Assembly (NCBI GenBank): GCA_903813345.2
Contig: CAIIXF020000006.1
Span: forward strand, 12,900,348-12,964,347
From: Owenia fusiformis
Lineage: Eukaryota; Annelida; Polychaeta; Sabellida; Oweniidae
Length of the DNA: 64,000 nucleotides
Reading direction: 5' to 3'
The position numbers and the translations under genes were made by a program. Position 1 is the first letter of the stretch. Each line of letters opens with the position of its first letter. Below the pieces are notes generated by a model that worked only from the letters and a program-made list of their open reading frames with translations, ran no database searches and was not told where the DNA came from. Of the stretch, positions 1 through 64,000 are shown one piece after another.

Positions 1-104
1 TCCGGGAACGGGATAATTACGCCCCAGTCAATTACAGTTTGATTTCTGCCCAAATCATATCGATAAGCTTTCCAAATCAAACTGTCATTGACTGTGAGCT
101 GTAG

Positions 105-918
105 GCACATGCTATCTATTGCAAGACTTATGCCTGGCACAACAGTCACCATATATAAAGTGTTTTTAAGTTTCGCAATGATCCTGCCATGACCGTGGTA
201 GTGATATCGCGAAAGCCTGGTATTACCATGACAATGCTATATTGTATTGAAAGGCCTGTCAAAGGCTTATATGACTGTGGCAATGGTTGTAATGTAAGGC
301 CTGTCATGGCCGTGGTAATGTTAAAGCTTGATATGACCGTGACAATGTTAGCATTCTTGAATGAGATTAGAATTAGAGTATGTGAAAATGAATTATGAGT
401 TAAAGTAGGAGTAGTATCTGAAATTTTTCATTACGGTATTCTCATGCTACTAAATGTCATTTAATATAACCATTATCACTTTCATATTGTGCTTTAACAT
501 TACCATGGTGACAGGCCTTGCAACCATTGTCACGGTTATATCAGGCTTCAATAGGCTTTAACATTATCAGGCTTTAACATTACCACAGTCATAACAGGCC
601 TTGCAACCATTGTCACGGTCATATCAGGCTTTAACTTTACCACTGTCATGACAGGCCTTGCAATATAGTATAGCATTGTCACAATCATATCAGGCTTTGA
701 CATTACCACCATCATGACAGGCCTTGCAATATAGTATAGCATTGTCACGGTTATATCAGGCTTTATAATTACCACCGTCCTGACAGGCCTTGCAATATAG
801 TATACTGCTTTCATGATAACACTACCACGGTCATGGCAGGATCCTTGGCAACTTAAAAACACCCAATAACATGGTGACAGTTGTGCCAGGCATAAGTCTT
901 GCAACAGATAGGGTCTCG
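105..918. mobile_element. Foldback element, family A, copy 1
   Basis: The ends are inverted copies: GCACATGCTATCTATTGCAA at the left and GCAACAGATAGGGTCTCG at the right, continuing inward through GCCTGGCACAAC..GTCACCAT, GTTTTTAAG and GATCCTGCCATGACCGTGG. Inside are short inverted/direct units built on GGCCTGTCATGACCGTGG and AATATAGTATAGCATTGTCA. No coding region is present. The element lies upstream of the first coding exon, probably in intron 1. A second copy is at 6832-7958. Confidence 0.75.
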
Positions 919-1092
919 CTATTGTTAAAAACTAAAATCTGTAGGACCTCTGTGTAATCAATTCATTGCTTTGCGCTTATCATGTGTACCTGTGCAGGTC
1001 TAATTAGCTTACTCTTCCTAATTACTCAGTAATGATTTATGAAACAGCTGACGACATATGTTTGTTGATGAACTTTTATATTTTCTTGCAGA

Positions 1093-4000
1093 ATGAAAAC
1101 AGAAGAGAAACAAGAGAATCATACCGGTATGGAGGCTGTTAAAAATAAAGTTCGTTCTTTGCTCAGTGCTTTTGAGCACGATGATCCAGCAAAAACCAAA
1201 ACTGTTGTTGTTGCCTCTGATCCCACTTTGAAACAAACAACACCAAAATCAAAGTCATTTCAAGAGATTTTCTCTGATACAATCCGGAAGCTGCCTTCTA
1301 GAAATGGAGTGAATGATAAGACACAAAAAATAGTTTGTAAAACTAAAAATAAAGTTCTAGATTCAATCATGATTGATACGATTAAGAAAGAGCCGAGAGC
1401 TCCTGATTTAACTACAAATGGCACAATCAATTTGAAACATACAATATCTTCTGATATAAAAGAAGCAAACACAATCACATGTAATGGAATAGCAGCGGAA
1501 ACAATAGGAATGCTCACCGACCCATCAATTGCTTTAAATGGTACAAAAAGTATCACTTCAAGTGCAACAAAATTCAAAGTGAAAAAAGAGCCAAAAGGGT
1601 TAAAAACCAAATCTCCTAAAACTGCAAGGCCTCTGCGACAAACGCCTCAGAGGGTGCAAAGTAACGAACAGAAGCCTCGAAAGCGACGTAAAAAACAGTT
1701 GATTGAAAGTAATGGTGACAAAGCTAATGTTTCAGTAAATGCTTCAATGTCTTCTCATCATAATGGAAGGCTTAACCAAGTCAGGATTACAATAAATGGC
1801 GTGAAGATCAAAGTTGATCACAGTATCCTGGCCAGATGGAGCGATGGGAGGTTTTACATGGGGACAATTGTCAAGGTAAATATACTGAACGGGTTCACGT
1901 TTCTACAAATTTTACCAAAAATCACTTGAAAAGTGCTTGTCCGAAGTCTTTATTCTATGTTTTCTACCTGCCATCATGTGTTCATCCTTTTCTGAAGAGT
2001 ATGACTTTTATACTGTTTTATTACAGGCTGATGTAATCAAAGAGAAATGTCTTGTTCAGTTTGAGGATGATTCTCGCTACTGGGCATTGTTTAAGGACCT
2101 GAAGGAGGCACCGCCAAAAGGTGAAATCCACTGCAATAGCTGTTTTAGTGTAACATCTGATAAACCTAATGAAATTGTGCTCTGTGACAAATGTGGGATA
2201 GGTAAGTTGTTTGATATATTAATTAATTTAATGAGTCTGGAAAGCACATGGATTTTATGAGAAAACCAAATTTGAAACAAGCCATGGTATGTAACATTGT
2301 TGCAATTAAAAATGTTGATTAGGGCAAGTTGTGCCAAATAAAACACATGAACATATAAAACTAGCAATGAATAAAGCCTACAAAGATAACTACATGTGCA
2401 ATACTATAATCTTAACTATATAATTCTAAACTACATGTATATGCATTTTTTTTATTGCGTCACTAAATTGTGAAATTGAATTGTATCAAAATTAAATATT
2501 CAATATTCATATCAGATAACATCAACCTCTAAAGTTAACGTTGAATTGATATTATATTGTTTTGCTCCAGGCACAGCATAGACTTGCATTTTAATTTTAA
2601 CTTAACCACCTAACTGCACTTACATTATATACCTAGCTACCTGTTTTACCACCTAACTGCTCTTATATACCTAGCTACCTGTACTTTACTCGCAAACTGC
2701 ACTTACATTATATACCTAGCTTCTTGTACTGTACTACCAAATTGCAGTACTGCACTTACATTATATACCTAGCTTCTTGTACTTTACTACCAAACTGCAG
2801 TACTGCACTTACATTATATACCTAGCTACCTGTACTTTACAACTATACACCTAACTGTAACTGTACTTGCACCTGATCTTGTAGGTTACCATCAGCACTG
2901 CCACAACCCTCCAATAGAAGATGATGTACTGCAGCCAGATGCAGAGTGGATCTGCAGACAGTGTATCTTCAGGAAGTATAAGCAGGTAACTCAGAGATTC
3001 CTCAGAGTGAAAGAGACCAGGGTCTAAGCTAAGCTATTTGTCTATTAGTCTAGCTACAAGCCCCTGTGACTCCCCCACCCCCACTTCTTGACTACACACC
3101 TTCCTTGTGGGGAGATGTATAGTGGGAGGATCACAGGGGCTTGTAGCTAGACTCAATGTTTATAATGGCTCTGGGTACACTTTTGTGAAACCAGCAACCT
3201 TCATCCAGAACTAATATTACACTCATGTGTGTCCATATGAAATTTTGTTTGAAAATTGAACTGGATGGAAAAAGATTTTGCAGTGTTTCTTCCTGAAAAC
3301 ATTGGCAAAGTTCATGTATTCAAAATCATGATTTTTATCTTGAACCAATTCCAAGATCAGTTTGTTTTTAAAAATCAGAAAATTCCAAGTTTCAAATATA
3401 TTCTTATTAAGACATTGTTTTAGCCATGTGAAAAGTGACTGCTAATTTGGAAAACAAATGTCATGCCTTTCAGCAATGAATTCTGATCATGTTTCATAAC
3501 TAAAACAATTGAATAGAGTTTAATTATTAAATTATACCTGTATTTCACAGATTCTCAGATGATTAACATCATATGTTTTGACTTCTGTCAATTTTATGCT
3601 CATTAATTAAAACATGTCCTTGCAACTGTGAATTAATTAAATTCCTATATTAGTCTATATAGGTCTATTCTATTTACTTAAAGGTGCAACAATTAGTGCA
3701 GGGGGGCCCGGGCCATTCAACTATCATCGATCAGTGTATCAAAATATATTTAAGTTTGGATATTTCATCAAGACTAACATATATTTTTATTATCCCCAAA
3801 GAAACCCCCTGGATGAAAATTATTACAGCTGATATTCGTCTTGAAATGTGGTGAATCTTAAAAATCTATAAGTGGGACTCCCTATAAACTTAATTTTCAC
3901 TTCTAAATGCTGAAATTTAGAGTTTATCCATACATTTTAAGAAAATGGGTATGTCAAAGAAGATGTTAAGCCAAATATTGACCTGATGGCTCAGAAAGAA

Positions 4001-7000
4001 AAAAAAATTCGAATTTTCTCTTTACAGTCCTTGTTGCCCCTTTAATGGCTCATGTACTGTTATTTGCCTCAGTGTTAATAAGCCCCATCTACGCAATGAC
4101 ATTAATGCTGGATTTTGTTATTTTCAGTTGGATACACCACTCAAGATAGATACAACAGGTTAGTGTACAGAACAATTACTCATTAATTGTAAATGTATCT
4201 TATCAATGTAGTGCCATACACTACTGACCCCATTTTGTCACAATTTTTTTTTAACTTCCAACACTCCCTCTATAGATATTTAACTTCCATAGACATGGGC
4301 ATCTGGGGGATTGGGAGATATCCAGCATTGAGGGTATAATTTGTTAGCTTTTAACTTTAAGTAGAGGTAGAACATGGCATCATTTTGTTTTGACATAGCT
4401 ATATGTTTGAGTTATATTTGCAGTGTGAAAATATTATGTTTGCATGTGTACATTGTAAAGCATATACAAAATAGTTTCTAAATATTCGGTTATATTGAAC
4501 ATTTTTATTTAATTTTCTTTTTTTTGATCTTTCTTGAGAAAACACTAAGATGTTGAAGTTAAAGGCTCCATGTAAAATTTACACCGCTTTTGCTGACACT
4601 GTAGTCTAACCCAATGTTGCAAACAAAAAATTGTTAATTTTAAATGAAAATGTTGTGTGTGATTAAGTAGTTCATTTCACGAGTTATTGGTGTACAATCA
4701 TAATCTATTTTGGGTTCAAAAAATTTAGATGACCAGTTGAAAAATAATAGAGAACTCACAAGCACAGAAAGGGGTTCTTATCTAAAAATGCATATTTTTG
4801 TTGCTAAAATTTCGGTGAATTCATATATTTGTAAAGGATTTTTTCTTATGTTTTTTGAAATGTCCCAAATAATTTTTTAAGTCATGGCAAATAATGTGTG
4901 GATGTAAACAATATTTTCAAACTTAACATGGAGCCTTTAAGCAAAATTACTATTTTGTTTGATCATCATAAGCTTGTACATCAAATCATCAGCTTCAAAT
5001 CATTTGGGATTAAGATTATGATGGCAAAGGAAAAAGAAACGCATTTTCATAAGACTAAAAGGGTCAGGGCTGATGGTATGTAAATAATATCTATGATGAT
5101 GGAGATTTTACAGAAACAAGAAATAAATGCCATGAATGATGTATTTCTCTGCATGATAAAAAACAATTACGCTTCAGCATCATCCAATCAGTTTTCAGTT
5201 TCCTAAAATTCCAATTTGATTTGTAGAACAATCTTTCTGAATTTTGAATATATGATCACTTGAAAACTAAAATCTTATTTGTTTTTGGACATCTGTTTAC
5301 ATTAAATAGTAGTTGAAACGGACTGGTCTTCGTATAGATGTCACTTTCATCATTATTCAACTTATATAAAATTTATCTAGCAAAATGAATTAAATGTCAT
5401 TAATAGATGGCATGGAATGTGTTGAAAGATGCACTTGAGCTTGTGTTCATTTGATGTTTAAGCTAGATGATCCCATATTGAAATTTGACAGCAAATTTTG
5501 TCTCATCTTTCTACCTCATAGATGATACAGAGATTTTATAATATATTTGTTCGTATTGATCAAGAAATCTCCACAATCAAAGATACATCTGTGAAGTTAT
5601 TTTCCCCATCTACCCTGACCAGCCTATGTTTTTAGTTTGTTAGTTTGTTGTAGATGTTGAGTGATATAAACTTCAGTTTCGGACATTGATCAAATACTTC
5701 TAGTACTAAGAATATGTGAAAATATCAGTGAATTTTTCTGTATAAGGGAACAATTTATGGCCCATGTCCACAGTCACATGGGTGTATTCCATTGTCATTA
5801 ATTGCTGACGTCATTTTTCAGTAGCCAACCAGCATGCAGTCGCCAAATCTAGCTTTCCATATGATGTGAGTTTAGTTTTAGTTGTCTGTCTTAGGTAGCA
5901 TTCACAAATTCAACTGTCGGCTGACAGATTAATCTACTATTTTATGGCCAACTCATTTAGAATGTGAATAGTACATGCTATTCGATTATTACTAGTACCA
6001 CTTTTCCATTCATATTTAAATCAGTTGGCCATGAAATAGTGGATTTATCCGTCAGCCAGCAGTTGAATTCGGGAATGCCACCTTCAATTTTCATATTGAA
6101 TAGTCTATATCTACGAGTGATATATCAGGGCTATTATGGCTTAATTGACTTATTTTAGCCTAAGCTGTATGGGGACATCTGTCTCCATTTCATGAGTAAG
6201 GAACTCTACATTAATGGTAACAATTGAAATAAAAACATTTTCTTGATTTTAACCCTGATATATCATCAATAATGTTCCCTGTTCTTTGATTTCATGACTT
6301 AATTAAGTTACTTTGTTCACTCATTTTTATGAATGAATATAGATGTGTGTGAACAAATAATGTAAATATTGTCGCGACAGAATCAAGATTGAATGGTTCG
6401 GGGGTTTCATTAACACCAGGCAACAGGCAATATTCACCGGTTATTTTCACAAAATTGCCTGTGTTTTTAGGGACTTCTCAACTTTTACATGCTTTTATGA
6501 GTTCCATTAATTGTTGTTTTCATTTATTTATCCTGTTGTGAGATATTCTAGTGAAACCCCTGATGGTTACTTAAAGATTTCCTTTATCATTGTTGTTGCT
6601 ATTTTATGATGAGCATGAATGGGTTCTGAAGAACTGGATTAACATGTAGCCCTTTAATCACTCCTACATACTCTTGTTATGATGAGTCAATAAGTCACTT
6701 TCTGGTTAATCCTGTATCAATGTTGATTACATTACCTTCTTTGTTAAAGTTGTTTGTTGTTGTTGTTTAAAAATCTGGTTTGAAAACCTTGTTTAAACTA
6801 GTTCACTCACTGAACATAATCAGAGTTCAAAGCACATGCTATCTATTGCAAGACTTACGCCTGCCACAACCGTCGCCATGTTAATCAGTGTTTTTAAGTA
6901 GCGCAAGGATCCTGCCATGACCGTGGTAGTGTTATCTTGTAAGCCTGGTATAACCGTGACAGGCTGGTATAACCGTGACAATGCTGTATTATATTGCAAG

Positions 7001-10000
7001 GCCTGTCATGACCCTGGAAGTGTTATTGTGGAAGCCTGGCGCGACTGTAGCCTTTATTGTGGTTTATAAGCGAATGTGAATCTTAATGTATAGTAGTAAT
7101 TTTGTAATTTTGACATAGTTCAACACCATGATCATAGTATTAAACTGTTTAATTGTAATGACGATCACTTAAAATTGTTAAGGATATTCCTGGCATTAAT
7201 GTCATGCATATTTACTAGTCATTGCAATACATTATAACGGTCATAGTAGGACTAAGCCTAAATTTCAACATTACCACTCTCATACCTGAACTTGCAATAC
7301 TACAGTTGGGGACAAAAATAAATGACAGGTCGATTTTCGATCACCATTTCCTAATTATGGTGGTCTGAAAGCCCATAATTTCCAATATTGTCTAGATATA
7401 TATCCCTTAAAATTTGTATATTTTACATTTTATATAATCTCATCCACTGATGTATGGCCTCTTGTAAATTCTCTTATTTTTAACATGGGAAATCCTCACT
7501 TCAGCAAATCCACCTGTCATTTATTTATGTCCCCAACTGTATACTACATTGTCACGGTCATGCCAGGCCTTGCAGAACTATATAGCATTGTCAGGGTCAT
7601 GCCAGGCCTTGCAGTACTACAGTATATTACATTGTCACGGTCATGCCAGGCCTTGTAGTACTATATTACATTGTCACGGTCATGCCAAGCCTTTCAGAAC
7701 TATATTACATTGTCACGGTCATGCCAGGCCTTGCAGTACTATATTACATTGTCACGGTCATGCCAAGCCTTGCAGAACTATATTACATTGTCACGGTCAT
7801 GGCAGGCATTGCAATATAATACAGCATTGTCGCGGTTATACCAGGCTTTCAATATAACATTACCACGGTCATGGCAGGATCCTTGCGCTACTTAAAAAAC
7901 ACTGAATAACATGGTGACGGTTACGCCAGGCGTTAGTCTTGCAACAGATAGGGTCTCGTTCAAAGTTGGTCTGTCAGAGATTCAGAAATAAGGACCATGT
8001 CTTGATTTAAACCCACTATAAAATATTGATTTGAAATCTTGAGTGGTTCATATTTACATGTACTTGTTTTATTGTCCTCAATGTGTTTTATTGCCCTTAA
8101 TGTGTTTTATTGCCCTTTATTTGTTTTATTGCCCTTAATGTGTTTTATTGCCCTTAATGTGTTTTCCCTGGCTGAGAAAAATAAACACACAAATATAATT
8201 TTTTTGTTTTTTTTTGCTTTTCAATTACATAGCACTATATAGATTTTTAGAAATAGTACTGGGTAATAACAGGATGCAGCTGATAGGATGGAATTTGTCT
8301 CAAGAAATATTGAGATAAATGCTTAAACTTGAGTGGTGAAGTTGCCATAATCATAGTCAATAAATAATTTCAAAGGAGCCCAAATGATTAGTTATAACAA
8401 ACAACTTGTAATGTTTTGTGCCATAACAAAGCTGAAAGTATGTAAAGAAAAAAGTCTGAATGGTGTCACGTCACAACATGGGAGAAAATGTTGACAAAAG
8501 GAGACAATACAACTCCACTACTTCCCAGTTATCTAATTTCATTTCGTGTTATGTCCAAAATATGACTACGACTCATGATTTGTTTGGTGGGATTTGCTGT
8601 TCTGAGGAGTTGCTGTTTTTTATCACACCATCGGTGGGATATAGTCGTCATACTGGTCGTGATCGTGGTCGTGATCGTGGTCGTGATCGTGGTCGTGATC
8701 GTGGTCGTGGTCGTGATCGTCCCGCTTTTTGTCATCGCCGTTTAAGGAAAACTGCTCATCAGATTTTCTCCAAATTCGCAGAGATGATAGAGCATATGAA
8801 GTACTAGAGCTGATTAACTTTTGGGTGGCCATCTTGTTTTCTGGCGGCCATTTTGAAGGTTTTTCGAAAAATCTTGTCATCGCCATTTCAGGAAAACCGC
8901 TCATTGGATTTCCTTCAAATTTACACAAATGATAGAGGATATCAAGTACTAGAGCTGATTAACTTTTGGGTGGCCATCTTAATTTCTGGCAGCCATTTTG
9001 AAGATTTTTCGAAAAATCTTGTCATCGCCATTTAAGAAAATCCACTCATCGGATTTCCTTCAAATTTACACACATGATAGAGGATATCAAGTACTAGAGC
9101 TGATTAACTTTTGGGCGGCCATCTTGTTTTCTGGTGGCCATTTTGAAGGTTTTTCGAAAAATCTTGTCATCGCCATTTCAGGAAAATCGCTCATCGAATT
9201 TCCTTCAAATTTACACAAATGATAGAGGATATCAAGTACTAGAGCTGATTAACTTTTGGGCGGCCATCTTGTTTTCTGGTGGCCATTTTGAAGGTTTTTC
9301 GAAAAATCTTGTCATCACCATTTCAGGAAAACCGCTCATCTGATTTCCTTCAAATTTACACAAATGATAGAGGATATCAAGTACTAGAGCTGATTAACTT
9401 TTGGGTGGCCATCGTGTTTTCTTGTTCTTCAAATTTGTAAACATAATAGGAGAACAGTTTTCCTGGTTCATAGTGTCTGCCTATTTGATGGTGTGATCTC
9501 GTTCACGTCCTGTGCCTTGTTAGTTAAAATAACACAGGATTTGAAAAATGCACATTTTTACTGCTGTTAAGTCCGGTGTAGGTGTTAAGAAAACACTTAG
9601 CATACATAAAATTTAAATCAATGACATAACATAAACGTCTTACTTAGATTTAGATATTACTTCCTCATTATTCGTGAACTGTTATTAGTAGGTATTCCGA
9701 GAACCATAATGACATTATAGTTAAGCACAAATTAGGTGTGCTTAAGTAAGTACTCATTCAAGATATATGACTGAAAACTGTAAGTCAAGAAAACATGATA
9801 GTTTATTTTAGTATTTTTGAAATAAAATAGTTTTGTTGTGTGAAATAAAAATATGTAAACTGTAAAGGGTTTTCCAACCAAATAATTATATGAAGATGTT
9901 GTTGTTACAGTCTGGCAAATAAGGATTTTTTCACTATAGCCAAAGGAGGATTCTCGGTTTGGAGAACGAAGTTCATCAATCTAAATGAGCATTATCCCTG

Positions 10001-13000
10001 CTTCGGACAAATTTGATTTTTTTACATAATATAGATTTGAATGTCTTCTTTTGAATAGTCATAATTTAATTTGGGTAATATTTCTAGATTTTTCGCAAAA
10101 AAATATTAGCGCAGTACACTGATGAACTTCTTTCCCCAAATCGAGACTTGTATTTTATTGAATCGGTCTATTTGAGCATTATCCCTGCTTCAGACCAATT
10201 TGTTATTTTTACATCTTGTAGATTTAATTGTCCTCTTTTGAATATTCATAGTTTAATTTGGGTAATATTTCTATATTTTTCATGAAAAAAATTTTAGCCC
10301 AGGAGGCTGTTCTCCAAACCGAGAATCGTCCTTTGTCCAGAGACATTTGAAACACTCTCGCCAAAATATTTTTCGTCTGGCCATAATTTTGTCTAGTCAG
10401 CATAAATTTTGCCCTCATCTTAAACTGTGCATGAATTGCGAATGGTAAATTAAACTGCTTAAAATAAGTGGAAAGGCCACACATGTCTGTTTCCTGATCA
10501 ATGAAATTTCAGATTTGGGGTAGGCACTAGGCAGGTAGGTTCGTTGGAAAAATCTTACTCAAATTTTTTGAGGGTAAATTAGACAGAGCATGCTGATCAA
10601 ATGTCTATACTAGAGTTGTATGTACTAACAATATAGATAAAGAAAATTGTGTTATTAGGCTATACTGCTAGAGTATGTATCATCAAAGAAGCTTTTATTT
10701 CAGAGTTTGGAGAGATCAATATTTTGAAAATGCAGCATTTTTTGAATTGAACCTCTTTAAAATGAACATCATGAACTTTTTTTAGTCTAATGAGGATAAA
10801 CAAATAAAGGAATCAAATGTGCAAGGAGTTCTAGACAGGTATCTGGTTGTATAAATGAATCTTGACTTCAACAGTTTTTCATAAGTTATAAAGATGGCAG
10901 TGCGATCAATACAGATACAATACCAAAATTGTTACCTCTGAGTAGGCTAACTTCCTGCCTGCTCACCAGGAGGAGTGAGTAGCTCCCATAATTCTTTCAT
11001 ATTCTATCGTATTCGGGGATTCCCCATTACATCATCTCTTGCATCATCTCCAATCAAAGTGCAGGATTCGATCACGTGAACAATCATGAGCACATGCTCT
11101 CTCAGTGCTGCGCATGCGCAGAGTTAAATTTGAAATCGTTGGAATGGCGTTAACATCAGTTCAACATCATCATTTCAAACCTACGGTAATACTATTGAAG
11201 TTACTCGATCCATACTTGTAGAGAATACTCATAAAACTACAGTGAACATTTGGAGATCCATTTCAACGGCAAATTGAGGCTTGTTTATAAAATTTGTTTT
11301 CGAACGTGCTAATATGATAGGGCATCTTTGGGAAATCTCCCCCCCTGCCTGCTCACGGCAAAATTTAGACGATTTTCAGTGTTTTTTTTCTAAATACTGA
11401 TGATTATCTGGCTATTTTACTTCAAATTGTTCTTCTCTAAGGTAGGTGGCTTTATGTTCTTCTATTCTGATCATGTTTTAGGTAGAATAAAAAGCTTTGT
11501 GAATGGGAATAGGATCAACTATGAAACTTCATTTTTCAAGAATGTCGGGGATAAAAACTGTGAATTTCTAACATCCATCGCCGAAATTGTCGAGATAGAT
11601 CGCAACTTCTATCGCCAATTTTTTTTCACTCCCTGTTTTTGGCGTTTGGCGACCTCTTATTTGCCACACTGTGTTATTATCCAACTTAATGAAAAATATG
11701 TGTGTTTGTCCATCCATGCATTAGTCCATCCATTCGTTTGTCTGGGTGGTAACTCAAATACTGGTCGACAGATTTGATTTAAATTTTATAAGCTTATGGG
11801 TGTAGGACCTCTGTTCGTGAAGGAATTTTGAATATGGCCCCTCAGTTCAAAATGGCCGTCATTTTTCATAAAAAATGTGATTTTTGATAACTCAAATACT
11901 AGTTAACGGATTTGGTTCAAAGTAGGAGGGACAGTCATATGTTAGATTTTGGCTACTTTCTGAGGATTTAAACAGATGCATATGTTAGGCCAATGCATTA
12001 CCTCCAGGAAAAGCACTTCTAGAGATGATAAAATGTATTTTGACTTTGAGACAGGGTAGATGCAAACAACCCAGCCACATGTTTTTTCTGAAATGTTTTC
12101 CTGATTTTCAACCCCTTCCACTCCAGTTTTTATATTTTTTCTTGCATAGATATATTGCGTTTTGACACACAGTTAAACCCTTTAAAGGAATAAGTGATTC
12201 CTTTTAGATAAAGTGGAAAACAATATTTCCCATGTTATAAATTCATGCAATCCATTGCTTTCAGCTAATTTGGTCACCCATAATGAATATCTTGAAAACC
12301 CCTGTAGGAATTACTTATTCCTTAAAAGTGGTTAATTGTGTGTTAAAACACAACATATTGATGCAACAAAAATTAAAAAATCAGGGGTGGAGGGGGTTGA
12401 AAATCAGAACAACATTTCAGAAAAAACTTGTGGGTGGGTTTTTTGCACCTCCTTTGTCTCAAAGTCGTAATTATTTTATCATCTCTATGAGTGCTTTTAC
12501 TGGTGGTGATGCATTGATCTAACATATGCACCTGTTTAAATCCTCAGAGAATAGCCAAAATCTAACATGTGACTATCTGAAATCTGTTACACTAATTTTC
12601 CCTCCTCCTTTTATATACTGATGCCTAGGAACAAAGGAGCCAAATACCAGAGAACAGATTTGGTTCAAATTTTATATGATGATGCCTAGGCACAAAGTTG
12701 ATTTGTTCAAGAAAGAATTTTCAAGATGGCGGCTGAATTTCAAAATGGCCACCATTTTTCATTAAAATGTAATTTTTGATAACTCAAATACAAGTGAACG
12801 GATTTGGATCTTTTATATGATAATGCCTAGACACACAGTACCTCTGCTTGACAAAGAATTTTCAAGATGGCTGCTGAATTTTAAAATTGCCGCCATTTTT
12901 CGTAAAAATGTAATCTTTGATAACTCAAATAGCAGTGAACAGATTTGGTTCAAATTTTATATATTGATGCCTAGGGACACAGTAGCTCTGTTCGAGAAAG

Positions 13001-16000
13001 ATTTCCAAAATGGGGGCTGGATTTCAAAATAGCTGCCATATTTCATAAAAAAGGAATGTAATCTTTGATAACTCAAATGCTAATTGACGGATATGGTTTA
13101 CATGTTATATGTTGATGCCTAGGGACAAACAAGCTCTGCTCAAGAAGGAATTTTCAAGATAGCCACTAGTAATCAAAAAAAAGTTTGGTGGGATTGGCTA
13201 CTCGATGGAGTTGCTGTTTTTACAGTTCAAAAAAAGAGTTCCGCTGTTTTGAGGTTATACATATCTTAGATATCCATAATGTCATTACTGGGAAGGCTTT
13301 TTTAGCAATTAAATAAAACCCTCAATTGAAAAAAAAACATTTTTCATGATGTCCTGATCCTGGAACTGCTGGACAACATCCATTCAAGGATAGGAAGTCA
13401 CTCGATAATATCAAGATGTTGGAAAAATAATTATTAGTAAGAAGAGCTTGATGTTTTACAGTATACTTTCACGGATGCTATCACCAATGCAATGTATGTG
13501 GGGGTATAGTATGTTTTATTTAAAGGCCCTATGTAAATTTTGAAAATATGTTCTTATCATTCTTAAGATTTTTGAAAAATTAGTTGCCACTTAAATGTTT
13601 AACACATTCAGTGTTCGCGCTAGCCATTATATATTGTGAAAGTGAAAATAAAGTGGGCGATAATAGAGTGCTTACACTAAATTGGGATAAAAATGACATA
13701 TATTGTAATTTGATGCATCCTCCCGATAAATATCTATCACTGGGTCCTTTTCACACAATTCTTAAGTAATGTTATACCAAAATAGTCCAAAATGAATAAA
13801 GGAAATGCTCAAATTAAGAGTTTTGTTTTCACATTTTAAAACTTGCGATCTTGAAGGTCATGTCAAGGTCGTGAACTTTTGCTTCTTTTTATTAACATTT
13901 CTCCTTATTCTGAAGACTTTTAGATGAAAAACCTCGATCTATCTTTAAACAATTATCTTGATGTATAACATTAGATCAATATATAATGGTTTCTAGTGGA
14001 AATAATAAAGATAATGGTGAAAAACAATAGTTTCAATTTGTGGGGAACCACAGGGAATTTCTGCAATATTGTATGTTTCGATCTTCCATTTCGATTGCGG
14101 CAATTTCCGGAATATATCGGAACCAATCAAAATCCATGTCTCATACTGGAAACCCTGTTAATCTTCGGTAGTCATGATAGCCAATCAGATTTGTCGATAT
14201 AAATATACCTGGATCATTGCTCGTATATCAAGGTAGTGATTTTGAAAATCTTGATGAAAATCATGTTTCACCGCTACTGTGCTGCAGCAAAAGTTATCTT
14301 GAAGCAGTTTATAATTTTTGCGTCCTAGGGACGTAAGTTGATTTTGATTTTTACGTCCAACCTTCTGAAATTTCCGTAAAAATTTCCGAAAAAATGGCAA
14401 AAAACGGCGTCAACGCGAACACTGACATTAAAAATATTTTGCAACCTAAATGACATAGTGGCATCACTCAGATGGTAAAAAACTTTTGGAAAAAGATTTA
14501 AAGAAATTATCAATGTCAATCCTTTCTAAATATGCTAAACTTCGAAAATAAACCAATGATGATTGTCTAACCAGGTTAAAAGGAAGAATATGTTTTGTTT
14601 TAAATGATATTGTACCATTGGTTTCTATGAGAACTCAATTTTGAAATGCATTTTTCTCTGAACCACATTCAAACGTTGCTGAGTTAATTTGTCGCTTATT
14701 ATCCCATCGAATGAAGTTCGGAGGGATATAGGGAACGCCTCTGTCCGTCCGTCCGTCCGTCCGTCCGTCCGTACGTATGTCCGTCTGTCCGTCCGTCCGG
14801 TCAATAACTCAAATACCGTTGGCCCGATTTTGTTCATATTTTGTACACATATACCCTATGGGGGTAGAAATTCTGCTCGAAAGCCGATTTTCAAAATGGC
14901 CGCTCATTTCAAAATGGCGGCCATTTAAGTGACGATTTTACAGTAATTTAGGTGCAATATGTAAAACTGTAATAGCAATATGTTTTAAATGTAAAAAATT
15001 ATAAAGGACATTAATAATGCTACAAATGTAGATATTAAAGAAGCACATGGCAGCCATCTTGAAAAATGGCGGCCTTTACTCGTCATTTTACGATTTTTGC
15101 TATAACTCGAAAAGTAGTTTAGCGATTTTGTTCATATTTGGTATGTGAATACTATAAGCATTGCACACTGTCTAAAGACACTTTTGGTAGAAGGCGGCCA
15201 TTTTTCAAAATGGCCGCCATTTTAACATATTTTACTATAACTCGAAAAGTAGTAGAGCGATTTTGTTCATATTTGGTATGTGAATACTATGAGCATGGCA
15301 CACTGTCCTATGACACTTTTGGTAGAAGGTGGCCATTTTGAAAAGAAATTGAAAAATGGCCGCCATTTTAACATATTTTACTATAACTTGAAAAGTAGCG
15401 GAGCGATTTTGTTCATATTTGGTATGTGAATACTATAAGCACGACACACTGTCCTATGACACTTTTGGTAGAAGGCGGCCATTTTGAAAACAATTTTGAA
15501 AAATGGTCGCGATTTTAATGTATTTAACTATAACTCGAAAAATAGTGGAGCGATTTTGTTCATATTTGATATGTGAATACTTTAATCATGGCACATTGTC
15601 TAATAAAACTTTAGAGAGTAGTCGGCCATTTTGAAACATGGTAACCATTTTTATGTGTGTTATTTTACAAGTACGTGTGCGATTTTACAAGAGGTGGCTA
15701 CTTAAAAGCATATTATTTCTTCTGATGACAACTTGGCTAGTGAGCAACCATTTTGAAAATGGTGGCCTTTCTGGTGTGTTGTTTTATTATATTTGCGCTT
15801 CGTTGGTAAAAATGCCAGCCATTTCTGTTCGATGGGATTCGCTACGCTTTGGCGTTGCCGTTGTTCTGGTTCATGAACCCATTCTCGGCAAAAAAACACA
15901 TTAGAATAAATGAATTATTGCTTATTAAAAGATATGTGTGACCTCTAAAATAAATTCATGATTTTTAGAACAAAAAGTCCTTCAAAAACCATTTTTGAAA

Positions 16001-19000
16001 TTCAAAAAAGTTTCACATATCACATTTTGATAACATTAGGTAAGGCTACAATATAAGCCAAAGTGGTTTAAACTTTTTATAGGGCCTTTAAGTTCACACT
16101 TGGCACTTTGACAAATCAAATATTATGTGAGCACGAGTGCCACAGGAGAAGATAAAGAAATGGAACCCAGAGAAATAGAAGCTATTAAGACCACATCCAG
16201 TCTAAAGGAAAAAATGTTTCTAACAAAACATAACAAATCATTTCTTGGAATATGTTGGATTAGTTTGATGATATTTCTCTTCAATTCAATCTACGTTTTT
16301 GACAATGAAAACACTAAATTGATCATGCAGGAATCTGAGAATTTGTTTTACCTCTCAGTAAAAAATGTCAACACAAACAAACAAAAAATGACTATGAAAC
16401 CAAATGAGAGTCAGATTTATGCGATGTCTTTGAAAGAGAACTTTACTACATACAAAAAACAAAAGATGGAAAAACGAAGTGAAAGTATGTTGACACCTGC
16501 TGCTTTTAGCACAAGAGAACATATAAATATAGTGCATGAAGCAATGTTTGAAATGAAAAATGAGAGTTTGTACAAAGAACAAACAACATTCGAACCAAAT
16601 GGAACTCTTACCAACACAAAATATAATACTACGTTGACAGTCAAAGATGTTACCATTCAGCAGAGGAAACCGCTAACACTAAAAATCCATACACAAAATT
16701 TACCACATCAAGTCACAAATCAACATGATGATGAATTCCTCATTAACGAACACATGGTGTGCGACATGAAAACGGATCTCTTGGTAATCATCAAGACAGC
16801 CCCAAGTCATCTAAAACATAGGGAAATAATTCGTAAAACATGGGGAATTATTACAAGAATGAATGGATTCTCTTTACGCCATATATTTCTCCTGGGTGAT
16901 GCTGGCTCAAAGAGTGTTAATGATGCAATTCAGAATGAAAGTAGAATTTACAGGGATATCATTCAAGGGGACTACAAAGATGCATATAGGAACCTTACAC
17001 TTAAAGTATTGCAAGGGTTAAAATGGGCCACAGATTTCTGCAAAAATGTAACATATATCCTTAACACTGATGATGATGTATTTGTTAATATTCCTTCACT
17101 TTTAATTCTTATCAAAAAGCTACAGTCAAATGGAGAACAGCAAAATGGATTATTTTGTAGTGTTTGGGTTAACACACGACCCATACGTAATCCTAATAGT
17201 AAGTGGTATGTCACAAAAACGCAGTTCGAGCCTAATAAATATCCAGATTATTGTTCTGGAATGGCTGTTTTGTATACAAAAAATGCTGCTTTTGCAATAT
17301 ACAGAGCATCTTTAACTGTTCCTTTTTTCTGGGTGGATGATGTGTACATTACTGGGGTTTTAGCAGCTAAAGCTGGGATACCTCATACTCACATTAAACT
17401 TGGAATTGAAAATTGGAATTTCTGGCCTATGAAAAGTGATCCTAAGAAATTTATTGCGATTGAGCTCAAAAAGATTCAAGGCATGTTAGAAATTTGGCAA
17501 AACATAAAAATGCCGTAATTAAAAACATACTGTGTTTGTTTAACATTTCATTTATTTTGATCTAAAAGTCTTACATCTAAGACAAATCTCTAAAAGACTG
17601 CCAACCCACAACATTTTACCCCTTAGACAGTTCACCCTTAAAGACCCATTTTTTTAAGTTTAGTACATGTTATAAGATTTTATAGTAACTTATACAAAAT
17701 ATTATATTGAGAAAAGATTAACAGAGAAAAAAAGTTTTAAATTTTTTTCTAAAAGTTTTTGCCAATGCGGTGACTCGAATACCCTTAGCCCGATTTTGTT
17801 CATATATGGTACACATATACCCTATGGGGGTACAAGTTCTGCTCGAAAGCCGATTTTCAAATTGGCCACTCAACAGTATATCTTCTGGACATTTCACTTC
17901 ACAATATTTAACCTCCTGCCCATTTCTATCCCTGTACCTTTCACCAATGGACATTTCACCTTTCACCCATTTGATCCCCATACATTTTAATCCTTGCAGA
18001 TTTCTATCCCTGTACCTTTCATCAATGGACATTTCACCCTTTACCTATTTGATCCCCATACATTTTAATCCTTGCAGATTTCTATCCCTGTACCTTTCAC
18101 CAATGGACATTTCACCTTTGACCCATTTGATCCCCATACATTTTAATCCTTGCAGATTTCTATCCCTGTACCTTTCATCAATGGACATTTCACCCTTTAC
18201 CTATTTGATCCCCATACATTTTAATCCTTGCAGATTTCTATCCCTGTACCTTTCACCAATGGACATTTCTATCCCTGTACCTTTCACTCATCGACATTTT
18301 ATCCCTACACATTTGATCCACTATACATTTCACTAATGTACATTTCACCCCTGCACACTCCTACACATTTTAGTCGCTGTAGATTTTATTTCCTGCACAT
18401 TTTACCCCATGGACATTTCACTAATGAACATTTTACTCCTGCACATCTGATTCCTTGTACATATCACCACATATATACATATCAGACATCAGAGGCAGCT
18501 ATTGTTTATGTTGTTTATTTTACATGATATAATATCATGCTCTGAAAAAGTGCTTGTTTGACTTAAAAAACTCGTAAAATTGTTTATACTACATTTTAAA
18601 GACTCTAGGTAGTCTAAGTAGGAAATAAATAGTTAAAATGATTACTCTGTTTTGCCTTTGTTTAACCTCACTGTTAGATTGTAAGAATCCTTTTATGAAT
18701 CAAGAGGTTGTAATTCCACCCAAATCCTTACATTTTGTATTACTTTACTAATGAGGTATTCCATAGGCCCGGGAACATGTATAAAAAAGATAGAGTCGAA
18801 TACACCAAGTAATCTCTTTACTTGGTGTATTCAACTCAACCTTCTTTATACATGTTCCCAGGCCTATGAGGTGTTCAGTATTTATAATTTATGAAATTTT
18901 TTATTTAAAAGAGTAGTTTATTCAAATTTTCTTCCCTTGATTTTTAAATGGTTTAAAAAAGTTATAATGAAATCTACTGAGTGATGCCATTTTGAATTGA

Positions 19001-22000
19001 AATTACAGTAAAACCTGTTTTTGAACACCTATTAAATCTGAACACCTCTGTGTGTGATCTCTTTTTTTAATCTGCCATGGTGTTCCACAGGTCTCTCCAG
19101 GCTTTTAGACTGTGGTGCAGTACCACACTATTTAGCTCCCACCATACCCTACTGGCAAATCATGATTGTTTCCACAGTCTAAACTTGACTGAATATACAA
19201 TAATGGCATGTAAAAAGGATAAAATAAAATATAAATATGATTTATCACGATTGAACGGTAATGCTGAAGATGTTTGCACTGCACACCCTAAATATTTCCT
19301 AGTGAGAGCCCTATTCCATGTTATACAAAACCTTGAAATGTGAACACCTGCCAGTCTGAACACTTGGCCAGCCTTAGTGGCATTCAGATTAGACAGGTTT
19401 TACTGTAGGGCAACATTACAATGTTAATTGAATTAATTTATGTTTCCTAGACCTTATTTTTGTAATTTTAAAATTTTTCACAAACAAGTAGTGTGTAGAA
19501 GGTATAGTACGCCTAGCTTTCCTTTAAGTTCAAAAGAAGCCAGCCTCTGGAAAGACACTTATCCATCCTTCCCTTTGTCCATCCGTCTGGCAACAATTTA
19601 TAAATTAGATCTGCCTGAACTAATGCTCATAACTATGTTATGGGTTCCATACTGGTACTTACTTTTGCCTAATTTTGGAGAAATGTTTTTGTGTACTCAA
19701 ATAACACATTTTTCTCAAGTCGACTCTAATATGAAAAATGGAGCCAGAAGTCTACGAAAAAATGGGCCTTTTATGTCTTTATTTCTGCTAAAATTATTGA
19801 AGAAAATTGGGTGAATTCACTTCCAAAACAGTCTATTGATACCTTATTGAACACAAAGATCTAGGTTAGATCATTTTGTTGCTATATTCTTTCAATAAAC
19901 AGCTCTAATTTTCTTTAATTAGCATAACACTTTTATATTCCTGGCGAACATCTAAAACTCGTTGTAACAAGGCTCGCTATAGCGACTTAAAACTGACTAC
20001 TGAAAAGTCGGGATTATGGATCCTGAAGTTATGCCCATATATGTTCTCGAAATCTTGTGTCAAACAGTGAGCCCTCAGGTTTCGGACCCATCTAGGCCCT
20101 AAAACATAAAAAATGTATGTCAAAATATGTATAATAGAGTTTTATATTTAAGGAATAAAGAATCCTGTATCATACTTTATCGGAAATTTAAAAACATGAG
20201 TTCATGTACTGACCTGTATATATAATGCACAAAGGCTGAGACAGAGTACATTATCAGGATGGTTAAGTACTAAGTACATGCATGAATGCTTTTAAATCCA
20301 ATAAAGAATCATACAGGGTTGTTTATTGTAATTCAAATATGATATCACTCGTTCATAAAAATGACATTGCACAGTTCTTTATGAAACCATAATGCACTGT
20401 GAAGACACTCCACAATTAATTATAAAACCATACTGTTAATAATGTTTCTGCTCACAGCGCTTGCATTAGGTTAGAAAATTTGTGAGTCCCAAGGACGCAA
20501 TTTTTTTTAAAAAGTGTGTCCTTTGAAAAAAAGTGTGTCCCCTATTTCTAGCCTGTTTTGAGGTATAACTTTATTTTAAAAGCATTTTTTACCAAAACAC
20601 CTTTCAGTTTTTGATTTCTTGCCGCGAATTTAAAATGGAAGTAAACATTAAGTACAGACTGAATAAATGCATGTTCGTTCATTCTTCAATGAATACATTT
20701 TATTTCATGAATAACCAAATATTTGTTTCTGATTAGGAAAAACTGGCGTGTCATGGTTTCAAATCTAAAAATAAACAAAGTCGAAAAAATTCGAGAGAAT
20801 CATGATTATTTGTAAATATTCAACATGTTGAACCTTATTTACGATTGAAATAAAGGTGAGAGATTATAATTATTTGTTTTTGTTAGGTATCGTTGTAAAC
20901 ACATTGTAGTATTGACCTAAAAAAAATTTGCGTCCAGAAAACGGAAATATTTTCAATTTTTGCGTCCTCCAAATTATTTTTATTTTGTACGGGACGCCGT
21001 TAATGCAAGCCCTGTGCTCAGTTTACCATATACTTTGAATGATACATTTAAATACTCTTAACTGATTGACTGAGACAAACTTGGCATATTTATTTGAACT
21101 AACCTTAATTCTGTTTTCTGAATATCTTGACCAGTTTGAATGTATTGGTTTTGCAACATTACCTGTTGGTGTAAAGCTATGTTGATTTGCCAACAACTAA
21201 TAAATTATTACTTTTAAAATAAATTGTTAAGCTGATTTTGGTTTTGCTATAATAGTAATAAATTTTGTCTCCAGAATAAGCTGTTGAGCTGATTTTGGTT
21301 TTGCTATAATAGTAATAAATTTTGTCTCTAGAATAAGCTGTTGAGCTGATTTTGGTTTTGCTACAAAAGTAATAAATTTTGTCACCAGAATAAGCTGTTC
21401 AGCTGATTTTGGTATTGCTATAACAGTAATGCATTTTGTCTCTAGAATAAGCTGTTAAGCTGATTTTGGTTTTGCTATAACAGCAATACATTTTGTCTCC
21501 AGGATAAGCTGTTGCGCTGATTTTGGTTTTGCTACAACAATAAGCTGTATAGTATTAAGCTGATTTTTTAAATAATAAATTTTGTCTCCTGAATAAGCTG
21601 TTGAGCTGATTTTGGTTTTGCTACAACAATAAGCTGCAAAGTATTTAGCTGATTTTTTTAATAATAAAGTTTGTCTCCAGAATAAGTTGTTGAGCTGGGA
21701 TGCAAATCATAAAGTGAACAAGCAGCAGACCTACTGCTACTGTGGTGGACCTGGGGACTGGTTTATGAAGATGCTGCAATGTTGCAGGTGTAAGCAGTGG
21801 TTCCATGAAGGTAGGCAACAACTAGTTCATGTATAGTGTAGTATTGTAACTCTTGATTTTAAATGGTAAAGGCAAATTTTGCAGATCATACTATGTAGAT
21901 GGAAGACTTGAGAATTAAGGTAATACAAAGAAATGTTGTTGAATATAACCTCGTGTATGGCAACTAGATGATCATTTCAACCAATGTAATGATGGTGATC

Positions 22001-25000
22001 TTATCGCATTTTTCTAAAGTAAAACATCTTACTCTAAATTCCATAATGCTCACCAGCTATTTCATCATTATTAGAGTAACTGAGAATGCTGCACCCTCTT
22101 GACAGTTTGAATATTAAATGCCCCGCCCCCTCCCATTGAGCATCTGCATGCACACTGTCAAAAAGATTTAGTATTGACATATTTTCACCAAAATATGATT
22201 TTGCACCCTGTTAGGTACCTGGGGAGGTCACTGTTCATGTGATTTTTTGGATTTGATTGTTTTACAGTTCCATCATTTATAAAGCCTCATGATCAGGCCT
22301 GTAGCCAGGATTTCTCAAGTGGGGTTCTCTTTTTGTTAAATTTACATCCAGATTTGCACCGCGCGCAATACCTAATTCAGTTACTTAATTATCATTGACA
22401 GTCATACTTTCCTTCGGATAATGAATGGATCTTAAAGATATGCCTATCTTCGTGGTCAGCCTGAGCGTTATAATCAAAGATGTAACCGTCTAAAATTGTT
22501 TGCAATAACATATACGTCTTGCAAATTCTGCTGCAAGATTAACTTTTAATGTCAATTAAGTTAGCTTTTTTGTCACTAGTTTGTCTATATGGGCCAAGAC
22601 TCAGCACGATCAAATATTGATCATAAAAGAGTATAAAGTTCGATCCTTTCTTTTTTAATTGTTATACAGTTATATGTAATCAGTTCATTCTGACACTAAT
22701 CTTATTTTATTTAAGATTTAAATTTTAAAAATACACTTCATTAAAATATTGATTCTAAAAGATACACTGTTGCGTCATTGTGAATTCGTAACTTTTCAGA
22801 AAAACATCATTAAAAATTGAATTAAATGGCCAATTAGTATTACTATTATATTCGGATAAAATGATTTTGCTTCTAGACACCACATGAGCTCCAATTACAG
22901 ATACGAACAGAACTAATACTGTATAAGTGGTATTTAATCCGAGTGGTTAATTTTCCGAATGGTCAATTTTCATCACTTTCCTAATTTTAATTTTCCTAAT
23001 GACAAGAAACCTCCCATTGGATAACATTATAAAGACAATATTTCCGACATTTAATTTTCCGAACCTGGCAAAAATTAGGAAATAGGCAAATAAAATGATT
23101 AGGCAAAATTACCACTTATACAGTATGTTACATATATGAACACAGTAAATGGTTGAATTCTATTATAGCACGATTGAATATTGATCATAAAAGAGTATAT
23201 ACCGTTCCTACAATTCTCATTTATTAAATTGTAATAGCGTATGTAATCCATTTCATTCTGACGCTAATCTTATTTTATTTAAGATTTAAATTCAAAAATA
23301 CACTTCATTATAAAATATTGATTATAAAAGATACACCGTTGCTTCATTGTGAATTCGAAACTTTTCAGAAAAAATTTATTGTTATGATTGAATTAAATGG
23401 CCAATTACTGTTTTTATCATAGGTTCTGGGCCGATATAAAGATGGCAGCACACAGAATCCAGTATTATCTTTTTCTTTAAAGAGAAACACACATAAACAC
23501 AGAACGATTACCATGCCATCTTTATTTAAAAATGATTTCTATCGCCCCTGAGCCTATGGTTTAATATCCTGATGTCGAAATGATTTTGCTCCTACTAGAC
23601 CAGGTGTAAAAGGGTAGAAGGTCCTATCAAATTATGGTCCTACTCTCCGATTTATATGGTGTCCTAAATACAACTCTTTCCCTCATTATCTTATACACAA
23701 TCAGGGCCGATAAGAAAGGGGACCATAATCCCTGGGCCTGTCCCTGAGGGACCATCATTTCTTTCACACTGGCCTTGTTATAGTTTCAAACAGGACACAT
23801 GCCTTGGTCACATTTGCTACGATTTATAGGAAACAAACAAATATATATAAAAATGCATGTTATAATAATAATATTAATCTCTTAACATAAGTATATTGTT
23901 GGCATCTGCATGGGCATCTCATGAATTGACTGTGACACTCTCTTGCGTATGAAGTCGCGTTGTTTGCGGCTTGTGAATGAAAGTTGAATTCTCCTTCAAG
24001 GCAAATGAAAATCAGTAGCCCGATAATTATGTGGATGGTGCTATATTTGAAAACACCATAATGTTGATGGTGCCGCGTTAGTCTGAAAGCGCCATAATGT
24101 GGATGGTACTTAGGTCTGTAAGCCCCATAATGTGAATGTTGCTTGGTTCGTAAAGCCCATAGGTTCTGGGCCGATATAAAGATGGCAGCTCCAACAGAAT
24201 CCAGTATTATCTTTTTTTTCTAAAGAGAAACATAGATAAACACAGATCGATTACCATGACATCTTTATTAAAAAATGATTTCTATCGCCCTTAGCCTATG
24301 GTAAAGCCCCATAATGTGAATGGTAGGTGCTGGAGTCTGGAGCGCCATAATGTGGATGGCGCTCGAGTCTGAAAGCCCCATAATGTGGATGGTGCTTGAG
24401 CAATTGCGCCATTATTGGGGATGGCACACGCGTTTGAAGCGCCATCATGTGGATGGTGCTAGAACAGTTGGATTCCATAATGTAATGGAAGTGACGATTG
24501 AGTGCAGATTGAGTGTTTTGTTCAAAATTGAATACAAATTTGAACGAAACACTCAATCGGCCGGACGCCGGCCGATGGATCGGAGCAAATGTGACCCAGG
24601 GATAATACGCTACATAGCCCCACATGAGCACAGTAAATGCTTAAATCCATTCTGATACTCATCACATTCTGCCTTTAACAAGAAATATGGAGGCCATGGT
24701 TTCTCATTGATGGGTTGAATCTTATCTAATTTATTTCATGAACTTTTGGGAATTTTTGACCGGGGGTTCGCACGAACCTCTCGAACCCCCGCTGGCTACA
24801 GGCATGATGATAACATCTATTTTTCTCTATATTTCAGCATGCATACAATGTCTGGAATACCCTTTACTGTGCGGTGATAGGTACTATATATTTGTATGCA
24901 CAGTGTGCAATAAAGGCCCTGAATACATACAGAAGCTGTCTATTAACTGGTATGTATAAAATTTCAATTATTTCACCCATTTACAGTTGTTGTAATGTAA

Positions 25001-28000
25001 AGACGCTTAAAATATAATTTAAGAAAATATTTTCATTGAAGTAGATTTTGAATTGTGATGTACCCATCCTGTGATGTCACCAATGCTCCTTTATATGTAG
25101 ATTGAAAAGATATGTTTTGCAGCTCCTTTAAGAGGTTTGTGTTACTCTTTTGTTCCAGGATAAACCTGACCCAATTGTGTCTGTTTAATCTGACAGTTGT
25201 TAAAGGGAAGAAATACTATGACGTGGATGAAATCGTTTCCTGGATTGAGACACATCGTGACAAGTTCATCATTAAAGATGTAAGAAATGATCAAATTTTA
25301 AATAGTTGAATGGTCTTATTTTAAAAAGTTGAAAATGAGCACTAACTGAAATGATGCATGGACTTAGAAACAACTAAAATCATGTACATACAGTATTAGT
25401 TAATATGTTATTTATCACTAACTTTTTAGTTTTTCAATAAAAAAACAAAGTAAAGGTCAGTGAACTTTGATTTGCATGTTAGGACAGCTCTGCATATAAT
25501 AATCTTTCAATAATTCTTGCATCTAGTTTACTGATTTTCATGTACTAATTGTAAATATTTCTTTTCAATAAACTCCATTATAGGAATCAGACACAACAAA
25601 GCCAGAGCCAGCTTTAGCACCTAAGATTCTTGAGATATTACTTTATCATACTAATCGATTCAAAAGTGGCATGGAAATTCGCAAGAAAAGGTCAATATTT
25701 GGATTGCGTCTCCGTGTCCCTCCACCTGTGCCGAAGATAATACTCCCTGCTGTCGGCCAAATCACAAAGGAAGTCATGTCTAATCTGCACATAGTCGGGA
25801 AAAAAACCAAAACATTCATACCTGCTCAAAGGTGTGTAGTCAGCTATTTCAGCAACAGAAAATCAAAAGAAAATCTAATGTACAAAAATATGATTGATGA
25901 ATGAAATTAATACCTGATTGATAATAACGTGATCAAATTTTCAATCTATTAAGTATGAGTACCAAAGAAATGTTACTTTTGTCTCCACTGTGAAATACTA
26001 TAGTACTACTGTTTTCTATGTCACCACCAAAAAGTGGTGACATATTGTTATGTTCTCTGTTTTTTGTGACGGCGAATGGTGGTTTAAAGTGTCTGTAACA
26101 AATTCTGACAACCTCCAATAACTTAAAGAGACTCTACCCCATAGGATAGCACAAACAAGACCCATCTTGACTTTTTGCATATTTAGTTCTACCACTTATT
26201 CACATATCTATTTACAAACAAAGAATTTTGCGATTGTACCGACTGATCAAATTAATTTTCGCGGAAATTAATTCAAACTGAAGTTTGAATATACCGTGAA
26301 AATCCTCCTGTTATCTGATTGGTCGTGAAATTTGTTTATCTTGAACCTGATTGGCTTCATGGTTCAAGATGTGGGCGTTTGTGTGGCTGGACAGGAATTC
26401 CTTTCGATGGCTGGGAAATCAATTGTGTTTAATTACGAATGTTGGTTGTTCAATGTATCAGCAATAAAATACCAATAAGTTACTCTCAAGATATACCCAA
26501 GGTATGTAACATATTGTTTGAGCAATAATAATAGGTCATCACTGAATCTCCGGGAGAGAAATCCATGGTAAACTGCATCTTTAACAGATACTGTTTAGAC
26601 TTCTGACTGAAGTTCTCAGAAGGTTAAATCTGACGTTAGATTTGAGATTTGACCTTCTCAAGGTCAAAAAAGGTCTTTTTTCAACTCGCTTAAATTGACC
26701 ATTTTTTCAAAAGTTCTCAGAAATTCAAATCTGACTTTAAATCTGAGATTCGACCTTTAATGACCTTCTCAAGGTCAAAAAGGTCTTTTTTCAACTTGCT
26801 TCAAATTGACCAATTTTCTTCAAGTTGACTAATTTTTTTTCAAAGTCATCTACAAGTTCTCTTCTCAGAAATTCAAATCTGATTTTTATTAAATTGAAGA
26901 CTTGACCTTCAATGACCTTCCCAAGATTAAAAAAAGGTCAAAAAGGAATTTTTCAACGTGCCTCAAATTGACCATTTTTTCAAAATCATTCAAATCTGAC
27001 ATAAGATTGAACTCATAATATTATGAGCAACTGGGTGATGACATTTGTCATGTTAATGCCGTGTTTGTATCGTATTGTACCATGGATAACCATTCTAACA
27101 TTAACATGCCATTTAACATTTTGATTTGCAGCCTTTCTCCAGTCACAATACCCCCAAAGAGAGGCAGTCAAGGACGTGGAAGAGGTCGCAAGAGAAAACA
27201 ACAAGTTGATGATCATGTGGCGAATGGAGACCTCCATCCAAAGAAAAAAAGATTACTTGATATTAGACAGGTTCAGCTCTTTATTAACCTTATTGAACAA
27301 AGTTCGAACAAATAAAAATAATGGCTCTGTCAATCTATTTTGGTGATAACTCAAATATCATTTGCCTGATTTTGTCTTCTTCATCTTTTATTTTCTCCCG
27401 TGACCCGTCTTTATAAAAAAAAAGAATGGATAAAAGGTAAAAGAATTATGTATTTTTGTTTCAGGTAAATGGAACTTCAAGTGTTAACCAGGATTATAAA
27501 GGTTACTCAGGGAATTTCGATGTCTATGACTTCCATGATGACAGCTCTTTACCTAAAGCTGTACCTTCTGATCCATGGATCTCTGATCTCAAGCCCCCTA
27601 CATTATCACCCCCAAAATTCACCCCTGGATCTCCAGGGTCCAAATCTCCTACTAAGAAAACGAGGAAACCTAAAGTAAAAGTGCCTTTATTAGAGCGACT
27701 TATTCCTATTCCAACAACATTCGAAAAACACTTAAATCCATTTATGACTATAAGTGAACAGAAAATGGAATCGGAGAAACGTAGATTGCTCTATGAATAC
27801 ATTGACGATATGACTCCAGGTGTAGATGCTAGCCTACAGGAGGAGCCACCAGTCTTAGAAAAAATGACCGACGTGCCAAAAAAACGTGGACGAAAGCCAA
27901 TCAAACGTGACACAGGCTCAGACATTCCTCAGCTTCAGAAAGCACTCTCAGAGCAGAACAATAATTATACTAAACTGAGAAATAACAACATTGCGACGGT

Positions 28001-28175
28001 AAGGGTTTCAGATCACAAGAAAATTAGTCGTTCAAGCTCAGGGACTAATCCTCTAAATCCTAAAAAGAAGTTAAAGGAACCAGAAGCCTTCAAAATCTTT
28101 GGGCAGAGACAGTCAGCAAATGGCCAATTGCAGTACTTCATCCATTGGAAGGATGATTTTTTACCGAAGATATAA
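1093..28175 (+). CDS. Pcl: Polycomb-like protein (PHF1/MTF2/PHF19 family), spliced
   Basis: Coding exons read: 1093-1875, 2027-2201, 2885-2985, 4128-4158, 5822-5865, 21681-21810, 24838-24949, 25159-25279, 25584-25831, 27132-27270, 27465-28175. All have AG/GT borders and compatible phases, giving 2595 nt and 864 aa. The start ATG lies 1 nt after an acceptor (ttcttgcag), so a 5' UTR exon lies upstream. Visible: a long basic N-terminus; a Tudor domain about 236-290 ([19 protein letters not shown] supply the aromatic cage); PHD1 about 297-346 (C297, C300, C314, C317, H322, C325, C343, C346); PHD2 about 397-445 ([20 protein letters not shown]); then the extended-homologous/winged-helix region (about 459-582, with [12 protein letters not shown]); basic AT-hook-like stretches ([18 protein letters not shown]); and a C-terminal chromo-like segment ([20 protein letters not shown]). 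This domain order defines Polycomb-like proteins. By family knowledge they bind H3K36me3 and unmethylated CpG DNA and bring PRC2 to chromatin in the nucleus. The vertebrate paralogue equivalent cannot be chosen. Confidence 0.93.
2605..2860 (+). repeat. Tandem repeat, TATATACCTAGCT-based
   Basis: About four units of roughly 60-70 bp contain ACTTACATTATATACCTAGC and TTGTACTTTACTACCAAACTGC. The array ends 25 bp before the exon coding for the second half of PHD1. Confidence 0.75.
3049..3152. mobile_element. Short hairpin element (MITE-like)
   Basis: CTAGCTACAAGCCCCTGTGA at the left is matched inverted by TCACAGGGGCTTGTAGCTAG at the right, around a C-rich centre. It is intronic in the Polycomb-like gene. 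Confidence 0.75.
3678..4045. mobile_element. MITE with TTAA borders
   Basis: TTAA is followed by AGGTGCAACAA at the left, and TTGTTGCCCCT is followed by TTAA at the right. Inverted termini within a duplicated TTAA are the pattern of piggyBac-type elements (established for that family; assignment is inferred). There is no open frame of note. It ends 82 bp before the 31-nt exon. Confidence 0.65.
4128..4158 (+). other. 31-nt microexon of the Polycomb-like gene
   Basis: It sits between a strong acceptor (gttattttcag) and donor (CAG|gttagt) and encodes [10 protein letters not shown], ending in phase 1. It only joins the downstream exon (phase 0) if the 44-nt exon at 5822-5865 is also included. 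It corresponds to the variable linker between PHD1 and PHD2. Confidence 0.7.
4559..4940. mobile_element. MITE with TTAA borders, AGGCTCCATGTAA ends
   Basis: TTAA + AGGCTCCATGTAA at the left and TTAACATGGAGCCT + TTAA at the right form the inverted termini of a 374-bp element. It is related in its ends to the element at 13520-16091. Confidence 0.7.
5822..5865 (+). other. 44-nt microexon of the Polycomb-like gene
   Basis: The acceptor ttttcag and donor GAT|gtgagt bound [14 protein letters not shown]. Phase 1 in and phase 0 out exactly bridges the 31-nt exon to the PHD2 exon. The segment matches in position and in its PY end the family linker that precedes the WDAxHK motif of PHD2. Confidence 0.75.
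5893..6081. mobile_element. Hairpin element
   Basis: The left arm (GGTAGCATTCACAAATTCAA, then CTGTCGGCTGAC) is matched inverted by the right arm (GTCAGCCAGCAGTTGAATTC, then GGGAATGCCACC). It starts only about 28 bp after the donor of the 44-nt exon. Confidence 0.7.
6832..7958. mobile_element. Foldback element, family A, copy 2
   Basis: It has the same ends as 105-918 (GCACATGCTATCTATTGCAA ... GCAACAGATAGGGTCTCG) with inverted arms of roughly 90 bp that include GTAGCGCAAGGATCCTGCCA. The right half holds a tandem array (about 7545-7830, unit near 40 bp) of ACATTGTCACGGTCATGCCA + GGCCTTGCAGTACTATATT. A 237-bp mariner-type MITE is inserted at 7303-7539. Confidence 0.78.
7301..7541. mobile_element. 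Mariner-type MITE nested in family A copy 2
   Basis: It is flanked by TA on both sides. Termini CAGTTGGGGACAAAAATAAA... and ...TTTATTTATGTCCCCAACTG are inverted over about 27 bp. The TA duplication and CAGTTGGGGAC-type ends fit Tc1/mariner derivatives. No transposase is present. Confidence 0.8.
8060..8165 (+). repeat. Short tandem repeat, TGTTTTATTGCCCTTAA
   Basis: Five or six units of about 19-21 bp, TGTTTTATTGCCCTTAA with minor changes, intronic. Confidence 0.8.
8655..8722 (+). repeat. 12-bp tandem repeat, CGTGATCGTGGT
   Basis: Consecutive CGTGATCGTGGT units; because 12 is a multiple of 3 it stays open on both strands (RDRGRDRG and DHDHDH), which is an artefact of the repeat. It abuts the 145-bp array. 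Confidence 0.85.
8729..9425 (+). repeat. 145-bp tandem repeat array
   Basis: The marker TTGTCATCGCC recurs at 8729, 8874, 9019, 9164 and 9309, exactly 145 bp apart. Each unit contains AGTACTAGAGCTGATTAACT, the pair GGTGGCCATCTTG and GGCGGCCATTTTGAAG, and TTTTCGAAAAATC. About 4.7 units are present. Units differ at only a few positions, so the array is young or homogenised. Confidence 0.9.
9426..9934. other. Intron sequence, nothing recognised
   Basis: AT-rich intronic DNA between the 145-bp array and the next element. I see no conserved coding, repeat border or RNA gene here. Confidence 0.5.
9940..10339. mobile_element. MITE with internal direct duplication
   Basis: Inverted ends CCAAAGGAGGATTCTCGGTT + TGGAGAAC and GTTCTCCAAACCGAGAATCG + TCCTTTG. 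Inside, a block of about 130 bp starting GAGCATTATCCCTGCTTC is present twice (about 9987 and 10172) in direct orientation, each ending GTAATATTTCTA.ATTTTTC. Confidence 0.78.
10965..11355 (+). repeat. Dispersed repeat, copy 1 (empty-site copy)
   Basis: It matches 62945-63720 in inverted orientation, from GGAGTGAGTAGCTCCCATAA through CTGCGCATGCGCAGAG and GTAATACTATTGAAGTTACT to GGGCATCTTTGGGAAATCTC. This copy lacks the 369-bp insertion found in the other. Confidence 0.8.
11690..13245 (+). repeat. Degenerate tandem family: 'aactcaaatac ... atggccgccatttt'
   Basis: Repeating blocks read GATAACTCAAATACTAGTGA, a GGATTTGGTTCAAATTTTAT segment, a GATGCCTAGGGACA segment, a TTCAAGATGGCGGCTGAATT segment and CAAAATGGCCGCCATTTTTC, with periods near 130-170 bp. 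A foldback element (about 11926-12613) is inserted in the array. Weaker relatives are at 29690-29960 and 57050-57600. Confidence 0.7.
11926..12613. mobile_element. Foldback element, family B, copy 1
   Basis: The two arms are inverted copies of each other: left GGAGGGACAGTCATATGTTA, TTTAAACAGATGCATATGTT and CCACATGTTTTTTCTGAAAT; right the reverse of these, ending GCACTAATTTTCCCTCCTCC-like sequence. The centre carries TTTAAAGGAATAAGTGATTC and its inverse. No coding. A better-preserved copy is at 35212-35936. Confidence 0.75.
13520..16091. mobile_element. Composite element with TTAA borders
   Basis: TTAA + AGGCCCTATGTAAATTTTG at the left and AAACTTTTTATAGGGCCT + TTAA at the right are inverted ends about 2.57 kb apart. 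Inside are sequences shared with 62260-62500 (CTTTCTAAATATGCTAA, CCATTGGTTTCTATGAGAA) and, nested, the GTCC-bearing element at about 14700-15860. Its right end lies about 70 bp upstream of the GT31 start codon. It may instead be two solo ends with unrelated filling. Confidence 0.5.
14700..15860 (+). mobile_element. Element with (GTCC)n and 'cggccattttgaaa' tandem units, copy 1
   Basis: It begins TCCCATCGAATGAAGTTCGG, then GGGATATAGGGAACGCC and a GTCC run (about 14742-14800), then AACTCAAATACCGTTGGCCC. About four units of 125-140 bp follow, each with TCGAAAAGTAGTGGAGCGAT, TTTGTTCATATTTGGTATGT and GGCGGCCATTTTGAAAA. It ends near TTCGATGGGATTCGCTACGC; the ends TCCCATCGAA / TTCGATGGGA are inverted. 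A second copy, split by an insertion, is at 36600-39842. Confidence 0.7.
16160..17518 (+). CDS. Beta-1,3-galactosyltransferase-like enzyme (GT31), single exon, nested gene
   Basis: This is an intact 452-aa open frame inside the large intron of the Polycomb-like gene, on the same strand. The frame is open from a GTG at 16127, but an in-frame TGA lies just upstream and the first ATG is at 16160, so I start there. Numbered from that ATG: a short cytosolic tail; one membrane anchor about 28-47 ([20 protein letters not shown]), the type II Golgi topology; a low-complexity stem with several N-glycosylation sequons; then the GT31 catalytic domain from about 205. Family motifs seen: [30 protein letters not shown], the metal-binding DxD as NTDDDVFVN (about 302-310), YPDYCSGM, and VDDVYITG in place of the usual EDVYVG. 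The family transfers galactose or N-acetylhexosamine from UDP-sugar in beta-1,3 linkage; donor and acceptor cannot be told. A TTAA-flanked element ends about 70 bp upstream, so its promoter may be repeat-derived. Confidence 0.9.
   Translation: MEPREIEAIKTTSSLKEKMFLTKHNKSFLGICWISLMIFLFNSIYVFDNENTKLIMQESENLFYLSVKNVNTNKQKMTMKPNESQIYAMSLKENFTTYKKQKMEKRSESMLTPAAFSTREHINIVHEAMFEMKNESLYKEQTTFEPNGTLTNTKYNTTLTVKDVTIQQRKPLTLKIHTQNLPHQVTNQHDDEFLINEHMVCDMKTDLLVIIKTAPSHLKHREIIRKTWGIITRMNGFSLRHIFLLGDAGSKSVNDAIQNESRIYRDIIQGDYKDAYRNLTLKVLQGLKWATDFCKNVTYILNTDDDVFVNIPSLLILIKKLQSNGEQQNGLFCSVWVNTRPIRNPNSKWYVTKTQFEPNKYPDYCSGMAVLYTKNAAFAIYRASLTVPFFWVDDVYITGVLAAKAGIPHTHIKLGIENWNFWPMKSDPKKFIAIELKKIQGMLEIWQNIKMP
17765..17880 (+). 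repeat. Fragment of the (GTCC)n element family
   Basis: The segment TTAGCCCGATTTTGTTCATA through GGTACACATATACCCTATGG and TCTGCTCGAAAGCCGATTTT matches 14815-14900. It lies 250 bp after the GT31 stop codon and only a fragment is present. Confidence 0.75.
17919..18300 (+). repeat. 78-bp tandem repeat
   Basis: CTATCCCTGTACC recurs at 17926, 18004, 18082, 18160 and 18238, exactly 78 bp apart, with alternating variants (CACCAATGG / CATCAATGG). The period is a multiple of three, so a long frame stays open (17770-18336), but this is a property of the repeat. More diverged units continue to about 18470. Confidence 0.88.
18764..18872. mobile_element. Hairpin element
   Basis: CATAGGCCCGGGAACATGTA and TACATGTTCCCAGGCCTATG are inverted, and the inner AATACACCAAGTAA / TTACTTGGTGTATT also pair, leaving almost no loop. 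About 107 bp. Confidence 0.8.
19004..19407. mobile_element. Pogo/Tigger-like MITE
   Basis: TA-flanked 400-bp element with termini CAGTAAAACCTGT... and ...ACAGGTTTTACTG, plus inner TCTGAACACCT / CATTCAGATTAGA similarity. The TA duplication and CAGTAAAACCTGT ends resemble the pogo branch of Tc1/mariner (family knowledge). No transposase is present; the short frames inside have no recognised domain. Confidence 0.7.
19408..20454. other. Intron sequence, nothing recognised
   Basis: AT-rich intronic DNA of the Polycomb-like gene. A 124-codon open frame at 19440-19814 has no recognisable domain and reads as chance. No repeat borders were noticed. Confidence 0.45.
20455..21014. mobile_element. hAT-like non-autonomous element
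   Basis: The ends CACAGCGCTTGCATTAG and TTAATGCAAGCCCTG are inverted, with GGACGC and GTGTGTCC / GCGTCC motifs inside, the layout of hAT derivatives with CAGGGCTTGCATTA ends. TGCTCA occurs on both flanks but not in the exact register expected for an 8-bp duplication. Confidence 0.55.
21222..21694 (+). repeat. Minisatellite that repeats a 3' splice site and exon start
   Basis: The unit TTTTGTCTCCAG + AATAAGCTGTTGAGCTGATT recurs with the AG at 21273, 21330, 21387, 21444, 21501 (57-bp steps), then (as TG) 21590 and finally 21679 (89-bp steps). The last AG is the true acceptor of the PHD2 exon, which continues AATAAGTTGTTGAGCTGGGA. Upstream units carry TGA where the exon has TGG, so splicing to any of them would give an early stop. 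Confidence 0.9.
22595..23415 (+). repeat. Direct duplication of about 250 bp
   Basis: The block from GCACGATCAAATATTGATCA to AATTAAATGGCCAATTA occurs at about 22598-22843 and again at about 23168-23408, with many point differences. The copies are separated by a segment containing a MITE (22917-23125). Confidence 0.8.
22917..23125. mobile_element. TA-flanked MITE, CTGTATAAGTGGTA ends
   Basis: TA + CTGTATAAGTGGTA at the left and TACCACTTATACAG + TA at the right bound a 205-bp element; inner GGTTAATTTTCC / GGCAAAATTACC style repeats add to the inverted ends. Tc1/mariner type is inferred from TA. Confidence 0.72.
23418..23558. mobile_element. Short MITE, CATAGG...CTATG, copy 1
   Basis: Ends CATAGGTTCTGGGCCGATAT and TCTATCGCCCCTGAGCCTATG-like are inverted. 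It is the same element as at 24158-24300, about 142 bp, with few differences. Confidence 0.75.
24020..24480 (+). repeat. Tandem repeat, CCATAATGTGGATGGTGCT
   Basis: Units of roughly 40 bp contain CCATAATGTGGATGGTGCT and GAGTCTGAAAGC. The array is interrupted by the MITE at 24158-24300, whose removal (with one copy of the 8-bp duplication) restores register. Confidence 0.75.
24158..24300. mobile_element. Short hAT-like MITE, copy 2, with 8-bp duplication
   Basis: Ends are CATAGGTTCTGGGC and GCCCTTAGCCTATG. It is flanked exactly by GTAAAGCC (24150-24157 and 24301-24308), an 8-bp target duplication of the hAT kind. Confidence 0.82.
26028..27044. mobile_element. GTCACCAC element with AGGTCA minisatellite, copy 1 (short)
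   Basis: It starts ATGTCACCACCAAAAAGTGG + TGACATATTGTTATG and ends GGGTGATGACATTTGTCATG. From about 26580 it contains three or four degenerate units of the TGACCTTCTCAAGGTCA type. It sits in the intron before the basic AT-hook exon; its right end is about 90 bp from that exon. Confidence 0.7.
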
Positions 28176-28650
28176 TAATTTGGTGCTTCGTAAAATATTT
28201 TTTTATGAAATTATCACTGCCAGATGATGTTTGTTTGATAGAATAATGAAGAGGTTTTTCTCTCAGTTCTTTAAGAAATTTGTAACTATTTTGCAATATA
28301 AAGGAATGTATCAAAAATAAGCTAGATTTAAGTGACCAAGTCATTATTTTGATGTAATGCCCAAAAATGTAATTACATGTAACTACATTATATTTCTCTT
28401 TTCCATAAAAAATGAAGTTGAATATTTATTGATTTTATCAATTTTAAAGTTGTAATATGATGTAAGCAGCAAAGCTGACAGAACGTAAGGATCTTACAAA
28501 AATTTAGTTGAATATTTATCGATTTTATTAAAGTACATGTACATTCATTTAAAATTTGATCTAGACTGACAGTATACAATGGACCTTACCCACTCTCCCA
28601 AAACATCATGATTTTCTTCAAAAATTCCATGTTAAAAATTGATTTTGTCA

Positions 28651-28656
28651 AATAAA
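28651..28656 (+). terminator. Candidate polyadenylation signal of the Polycomb-like gene
   Basis: AATAAA lies 476 bp after the stop codon at 28175 and just before the hairpin element at 28716. It is the first canonical hexamer I noticed downstream on this strand; no cleavage data are available. Confidence 0.4.
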
Positions 28657-28715
28657 AAGTTTCTTCTTTCGTGGTTTAAAGTATTTGTAGGTGTACAAAA
28701 GGACTATGTACTGGG

Positions 28716-28832
28716 AGGTTTTGGATATAGGGTATATCCTGAGGGCTATATTTATATCTCCCCGAGGGGCTGAAGGGACCGAGGGGAGATATAAATATTT
28801 CCCGATGGATATACCCTATATCCAAAACCAAC
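28716..28832. mobile_element. Hairpin element
   Basis: GGTTTTGGATATAGGGTATA and TATACCCTATATCCAAAACC pair, with inner TATATTTATATCTCCCCGAG / GGGGAGATATAAATATTTCC also pairing. It is just downstream of the Polycomb-like gene's candidate poly(A) signal. Confidence 0.82.
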
Positions 28833-30283
28833 CGTACATAACTGATGTATCTCATACTTGAGTGGGTTTAGGGTGGATATAACCTTTTCCACCTTTTTCA
28901 AATGACAAAATAGGCCTATAATAAAAGCAGAATTCATAATTAACATTTTCGTAATATTCCTTTAGTTCAATACTATGAAATTGTAACATTTAATTAATTT
29001 AAAACTTGAAACTTTTCAAATGTTTTGATTTTTAAACTGAAAAATTCCCTGGAGCAGGATGGATATATTATATCTGCCTGCATTTGGCCTGGAGCGGGAC
29101 AGATACAATATATCCTGCCAACTCCTCAAATATGATATATGTTCCCGGGTGATATCTACCCCAAACCCACTCAAATATGAGATACATCAATATATTGACC
29201 GTCAGATGAGCCAGGGGTACAGAATAACTGGCTCAAATGAAGAGAAGGCTAAGTCTTAGTGTCATTTTGATTTTAAAAGATGCTTGCATTTATTGGTTTT
29301 TGTCAAACATTTCTGTGTATGCTAGTTTATAATTCGTGTCATATATATTAGACACGCCAGGCATTCCGAGATCTCTGATCGACACTCATCCTAGGAAATT
29401 CTGTTTTGCCTTTTTTTTTTAATCAAGTGCTCAATTCCATAGGTACCAAAAAAGAAGTCTGCAATTTTTATAATTACCCCTGGGCCCTTAGATTTGAACA
29501 TGTTTTTTTTAACAAATGATTGTTTCATATATACTTGTCTGGGTGCTTAAATTTTAACTTGGTGCAAAGTTAACACAATGTTAGCTTGGAGATCACTACA
29601 TGTATAATACAGATCCCATTGAACACAGTTTAAGAGGGATATAGATAAGCTGTCAATTTGTTTGTCTGCATTTGTACTGATTGTCAGATTTGTTCATAAT
29701 TAGAAACTGAGGACCGCTGTTTCAGTTGGGATTTTTAATATGTCCACTCAATTCAAAATGGCCAGTTTTTTTGTGGAAAGGAATTGAAATAATAACACAA
29801 ATACCAATTGGTTCAAATTTTATATTCTGATATCTAGGACATTAGGACCTCTGTACAAGCAGAAGCAGATGGGGCATTAAATTCAAATAAGCTTCCATTT
29901 TTATGAAAATATCTTTTTTGATAACTTCAATACCAGTTATCGATCAGTCCAAATGTTTAATTGGCAGGGGGCAAGTTCTCAAAAAAGATATTGTCATTTC
30001 ATGGGTATGGATTCTGCCAAAAATGGACAATACTTCTTCCTTGTTATTTCTATTGTGAATTGTTCAAAATTATGAGTGATTGATCAAAAATAATTCATTC
30101 AGTAGGATTTACTACTCTGGGGAGATGCTATTATCAAGTTAACTTAATGTTTTGTTTTGTTTTTAGTTTCAGCTTTGGTCCATATGTACATTATTAAATG
30201 TATTTGGTCTGTACATATTGTGATTTTAATTTAGTACTGTATTGTGATTACTGCAATCCACTTGATAATATTGGTTTACAGGG
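28833..30283. other. Intergenic sequence with a degenerate repeat fragment
   Basis: AT-rich intergenic DNA. 29620-29960 holds a decayed copy of the 'aactcaaatac...caaaatggcc' family. Nothing else is recognised. Confidence 0.5.
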
Positions 30284-30324
30284 TTGACTTTTATATTTGT
30301 AATACATGGGCAACTCCTGTTTTT

Positions 30325-33225
30325 AAGCCACCACAAAAAAGTTGTAACATATTGTTATAGCCAATGTTTTGTGATTGGAGGTGTCTGGTACAATGTGTTA
30401 CATTTTGTTACCATTTGCAATAACTTTGTGGTGATATCTTGTCATGTTAAAGCCTTGTTGCATTGGTAATATGTTACATTTTCTAACCATTTGCAATAAC
30501 TTTGTGGTGACATCTTGTCATGTTAAAGTCTTGTTGCATTGGTACAATGTGTTGCATTTTGTAACCATTTGCAATAAATTTGTGGTGACATCTTGTCATG
30601 TTAAAGTCTTGTTGCATTGGTACAATGTGTTACATTTTGTAACCATTTGCAATAACTTTGTGGTGACATCTTGTCATGTTAAAGCCTTGTTGCATTGGTA
30701 TAATGTGTTACATTTTGAAACCATTTGCAATAACTTTGTGGTGACATCTTGTCATGTTAAAGTCTTGTTGCATTGGTACAATGTGTTGCATTTTGTAACC
30801 ATTTGCAATAAATTTGTGGTGATATTTTGTCATGGTAAAATCTTGTTGCATTGGTAAAATGTGTTGCATTTTTTAACCATTTGCAATAACTCAGTTACAT
30901 TTTGTTGTGTTAAAGCCTTGTTGCATTGGTACAATGTGTTGCATTTTTATGTCACCACCAAAAGTGGTGACATATTGTTATGGTCTCCATTTTTTTGCGA
31001 CGGCGGTTGGTGGTTGGCGTCCGGCGGTTGGCGTCCGGCGTCTGGCGTCCGGCGTCTGTAACAATTTCTTATAACTTCCTATAACTTAACAAATACTGTT
31101 TAGACTGACTTCAATTTTTTTCTAAATCATCTACATGTTCTCAGAAGTTCACAATCTGACTTAAGATTTGACATTTGACCTTCAATGACCTTCTCAAGGT
31201 CAAAAAGGTCTTTTTTCAACTTGCTTCACATTGACTAAATTTTTTTTCAAAATCATCTACATGTTCTCAGAAATTCAAATCTGACTTTAGATTTGACTTT
31301 AGATTTGACATTTGACCTTCAAATCTGACTTTAGATTTGACATTTGACCTTCAATGACCTTCTCAAGGTCAAAAAAGGTCTGTTTTCAACTTGCTTCAAA
31401 TTGACTAAAAAAAATTTTCAAAATCATCTACGTGTTCTCAGAAATTCAAATCTGACTTAAGATTTGACTTAAGATTTGACATTTGACCTTCAATGACATT
31501 CTCAAGGTCAAAAAAGGTCAAAAAGGTCTGTTTTCAACTTGCTTCAAATTGACTAAAAAAAATTTTCAAAATCATCTACGCGTTCTCAGAAATTCAAATC
31601 TGACTTTAGATTTGACTTAAGATTTGACATTTGACCTTCAATGACCTTCTCAAAGTCAAAAAAGGTCAAAAAGGTCTTTTTTCAACTTGCTTCAAATTGA
31701 CTAAATTTTTTTTTCAAAATCATCTACATGTTCTCAGAAATTCAAATCTGACTTTACATTTGACATTTGACCTTCAATGACCTTCTCAATGTCAAAAAAG
31801 GTCAAAAAGGTATTTTTTCATCTTGCTTCAAATTGACTAAAGATTTTTTTCAAAATCATCTACATGTTCTCAGAAATTCAAATATGACTTTAGATTTGAC
31901 ATTTGACCTTCAATGACCTTCTCAAGGTCAAAAAGGTCTTTTTTCAACTTGCTTCAAATTGACTAAAAAAAATTTTCAAAATCATCTACGTGTTCTCAGA
32001 AATTCAAATCTGACTTTAGATTTGACTTAAGATTTGACATTTGACCTTCAATGACCTTCTCAAAGTCAAAAAAGGTCAAAAAGGTCTTTTTTCAACTTGC
32101 TTCAAATTGACTAATTTTTTTTTTCAAAATCATCTACATATTCTCAGAAATTCAAATATGACTTTAGATTTGACATTTGACCTTCAATGACCTTCTCAAG
32201 GTCAAAAAGGTATTTTTTCAACTTGCTTCAAATTGACTAATTTTTTTTTTCAAAATCATCTATATGTTCTCAGAAATTCAAATCTGACTTTAGATTTGAC
32301 TTAAGATTTGACATTTGACCTTCAATGACCTTCTCAAAGTCAAAAAAGGTCAAAAAGGTCTGTTTTCAACTTGCTTCAAATTGACCAAATTTTTTTTCAA
32401 AATCTACATCTTTTCAGAAGTTCAAATTTGACTTTACAAGTTCTCAGAAGTTCAAATCTGACTTTAGATTTGACCTTGACCTTCAATGACCTTCTCAAGG
32501 TCAAAAGGGTCTTTTTTCAACTTGCTTCAAATTGACTAATTTTTTTTCAAAATCATCTACATGTTCTCAGAAGTTCAAATCTGACTTTAGATTTGACATT
32601 TGACCTTCAATGACCTTTTCAAGGTCAAAAAGGTCTTTTTTCAACTTGCTTCAAATTTACTTAATTTTTTTTCAAAATCATCTACATGTTCTCAGAAGTT
32701 CAAATCTGACTTTACATTTGACATTTGACCTTCAATGACCTTCTCAATGTCAAAAAAGTCAAAGAGGTATTTTTTCAACTTGCTTCAAATTGACGAATTT
32801 TTTTTTCAAAATCATCTACATGTTCTTAGAAGTTCAAATCTGACTTAAGATTTGTGTGCAACTAGTTTTAACTTGCTTCAGATTGAACAATTTCTTTTTT
32901 CAAAATCATCTACAAGATCCCAGAAGCTCAAATCTTCAAAAACCTTCTTAAGGTCAAAAGGTATTTTCCAACTTGCTTTAAATTGACCAAATTGTTTTAG
33001 GTGGTGACATTTTGTCATGTTAATGCCTTGTTTAACCTTTTGCAGTAACTTTATGGTGACATTTTGTCATACTAAAGTCTTGTGGCTTTGGTATAATGTG
33101 TTGCATTTTGTAACCATTTGCAATAACTAGATGACATTTTTTTGTATTAAAGCCTTATTGCATTGTGTTGCATTTTTAACCATTTGTGATAACAGTTAAA
33201 GCTTTGTTGCATTGAACTTTAGATA
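30325..33225 (+). repeat. 78-bp tandem array enclosing an AGGTCA minisatellite element, copy 2
   Basis: A degenerate head GCCACCACAAAAAAGTTGTA is followed by units with GTGGTGACATCTTGTCATGT, AAAGTCTTGTTGCATTGGTA and AACCATTTGCAATAAC, the GTGGTGA marker recurring near 30428, 30504, 30582, 30660, 30738 and 30816 (78-bp steps). At 30949-33010 lies an element starting ATGTCACCACCAAAAGTGGT and ending GTGGTGACATTTTGTCATGT. Its body (about 31060-32990) is a minisatellite of roughly 130-165 bp units. The 78-bp type sequence resumes after it. Confidence 0.85.
31060..32990 (+). repeat. Minisatellite with AGGTCA half-site clusters
   Basis: Each unit reads: TTCTCAGAAATTCAAATCTG, ACTTTAGATTTGACATTTGA, CCTTCAATGACCTTCTCAAG, GTCAAAAAAGGTCAAAAAGG, then TTTTCAACTTGCTTCAAATT and a T-run. 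About a dozen units are present, with variation in number of AGGTCA motifs and in the T/A run. A near-identical array is at 37980-39640. Confidence 0.88.
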
Positions 33226-35211
33226 TGCATTTAATCTTCCCTCTCTTGGGAGAATATAGGGCACATTGGCAGACAGACAGGCTTAATGCAAATTTTAAAT
33301 GTTACCATGTACATGTAGTACTACACCACCAAAATGCAATCGGATTTTCGACGCCGTTTCAGTGCCAAATTTCGTTGCCGTTTCGGCACCAAATGGACTG
33401 ACTAGTCCGGTGGCAAATTTTGGTGTTGAAAGGTTTCAGTGCCAGAAGGATGCCACAACTGTGCTGGAACAGCGCCAAATTTTTTTGATGCCGACACGGC
33501 GCCGAATTATATTGGCTGTGTATATTCTAACATGTTGTATGTTGATGTTCAGGGAATCACAAACACAATGCAATGAGTTTCTTCCAGTATTACAGTTTAG
33601 TGCACAGCCCCAAGAATATATGACCAACTAGGGACTCAGTTCGAGGATTTTCTTTGAGCTGTTCACCAGACTGAAGTAGATCAGTTGCTCATTATTAACA
33701 AATATTTTTCTAATGAAGGTCAAATCAAAAGAAATTGTGAATACCAAATTGCATTTATCTATTTCTTGAAACCATTCAGGGATTTTTGCTGGTATTAAGT
33801 GTCTTTATACTGCCAGATAATAAAGTACAGAAGAATGTATTGAATGGTGTAATAATGTAATCAAGGCATTAAAATGCATCTTTTCAATCTGGGATTTTTA
33901 AAGATAAACAAAGCTCATCTATAAACCAGTAACCAATGCTTGTTATGCAACGAACACAAGTAGCAAATTGCTATGTGTAGGTAGCAAAATTATGTAGCAA
34001 ATTAATGTTTCTCAAAAGCATTGTGAATTGCAATTCTTGTTTTTCAATTACTCAGATGCAAGTAGGTAGTTATCAGTTTCGCCACCAGGTGGCTGATTCG
34101 GGGGAATTAACATGGCAGGGTATTACAAAATTCCCTTAAACTTGAATATGCATCAGTTTTAGTGGTTCACTTTTCATATTACCTTTATGTATCTGATAGT
34201 TATACAAATTAAAATATGTCTAGTAAAAGAAAATATTATCTGCCCAACACAAGAAAAGATATTTCACTTTTTGTGGTTTTACAACATGGGGTCTATGGGG
34301 AATCTCCCCGACCTAATTTTCAAAGAAACTTTAATTTTCAAAGTTGATAAACTCTTTTCAAAACCACATTTCTAAATGTTATTTTACATGTAGATTCCAA
34401 ATATGACATCAGTTTGACTGAATTGTGACTTTTTAATGACGTAAATCAAGATTATTTCTACTCGCATCTGGGATATTGTCTTTCAGTATGACCATGTATA
34501 TCAAAACATGAGTTTCCAAGAATTGTAAATCATAATTATCAAATTGCTTGACCACTATATGTGCCATTGGAACAAGATAAATTGATGACATTTTTGAGAA
34601 ATAGACCACAGTGTCCATTTAATGGATGGTTAGATAATTTGACCATTAAATCTCATCCTCCAAAGACAGGGCTATGAGAAAAGAGATGTTCTGAATCTTG
34701 GAGCCCTGCAGCTGGAGGATGTTTAATCTATATCTATTCAATTTTAGATTCTATATGCTCTACAGTGTTTTCTTATCATAGGTGATCACCTAGTGGTGTG
34801 TCTTATCTTATGTTTCTAGGTATAGGTAAATTGGTTAAGAAAAAAGTTTTCCCAAAATTTTCTCACTTTTTGAGCTAAGCTCTCATGTCAGTTTTCAACA
34901 GGTTCCTTGAAATGTTAGAACAATGTATTTTTCTAGCAACTAAAAATGATTGGATATTTTGATATTAGTCCAAAATGTAATAGTAAATCCTTTGAGTTAT
35001 GAACTAATATTATAGTACCCCCTAAGATAATTTCCTAGGGGGGTAAAAACGCTAAAATTCGGTGTCGTGACCACCTCGTTGAGCTGTCATCTTTTAATAT
35101 CTTTATCAGCATGAAAAACTGATCCAGAAAAAATAGGTCTGTTGCTTTTTCTAAAAAATGCCTCATAAACTTTTTCCCTTGAGATATTCTGAAATTGGAA
35201 CCTGTCTAATA
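33226..35211. other. Intergenic sequence, nothing recognised
   Basis: The 110-codon open frame at 33299-33631 lies in a stretch with degenerate GGCGCCAAATTT-like motifs and has no recognisable domain. The rest is AT-rich with no clear borders. Confidence 0.45.
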
Positions 35212-35936
35212 GTAAAGGAGGAGGGAAATTAGCGCAACAGATTTTGGACAGTCATATGTTTAATTTTGGCCATTTCCTGGGGATTTAAACAGGTGCATAT
35301 GTTAGGCCAATGCATTACCTCCAGGAAAATCACTTCTAGAGATGATAAAATAATTTTGACTTTGAGACAGGGTAGATGCGAACAACCCACCCACATGTTT
35401 TTTCTGAAATGTTTTCCTAATTTTCAACCTCTTCCATTCCTGCTTTTTTAATTTTTCTTGCATCAATATGTTGCGTTTTGACACATAGTTAATCCCTTAA
35501 AAGGAATAAATGATTCCTTTTAGATAAAGTGGAAAACAATATTTCCCATGTTATTTTCCCATAGGGAAAAATCATTGCTTTCAGCTCATTTGGTCACCCA
35601 AAATGGGTATCTTTAAAACCCCTGAAGGAATCACTTATTCCTTTAAAGTGGTTAACTATATGCCAAAATGCAACATATTGATGCAAGAAAAATTAAAAAA
35701 GCAGGGATGGAAGGGGTCAAAAATTAGGAAAACATTTCAGAAAAAACATGTGGGTGGGTTGTTTGCATCTACCCTGTCTCAAAGTTGAAATTATTTTATC
35801 ATTTCTAGAAGTGATTTTCCTGGAGGCTATGCATTGGCCTAACATATGCAATTGTTTAAATCCTCAGAAAATGGCCAAAATCCAACATATGACTGTCTAA
35901 AATCTGTTGCACTAACTTCCCTCCTCCTTTTATATA
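35212..35936. mobile_element. Foldback element, family B, copy 2
   Basis: AAAGGAGGAGGGAAATTAGC + GCAACAGATTTTGGACAGTC at the left is matched inverted by GACTGTCTAAAATCTGTTGC + ACTAACTTCCCTCCTCCTTT at the right. Both arms extend over most of the element to a centre near 35560. No coding; the open frames in it are mirror images of each other. Confidence 0.85.
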
Positions 35937-36148
35937 ATAAAATATCTCTGGCGGAAATGTTGGGGAATTTTGTATCAAAGTTGCAAAGTATGAAGTCATA
36001 TTTGGAATACTAATGGACACATTGGTCGGAAAGCTGTAGATGTTTCTTACAATTTTTATTGCTTTATATCTTTGATTCTAGTTTTTTAGCACAGCTCTTA
36101 CAACATTTTATGAATGTCTGCATAGCAACCAACCATTTATTGATAAGT

Positions 36149-36296
36149 TACAGGGTGACCCCAAAAATGCAAACCTCTAATGTCCTAATAATTCTAATTA
36201 TGGTGGAATCTTCCTGAATTGTCTATTAAGTGTTAATTAAACAAAAATTAGTATGTACTTGAGATTTAGAGGTTCTTTTTTTGGGGTCATCCTTTA
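36149..36296. mobile_element. Mariner-type MITE
   Basis: TA + CAGGGTGACCCCAAAAATGC + AAACCTCTAA at the left; TTAGAGGTTC and TTTGGGGTCATCCTT + TA at the right. 144 bp, TA duplication, CAGGGTG-type ends. Confidence 0.75.
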
Positions 36297-36599
36297 CTTG
36301 TATTTTTCTGTCTTTTCTTTATAGTTAGAAAAACAAGTTATATTTTATAATAAAAGATGACTGTTAGTGATTTTATTGAGATGAACAATCAATGTGTATA
36401 TAATATATATTAATGTTATTTTAATTCAGAATAATGCAATGTGGAAAATAAATCATGTTTTTAAAACAAAAAATATATGAACATTTATATTAAACATACT
36501 TCTGTTGAATATTTTGATTTTGGAATGTAACAATCAAATCTACAAGATATTAAAATACAAGAAAAAATTACATGAATTGATATGTTTATAAGTAATTAT

Positions 36600-39500
36600 C
36601 TCCTCGAACGATGTTCGGGTGGGATATAGGGAACGCATTCGTACGTCCGTCCGTCCGGGCAATAACTCAAATACTGTTGGCCCAATTTTGTTCATATTTT
36701 GTACACATATACCCAATGGGTAAAACCGATTTTCAAAATGGCCGCTCTAAAAATGGCGGCCATTTTAGTGCCGATTTTACAGGTATTTAGGTACTGCATA
36801 TAAAACTGTAATAGCGATATGTTTTAAATGTAAAAATTTATAAAGGACATTGATTAAGCTAGGAATGTAAATATAGAAGAAATACATGGCAGCCATCTTG
36901 AAAAATGGCTGCCTTTGCACGTCATTTAATAAATTTTTGCTTTAACTTGAATAGTGGAGTGATTTTGTTCATATTTGGTATGTGAATACTATAAACATTG
37001 CACACTGTCTAAAGACACTTTTAGTAGAAGGCGGCCATTTTGAAAAATGACTGCCATTTTTACGTGTGTTAATCTAACATTTTTTACTGTAACTCAAAAA
37101 GTAGTGGAGCGATTTTGTTCATATTTGGTATGTGAATATTTTAAGCATGGCACAATGTCTAATGACATTTTGAGTAGTAGGCGGCCATTTTGAAAAATGA
37201 CTGCCATTTTTATGTGTGTTAATCTAACATTTTTTACTGTAACTCAAAAAGTAGAGGAGCGATTTTGTTCAAATTTGGTATATTGAATACTTTAAGCATG
37301 GCACAATGTCTAATGACATTTTGGGTAGTAGGCGGCCATTTTGAAAAATGGCCACCATTTTTACGTGTGTTATTTAACATTTTTTACTGTAACTCGAAAA
37401 GTAGTGGAGCGATTTTGTTCATATTTGGTATGTGAATACTTTAAGGATGGCACAATGTCTAATGACATTTTGGGTCGTAGGAGGGCATTTTCAAAAATGG
37501 TCGCCATTTTTACAAGTGTTATTTTACATTTTTTACTATACCTCAAAAAGTAGTAGAGCGATTTGCTCATATTTTATATGTGAATACTGTAAGCATGGCA
37601 CACTGTCTCATGACACTTTGGGTAGTAGGCGGCCATTTTTACTATAACTGGAAAAGTAGTGGAGCGATTTTGTTCATATTTGATATGTGAATACTTTAAG
37701 CATGGCACATTGTCAAATAAAACTTTGGGGAGTAGTTGGCCATTTTGAAAAATGGCCACCATTTACAAGTACATGTGTGCGAAAATTTTTTATAGGTGGC
37801 TACTTAAAAGCATATTATTATTATGTCACCACCAAAAGTGGTGACATATTGTTATGGTCTCCGTTTTTTTGCGACGGCGGTTGGCGGTTGGTGGTTCAGG
37901 TGTCCGGCGGTTGGCGTCCGGCGGTTGGCGTCTGTAACAATTTCTTACAACTTCCTATAACTTAACAAATACTGTTTAGACTGACTTCAATTTTTTTCTA
38001 AATCATCTACATGTTCTCAGAAGTTCAAATCTGACTTCAGATTTGACATTTGACCTTCAATGACCTTCTCAAGGTCAAAAAGGTCTTTTTTCAACTTGCT
38101 TCACATTGACTAAATTTTTTTTCAAAATCATCTACATGTTCTCAGAAATTCAAATTTGACTTTAGATTTGACATTTGACCTTCAAATCTGACTTTAGATT
38201 TGACATTTGACCTTCAATGACCTTCTCAAGGTCAAAAAAGGTCAAAAAGGTCTGTTTTCAACTTGCTTCAAATTGACTTAATTTTTTTTTCAAAATCATC
38301 TACTTGTTCTCAGAAATTCAAATCTGACTTAAGATTTGACTTAAGATTTGACATTTGACCTTCAATGACCTTCTCAAGGTCAAAAAAAGGTCAAAAAGGT
38401 CTGTTTTCAACTTGCTTCAAATTGACTAAAAAAAATTTTCAAAATCATCTACGTGTTCTCAGAAATTCAAATCTGACTTTAGATTTGACTTAAGATGTGA
38501 CATTTGACCTTCAATGACCTTCTCAAAGTCAAAAAAGGTCAAAAAGGTCTTTTTTCAACTTGCTTCAAATTGACTAATTTTTTTTTCAAAATCATCTACA
38601 TGTTCTCAGAAATTCAAATCTGACTTTAGATTTGACATTTGACCTTCAATGACCTTCTCAATGTCAAAAAAGGTCAAAAAGGTATTTTTTCATCTCGCTT
38701 CAAATTGACTAAATTTTTTTTCAAAATCATCTACATGTTCTCAGAAATTCAAATATGACTTTTGATTTGACATTTGACCTTCAATGACCTTCTCAAGGTC
38801 AAAAAAGGTCAAAAAGGTCTTTTTTCAACTTGCTTCAAATTGACTAATTTTTTTTTTCAAAATCATCTACATGTTCTCAGAAATTCAAATCTGACTTTAG
38901 ATTTGACATTTGACCTTTAATGACCTTCTCAAGGTCAAAAAAGGTCTGTTTTCAACTTGCTTCAAATTGACTAAAAAAAATTTCAAAATCATCTACGTGT
39001 TCTCAGAAATTCAAATCTGACTTTAGATTTGACTTAAGATTTGACATTTGACCTTCAATGACCTTCTCAAAGTCAAAAAAGGTCAAAAAGGTCTTTTTTC
39101 AACTTGCTTCAAATTGACTAAATTTTTTTTTCAAAATCATCTACATGTTCTCAGAAATTCAAATCTGACTTTAGATTTGACATTTGACCTTCAATGACCT
39201 TCTCAATGTCAAAAAAGGTCAAAAAGGTATTTTTTCATCTTGCTTCAAATTGACTAAATTTTTTTTCAAAATCATCTACATGTTCTCAGAAATTCAAATA
39301 TGACTTTAGATTTGACTTTAGATTTGACTTTTGACCTTCAATGACCTTCTCAAGGTCAAAAAAGGTCAAAAAGGTCTTTTTTCAACTTGCTTCAAATTGA
39401 CTAATTTTTTTTTTCAAAATCATCTACATGTTCTCAGAAATTCAAATCTGACTTTTGATTTGACATTTGACCTTTAATGACCTTCTCAAGGTCAAAAAAG

Positions 39501-39842
39501 GTCAAAAAGGTCTGTTTTCAACTTGCTTCAAATTGACCAAATTTTTTTTTCAAAATCATCTACATCTTTTCAGAAGTTCAAATTTGACTTTACAAGTTCT
39601 CAGAAATTCAAATCTGACTTAATTTTGAACTCATAATATTGTGAGCAACTAGGTGGTGACATTTTGTCATGTTAATGCCTTGTTTCTTCTTATGACAGCT
39701 TGGCTAGTGAGCAACCATTTTGAAAATGGTGGCCTTTCTTATGTGTGTTGTTTTCTGATATTTGCTAAATATTTCGTTTGTAAAAATGCCAGCCATTCTG
39801 TTCGATGGGATTCGCTATGCTTTGGCGTTGCCGTTGTTCTGG
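36600..39842 (+). mobile_element. (GTCC)n / 'cggccattttg' element, copy 2, split by an insertion
   Basis: It starts CTCCTCGAACGATGTTCGGG + TGGGATATAGGGAACGC, followed by a short GTCC run, AACTCAAATACTGTTGGCCC, and about six units of 140-150 bp with GTAGTGGAGCGATTTTGTTC and GTAGGCGGCCATTTTGAAAA. At about 37821 a GTCACCAC element interrupts it; it resumes at about 39684 (TTCTTCTTATGACAGCTTGG) and ends like copy 1 with TTCGATGGGATTCGCTATGC. Confidence 0.82.
37823..39662. mobile_element. GTCACCAC element with AGGTCA minisatellite, copy 3
   Basis: It begins ATGTCACCACCAAAAGTGGT + GACATATTGTTATGGTCTCC and a G-rich GGCGGTTGGCGTCCGG stretch, then carries the minisatellite (about 37980-39640), and ends GTGGTGACATTTTGTCATGT. 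Comparison with the uninterrupted copy at 15700-15735 places the insertion between GCATATTATT and TTCTTCT.ATGAC. The ends ATGTCACCAC / GTGGTGACAT are inverted. Confidence 0.82.
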
Positions 39843-39854
39843 TATTCAATGTCA

Positions 39855-40150
39855 TATTCCTTATTATCCTACACTTAGTGTACTAAATGTATAATAACAT
39901 TAAAAAATAAATTTGAAATTTATTGGCAAAATGAATAACTGGAGGATATCGTGATGATATACTCCGGGCGGAGGATATAGTGACGATATACTCCGGAAAC
40001 CCCAATATGCGGAGAATATTGTGACGATATACTCCGCTTGTTGATTTCCCGCCAAATTGACTCTATTTGGCATGAAATTCATTTTGCAATGATATTATAC
40101 ATTTAGTACACTCCTTGTAAGTGTAGGATAATAAGAACATCATATGATTT
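39855..40150. mobile_element. Inverted-repeat element with palindromic core units
   Basis: Outer arms ATTATCCTACACTTAGTGTA + CTAAATGTATAATAAC and ATTATACATTTAGTACACTC + CTTGTAAGTGTAGGATAATA are inverted. The core has three units GGAGGATATNGTGACGATAT + ACTCCG, each nearly palindromic. It lies just 3' of the P450 gene. Confidence 0.78.
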
Positions 40151-40262
40151 TTTTCAGAATATCATTTTAATCTACTCGGTGATATTGCTCGCTTTGCTCT
40201 CTCGTGCAGATATCAATATCACCTCGTAGATAAAAATGATATTCCTCAAAATCATAGGATAT
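40141..40262. mobile_element. Hairpin element
   Basis: CATATGATTTTTTTCAGAAT + ATCATTTTAATCTAC pairs with GTAGATAAAAATGATATTCC + TCAAAATCATAGG, with inner CGGTGATATTG / CAATATCACC. It ends 117 bp below the P450 stop codon and so may lie in the 3' UTR. Confidence 0.75.
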
Positions 40263-40378
40263 CCTATAACTCTCTGAGTGGTCTATGCCCTCCACAAGGG
40301 ATACTCTTTGATTGATTTTAGGGTCTAGTCGCATCTTCCAGAATGTTTTTTAGCTTCTCAATAGACATTTCACCTTAT

Positions 40379-43300
40379 CTAAAAGGTTTTTGGTGAATTG
40401 ATGAATTTATCCACAGGGGACACTCTTAGACTGAGGCTAGGGTCAGGTCTCATTGTTATTCTCTGCTTTCTTTTGTATGTATATACAGGGTCTAAGGCTA
40501 ATTGAAACTCTCGAACAACCATGGCTAGGATAAGTTTCATTTGAGCCATAGCAAATTTATGTCCAATACACATCCTGGGTCCCAGCAGAAAGGGAATGAA
40601 ATTGTTTGGATTAGTGGCATTGGTTTCATTCATGAATCTGTCAGGGTTGAACTTGAGAGGATCATCGAATGAGTCCTGTTGCCTGGAAACAAGAATAATA
40701 GTCTATATCAATGCAACGAATATTTGATCTAGCTAATACATATTAATGTTTTAACATGTGAGTCTCTACTTTAAAGTTAACTTGAGAATATATGCTACAA
40801 ACCTCATCATAACTCCAGGACAAAGCAAAATAATTGTTCCCGCTGGTATGAAATAGCCACATATGACATCATCATTCACAGCCTGTCGCAATGTCAGAGG
40901 CACTGGAGGAAGTAGTCTATATCAAGGAAGAAATGTAAAATTAATCATTCTGGAATGTGCATTGTGAATTCACATCAAAATGGACCAATATGTACAATTT
41001 TAATTCTTTAACCGCTCTAAAATCTGTTGAAACCAGAGAATTTTTCATTTATGCCACCTCTTGACATTTTACCACATATCTTTAGCGCATCATACCTATA
41101 GAACTTTAGATGCTCAACTTAATAAAATAAAATTAGACGGCAGAGAGAGAGATCATTTTTACACATTTTAAAACAATTTTTGTGTAAATTGGATGAAAAT
41201 TGTTCAAATAAGATCAATTTTAGTGAAACATTTTGTGACGGATTTTCTCGTCACTTGGTATCAAGGTCATTTCTGGGGTGACGTGAAATCTCCTCACTCA
41301 AGGTAGTCAAGAGGTTAAAACAAAATACACCATCATACTAATTTGTTACCTCAGTGTTTCTTTGATAACTGCATGTGTATACTTGAGCTTGTCTAAATCA
41401 TCCCAACTGATGGGGGTGCCATCTTTAGGCAGAATTTCTTGAACTTCTTGGCGGACTTTCTGTTGACATTCTGGATGATTTGCCATTTGTAGGAGAATCC
41501 AGGATAGACCTATGCTGGTTGTCTGGAAAGTTTATGAAGTTGTTAAGTTCTTAACTTGAGTTCATGGCATGAATGAGAAAGAAAATAAAAGGGCAGAGAA
41601 GGAAGTTCTAGTCTATATAAGTGTGACCTTGTCTAAGTTCAAGGTCATTCATTTCAATCATGCTCTTACCTCATGACCTGCAAGGAGAAATGTCATGACC
41701 TGGTCTTTAAGTTCAAGGTCACTCAAGCCTTTTCCAGTCTCCTCATCTCTTGCTAACACCAGCTTATCTAATAGGTCATGTGTCAGCTTTTCTTCTTGAA
41801 TACAAATTAAGATAACTTTATTAGTTATTTCTAGCTTTTGTCAAAAGTTTGGCCTCTGGTGATCTACAATTTCTTACTGCATCATTGAATAACTGATTTA
41901 TTTTTATGAAAAATATCCTCTGAAAAAATGAAGCTGAAGAAAGCAGTTTAATAGGGTAAGCCTTGGGAATTTTTGCACTAAAATATGTCATTTAGCCATT
42001 CAGAAAAATGTATTCAAACATGACCGTGCTCTATTCGAATTTCTCAACCAATCCGAATGCAGCATAGCCAATATAGAACGTTCTCTAATTCTCCATAGAT
42101 GCACGACCATGCTCTGTTCAATCTGCAATTTGCATTGTTTTGAGTGACGTCACATCTCAGCTGCACATCTGGGGCTCTGTCCGGGGATAGCCGTTCTTTT
42201 TTACTCCCTATTTATTTTTATTTTATCAACACCCCATGTTTGCATACACCGTATAAAATCTAAAACGGGGAGTAAAATAGAACAGCCCAAACAAATTCTA
42301 AAATTTTTCAGGCCGACTTCAGAATCTTGACAGCATGCGTATTCTTCCTTCATGCCCGTTCCATAGACACGGCTTTTACTAATTTTTATGTTTGAATCGG
42401 AATAAATAATGATAGGCCATTCAATATGGTGAAATTCAGCACTCGTTGGACAGAATGTTAGTACAAATGCACTCACCTTCGGTTCGTGCTTTGTACAACA
42501 TTCTGTCCAACTCGTGCTGAATTTCACCATATTGAATGGCCTATCATTATTTATTCCTTAAATATTAGAAACCACATAGCTCTGACCCCCCCCCCACCGA
42601 TGAAACATATTATTTGGGGGAGCTTACCTTCCTGTTCCAGTTGAGCCTTCTTCTGGTTGATAACTTTAAACACTGTTTTCTGGACCATAGCAGAGTCTGC
42701 ATTCATCTTTCTAACATCCTCAAATGGCAACTTGTCCCAGAACGGCAGCATCATCTTCCAGCTGAATTTAAAAATTAATTCCATCAAACATCCATTCGTC
42801 TGGAGAACTATCATACTATATGAATTAATTTTGCTGAAGAGTGTTCCAGTTTTAACCATTAGTAGACGGTTAACTCCCCCCCCCTCCCATCATAGATGGG
42901 GGACTTGAGAAAGAGGAATGAAAAATGAATGCAAGGCCATCTTTTTATCTGAATACTGAATTTCATAGTTACTTTTACTATGGTTTGAAGCCTTCAGTGG
43001 CCAAAATGTATCAACTTGAAAAAATTTACGCCAAAAAAATCCCATTGGCAATCCAGTATATATTCACCTTAGGCCTACCACAGACATCATTCTCTGGAAT
43101 GAGTGTGTTGTTCCACTTTCATCATCTGTCTTCTTTAGAGATGATTCTAGTGCATTGAACTTGTAGCCAAAGGCACACTGGCCTATTGCATCTAATGACT
43201 ACAAAATAAAAGATGTTAATCATATCTGCTCATATCTGCAACGTTGGCATAAATTTAATTAAAGCAGGTTAATGCTTAAATCTAAAGGCTATCTCTAAAA

Positions 43301-46300
43301 TACACCAAAGGACTAGTATTACATGTATTAAGATGGCAAGAGATTTTGGACAGCTGTATTTTTGGTCATGGGTATTTCCCGACCATACAATGAACATTTT
43401 ATATTAAAACAATATCTTGACTTCAACAAAAGAACATGAAAAAAATAAAAATCTCTTTTAATAATGAGATTAGCCAGGGATTAGTTACTCACCTCCTCAC
43501 TTTTTCAATAATGTTGACCTTATATTGAAGAAGAGGACCGTGATTTTCAAAGTTTCTGTGCAAAATTAGATTGCAACATTAGTTATCAGTAATCTCATAT
43601 ATAGGAAAATTGGATTGAATTCCTAGTTTCTTTTAAGAATTTTGGGCTCTCCAAGAAATACTGAGATAATTGCTATGTGATGTTTATAATATATTCAACA
43701 CAAATAGATGGCAACACAGTGTCATAATATCTGGTGTTATATTTGGAACTCATGTTTTGTACTCAAAGTGTCAGCTACTGAATGCAGTTTATTCACACAG
43801 GATTATATTGTATTGTGACTTGCAAACACTTGAGTAGTATTATATCCAACAGCATTTATAAAGAAGGTATAAGAAAATGTTTGAAGTATACATGCTGATA
43901 AAAGTCATGCTCATAGTAATTTGAGTAATGGCTGATGTTTGAATGTATTTTTTTTTCTCCAGCACTTCGCATTGCCTTGACATTATATCCTTTATGTAAC
44001 CCAATCCCAAAAGAGGGGTGTATAAATTCAAGAATCTGGCAAACTTCATTACACTTTCATTTGGTTGGGATATACCGAGGTTTTTATTACTCCAGTCTTA
44101 TTCTATATACTAGTAATTATATAAATATGGTGAGGTAGAATTGCTAATTATAAATTCCATTCAAAATGGGTTAGTACAAAACATGGCACAGTGTCATGGC
44201 ACAGGTACACACTATGGCATAGGCTACGGCACCCCCTATGTCATACTGTAGGCACTTAAACACTATTTCGAGTCAAATTCTTGCATATTTATGTAGATTA
44301 TGATTACCCTTACAAATGTCTACCCTTCCAAACATTGTTCTTGAGCCTCTTACTAAAGTTATATTATATTATCTTTCTTGGCATAGTTTGCCATGACTGA
44401 ACATTTGTTAATCTGAATCAAGTTACAGACGTATGTAGTACGTACTCAAGGACCCATTCTCTCTTTGCCAAAACAAAACTTTAGTAAGAGGATCAAGAAC
44501 AAAAATAATCAAAATAAATCTGAATTAGTATTCAAGAGCCAATGACACAGGGGTGCCATAGAGTATGCCATGGCTTAGTGCCATGTTTTGTACTAATCCC
44601 ATTTTATAAGCTTTTTCTATTTTTATTTTCTAATCAAAATACGGGTGTTTGTGATTCATTTCTGTAAATGTTAAGAATATAAATTGAAACGATACACAAT
44701 TAGATGAAACGGTGTAAGAGGCGAAGATACAGGGCGAGCCAATAAAGGTAACCAAAAAATGTTTGCTAATAACTCAGTCATTCAGCATGGGTTTAATATC
44801 ATATTTGGCACAATTAAACCTTGTTCAATTTCAGTTCATTATACATTTAATTCTCAATTATATTGATGCAGTTAAAAGTTACATAGGTCAATGCTTTGCG
44901 CAATGTGCATTACAGGCTAGCGTTTTGAAATGAATATAGATCAAATTAATTAACTCATTGAGTGAGTTATACTTACAAATGTCCCAACTGGTTGCCTACA
45001 CTCAATGGTGAAAAGTAAATCAGAATAAATTGGGTTAAAACCTTGGTCAATGTTCTTTCGTTCTACTAAGTGTCATTGGTCTATCTAAAGTAGTCACGAT
45101 TTTATGGTTATTTACAAAAACATGGTCAAAATGCCTCTGTGAGACTTTAGTAAGTGTATATATTTGCCAGTGGAGTCTCAGTACTACAAAATCTGACTGA
45201 GTCTTGAAAACTTCAATAGGACAACAGAATCACATACTCGTAAATTCCAATGGGTCATTTTATTTTTCATTGGTATCTAATGAGACTCAATTGAACTTTC
45301 CCCAGAGTAGCTCTTGTGGTATTACAATGTGAGAGTAACTCATGCGGTATTGCAATGTCAGAGTAGCTCTTGTGATATTACAATGTAGAGAAATTCATGT
45401 GGTATTGCAATGCCAGAGTAACAAATGTGGTATTGTATTGTCAGAATAGCACATGTGGTATTGTCAGATTGAAAAATTGTGGAACATTTACCAAAATCAT
45501 TTTCATAATCCATCCCCCTTTCATACATTTTCACATTCATACATAGCTTTTCTGTACATCAGTTTTTCATAGGTCCAGTATAAGTCAGTCAATGTTATTA
45601 TATTCATGCCTCATTGGATACTCTGGTATTGAATTAAATCCCCTCACATAAATAATGGATTATATTGGTTTCCCATGACCTAGCAAACTGTCATGCATTC
45701 ATAAGCTGTCAAAACATACACTCATTTACAAATGTTCCTTCATTAATGCATCGATTTTCTCAAAGATGGCAGATGGGTAAACAGAACTTTCAAAGATGGA
45801 CAGGGCGAACTCCATAACATGGGATATTCCATTGGATAATCCTCATTCCCATGTAACTTTCATATTAACTTTTCAATCCATATGCCCTTATATGAAGTGA
45901 ATGCTACCTTACAGTGTAATCTTATATTGCAAAAAAATATGAAAAATCATGGTCATCTTTTTCAGTAATAAGGTCAATATTATTGAAGGTGGCTTACTAA
46001 TCCATGGCTAATCTCATTATTAAAATGAGATATTTATTTTTTTCATGCACATTTGTTGAAGTCAAGATATTGTTTTAATATGAAATGTTCATTGTATGGT
46101 CGGGAAATACCCGTGACCAAAAATACAGCTGTCCAAAATCTCTTGCCATCTTAATACTTGTCCTTTTAATAATTTGAAAAGCTCTCCAAAATACCCCGAA
46201 TTTTAAAAATTTGTAAAAGCTTGCAATTTGCAATATTGGAATATTATGAGTAATACGTAAATGTGTGATAACTTGAAAAATACTCAATAGTGAATGTTAA

Positions 46301-49300
46301 ATGTCTTTTTGAACAGATGATGGGCAAAGTACGGAAACCAATGTATCATATTCCCGTGAGATCAATACACGTAGGTCTCGATCCGAGGGCCACCTGACCC
46401 ACCCCTAAAAGCCATATTCCTTGTGCCCACCAAAAAAAATGTGTAATTTAAAAATTGCAAACTATCAAATCCCTATAAATCACATCAAGTGCAGTGGCGT
46501 AGCTACGTGTACGCCAAGTACGCCCAGGCGTACTCTCAAATTTTAAGGAAAAATAAAATTTACCTGATTAATTGTGATGAAAAATAAACATCCCAGCAAC
46601 TCTTATTGACACTATTCAACAGACCCCCCAGCCTCTTTACCCCGATGTCTACACGTCTTTAGTCCAGCTGCTAACATTGCCAGTATCCACTTGCGTGGCT
46701 GAACGAAGCTTTAGCAGTTTGAAACGCATTAAGTCATACTTACGTTCCACAATGAACGAGGAAGGACTTTCTTCCTTGGCCATGATACATACCCATAGGG
46801 AACAGGATATAAACATTGATACTGTTATTGACATGTTCGCAAATGCAAAAAACAGAAAGATAGAATTTATTCTATAGAATCACGTACAGATTGTTAAGAT
46901 CCGAAATGGAGTTGAGACGGTCGTGTAACTTTTCTTTTATTGTTAATCATCTTGTGAGCTAGATAAAAACACAGTTTTAGGTAGCCTAAAAAATAAAATC
47001 GCCATGATAGACGGCTTCGATCGCCGATGTCATGATTATATAGAATCTGTCTATTTTGTTTCCCGAATATTATCTGTTAATACAGTTAATTCAATCCCTT
47101 TAAAAAGCTATGTCAAAATGATCAAACCATACATATTTCCTTCATTGAATTAAGAGTGTTTAGTGTGTCCCCTATCTTCTGAAGACCCGGGATCTTCCTA
47201 TTTTATGGAACCATCGTTTTGTTAATTTTGATAAAACCGGGAAATCATACGGGCGTACACTCGCAAAATGGGCTAGCTACGCCTGTGAAGTGTGACCTTA
47301 CCATTGATAAGAGATCAGAGCAAACCTCCATGTCCGCATAATTACTGTCACCATGAAGTTTCTCATAGCGGGATTGCCAAAGTTCTGTCAGTACTCGGGG
47401 TGGAAGGTGTGAGAATTGTGCAAAAAATGACTTTGTGAGCTGGATGGAGTTTCTCTGTAGTTTTCATTCTATTAGGGTTTCCTGCATAAGGGATTTCGCC
47501 TGCGAAGCATATAACTCTTGCGAACATATCTAAATATTGGTCCGAAGAAGACATACCTTGAATTTTTTAGAAAAAAATTGGCTAAAAATGGAAACTACAA
47601 AAAGTCAAAATGTTCAACTCAAACAAAACTATAGCTATTTAATATTAACACTATGTATTACTTAATGTTTTTCAGATGTTTAAGGACCTTCATTAGTTTA
47701 CTAGTGTCTAGAAATAAGATAATTAAGGACAAAATTTGGCATTTTTGATCATTTTCGCTTTCAGCAGTAACATATAGTTCCTTATATCTTGAGTTTAATG
47801 TTGACTGGTTGCTGCAATTTTGATCAAATCTGTTCTTGTACATGTCTTCTTCCATTTAAGATGCAAAAAATGTATATTGGACCACCAATGGTCATATTAG
47901 AGCTTTCAGATCTCCCCTACCCCATTTATTATGAAAAATTACTGAAACATATGAAAATGGAAAATAACTTGAATTTATAAACTTTAACAATGTTGTAGCT
48001 ATTCCATATCAATATTATGTATTATTTAATGTTTTTCAGATATTTCAGAATCTTTATTGGTATACTAGTGCCTAGAAATGAGACATTTAAGGACAAAACT
48101 TGGCATTTTTTAAAATCATTTTAGCTTTCAGCAGTAACATATAGTTCCTCATATATTGAGTTTAATGCTGACTGGTTGTTGCAATTTTAATCAAATCTGT
48201 TCTTGTGCATGTCTTCTTCCATTTAAGGTATAGAAAATGTATAGTGGACCACCAATGGTCATATTAGAGCTTTCAGATCTCCCCTACCCCATTTATAATG
48301 AAAAATTATAAGAAAAATATGAAAATATAAAATAACTTAAAACTATAAACTTTAGTAAAGTTGTAGCTATTCTATATCAATATTATGTGTTATTTAATCT
48401 TTTTAAGATATTTCAGAACCTTTATTGGTAAACTAGTGCCTAGAAATGAGACATTTAAGGACAAAACATGGCTTTTTTACCATTTTCACTTTCAGCAATA
48501 ACATATAGGTCCTTATATCTTGAGTTTAATGCTGACTGGTTGGTGCATTCTTAGTCAAATTTGTTCTTGGAGATGTCTTCTTTCATTTAAGATATAAAAA
48601 AATGTATAGTGGATGACCAATGTTCATAGTAGAGCTTTCAGATCTCCCCTACCCCATTCATTAGGAAAAATGACTGGAAAATATTAATAAAAAGTAAAAT
48701 AACTTCAAATTATGAACTTTCACAAAGTTGTACCTATTCTGTCAAAACTATGTATTATTTAATCTTTTTCTGATGTTTCAGGACCCTCATTAGTATTCTA
48801 ATGCCTAGAAATGAGATATTTAAGGTAGTGGTGTCAATTAACCGCTTGAGCATTAACCGGTTAACCGGGGGTTTTTACCGGTTAAAGTCGGTTAACCGGC
48901 GGGAAATTTGAACTGATAATTTCAAATGAAATCTTCATCTTCGATCTTGAAAGTTGAAAAAAATTGGAAAAAAGATATATCGGCGTTTATTTTTACGTTC
49001 GTCAAGCTTTACTCTATTCTATGTAAGTAAGCGCGGAAAAGCAATGTGGCAGGGATTAAAGTTGCTGATTGGATATTTGTAAGGAATTATCGGACCTATC
49101 ACATGTATGAGTAGCTCACATGAAACTGACGCTTGAAAAACAAACAGATTAAAATGCAAAGTAAGCGCGGGAAAGCAATGTGGCAGGGATTAAAGTTGCT
49201 GATTGGATGTTTGTAAGGATGGGACTTATGACATGTATGAGTAGCTTACGTGAAACTGACACCATAAAACCAAACGCATTAGCATGCAAAATAAGCGCGG

Positions 49301-52300
49301 GAAATAAGAGAATTAATTATTATACACGGTCAACTAACCGCCCATAAAAACATAGACCGGTCAAGGCATTATCGGCGGTTAACCGGTTAACCGGTTAATA
49401 CTTGACACCTCTAATTTAAGGACAAAACTTGGTTTTTTTTCATTTTCGCTTTCAGCAATAATGTATAGGTCCCTATATATTGAGTTTTATGCTGACTGGT
49501 TGGTGCATTCTTGGTCAGATCTGTTCTTGTACATGTCTTCTTCCATTTAGGATATAAAAAATGTATATTGGACAACCAATGTTGATATTAGAGCTTTCAT
49601 GTCTCCCCTGCCCCATTTATAATGTAAATGAAAAAGTAATTTCAAATCATATACTTTAACAAAATTGTAGCTAATATTCTTCTGTAGGGTCTACTTTTCT
49701 TGTGACAGATTTACAATTACAGTTTGCTATTCTTGTTGGGTTTCTTTAAAGTTTTTAATCACCCTTCCCTATGGCATTTGTGCTTATATACTCTATCAAT
49801 ACTATGTATTATTTAATGTTACCTTCATTTAGATTACATGTGTCTAAAATTTGGCATTTTTAGCATTCTGCATTCAGCAGTAGCATATAATTTTCCACAA
49901 TTATAATTCTTTGATGATAGATTCATATATGTTTTTTATTGAATCTGTCTTCTTTGATTTAAGTTAAAGAAATTGTATGTAAGACAGCGAATGTTTTTAT
50001 TAGAGGTCTAAGATCTGCCCTCCACCATTTAATAAGAAAACCAACAAAAATGTTATTATTATTGCATGTTAATATTCTTAAACTTTTCAAAAGTTTAGCA
50101 CATTTATTAGCACACTAAAAGAGATAAAATTACTACACTACCATATTTTTAAAAGATTACTCAAAAATAGAATAGTGCAAAATAATTTTGTAATTTCACA
50201 GTTTACTCTCATACGAATCGAAGGATTAAACATGATTGTTCACAACTCTCGATCTTAATCTAGCAACAGCCTGATCTTTCAAATCTCCCCGGTTCTATGT
50301 TAGAGCTGCATTTAAGTCATTTTAAAGGTCTAAGTTGCTCATGACACCACAAGGTATTTATTCAGATATGTAAGATCTCTAAATGATTTTTATAGTTCTG
50401 AGAAACTCATCCTAAAATATTGTCCAACGATGTGCACTCTGTTGTTTATTGCCACATGGAAAAGTAGCAATACACCCTTGCCTTTTGCCATTTTACATTT
50501 GCGAATTGCCAAGGACATATGTTTTTTTGTGTTGCTACGAAGGTTTGTTCGTGGTACAAGACACCCATCTTTGATATATCTTCAAATAGGTATTGCACTT
50601 TGAGATTCATATAGTAATTTAGAATGCTACCTTGAAGGACATAAGAAACTTTAAGAGCTCTTTTTTTACTCTCATCCTTTGCAAGCAACATTCTGTATCA
50701 TCAGACTGAATACAAATTCTCTCAACATTGAATTCCTTTGTCTTGTCTGCAGCACTGTTATAGACATGGGTATAAGGAGAGTGTCAACTTCTTCATTACA
50801 CAATGTTTGCATTTACCAAAATATCCCCAAGCCCAATATCCATCATGAACTTCCTAATTACACCACCCTTAGGTGTAATATGGAAATCACCAAGCCTTTG
50901 ACAACATTGCAATTGATATGAGGGAATTCAACCAATATGGCTTGATCACTGGTTATAATTATCACACTACTATACCCCATTACATTTAAATATATTCCAA
51001 GTGTTCTACTATACATTGCATAGATTCATGAGCAGTTTGCAACGTATTATTACCAGAAAGCCCAAATAGACAAAGATAGAGAATACCCGCCCCATTTGCA
51101 ACTCAACTTTAAATGTCAAATTTTCAGACTTGTATTCTCATGAAGTTCCTGAAACATCTGAAAAATATCAAATGATACATAGTATTGATCTAGAATAGCG
51201 ACAACTTTGTTAAAGTCTATACTTTGAAATTGTTTGGTTTTTATATTTCTGGTTATTTTTTCAAAATAAATGGGGTAGGGGAGATATGTAAGCTCTAACA
51301 TAATGTCACTGTCAGGCTGTCCAATATACGTGTTTATATACCTTAAATCAAAGTAGGGAGGCAAAAGAACAGATTTGTTCAAGAATCCATCAACAAATCA
51401 GCATTAAACTCAAGATAAAAGGAAATACAGTAATGTTATTGCTTAAAGTGGAAATGATGAAAAATTGATGAAAAATGCCAAATTTTGTTCTTAAATGTCT
51501 AATTTCTAGACACTAGTATACTAATGAAGGTCCTGAAACATTAATTATACCATTCAATAGCACATAAAGAATGGCTACATCTTTGTTAAAGTTTATACTG
51601 GTAATTTGAAGTTATTTTTATATTTTCCGGTCATCTTCCCTAATAAATGGGGTAGGGGAGATCTGAAAGCTCCAATATGAACATTGTTTGTCCACTATAC
51701 ATTATCAATACCTTAAATGGAAGAAGACATGTACAAGAACAGATTTAATCAAAAATGCATCAACCAGTCAGCATAAAACTCAAGATATAAGGATTTATAT
51801 GTTATTGCTGAAAGCAGCATTTATTAAAAAATGCCAAGTTTTGTCCTTAAATGTCTCATTTCTAGCCACTTGAATACCAATAAAGGTTCTTAAAAATCTT
51901 ATAAACATTAAATAACACATAATATTGATATAGAACAGCTACAACCTTATTAAAGTTTATAATTATAAGTTATTTTACATTTTCATATTTCTCGTTTATT
52001 TTCCATAATAGATGGGGTAGGGGATATCTGAAAGCTCTAATATGAGCATTGTTCGTCCACTATACATTTTGTATACCTTAAATGGAAGAAGACATGCACA
52101 AGAACAGATTTGATTGAAAATGAAACAATAAGACAGCATAAAACTCAAGATATGAGGAACTATATATTACTGCTGAAAGTGAAAATGATAAAAAAAAATG
52201 CAAAGTTTTGTCCTTAAATGTCTCATTTCTAGCCACTTGTATACAGATAAAGGTTCTGAAATATCTTAAAAACATTAAATAACACATATTATTATATCAC

Positions 52301-55300
52301 TGTCATATTCTTCACTCTCTTATTGGCCCATGTCCTACACGTGACTAAAAATAACTAGCGATATTCAACGGAAGTCACGTGACTTCCGGTGAATATCAAA
52401 TGATTTTCAACGGCCATGACTTATACAATTTGGTAGTTGATATTTATTGTCTTTATTGTTATATTGTTAGAAGAAATATAAATGTATTTCAATGTTAACA
52501 TATGACTTAGTTAGTTATAGAAGATGTTATGACAGTGATATAATAAAACAAATATTTAATTCTATTTTCGGTGAATACCTGTGACACTTTCTCAAGATGA
52601 TATTCCACTAGCCCTTCGTGCTTCGTGGAATATCACTTGTGAAAGATGCACAGGTATTCACCTCAGTAGAATTAAATATTTGTATAATATTGATATAGAA
52701 TAGCTACAACTTTGTTAAAGTTTATAATGTCAAGTTATTTTATTTTTTCATATTTTGGGGTAATTTTGCATAATAAATGGGGTAGGGGAGATCTGAACGC
52801 TCTCATATGAACATGGTTGTCCACTATACATTTTCTATACCTTAAATGGAAGAACACATGTACAAGCACACATTTAATCAAAATTGCAACAACCAGTCAG
52901 CATTGAACTCAAGATATAAGGAACTATATGTTAATGCTGAAAGCGAAAATGGTAAAAAAGCCATGTTTTGTCCTTAAATGTCTCATTTCTAGACACAAGT
53001 ACACTAATGAAGGTCCTGAAACATCTGAGAAACCTTACATAACACATAATATTGATATAGAATAGCTACAACTTTGTTTGAGTTGAACATTTTGACTTTT
53101 TGTAGTTTCCATTTTTAGCCAATTCTTTTCGAAAATATTCATGGTATGTCTTCTTCGGACCAGTATTTAGATATGTTCGCAAGAGTTATATGCTTCGCAG
53201 GCGAAATCCCTTATGCAGGACACCCTAATAGAATAAAAAATACACAGAAATTCCATCCAGCTCAAAAAGTCATTTTTTCCTTAACGGAGCCTCTTAGAAA
53301 AGTTTCCACCCCGAGTAAGCTGCTTTCCACATGATTCAAACACAGGAAGCATTTCTAGAAATATGCACAGTAAAAGTGATAAATATCACGCTTTTTAAGA
53401 AAATGTTTAAGAGATCAATTTTCAAGAAAGTAAAGCAATGTCTGAAAGGGACTTGAACCAATTTTAGATATTCAAATACACATTTGTGTCATCCTAAATT
53501 TGATTACGTTATTAAATAAATGGAGAGGTTAAGCTTTGCATATATAATCGAAACTGAACCTGTACGTATCACTCGACCATATACAAATTCATGTAGCCTT
53601 CTCATATAAATAGCCGTTCAAATCCAGTGTTTGTTTAGACTACACCATAGCGTGTAATGATTCTATAGTATGTCAGTGATGCGGTTTTATAGCTGGTTTT
53701 CTAATACATATTTTAAACGAGCTCGTTTCGTAAGATTTTTGGCGCTAAATCATGCATGAGATACATCATCGTGTTCAGCAAGAATTCAACTGTGCATCGA
53801 AATCAAAATTGATAGCATAGTGTTCAATAGACACGAACAAAATGGTTCCCGTTGACCCAACGTCAAATTTCAAAATCTCCCGTTCTAAACCCGAAACTGT
53901 GAAGCTGAAAGAGTATCTGAAGTAGACTAAGCGCGCATAAAACTATGAGCGCTCGATACATTCCTTTGTTAATTTTTGTACTTTGCGTTCACGGTTACGT
54001 TGTGAAAAACATCGTTAGCTTAACCTCTCCAATATTCATGTTACGGACTTTACTGAAGACTTAAAAAATATGGAATATAGCTCTCAACCACTCCGTTATT
54101 TTACACCTATGGTGTCTCAATTAATTCATACTCACTCTTGATAGACTGCGTATTAAAGGCAGGGTTGATTAACTTGCTCTGTGCTCTGTGTTCCGCACCA
54201 TCAGATAACAAAAGGCCATTCCCTACAAACTTCTTAAGTGCCCTAAACAATTGAATGACACGGTTTAAGTATGTGAAGTAATGCTGAGTGATGTCACAGC
54301 AGTAAACCATAAGACTGTCAACTAATAGATCCTACATGTAGGTTCAATTCTCACATGGGGTATTGCATTTGGGACAACTTAGTTTCTGTCATCTTACTTG
54401 TTTCACTACAATAGATAGTAAACTTTTTTCATTTTAGTCATTTCCCATAAAGGCACTTGTAGGTCATGACATAACATTTCAAAGGATTTAGGGCTTTTCT
54501 TTCATTTTAATATGTATTTCGAGTACACAGGGTTGTTTTTCAGAAATTATTATATGTTAAACAGATAATTAACTTGTAAACCCTTACTTCATTCTGCCAG
54601 GAGGCTTGATGTAATTCTTGCTATTGTTCACCATGATGTGCTTAAGACCATCAGGGTGAGCCACCATCAATCTTTCTGTCCCAAAGAAAAAGTAATAGCG
54701 CACTATAGGACCATACTTCTCCACCCACCTGTTAAAGCATGGAAGAAATTTAAAACTTATGACATTCAGTCTCTTTTCCCAAAATAGGCACTACAAGAAC
54801 TATTTCATCCGAAATTATTTTATTCAAATATTCAAGAAACTCACTTTGAACTTGACTCCATGGCCTGCCCTCTCATCACATCTAGCATGTTGCCAATGAA
54901 GGGATTCCATGGTAAGCCTGGCACCTGTTCATAGGGGTTCATATTCTATTAATATGGAAATATAAACAGGCCCTTAGCCAGAGAGGAGGGGTTGGGGTTT
55001 TTGAAGTAAACCTTAGCAACAGCTGGCTACAGGCCTGAATAAGGTATGGACGTTGGAGATATAGAGATATAGGGTGAAAACCCTGAATAAGAATATGAAC
55101 ATAAAAGATTTTAAATATAATGAGGGGTAAAAAAAACTTAAGGACTAAATATATGTACATGCATCACAAGATCATAATTTGAATATGAAAGATAGCTAGC
55201 TGTTTGTATATAAAACATTATCCTATGCCCAGTAAAGTTTTAGGGAGATAAGTTGCTGAGATATATCCCGTTTCCTGATTTTGAGGTTTCCAGATCCATA

Positions 55301-55708
55301 TTTTTCCGCTTTGAAAAAAAAATTATATAATTTTTTTTTGAAAATGTGAAAAAAATTGAAAAAGAATTTAGAAAAATCTACTCTTGAGATATGCACATCT
55401 GCCGTAGGTCCCTACAGTTCTTCGGGCAGGTTTGCGTATCTCCCTCTGGATAAACCCCATATTAAAAACCTCCCAGTACATGACAACCCTTACATATGTG
55501 GAGATATAAAATAGGAATTTATAGGATAGCATTTACATGTTTTGTTTTGTCATACCTTTCTCAATGGAGACATCAAAGGCTGGATCAGCCAACAGTATGC
55601 CACCCATGATGCTAGCAGTATCACACTGTATACAACAATAGAGTACCAGGTAATACTTTCATTAGCACTTGAGTACAACTGTTGTAATTCACTAAATACA
55701 GACCCCAT
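40379..55708 (-). CDS. Cytochrome P450, microsomal type (clan 3/4-like), spliced
   Basis: Coding exons in transcript order: 55708-55556, 54945-54845, 54728-54588, 54242-54136, 53354-53310, 47384-47302, 43198-43079, 42799-42628, 41794-41670, 41522-41350, 40916-40803, 40682-40379. All phases close: 1638 nt, 545 aa, stop TAG. The N-terminus has a membrane anchor (ITWYSIVVYSVILLASWVAYCW, in two parts here: ITWYSIVVYS then VILLASWVAYCW) and a proline-rich hinge (VPGLPWNPFIG). Signature motifs: I-helix AGHETTS, K-helix ETLR, PERF-like FNPDRF, and haem loop FLLGPRMCIG with the cysteine ligand. The C-helix segment reads GAEHRAQSKLINPAF and lacks the usual W. The family hydroxylates fatty acids, steroids or xenobiotics with electrons from P450 reductase at the ER; the substrate is not predictable. 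Two donors fit exon 5 (53309 or 53285), both in frame. Intron 5 equals a 5.9 kb inverted-repeat element; intron 6 holds a hAT remnant and a 2.9 kb element. Confidence 0.9.
42401..42557. mobile_element. Hairpin element in P450 intron 8
   Basis: AATAAATAATGATAGGCCAT + TCAATATGGTGAAATTCAGC + ACTCGTTGGACAGAATGTT is matched inverted almost perfectly by the right half. The small loop contains CACTCACCTTCGGTTCGTGC. It ends 71 bp past the exon 8 donor on the gene strand. Confidence 0.85.
44162..44605. mobile_element. Palindromic element nested in the 2.9 kb element
   Basis: AAAATGGGTTAGTACAAAAC + ATGGCAC pairs with GTGCCATGTTTTGTACTAAT + CCCATTTT; inner GTTCTTGAGCCTCTTACTAA + AG pairs with CTTTAGTAAGAGGATCAAGA + AC. 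About 440 bp. Confidence 0.75.
45303..45470 (+). repeat. Short tandem repeat, about 31 bp
   Basis: Five to six units of AGAGTAGCTCTTGTGGTATT + ACAATGT with variants, inside the 2.9 kb element. Confidence 0.75.
46494..47288. mobile_element. hAT deletion derivative
   Basis: Termini CAGTGGCGTAGCTACGTGTA + CGCC and GGGCGTACACTCGC...GGGCTAGCTACGCCTGTG are inverted. It retains only the C-terminal part of a hAT transposase (46632-46877). AAGTG occurs directly outside both ends, but a full 8-bp duplication is not evident. Its right end lies about 13 bp from the P450 exon 6 donor. Confidence 0.8.
46632..46877 (+). pseudogene. hAT transposase C-terminal (dimerisation) fragment
   Basis: The frame from CAG at 46632 to the TAG ending 46877 encodes a piece typical of the hAT C-terminal dimerisation region: LLTLPVSTCVAERSFSSLKR followed by IKSYLRSTMNEEGLSSLAMI and then a short tail. 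The catalytic part and BED finger are absent; upstream of it there is only about 130 bp to the element's left terminus. It is therefore a remnant inside a deletion derivative and not an expressed gene. It lies antisense in intron 6 of the P450 gene. Confidence 0.8.
48818..49421. mobile_element. hAT-type MITE nested in the left arm, 8-bp duplication
   Basis: The element 48826-49413 (588 bp) is flanked by ATTTAAGG (48818-48825, 49414-49421). Ends TAGTGGTGTCAA and TTGACACCTCTA are inverted; subterminal GGTTAACCGGTTAACCG-type motifs occur at both ends. Two internal blocks with AAGCAATGTGGCAGGGATTA are directly repeated (about 49030 and 49165). Confidence 0.9.
52285..52546. mobile_element. MITE nested in the right arm, TTATATCACTGTCATA ends
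   Basis: ATTATATCACTGTCATATTC at the left is matched by GTTATGACAGTGATATAATA at the right. Inside is the palindrome ACGGAAGTCACGTGACTTCC. It interrupts a 365-bp unit of the right arm. Confidence 0.78.
52547..52690. mobile_element. Hairpin element adjacent in the right arm
   Basis: AAATATTTAATTCTATTTTC + GGTGAATACCTGTG pairs with CACAGGTATTCACCTCAGTA + GAATTAAATATTT, with inner GATATTCCACTAG / CGTGGAATATCAC. It abuts the preceding MITE. Confidence 0.78.
53522..54030. mobile_element. 509-bp element with GGAGAGGTTAAGC ends
   Basis: GGAGAGGTTAAGC at the left and GCTTAACCTCTCC at the right are inverted; no coding. It lies within P450 intron 4. Confidence 0.65.
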
Positions 55709-55901
55709 CCTTTATCTTACGATGTGTGACACCATTCCTGAAATGAAAGTAGAAATTAAAACAAAAGTATCTTTTAGGCAGAAAAAAACAAGGAGAGAAT
55801 GTTGAGCGTGTGGTATGATTACACTATTTATTTATTTACATCCATGACAACACAATGTTGCGCAGTGGTTTCAGTAACTTTGTGTACAAGAGGCAGATGA
55901 T

Positions 55902-57997
55902 AAATACAAGCGGTTGGAAGAAAAGGATGACACTATAAACGGATGACACTACAAAAGGATGACACTAGATTGAACTTTGCACACTCTTTGTTATGATGTG
56001 TTTGTTTACATCTAAAGGTCGCTTGTACCTATTAAACCCCCAATGAAGATCAGGTGTACCAGACTATTCCACTATTCTGTACATAAAATATCAAGTTTGG
56101 CCAGGATTGTCCCACTTGCCTGTTCATAAGATATCAAGTTTTGTCATGGAATTGTTTTGAAACGTGCTTTATTTTAATTCTTTTTTAATCATTTTTGACC
56201 TTAGAAGCCAGCTATGAAAAATAAATTCAAATCCAATATTAGTTTTCATATATTATTTGGAAGAACATACTTAAAGGTGGTCTCATTGTAGATACTAAAA
56301 AGTAAATACGGGGAAATGTTACTGCATGCTTGTGCAATTTGTTGAGGCCCATTTATTGTTACAGGAAAGATATGCATCTGAGTGTCAATGAATTTTCCCT
56401 TCCTGATAAATGTTGAGTGACTTTTAAACAAGCTTCAGCAAATATTCAATAATTACGTAGAAAATGTGATGAGTTGTATTTTAGATTCATTTCACAATGA
56501 AATAGTTCTGTTAGTTTATTTGTATTTTTTCTTTCTCATTGTATTATTTAACTATCTATGTTATCTATTTGCAAGGTTGAGTCTAAAGATGAATCTTCTT
56601 AAGTAGTTTATTGCATGTGATGACACCTTTAAACTATTTAATCATACAATCTAAGAGCTTTATAATTTTAGGGAATGACCACACTTGACTTAATTTACAT
56701 AATCGTTTGTAAGTTGAATTAATTCATCAGTTCTTGAATATTTTCATCATGAAGAGCATTTCCCAAGAAAGGTCTGCATATTAATCTTACTTAGGAAGAG
56801 AACGACAACAAATTATATATAAAAAAAATAAAAAAAATTAGATCTAATATAAAAGGTTTATTTAGATGAGATACAGTATTTCAAAAAGAGGATCTGTTCG
56901 GACCATTCTACTTATGATGTAATTGGAGACAGGAGGCAATTCTGCAAATTCACAAAGGCTGACAAGATATAGTTGGAAACTCCATTGGCTTTCATACGGG
57001 AAACACATTTTGTTATCCTACCAAATGAAGTTTGCATGGATATAGAGAAGCCATCTGTCCATTCGTTTGTTTGTCTGAGGGATTACAAAATACCGGTTGA
57101 TTTTGATTCATTTTTAACTTTGATTCAATTTTATAGGCTTATGCCTTATAGGTGTAGGACCTCTGTCAAAATGGAATTTCAATATGGCTGCGCCATTCAA
57201 AATGGCCATCATTTTTTGTAAAATTGTAACTTTTATTATTTTATAATTGTAACTCAAATACTAGAATAGTTGATTTGGTTCCAATTTTATATGCTGATGC
57301 CGAGGGACGATGGGTCTCTGCTCAATAAGAGATTTTCAAGATGGCCATTTAGTTTCAAGGGACTAGGGACACAGGAGCTCCAAAAAGGGCCACCAATTTT
57401 CATAGAAGAAAGTAATCCTTGATTATTTAATACAATGGCCACCATTTTTCATAAAAGAATGTAATACTTGATTACTTAATACAAAATTACAATTACAAAT
57501 ACAAGATGATTTGGTTAAAATTTTATATACTGATGCTGAGGACAAAGGACCTCTGCTCAAGAAAAAATTGTTTAAGATGGCAGCTGAATTTCAAAATGGC
57601 TTTTGATTATAACAGTTTGAGATTCCTTTGACTTGTAGCTATTTTTGCATGGCAGATCATTGAATTTCTCAAATTACAATGTGCATTCATAATAATAACT
57701 GTACAATGATGATAGTCTCTTTCAACTCAACCCCTAATTCATCTTAGCTCCTATAATTGTTCCTCTTGCTTTATTCTCATTTTCATCATTTGCATAAGTG
57801 AAAGCTAATTTCATATATTTAGCAAAGTATTTGGTTCAAATGGATTATGAAATATAGAAATCAAGCATTGTCATCTATTTCTTATAACATTTTACAAAGG
57901 TCATCCTTTTTCTACTAGTGTCATCCTTTTGTGGTGTCATCTTTTTATGGTGTCATCCTTTTGTGGTGTCATCCTTTTCTTCCAACCGAAATACAAG
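55902..57997. mobile_element. Mutator-like non-autonomous element with 9-bp duplication
   Basis: The element 55911-57988 (2078 bp) is flanked by AAATACAAG (55902-55910, 57989-57997). Ends CGGTTGGAAGAAAAGGATGA and TCATCCTTTTCTTCCAACCG are inverted; subterminal units of AAAGGATGACACTA repeat three to four times at each end. A 9-bp duplication is characteristic of MULEs (family knowledge). There is no transposase; the interior includes 'ggccatcattttt' family fragments (57050-57600). It begins about 200 bp upstream of the P450 start codon. Confidence 0.85.
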
Positions 57998-58404
57998 AGG
58001 CGGGGTTCAAAATAACCAATTTTACGCTCCCGACTATGCAAATTCTTGTTGTTTTAGAGTCCATGGACCGAAAGAAATATGTCCAAGATTTTACTTTTGC
58101 AGGTTTGTCAAAGTCATTTCCACGTGTGATGTGGCAAGACATGGGCTCCACAAAATAACACCTGGAACTGTGGAATGACTAGGGCAACTTATACAGAATG
58201 TCAATTACCTTTTATAAGATAACTTACCCTTCCAGAGGTTGCATTTTACCTGTTGAATTTAACACTTTTGATGTGAATCAAAATCTATAATTCTCATTAT
58301 TAAAATGAGAGTGATGTATTAATAGATGATTCACTTGTGATTATGTGTATATCAGATTCATTTTAGTTTTTTACCACTTCCAGACATTGCCAGAAATGGT
58401 GACA

Positions 58405-58700
58405 TACAAGGTGTTCCAAAAGTAACAGGACTGGTCCTGGTATTCTGTTAGATATGCACCAACTGTCTATCAAAATTTTACATAATGTCCCTTCATGTAT
58501 TGTATCGACAAAAAGTATGTAATTCAGGTAGAGTTATGGTTGCTATGGTAACATGATATCACAATAACCGGGGCAGCATTACACGCAGAGAGTTACAGAG
58601 ACTTTGTACATCACATGTCAAAGTTGAAATGCAACAACTGAAGGGAATTAAATTTGCTTTACATCATTTGATATTGTAATTCAAAATTGTATCCTCTACT
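58405..58700 (+). repeat. Possible mariner end, solo
   Basis: TACAAGGTGTTCCAAAAGTA + ACAGGAC resembles the terminus of mariner-like elements. No inverted partner was found in the window, so it would be a truncated copy. Confidence 0.3.
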
Positions 58701-59127
58701 TTGAAAAGTAGACTCTTTGGTCAGTACAAGAGTAGAACTCTGTATCCATGGTATCCATGACTCAAACATATGAGTGAATCGCAGCGTCGATTGAACAACT
58801 TGTAGAAGGTCATTGTCATATTTAAAGGTTTTACCGCGCCGACTATAGATATTGCATGATCAGAAGAGTATTGTGCATGGACACAGTGGTCTTTATGCTG
58901 ACTTGCGGGCAGACGCGGTACAGCTTATGGAGATGGATGACCGGCTTCAAATTTGGGTCTTTTCAAAAACTCAACTGTGAATTGTGCAGACTTTTATGCA
59001 GAGTGATAATCCAGGAAATTGAATAAATATTATTTAATGGATCATACTTGAATCTGAGTTGTATTGCAATACCATTACAACGAACCAACAAATAAAACAA
59101 ACTAGAATTGTTGTATTACAATAGGTG

Positions 59128-59772
59128 AATTAGATGTTACGCGGTAAACACGATACAAAAATATGTCATATTCCGCAACGAATATGGCATATTCACTTGC
59201 GGTGTATGACAGATTCACCTGCGGTATATGGCATACATACTAACCAATGAGAACGCGATACGGAAGTACGCAATTGTCAATTACATCGATTGAACGAACA
59301 AGTAAAACGTTATAAATTATTATAATGATTACTGAATCAACAGTCCTGTGTATCGAATATATAAACTTAGCAGAAGTATCAGTCATCAATCTCGCGTAAT
59401 AAACTTTCTCAATCAAACCAGGATTCATATATTAGTACTCGACGCACTGACTATATTGGTAATCCAGCCGAGTTTTACATTTAGAGTAGATTTTCGCAAC
59501 CAATCAAATCAAGGCTTTCTGTATCACGTTTTCACCTGCGGTATATGTCATATTCACCTGCGGTATATGGCATATTCCGCAAGTGAGTATGACATATTCT
59601 GCAGGTGAGTATCGGGTATTCACTGAAATCAATGTATCGCATATTCACTGCGGAATATCGCATACTCACCTGCGGAATATGCCATATACCGCAGGTGAGT
59701 ATGGCATATTCACCCGTATCACGAATACCGCGCAACCATGAATGTATGCCATATACCGTGTAACATTAGATA
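59128..59772. mobile_element. Element built of TATGGCATATTCACCTGCGG units
   Basis: Outer ends TTAGATGTTACGCGGTA and TACCGTGTAACATTAGA are inverted. The interior has many near-palindromic units, in both orientations, of the form TATGGCATATTCACCTGCGG and its complement, grouped at 59160-59235 and 59530-59750. Confidence 0.75.
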
Positions 59773-59948
59773 CATATATACACTGTAAATTGCGTTTCAA
59801 TCGTTTCAATCAGTTTGAGGATGAAGAAATAAATATTTTCTTCATCCTAGATCAGTTCAACCGTTTCAATGCAAGCATAATTTCCTACTTTTCAATGCTT
59901 ACGTATACGTCACTTAGAGCATTTCAAACGTTTCACTCGATAACACAG

Positions 59949-60775
59949 GCTGGTATCGAAAGATTTGTCCGCTGTGACGGAGCATGCTATTTTTCATAAA
60001 AACACTAAGAATGCATCACGATTTATTTTTTAACTCATATGTTTCCTTATATCAAAGATAATTACTTACTCTATGCAATGGATATATCATTTGCGTGTAA
60101 CCTTCACTTCTGTTTGAAGTCCAATAACGCAAAGGGTAAAATCTATTGAAAACGGCGCCAGAGTATCAAACTCTAAAATGTACCATTTCTTTTTTAACTT
60201 TTTAATGGAATGATATAGTGACACGATAATATTAACATATGTTTTAAGCATAACTCTGAATGTATTAATGAGATATTAATGCATTGGGTCTTTTTAATTT
60301 TTTTAATAAAAAATAATATTAATATTTTTTGTCCGCTGTGACGGAGCATTTTCACAGTTCACATTTGCAACTGCTCCGTCACAGCGGACAAAAGAATTAA
60401 ACATTATTTTTTTATAAAAGAATTAAAAAGACCAAATACATCAACATCTCATTTATACCTTCATAGTTATGCTGAAACCATGTGTAAATATTATCGTGTC
60501 ACTATATCGTGCCATTAGAAAGTTAAACAAGAAATGGTACATTTTGAAGTATGATACTCCGGCGCCATTTTCAATAGCTTTTCTACCCAGCGTAATTGGA
60601 CTTCAAACAGAAGTGAAAGTTACCCGCAAATGATATATCCATTGCATGGAGTAAGTAATTTTGTATGGTATAACGAAACATATGAGTTAAAAAATAAATC
60701 GTGAAGTATTCCTAGTGTTTTTACGAAAAATAGCATGCTCCGTCACAGCGGACAAATATTTCGATACCAGCCTGG
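59949..60775. mobile_element. 0.83 kb near-perfect palindrome
   Basis: Left arm CAGGCTGGTATCGAAAGATT + TGTCCGCTGTGACGGAGCAT pairs with right arm ATGCTCCGTCACAGCGGACA + AATATTTCGATACCAGCCTG; the arms stay complementary to the centre near 60365. The 20-mer TTGTCCGCTGTGACGGAGCA occurs four times: at both outer ends and, inverted, on both sides of the centre (about 60330 and 60388). Confidence 0.88.
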
Positions 60776-61060
60776 AAGGAAATCGAAATTTTTCCGTTTG
60801 TGCCTGTTTCGCCGTTTCAAGCTTTTCAATCACAACCAATATTCATGAAGAAATTGGCAAAACGATTGGAAAAAACGAACACGCACGGTTTTCGTTTCAA
60901 ATTACTGTTTCGCTACTTGCGATTGTAGTTTCGCCATTTCAAGCATTTCAATCAATTTGCCTGACCTACTTTTAAGTTCATTAATCATTTTCATTTCAAC
61001 CATTTCAAGCAATTCGGCCATTTCGCCTCCATTTCAACCATTTCGCCTGCCAGTGTAGAC
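60776..61060 (+). repeat. Dispersed TTTCAA motif region
   Basis: Loose repeats of CATTTCAACCATTTCAAGC and CCATTTCGCC at irregular spacing. Similar CGTTTCAATC motifs flank the palindrome on its left (59790-59940), suggesting the palindrome sits inside this repeat. Confidence 0.55.
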
Positions 61061-62260
61061 ACCCCTCTACTGTTTACCTTCACTCGTTTGCAAGAGAGAG
61101 ACCGAGGCGGGAGATATCCCCCTCCCCTCTACACCAAACTTGCTCTCACTAGGTTTTCGAAAATTGGCTGAAAGGCCTCCTCACACATTATTAAGGAAAA
61201 CATATCTACACATTTTGCGCATTTAACCATTTGAAAACATAATTGTGGATCTTATCTTAATTTTTTGTTAATGTGAATTTTCACCTTCATTTGCATGGAA
61301 GACATGGAAGACTCTTTTTTTGATGATCTTTGTTAGAAAGCTGATGTTTGGCTAAGCTTCGAAATTCCAAATTGAACAGCCTACTAAGAATACCATGGTG
61401 TAAATATTGTTTTCTTTATAATATGTCGAGCTAAGACTGCTCAAACAAATTCTCTTTTTTTTAGCATATTTGATTGCAATAGATGATAAACTTCTCAATA
61501 TAAGAAATTACCCTCATAAGACATTGTTGCAAGGTGTGTTGCAATGAATGTGACACCCCGCATTGATGGTGTATAGATAGTTATTTTATATAGTGTTTTT
61601 AGTTGAACGTCGAAACCTATTCTAACCAGGAAGGATATTGCAACTTTTTTCAAGATCCTAAAGTTGCAATTTTCGCCATTGTGTTTCATTGCGAAAGTGT
61701 GTCGCTGGTACAAAGGCGTAGTTCCCCCCCCCCCCCCATCCACACATACACTTTTTTATCATGCTTAAGTAACTTCGCATTGTAATTACAAGGGTGATAT
61801 TAACGAGACACCAGGATGATTAGGTAGGGGTACAATAGAGCCCAAATTTTGAGAAAGAGTCAAAGACATGCGAGGCGAATCCCTGAAACTCTGGTTCGGC
61901 AAAGCGGGGTTCACTGTTTGGTTCCGTTGACACCTGTGCGAAACTACATTCATTATTCCTACGACAGTCGCTTTGATAATGTTTCTTTATCTCGTCTGCG
62001 ACTAGATAAAGAAGAATTATCAAAGCTCATCAAGAATGGACGATCTTGCACAGGTACTCATATAACAACCTCTATATCTTTTTAACACCAATATGAAGAT
62101 TGAACAACGGACACACTATGTTAAAAATAAAATGTTTACCCTGCGTGCAGAGTCTAGTTCTGAAGACGAAGCTCTCTTTTAAGAAGTGAAGTCAAACGAA
62201 TGCAAAGGGTATAAAATGTTATATCTAATGTGCAAATTCAATGATTTAGCATAGAAAATA
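61061..62260. other. Mostly unrecognised sequence
   Basis: Intergenic DNA with a C-run (about 61725-61738) and one weak exon candidate (61849-62050). No other border or gene is seen. Confidence 0.4.
61849..62050 (+). CDS. Possible isolated coding exon, unknown
   Basis: An open stretch with amino-acid composition more protein-like than its surroundings (for example YDSRFDNVSLSRLRLDKEEL) ends near a possible donor (TGCACAG|gtactc at about 62056). No family is recognised, no partner exon was found in the last 2 kb, and the same bases could be chance. Listed only as a candidate. Confidence 0.18.
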
Positions 62261-62650
62261 TTTTCAACCTAAGTGACCACATCGTGACATCACTTAGGTG
62301 GCAACATTTTTCAATGTCAATCTTTTCTAAATATGCTAACCTTAAAAAATAAACCAATGTTGACTGCTACCAGGTTAAAGGGATGAATATATTATGTTTT
62401 TAATATTATTTTACCATTGGTTTCTATGAGAATTAAAATTTTGAAATGCATCTTTCCCTGAACCACTTTCATGCATGGATAAATTCATTGCTCGCTTATC
62501 TATCAACCAATTTTCTTGATTTTGTCGGCAAAAAAAAACAAGTGAGGATGAATCATGCTATGCATCGGTGTGAATTATCGCTTTAAAGGATAAGTGTGGC
62601 CTCTAAAAGTTAGTTTTAAATAAATTCACGATATTTTGAACAAAAAGTCC
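62260..62650 (+). repeat. Dispersed repeat shared with 14390-14660 and 15930-15990
   Basis: Shared motifs: CAATGTCAATC.TTTCTAAAT, AATAAACCAATG, CCATTGGTTTCTATGAGAA, AAATGCAT.TTTC.CTGAACCA; then GTGTG(A/G)CCTCTAAAA and GAACAAAAAGTCC. The order is that of the 13.5-16.1 kb element, so this is probably part of a second copy, which would end at the TTAA + AGGTCCCATATAAAGTTTAA near 63923. Confidence 0.65.
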
Positions 62651-62944
62651 ACTATCTAACCACTATCATGTGCATGATAATTCAAATTCCAACCTTTGGT
62701 ATAATCAGAGTTGTTTTTTCCACTGGACATGCAGTTACATGTATGATTGATATAACTCTGTACAACCAGTCACAGTACAGTCTTTCCAATGGGTGTAAAA
62801 TTGTATTATTACCACCTTGCCGGGCCAGTTCTAGGGGTTTTAGTGCTAGTTTAGAAGGCATTCAATTTACTATATCGACCTGAGAAATGTGTGACGTCAT
62901 AGTTGTGGTCCATATGGACCGGTCTAGAATATATTCTGGACCGG

Positions 62945-63720
62945 CACAGGGGGGGAGATTTCCCAAAGATGCCCCATCATATTAGCACGTTCGAAAACAC
63001 ATTTTATAAACAGGCCTCAAATTGCCATTGAAATGGATCTCCAAATGTTCACTGTAGTTTTATGAATATTCTCTACAAGTATGGATCGAGTAACTTCAAT
63101 AGTATTACCGTAGGTTTGAAATGATGATGTTGAACTGATGTTAACGCCATTCCCAAGGAGGATTGGCTCCCAGAGTGCAACATCGATATTCTGCCCCATA
63201 TATGGGCATGTCGTGCAACAAAATTTGAATTCCAACGACCGCCATTTTGTTCACTTCAACATTTGAATCGTGAATTTTGGTCTTATTTCCCAACGAAAAA
63301 TTCGAAAACTCACAAGAAATGATCGAGATATTGGTTCAAATATTTTGAACTGTTTATTTTAAATTTATAATCGGTTATAATTTCAGAAAATAACGACATT
63401 TCGGCGTTTTCATTGTTGGAAAATATCGACTTCGATTCTGGGAGCCAATCCTCCTTGGTAGCACGACATGCCCATATATGGGACAGAATATCGATGTTGC
63501 ACTCTGGGAGCCAATCCTCCTTGCGCCATTCCCAGGAATTCAAATTTAACTCTGCGCATGCGCAGCACTGAGAGAGCACGTGCTCATGATTGTTCACGTG
63601 ATCGAATCCTGCAATTTGATTGGAGATGATGCAAGAGATGATGTAATGGGGAATCCCCCGAATACGATAGAATATGAAAGAATTATGGGAGCTACTCACT
63701 CCTCCTGGGACCGGCAGTTT
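62945..63720 (-). repeat. Dispersed repeat, copy 2 (with insertion)
   Basis: Inverted copy of 10965-11355, from GGGGGGAGATTTCCCAAAGA to GGGAGCTACTCACTCCTCCT. It is interrupted by a 369-bp element at 63155-63523. Confidence 0.82.
63145..63533. mobile_element. 369-bp element with 10-bp flanking duplication
   Basis: CGCCATTCCC flanks both sides (63145-63154, 63524-63533). Ends AAGGAGGATTGGCTCCCAGA + GTGCAACATCGATATTCTG and the inverse (CAGAATATCGATGTTGCACT + CTGGGAGCCAATCCTCCTT) form inverted repeats of about 60 bp. The other copy of the host repeat (near 11140-11152) has the site uninterrupted. Confidence 0.88.
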
Positions 63721-63796
63721 TTCCCCGGGAAATTAGATATTGTTCAGTGCGTAAGATTTTCTTGCCATTTCAGCCCTGGTCGTTAACGGTGGTAAT

Positions 63797-63914
63797 AATA
63801 CTAAGAACGTCATTTCTGCGAGCAATATAGTGAAATACTGGACCTTCGGCCCTCGGTTCGGCCCTCGGTCCAATATTTCACTATATTGCCCTTAGAAATG
63901 ACGTTATTGTACTA
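63797..63914. mobile_element. Hairpin element
   Basis: AATACTAAGAACGTCATTTC + TGCGAGCAATATAGTGAAAT pairs with ATTTCACTATATTGCCCTTA + GAAATGACGTTATTGTA around GGCCCTCGGTTCGGCCCTCG. Confidence 0.8.
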
Positions 63915-64000
63915 TTAATCAGTTAAAGGTCCCATATAAAGTTTAAACCACTTTGGCTTATATTTTTGTCTTATCCAATGTTATCAAAGCGTGAAATGTG

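What the first reader, a model, noticed from the sequence alone, without database searches (positions are those of the whole stretch)
47385..53309. A P450 intron that is almost exactly one inverted-repeat element (introner-like)
Intron 5 of the P450 gene (53309 down to 47385, 5925 nt) nearly coincides with a TA-bounded 5922-bp element. On the gene strand the donor GT is inside the element's terminal repeat (CTCGG|GGTGGAA region) and the acceptor CAG lies 7 bp beyond the other end. No GT exists between the last exon codons and the element, so the donor must come from the element. Splicing this way keeps frame and P450 spacing (GKQLTR-E-LWQSRYEK). Deleting the element plus one TA leaves a +1 frame, so it is not a neutral exon insertion. 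An element supplying its own splice site is what introners do; this one is much longer than most described.
Basis: partly seen in the sequence, partly recalled or inferred. Interest (0 to 1): 0.85.

Follow-up and report, generated by a model that had tools for sequence, protein, structure and literature searches.

The report
Young transposon splitting a P450 exon
A jumping DNA element of about 5.9 kb landed very recently inside a protein-coding exon of a cytochrome P450 gene, and its own ends could let the cell cut it out of the RNA as a brand-new intron, but that cutting has not been shown.

Summary
The element is 5926 bp (47392-53317). Its TAs are part of the terminal inverted repeat TACTCGGGGTGGAA, not a target duplication; the duplication is CT. 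A neighbouring tandem P450 copy carries the empty site: removing the element plus one CT restores its uninterrupted 125-nt exon, in frame. So the element split a coding exon after the genes duplicated; that copy shows no older intron there. If donor 53309 and acceptor 47385 are used, the frame survives with one extra Arg, which breaks spacing kept by the paralogue and CYP4B1. The insertion is very young: the closest copy examined differs at 38 of 5310 sites. The gene's intactness therefore says nothing about splicing. The donor scores lowest of the gene's 10. The family has about 105-114 copies, normally with 3-bp AT-rich duplications (62 of 64 sampled), and shows no bias towards coding sequence, so a dedicated introner family is unlikely. 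Best reading: a chance, nascent intron candidate, or simply a disrupted allele. Rivals are exon skipping and hairpin-guided "SOS splicing". RNA evidence is decisive and was not available.

The parts
47392..53317 (.). Non-autonomous terminal-inverted-repeat DNA element, 5926 bp, inserted in a P450 coding exon
   Evidence: Ends TACTCGGGGTGGAA / TTCCACCCCGAGTA; about 105-114 relatives genome-wide; empty site in paralogue
47390..47391 (.). Target duplication copy (AG on +, CT on gene strand)
   Evidence: Comparison with empty site in L001
53318..53319 (.). Target duplication copy (AG on +, CT on gene strand)
   Evidence: Comparison with empty site in L001
47392..47405 (+). Terminal inverted repeat; on the gene strand its end reads TTCCACCCCGAGTA (pyrimidine-rich, possible element-own GAG acceptor ending at 47394)
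53304..53317 (-). Terminal inverted repeat carrying the candidate donor GGG|GTGGAA
53308..53309 (-). Candidate 5' splice site GT inside the inverted repeat
   Evidence: PWM -1.15, the lowest of the gene's 10 donors; U1 duplex -5.8 kcal/mol
47385..47387 (-). Candidate 3' splice site CAG in host exon sequence, 7 nt past the element
   Evidence: Sequence; same CTGACAG is exonic in the paralogue
53310..53354 (-). Upstream part of the split P450 exon: 37 nt of host sequence (53318-53354) plus 8 nt of element (53310-53317) if the donor is used
47302..47384 (-). Downstream part of the split P450 exon
40379..54924 (-). P450 gene body found here (11 predicted exons, with the split exon counted as two; any exon upstream of 54924 not determined)
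   Evidence: Open frame of 478 codons plus stop; CYP4B1 match E=7.5e-55
48826..49413 (.). hAT-like MITE nested in the element, 8-bp duplication ATTTAAGG
   Evidence: Sequence; absent from the closest copy L092

Best explanation
A non-autonomous DNA transposon with long inverted-repeat arms and no detected coding capacity inserted very recently into a coding exon of one of two tandem P450 genes, leaving a CT duplication. Shown: the insertion, its boundaries, the empty site, its youth and the intact frame. Inferred: part of the transcripts loses the element as an ordinary GT-AG intron. The donor (GGG|GTGGAA) comes from the element's inverted repeat. The pyrimidine-rich run TTCCACCCC and probably the branch point also come from the element. 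The CAG acceptor is former exon sequence of the host. The product has one extra Arg in the segment (helix D, by recall) that leads to the conserved Trp. This would be a lucky nascent intron, probably still polymorphic and inefficient, not the work of a specialised introner family.
For: The paralogue exon at C6:12980326-12980450 is uninterrupted, and removing the element plus one CT gives the same exon with 4 of 125 differences and no gap. The spliced frame is open to the normal stop across the predicted exons. Of the GT/GC sites scanned from the start of the split exon for 450 nt, five donor/acceptor combinations (three donors) keep the whole frame, and 53309 scores best among those donors. 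The closest copy examined differs at 38 of 5310 aligned sites, while the two P450 genes have dS 0.045, so the insertion followed the duplication. A long intron is nothing unusual here: another in this gene (47301-43199) is 4.1 kb.
Against: The donor is the lowest of the gene's 10 by PWM (-1.15; the others 0.68 to 7.0), although its U1 duplex energy is not the worst (PWM and U1 letters recalled). The donor and the pyrimidine tract are perfect complements and would pair in the arm hairpin (347 inter-arm pairs in the outer 400 nt against a mean of 66.8 in 20 shuffles). Frame retention has about a one-in-three prior. The extra residue breaks spacing that the paralogue and CYP4B1 share. The insertion is too young for gene intactness to mean anything. 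No transcript was seen.
Confidence: 0.45

Rival explanations
1. Plain insertional disruption: the element is not removed productively and this allele is null or nearly so, with the tandem paralogue covering the function.
For: Weak donor; hairpin over both sites; the insertion is so young (38 of 5310 differences) that an intact frame is expected even in a dead gene; the paralogue, whose matching exon lies about 27 kb away, is open over the 8 exons assembled, and its two earlier exons align without gaps.
Against: The in-frame GT-AG option exists and the gene shows no other lesion in the exons found, which is weak evidence either way.
Confidence: 0.27
2. Exon skipping: the strong donor of the previous exon (AGA|GTGAGT at 54135) is joined to the CAG acceptor at 47385, removing the 45-nt stub with the element and giving a P450 with 15 residues fewer than the spliced form (14 fewer than the paralogue), still in frame.
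For: The skip keeps the frame to the normal stop; that donor has a U1 duplex of -8.4 against -5.8 for the stub's donor, and PWM 2.4 against -1.15; the stub is only 45 nt.
Against: No transcript; it would delete much of a conserved P450 segment (helix D, by recall), so the product is probably inactive.
Confidence: 0.14
3. SOS splicing: the long inverted arms fold into a hairpin in the mRNA, the element is cut out independently of GT-AG sites and RTCB rejoins the ends, as described for DNA transposons in animal mRNAs.
For: Arms pair over most of their outer 400 nt; a CAAP1-family match is present in this genome (35.8 bits over positions 3-37 of 63; Pfam cut-off 25). The pathway is described in PMC13247085 (passages), which cites Zhao et al., Nature 2026; that paper is not held. 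The roles of inverted-repeat pairing and of CAAP1 are recalled.
Against: No RNA evidence. The element (5.9 kb) is much longer than the Tc1-type insertions I recall as its substrates.
Confidence: 0.1
4. A true introner family: copies systematically create introns when they enter exons.
For: The sampled copies carry a GGG|GTGG-like donor on one strand and a pyrimidine-rich run plus AG on the other at both ends (40 copies printed; end patterns).
Against: 64 sampled copies show no excess of open frames across the insertion point, no GC rise (40 copies) and AT-rich 3-bp targets (62 of 64). 10 of 24 junction ORFs of the first 40 copies were scanned with Pfam; nine gave nothing at E up to 0.1 and one a single match at E=0.05 below its cut-off. 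Element-own sites plus a 3-bp duplication leave 13 nt, a frameshift.
Confidence: 0.03

Closest known systems
Introners with target duplications and inverted repeats (Gozashti et al. 2022, PMC9860276; abstract and whole Results and Discussion section read)
   Same: DNA-transposon-like insertion into an exon, with one splice site from the element and the other from the target (their Chrysochromulina case: 5' site carried, 3' site co-opted). Their Aureococcus case adds 12 bp in frame; so would this element if its own GAG acceptor were used.
   Different: [quoted passage not shown] here 5.9 kb, no sign of bias to coding sequence, one known exonic case and no splicing data.
Exonic Ds and dSpm (CACTA) insertions of maize, and Tc1 insertions of C. 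elegans, spliced from pre-mRNA (recalled; the paper of Purugganan and Wessler not read)
   Same: A single transposon insertion in an exon, partly rescued because cryptic splice sites in or near the inverted repeats remove it.
   Different: There splicing was shown by RNA; here it is predicted only. Different element family.
CACTA elements, for example soybean TgmR* (13 kb, PMC4219821; passages read)
   Same: 3-bp target duplication, subterminal direct and inverted repeats, many kb long, and RNA-Seq showed accurate, though reduced, splicing of the intron holding it.
   Different: Ends are TACTC, not CACTA; no transposase found; TgmR* lies in a pre-existing intron, not an exon.
Newly gained introns of Daphnia populations (PMC4202315; passages read)
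   Same: Recently gained introns in an animal, known by comparison with intron-free alleles; in a handful the inserted segment and the fragment removed by splicing differ in length.
   Different: In the passages seen they are mainly linked to repair of double-strand breaks, not to a DNA transposon, and splicing was checked against RNA.

Membership tests
Introner | Element inserted into a coding exon that lacked an intron | tested here: met
   Empty, uninterrupted exon in the tandem paralogue
Introner | Element (or target duplication) supplies at least one splice site | tested here: inconclusive
   A GT in the inverted repeat and an AG in the target give an in-frame join, but use is not shown
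Introner | Element is spliced from transcripts | not testable with these tools
   No RNA data available
Introner | Many family members form introns / family enriched in genes | tested here: not met
   64 other copies: junction ORFs 48.1 codons against 51.6 at 252 control positions, p=0.44; GC not raised in 40 copies; the test is insensitive to short exons, and introns were not tested by RNA
Cut-and-paste DNA transposon with terminal inverted repeats | Terminal inverted repeats | tested here: met
   14 nt perfect, then about 610 nt at 89% further in
Cut-and-paste DNA transposon with terminal inverted repeats | Constant-length target duplication | tested here: met
   62 of 64 copies have exactly 3 bp, 87% A+T; the window copy has 2 bp
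Cut-and-paste DNA transposon with terminal inverted repeats | Related autonomous copy with transposase | tested here: inconclusive
   The four longest of the 42 paired copies examined: one with long ORFs resembling a retroelement, one with a nested TTAA-flanked Mutator-like element (PF20700), one internally repetitive, one with an unidentified 4.3-kb stretch; no partner transposase recognised
CACTA / EnSpm | CACTA-type ends | tested here: not met
   Ends are TACTCGGGG
PIF/Harbinger | TWA target (recalled) | tested here: not met
   8 of 62 duplications fit TWA (TAA 4, TTA 4); ATA 12, AAT 8 and ATT 7 are commonest
SOS splicing substrate | DNA transposon in mRNA with pairing inverted repeats | tested here: inconclusive
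   Arms pair strongly in silico; a CAAP1-family match is present; no RNA

The most novel reading that the evidence does not exclude
An animal intron caught at birth: a 5.9-kb inverted-repeat DNA transposon, 0.7% diverged from the nearest copy examined and with about 0.3% private changes, became a frame-preserving intron in a P450 exon on arrival, with the intron-free ancestor still present as a tandem paralogue. Its two splice regions are each other's complement, so excision could be helped by, or compete with, hairpin-guided SOS splicing.
Probability: 0.4. Interest if true: 0.62.

Novelty: new member of a known kind. Interest (0 to 1): 0.42.

Why it matters
Intron gain is rarely seen with the intron-free state, the inserted element and its siblings all in one genome. 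Here each is present, and the insertion is so recent that it may still be polymorphic. If transcripts prove spliced, it is a clean, datable animal case in which a long transposon, not a short introner, makes an intron, and a direct test of spliceosomal against SOS excision. If not, it is an ordinary gene-breaking insertion with a spare copy of the gene beside it.

Tried and rejected
TA as the target duplication: rejected, because 62 of 64 copies have a 3-bp duplication outside TACTC...GAGTA.

An old intron later filled by the element: rejected for this gene, because the paralogue has a continuous exon and the pre-insertion site has no room for an intron. No orthologue from another species could be examined. 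The searches listed no other P450 of this genome that matches this exon (one search scored 105 of 205 candidates).

Intactness or dN/dS as evidence of splicing: dN/dS between the two genes is 0.46 (11 synonymous, 19 non-synonymous changes in 394 compared codons, from the third predicted exon on, with the added codon left out), but the insertion is far younger than the duplication, so this does not bear on the allele after insertion.

A frame-restoring 1-nt deletion: the 2-bp duplication is rare (one other of 64, plus one copy with none), and a loss of G from a 3-bp CTG duplication would have repaired the frame. But a GCT duplication that lost G inside the intron, or an original 2-bp duplication, explains it equally well; not claimed.

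Autonomous partner: the 543-aa transposase ORF in L086 is inside a nested TTAA-flanked insertion; the 560- and 1170-aa ORFs in L082 lie in a stretch not shared with the window element and look by eye like a non-LTR retroelement (not run against a database). Eight ORF translations from the window were scanned with Pfam at E up to 0.1; none of the seven that lie in the element matched (one of these is inside the nested MITE).

Second haplotype: none found among contigs (one search lists only the window pieces and the paralogue; 3 of 3 candidates scored).

Private changes: one search gave 11 of 4676 for the window copy, but that alignment included the untrimmed L094; without it, one search gives 15 of 4781.

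Organism: 498 Mb with twelve large contigs fits Owenia fusiformis (505.8 Mb, 12 chromosomes; PMC9977687, passages). This is inference only.

Literature: searches surfaced no description of this element in their listings; subscription journals are mostly not held. 'Annelid' has no occurrence in the main text of PMC9860276.

Dropped rows: one search listed 100 of 208 ends; one search paired 42 other copies from them; 40 had flanks fetched and the other two came (L095, L096). From (also capped lists) I paired copies on the later contigs by eye and fetched the first 20 in contig order. The 64 are these 40 and 20 plus L092, L093, L095 and L096; L094 was left out because its second end was not found. 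The end of the script (a GC repeat) crashed, so GC rests on the 40 copies. Of 24 junction ORFs (first 40 copies) 10 were sent to Pfam, one of them cut to 120 aa; the 13 new ones were not. In one search the anchors for the paralogue's first two exons failed; one search found both by alignment, without gaps.
Full report
What is there. The window lies in a 498-Mb genome (C6:12900348-12964347). On its minus strand a P450 gene runs from at least 54924 to 40379. Eleven predicted exons give an open frame of 478 codons that ends in the usual haem-binding region and a stop; the best solved relative is CYP4B1, E=7.5e-55. Between 53310 and 47384 the coding sequence is interrupted by an element of 5926 bp, 47392-53317, with ends TACTCGGGGTGGAA and TTCCACCCCGAGTA.

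Empty site. A tandem paralogue exon at C6:12980326-12980450, outside the window, matches the same exon without a break. On the gene strand it reads ...GGAAAGCAGCTGACAGAACTTTGG; the window reads ...GGAAAGCAGCT[element]CTGACAGAACTTTGG. Taking out the element and one CT gives a 125-nt exon that differs from the paralogue's at 4 positions with no gap and reads through in frame. The TAs are thus part of the inverted repeat, the target duplication is CT, and the event is a simple insertion into a coding exon.

The family. The 14-nt end occurs 105 times forward and 103 reverse, against 0 for the reversed control. Thirty-nucleotide versions of the two ends give 114 (up to 2 mismatches) and 105 (up to 1 mismatch) places. 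The 42 other copies paired from the first 100 listed ends run from 446 to 11,646 bp; 32 of them are 4.9-6.6 kb. The window element has inverted arms of about 610 nt at 89% further in, and arrays of roughly 365-nt units on both sides. No coding capacity was found in it: none of the seven element translations scanned gave a Pfam match at E up to 0.1. Of 64 other copies with both flanks, 62 have an exact 3-bp duplication, 87% A+T; one has 2 bp and one none. The window copy, with 2 bp in a GC-rich site, is thus unusual. The four longest of the 42 copies were examined: one holds long ORFs that resemble a non-LTR retroelement, one a TTAA-flanked Mutator-like insertion, one is internally repetitive, and one has a 4.3-kb stretch I could not name. 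No partner transposase was recognised.

Age. The closest copy examined, on C8 (L092), differs at 38 of 5310 aligned sites and lacks the hAT-like MITE nested in the window copy. In an alignment of seven copies, 15 of 4781 sites are private to the window copy. The two P450 genes differ more (dS 0.045, dN 0.021 over 394 compared codons). The insertion therefore followed the duplication by a long way and may still be polymorphic. For the same reason the gene's intact frame cannot be used as evidence that it is spliced.

Could it be spliced? Joined to the host CAG at 47385 it adds one codon (LTELW becomes LTRELW); joined to the element's own GAG ending at 47394 it adds four. It is the lowest of the gene's 10 donors by a recalled position matrix (-1.15; others 0.68 to 7.0), while its calculated U1 pairing (-5.8) is stronger than that of two predicted donors of the gene (-5.0, -5.7). 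The acceptor side has TTCTCACACCTTCCACCCC ahead of the AGs. A further in-frame option skips the 45-nt stub, using the strong donor at 54135. The two arms pair almost throughout (347 inter-arm pairs in the outer 400 nt; mean of 20 shuffles 66.8), and the donor region pairs with the pyrimidine tract. That could hinder the spliceosome or favour SOS splicing, a recently described removal of DNA transposons from animal mRNAs with RTCB ligation (PMC13247085, passages). A CAAP1-family match, recalled as a factor of that pathway, is present. No RNA was available, so none of these routes is shown.

Is it an introner? As described (PMC9860276, abstract and Results and Discussion read), introners are transposon-like families whose members repeatedly become introns, with median family lengths of 30-654 nt and enrichment in genes in most genomes that hold them. 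The logic here, donor carried and acceptor co-opted, matches one of their classes, but the family does not behave so. Open frames across the joined flanks of 64 copies are no longer than at 252 control positions (48.1 against 51.6 codons, p=0.44), GC is not raised at insertion points (40 copies), targets are AT-rich, and a normal 3-bp duplication would leave 13 nt when the element's own sites are used. The junction test misses short exons, and only 10 of the 24 longer junction ORFs from the first 40 copies were scanned with Pfam, so a few further exonic copies could exist.

Verdict. A real, very young transposon insertion in a coding exon with its empty site alongside: about 0.97 likely as stated. 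That it is removed as a GT-AG intron in at least part of the transcripts: about 0.45. That the family is a dedicated introner: about 0.03. The case is worth one RNA-seq look, and it is ordinary if that look finds no junction.

Noticed in passing
48818-49421: hAT-like MITE (48826-49413, ends TAGTGGTGTCAA/TTGACACCTCTA) with 8-bp duplication ATTTAAGG nested in the element; absent from the closest copy (L092), so probably inserted after the two copies parted.
   Followed up: yes
L086 (C4:10396985-10406564), about 7418-9046: Open frame of 543 aa with a Mutator-like transposase domain (PF20700, E=5e-10) inside a TTAA-flanked nested insertion; looks like a Kolobok-like element (name recalled).
   Followed up: partly
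L082 (C5:42180987-42190900), about 3648-8840: Two long open frames (560 and 1170 aa) that look by eye like a non-LTR retroelement, in a stretch of a family copy that the window element lacks.
   Followed up: no
46581-46874 (+): hAT dimerisation domain fragment (PF05699, E=2e-9) in the next P450 intron.
   Followed up: partly
31480-32740 and 38220-39640: Two arrays of a roughly 135-bp repeat that translate to similar peptides ([24 protein letters not shown]...), probably satellite DNA.
   Followed up: no
L094 (C4:24380800-24387600): Family copy next to or interrupted by a long tandem array of a 97-bp unit (25 units counted, some 104 bp); its second end was not found.
   Followed up: partly
C1:11196456-11201867 (L004, L005, L097): The only other sampled copy with a 2-bp duplication (TG); same length (5412 bp) as the copy 0.88 Mb away, from which it differs by 2.8%.
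   Followed up: partly
C8:10895620-10902245 (L125, L126): The only one of 64 sampled copies with neither a 3-bp nor a 2-bp duplication; possibly a rearranged copy.
   Followed up: no
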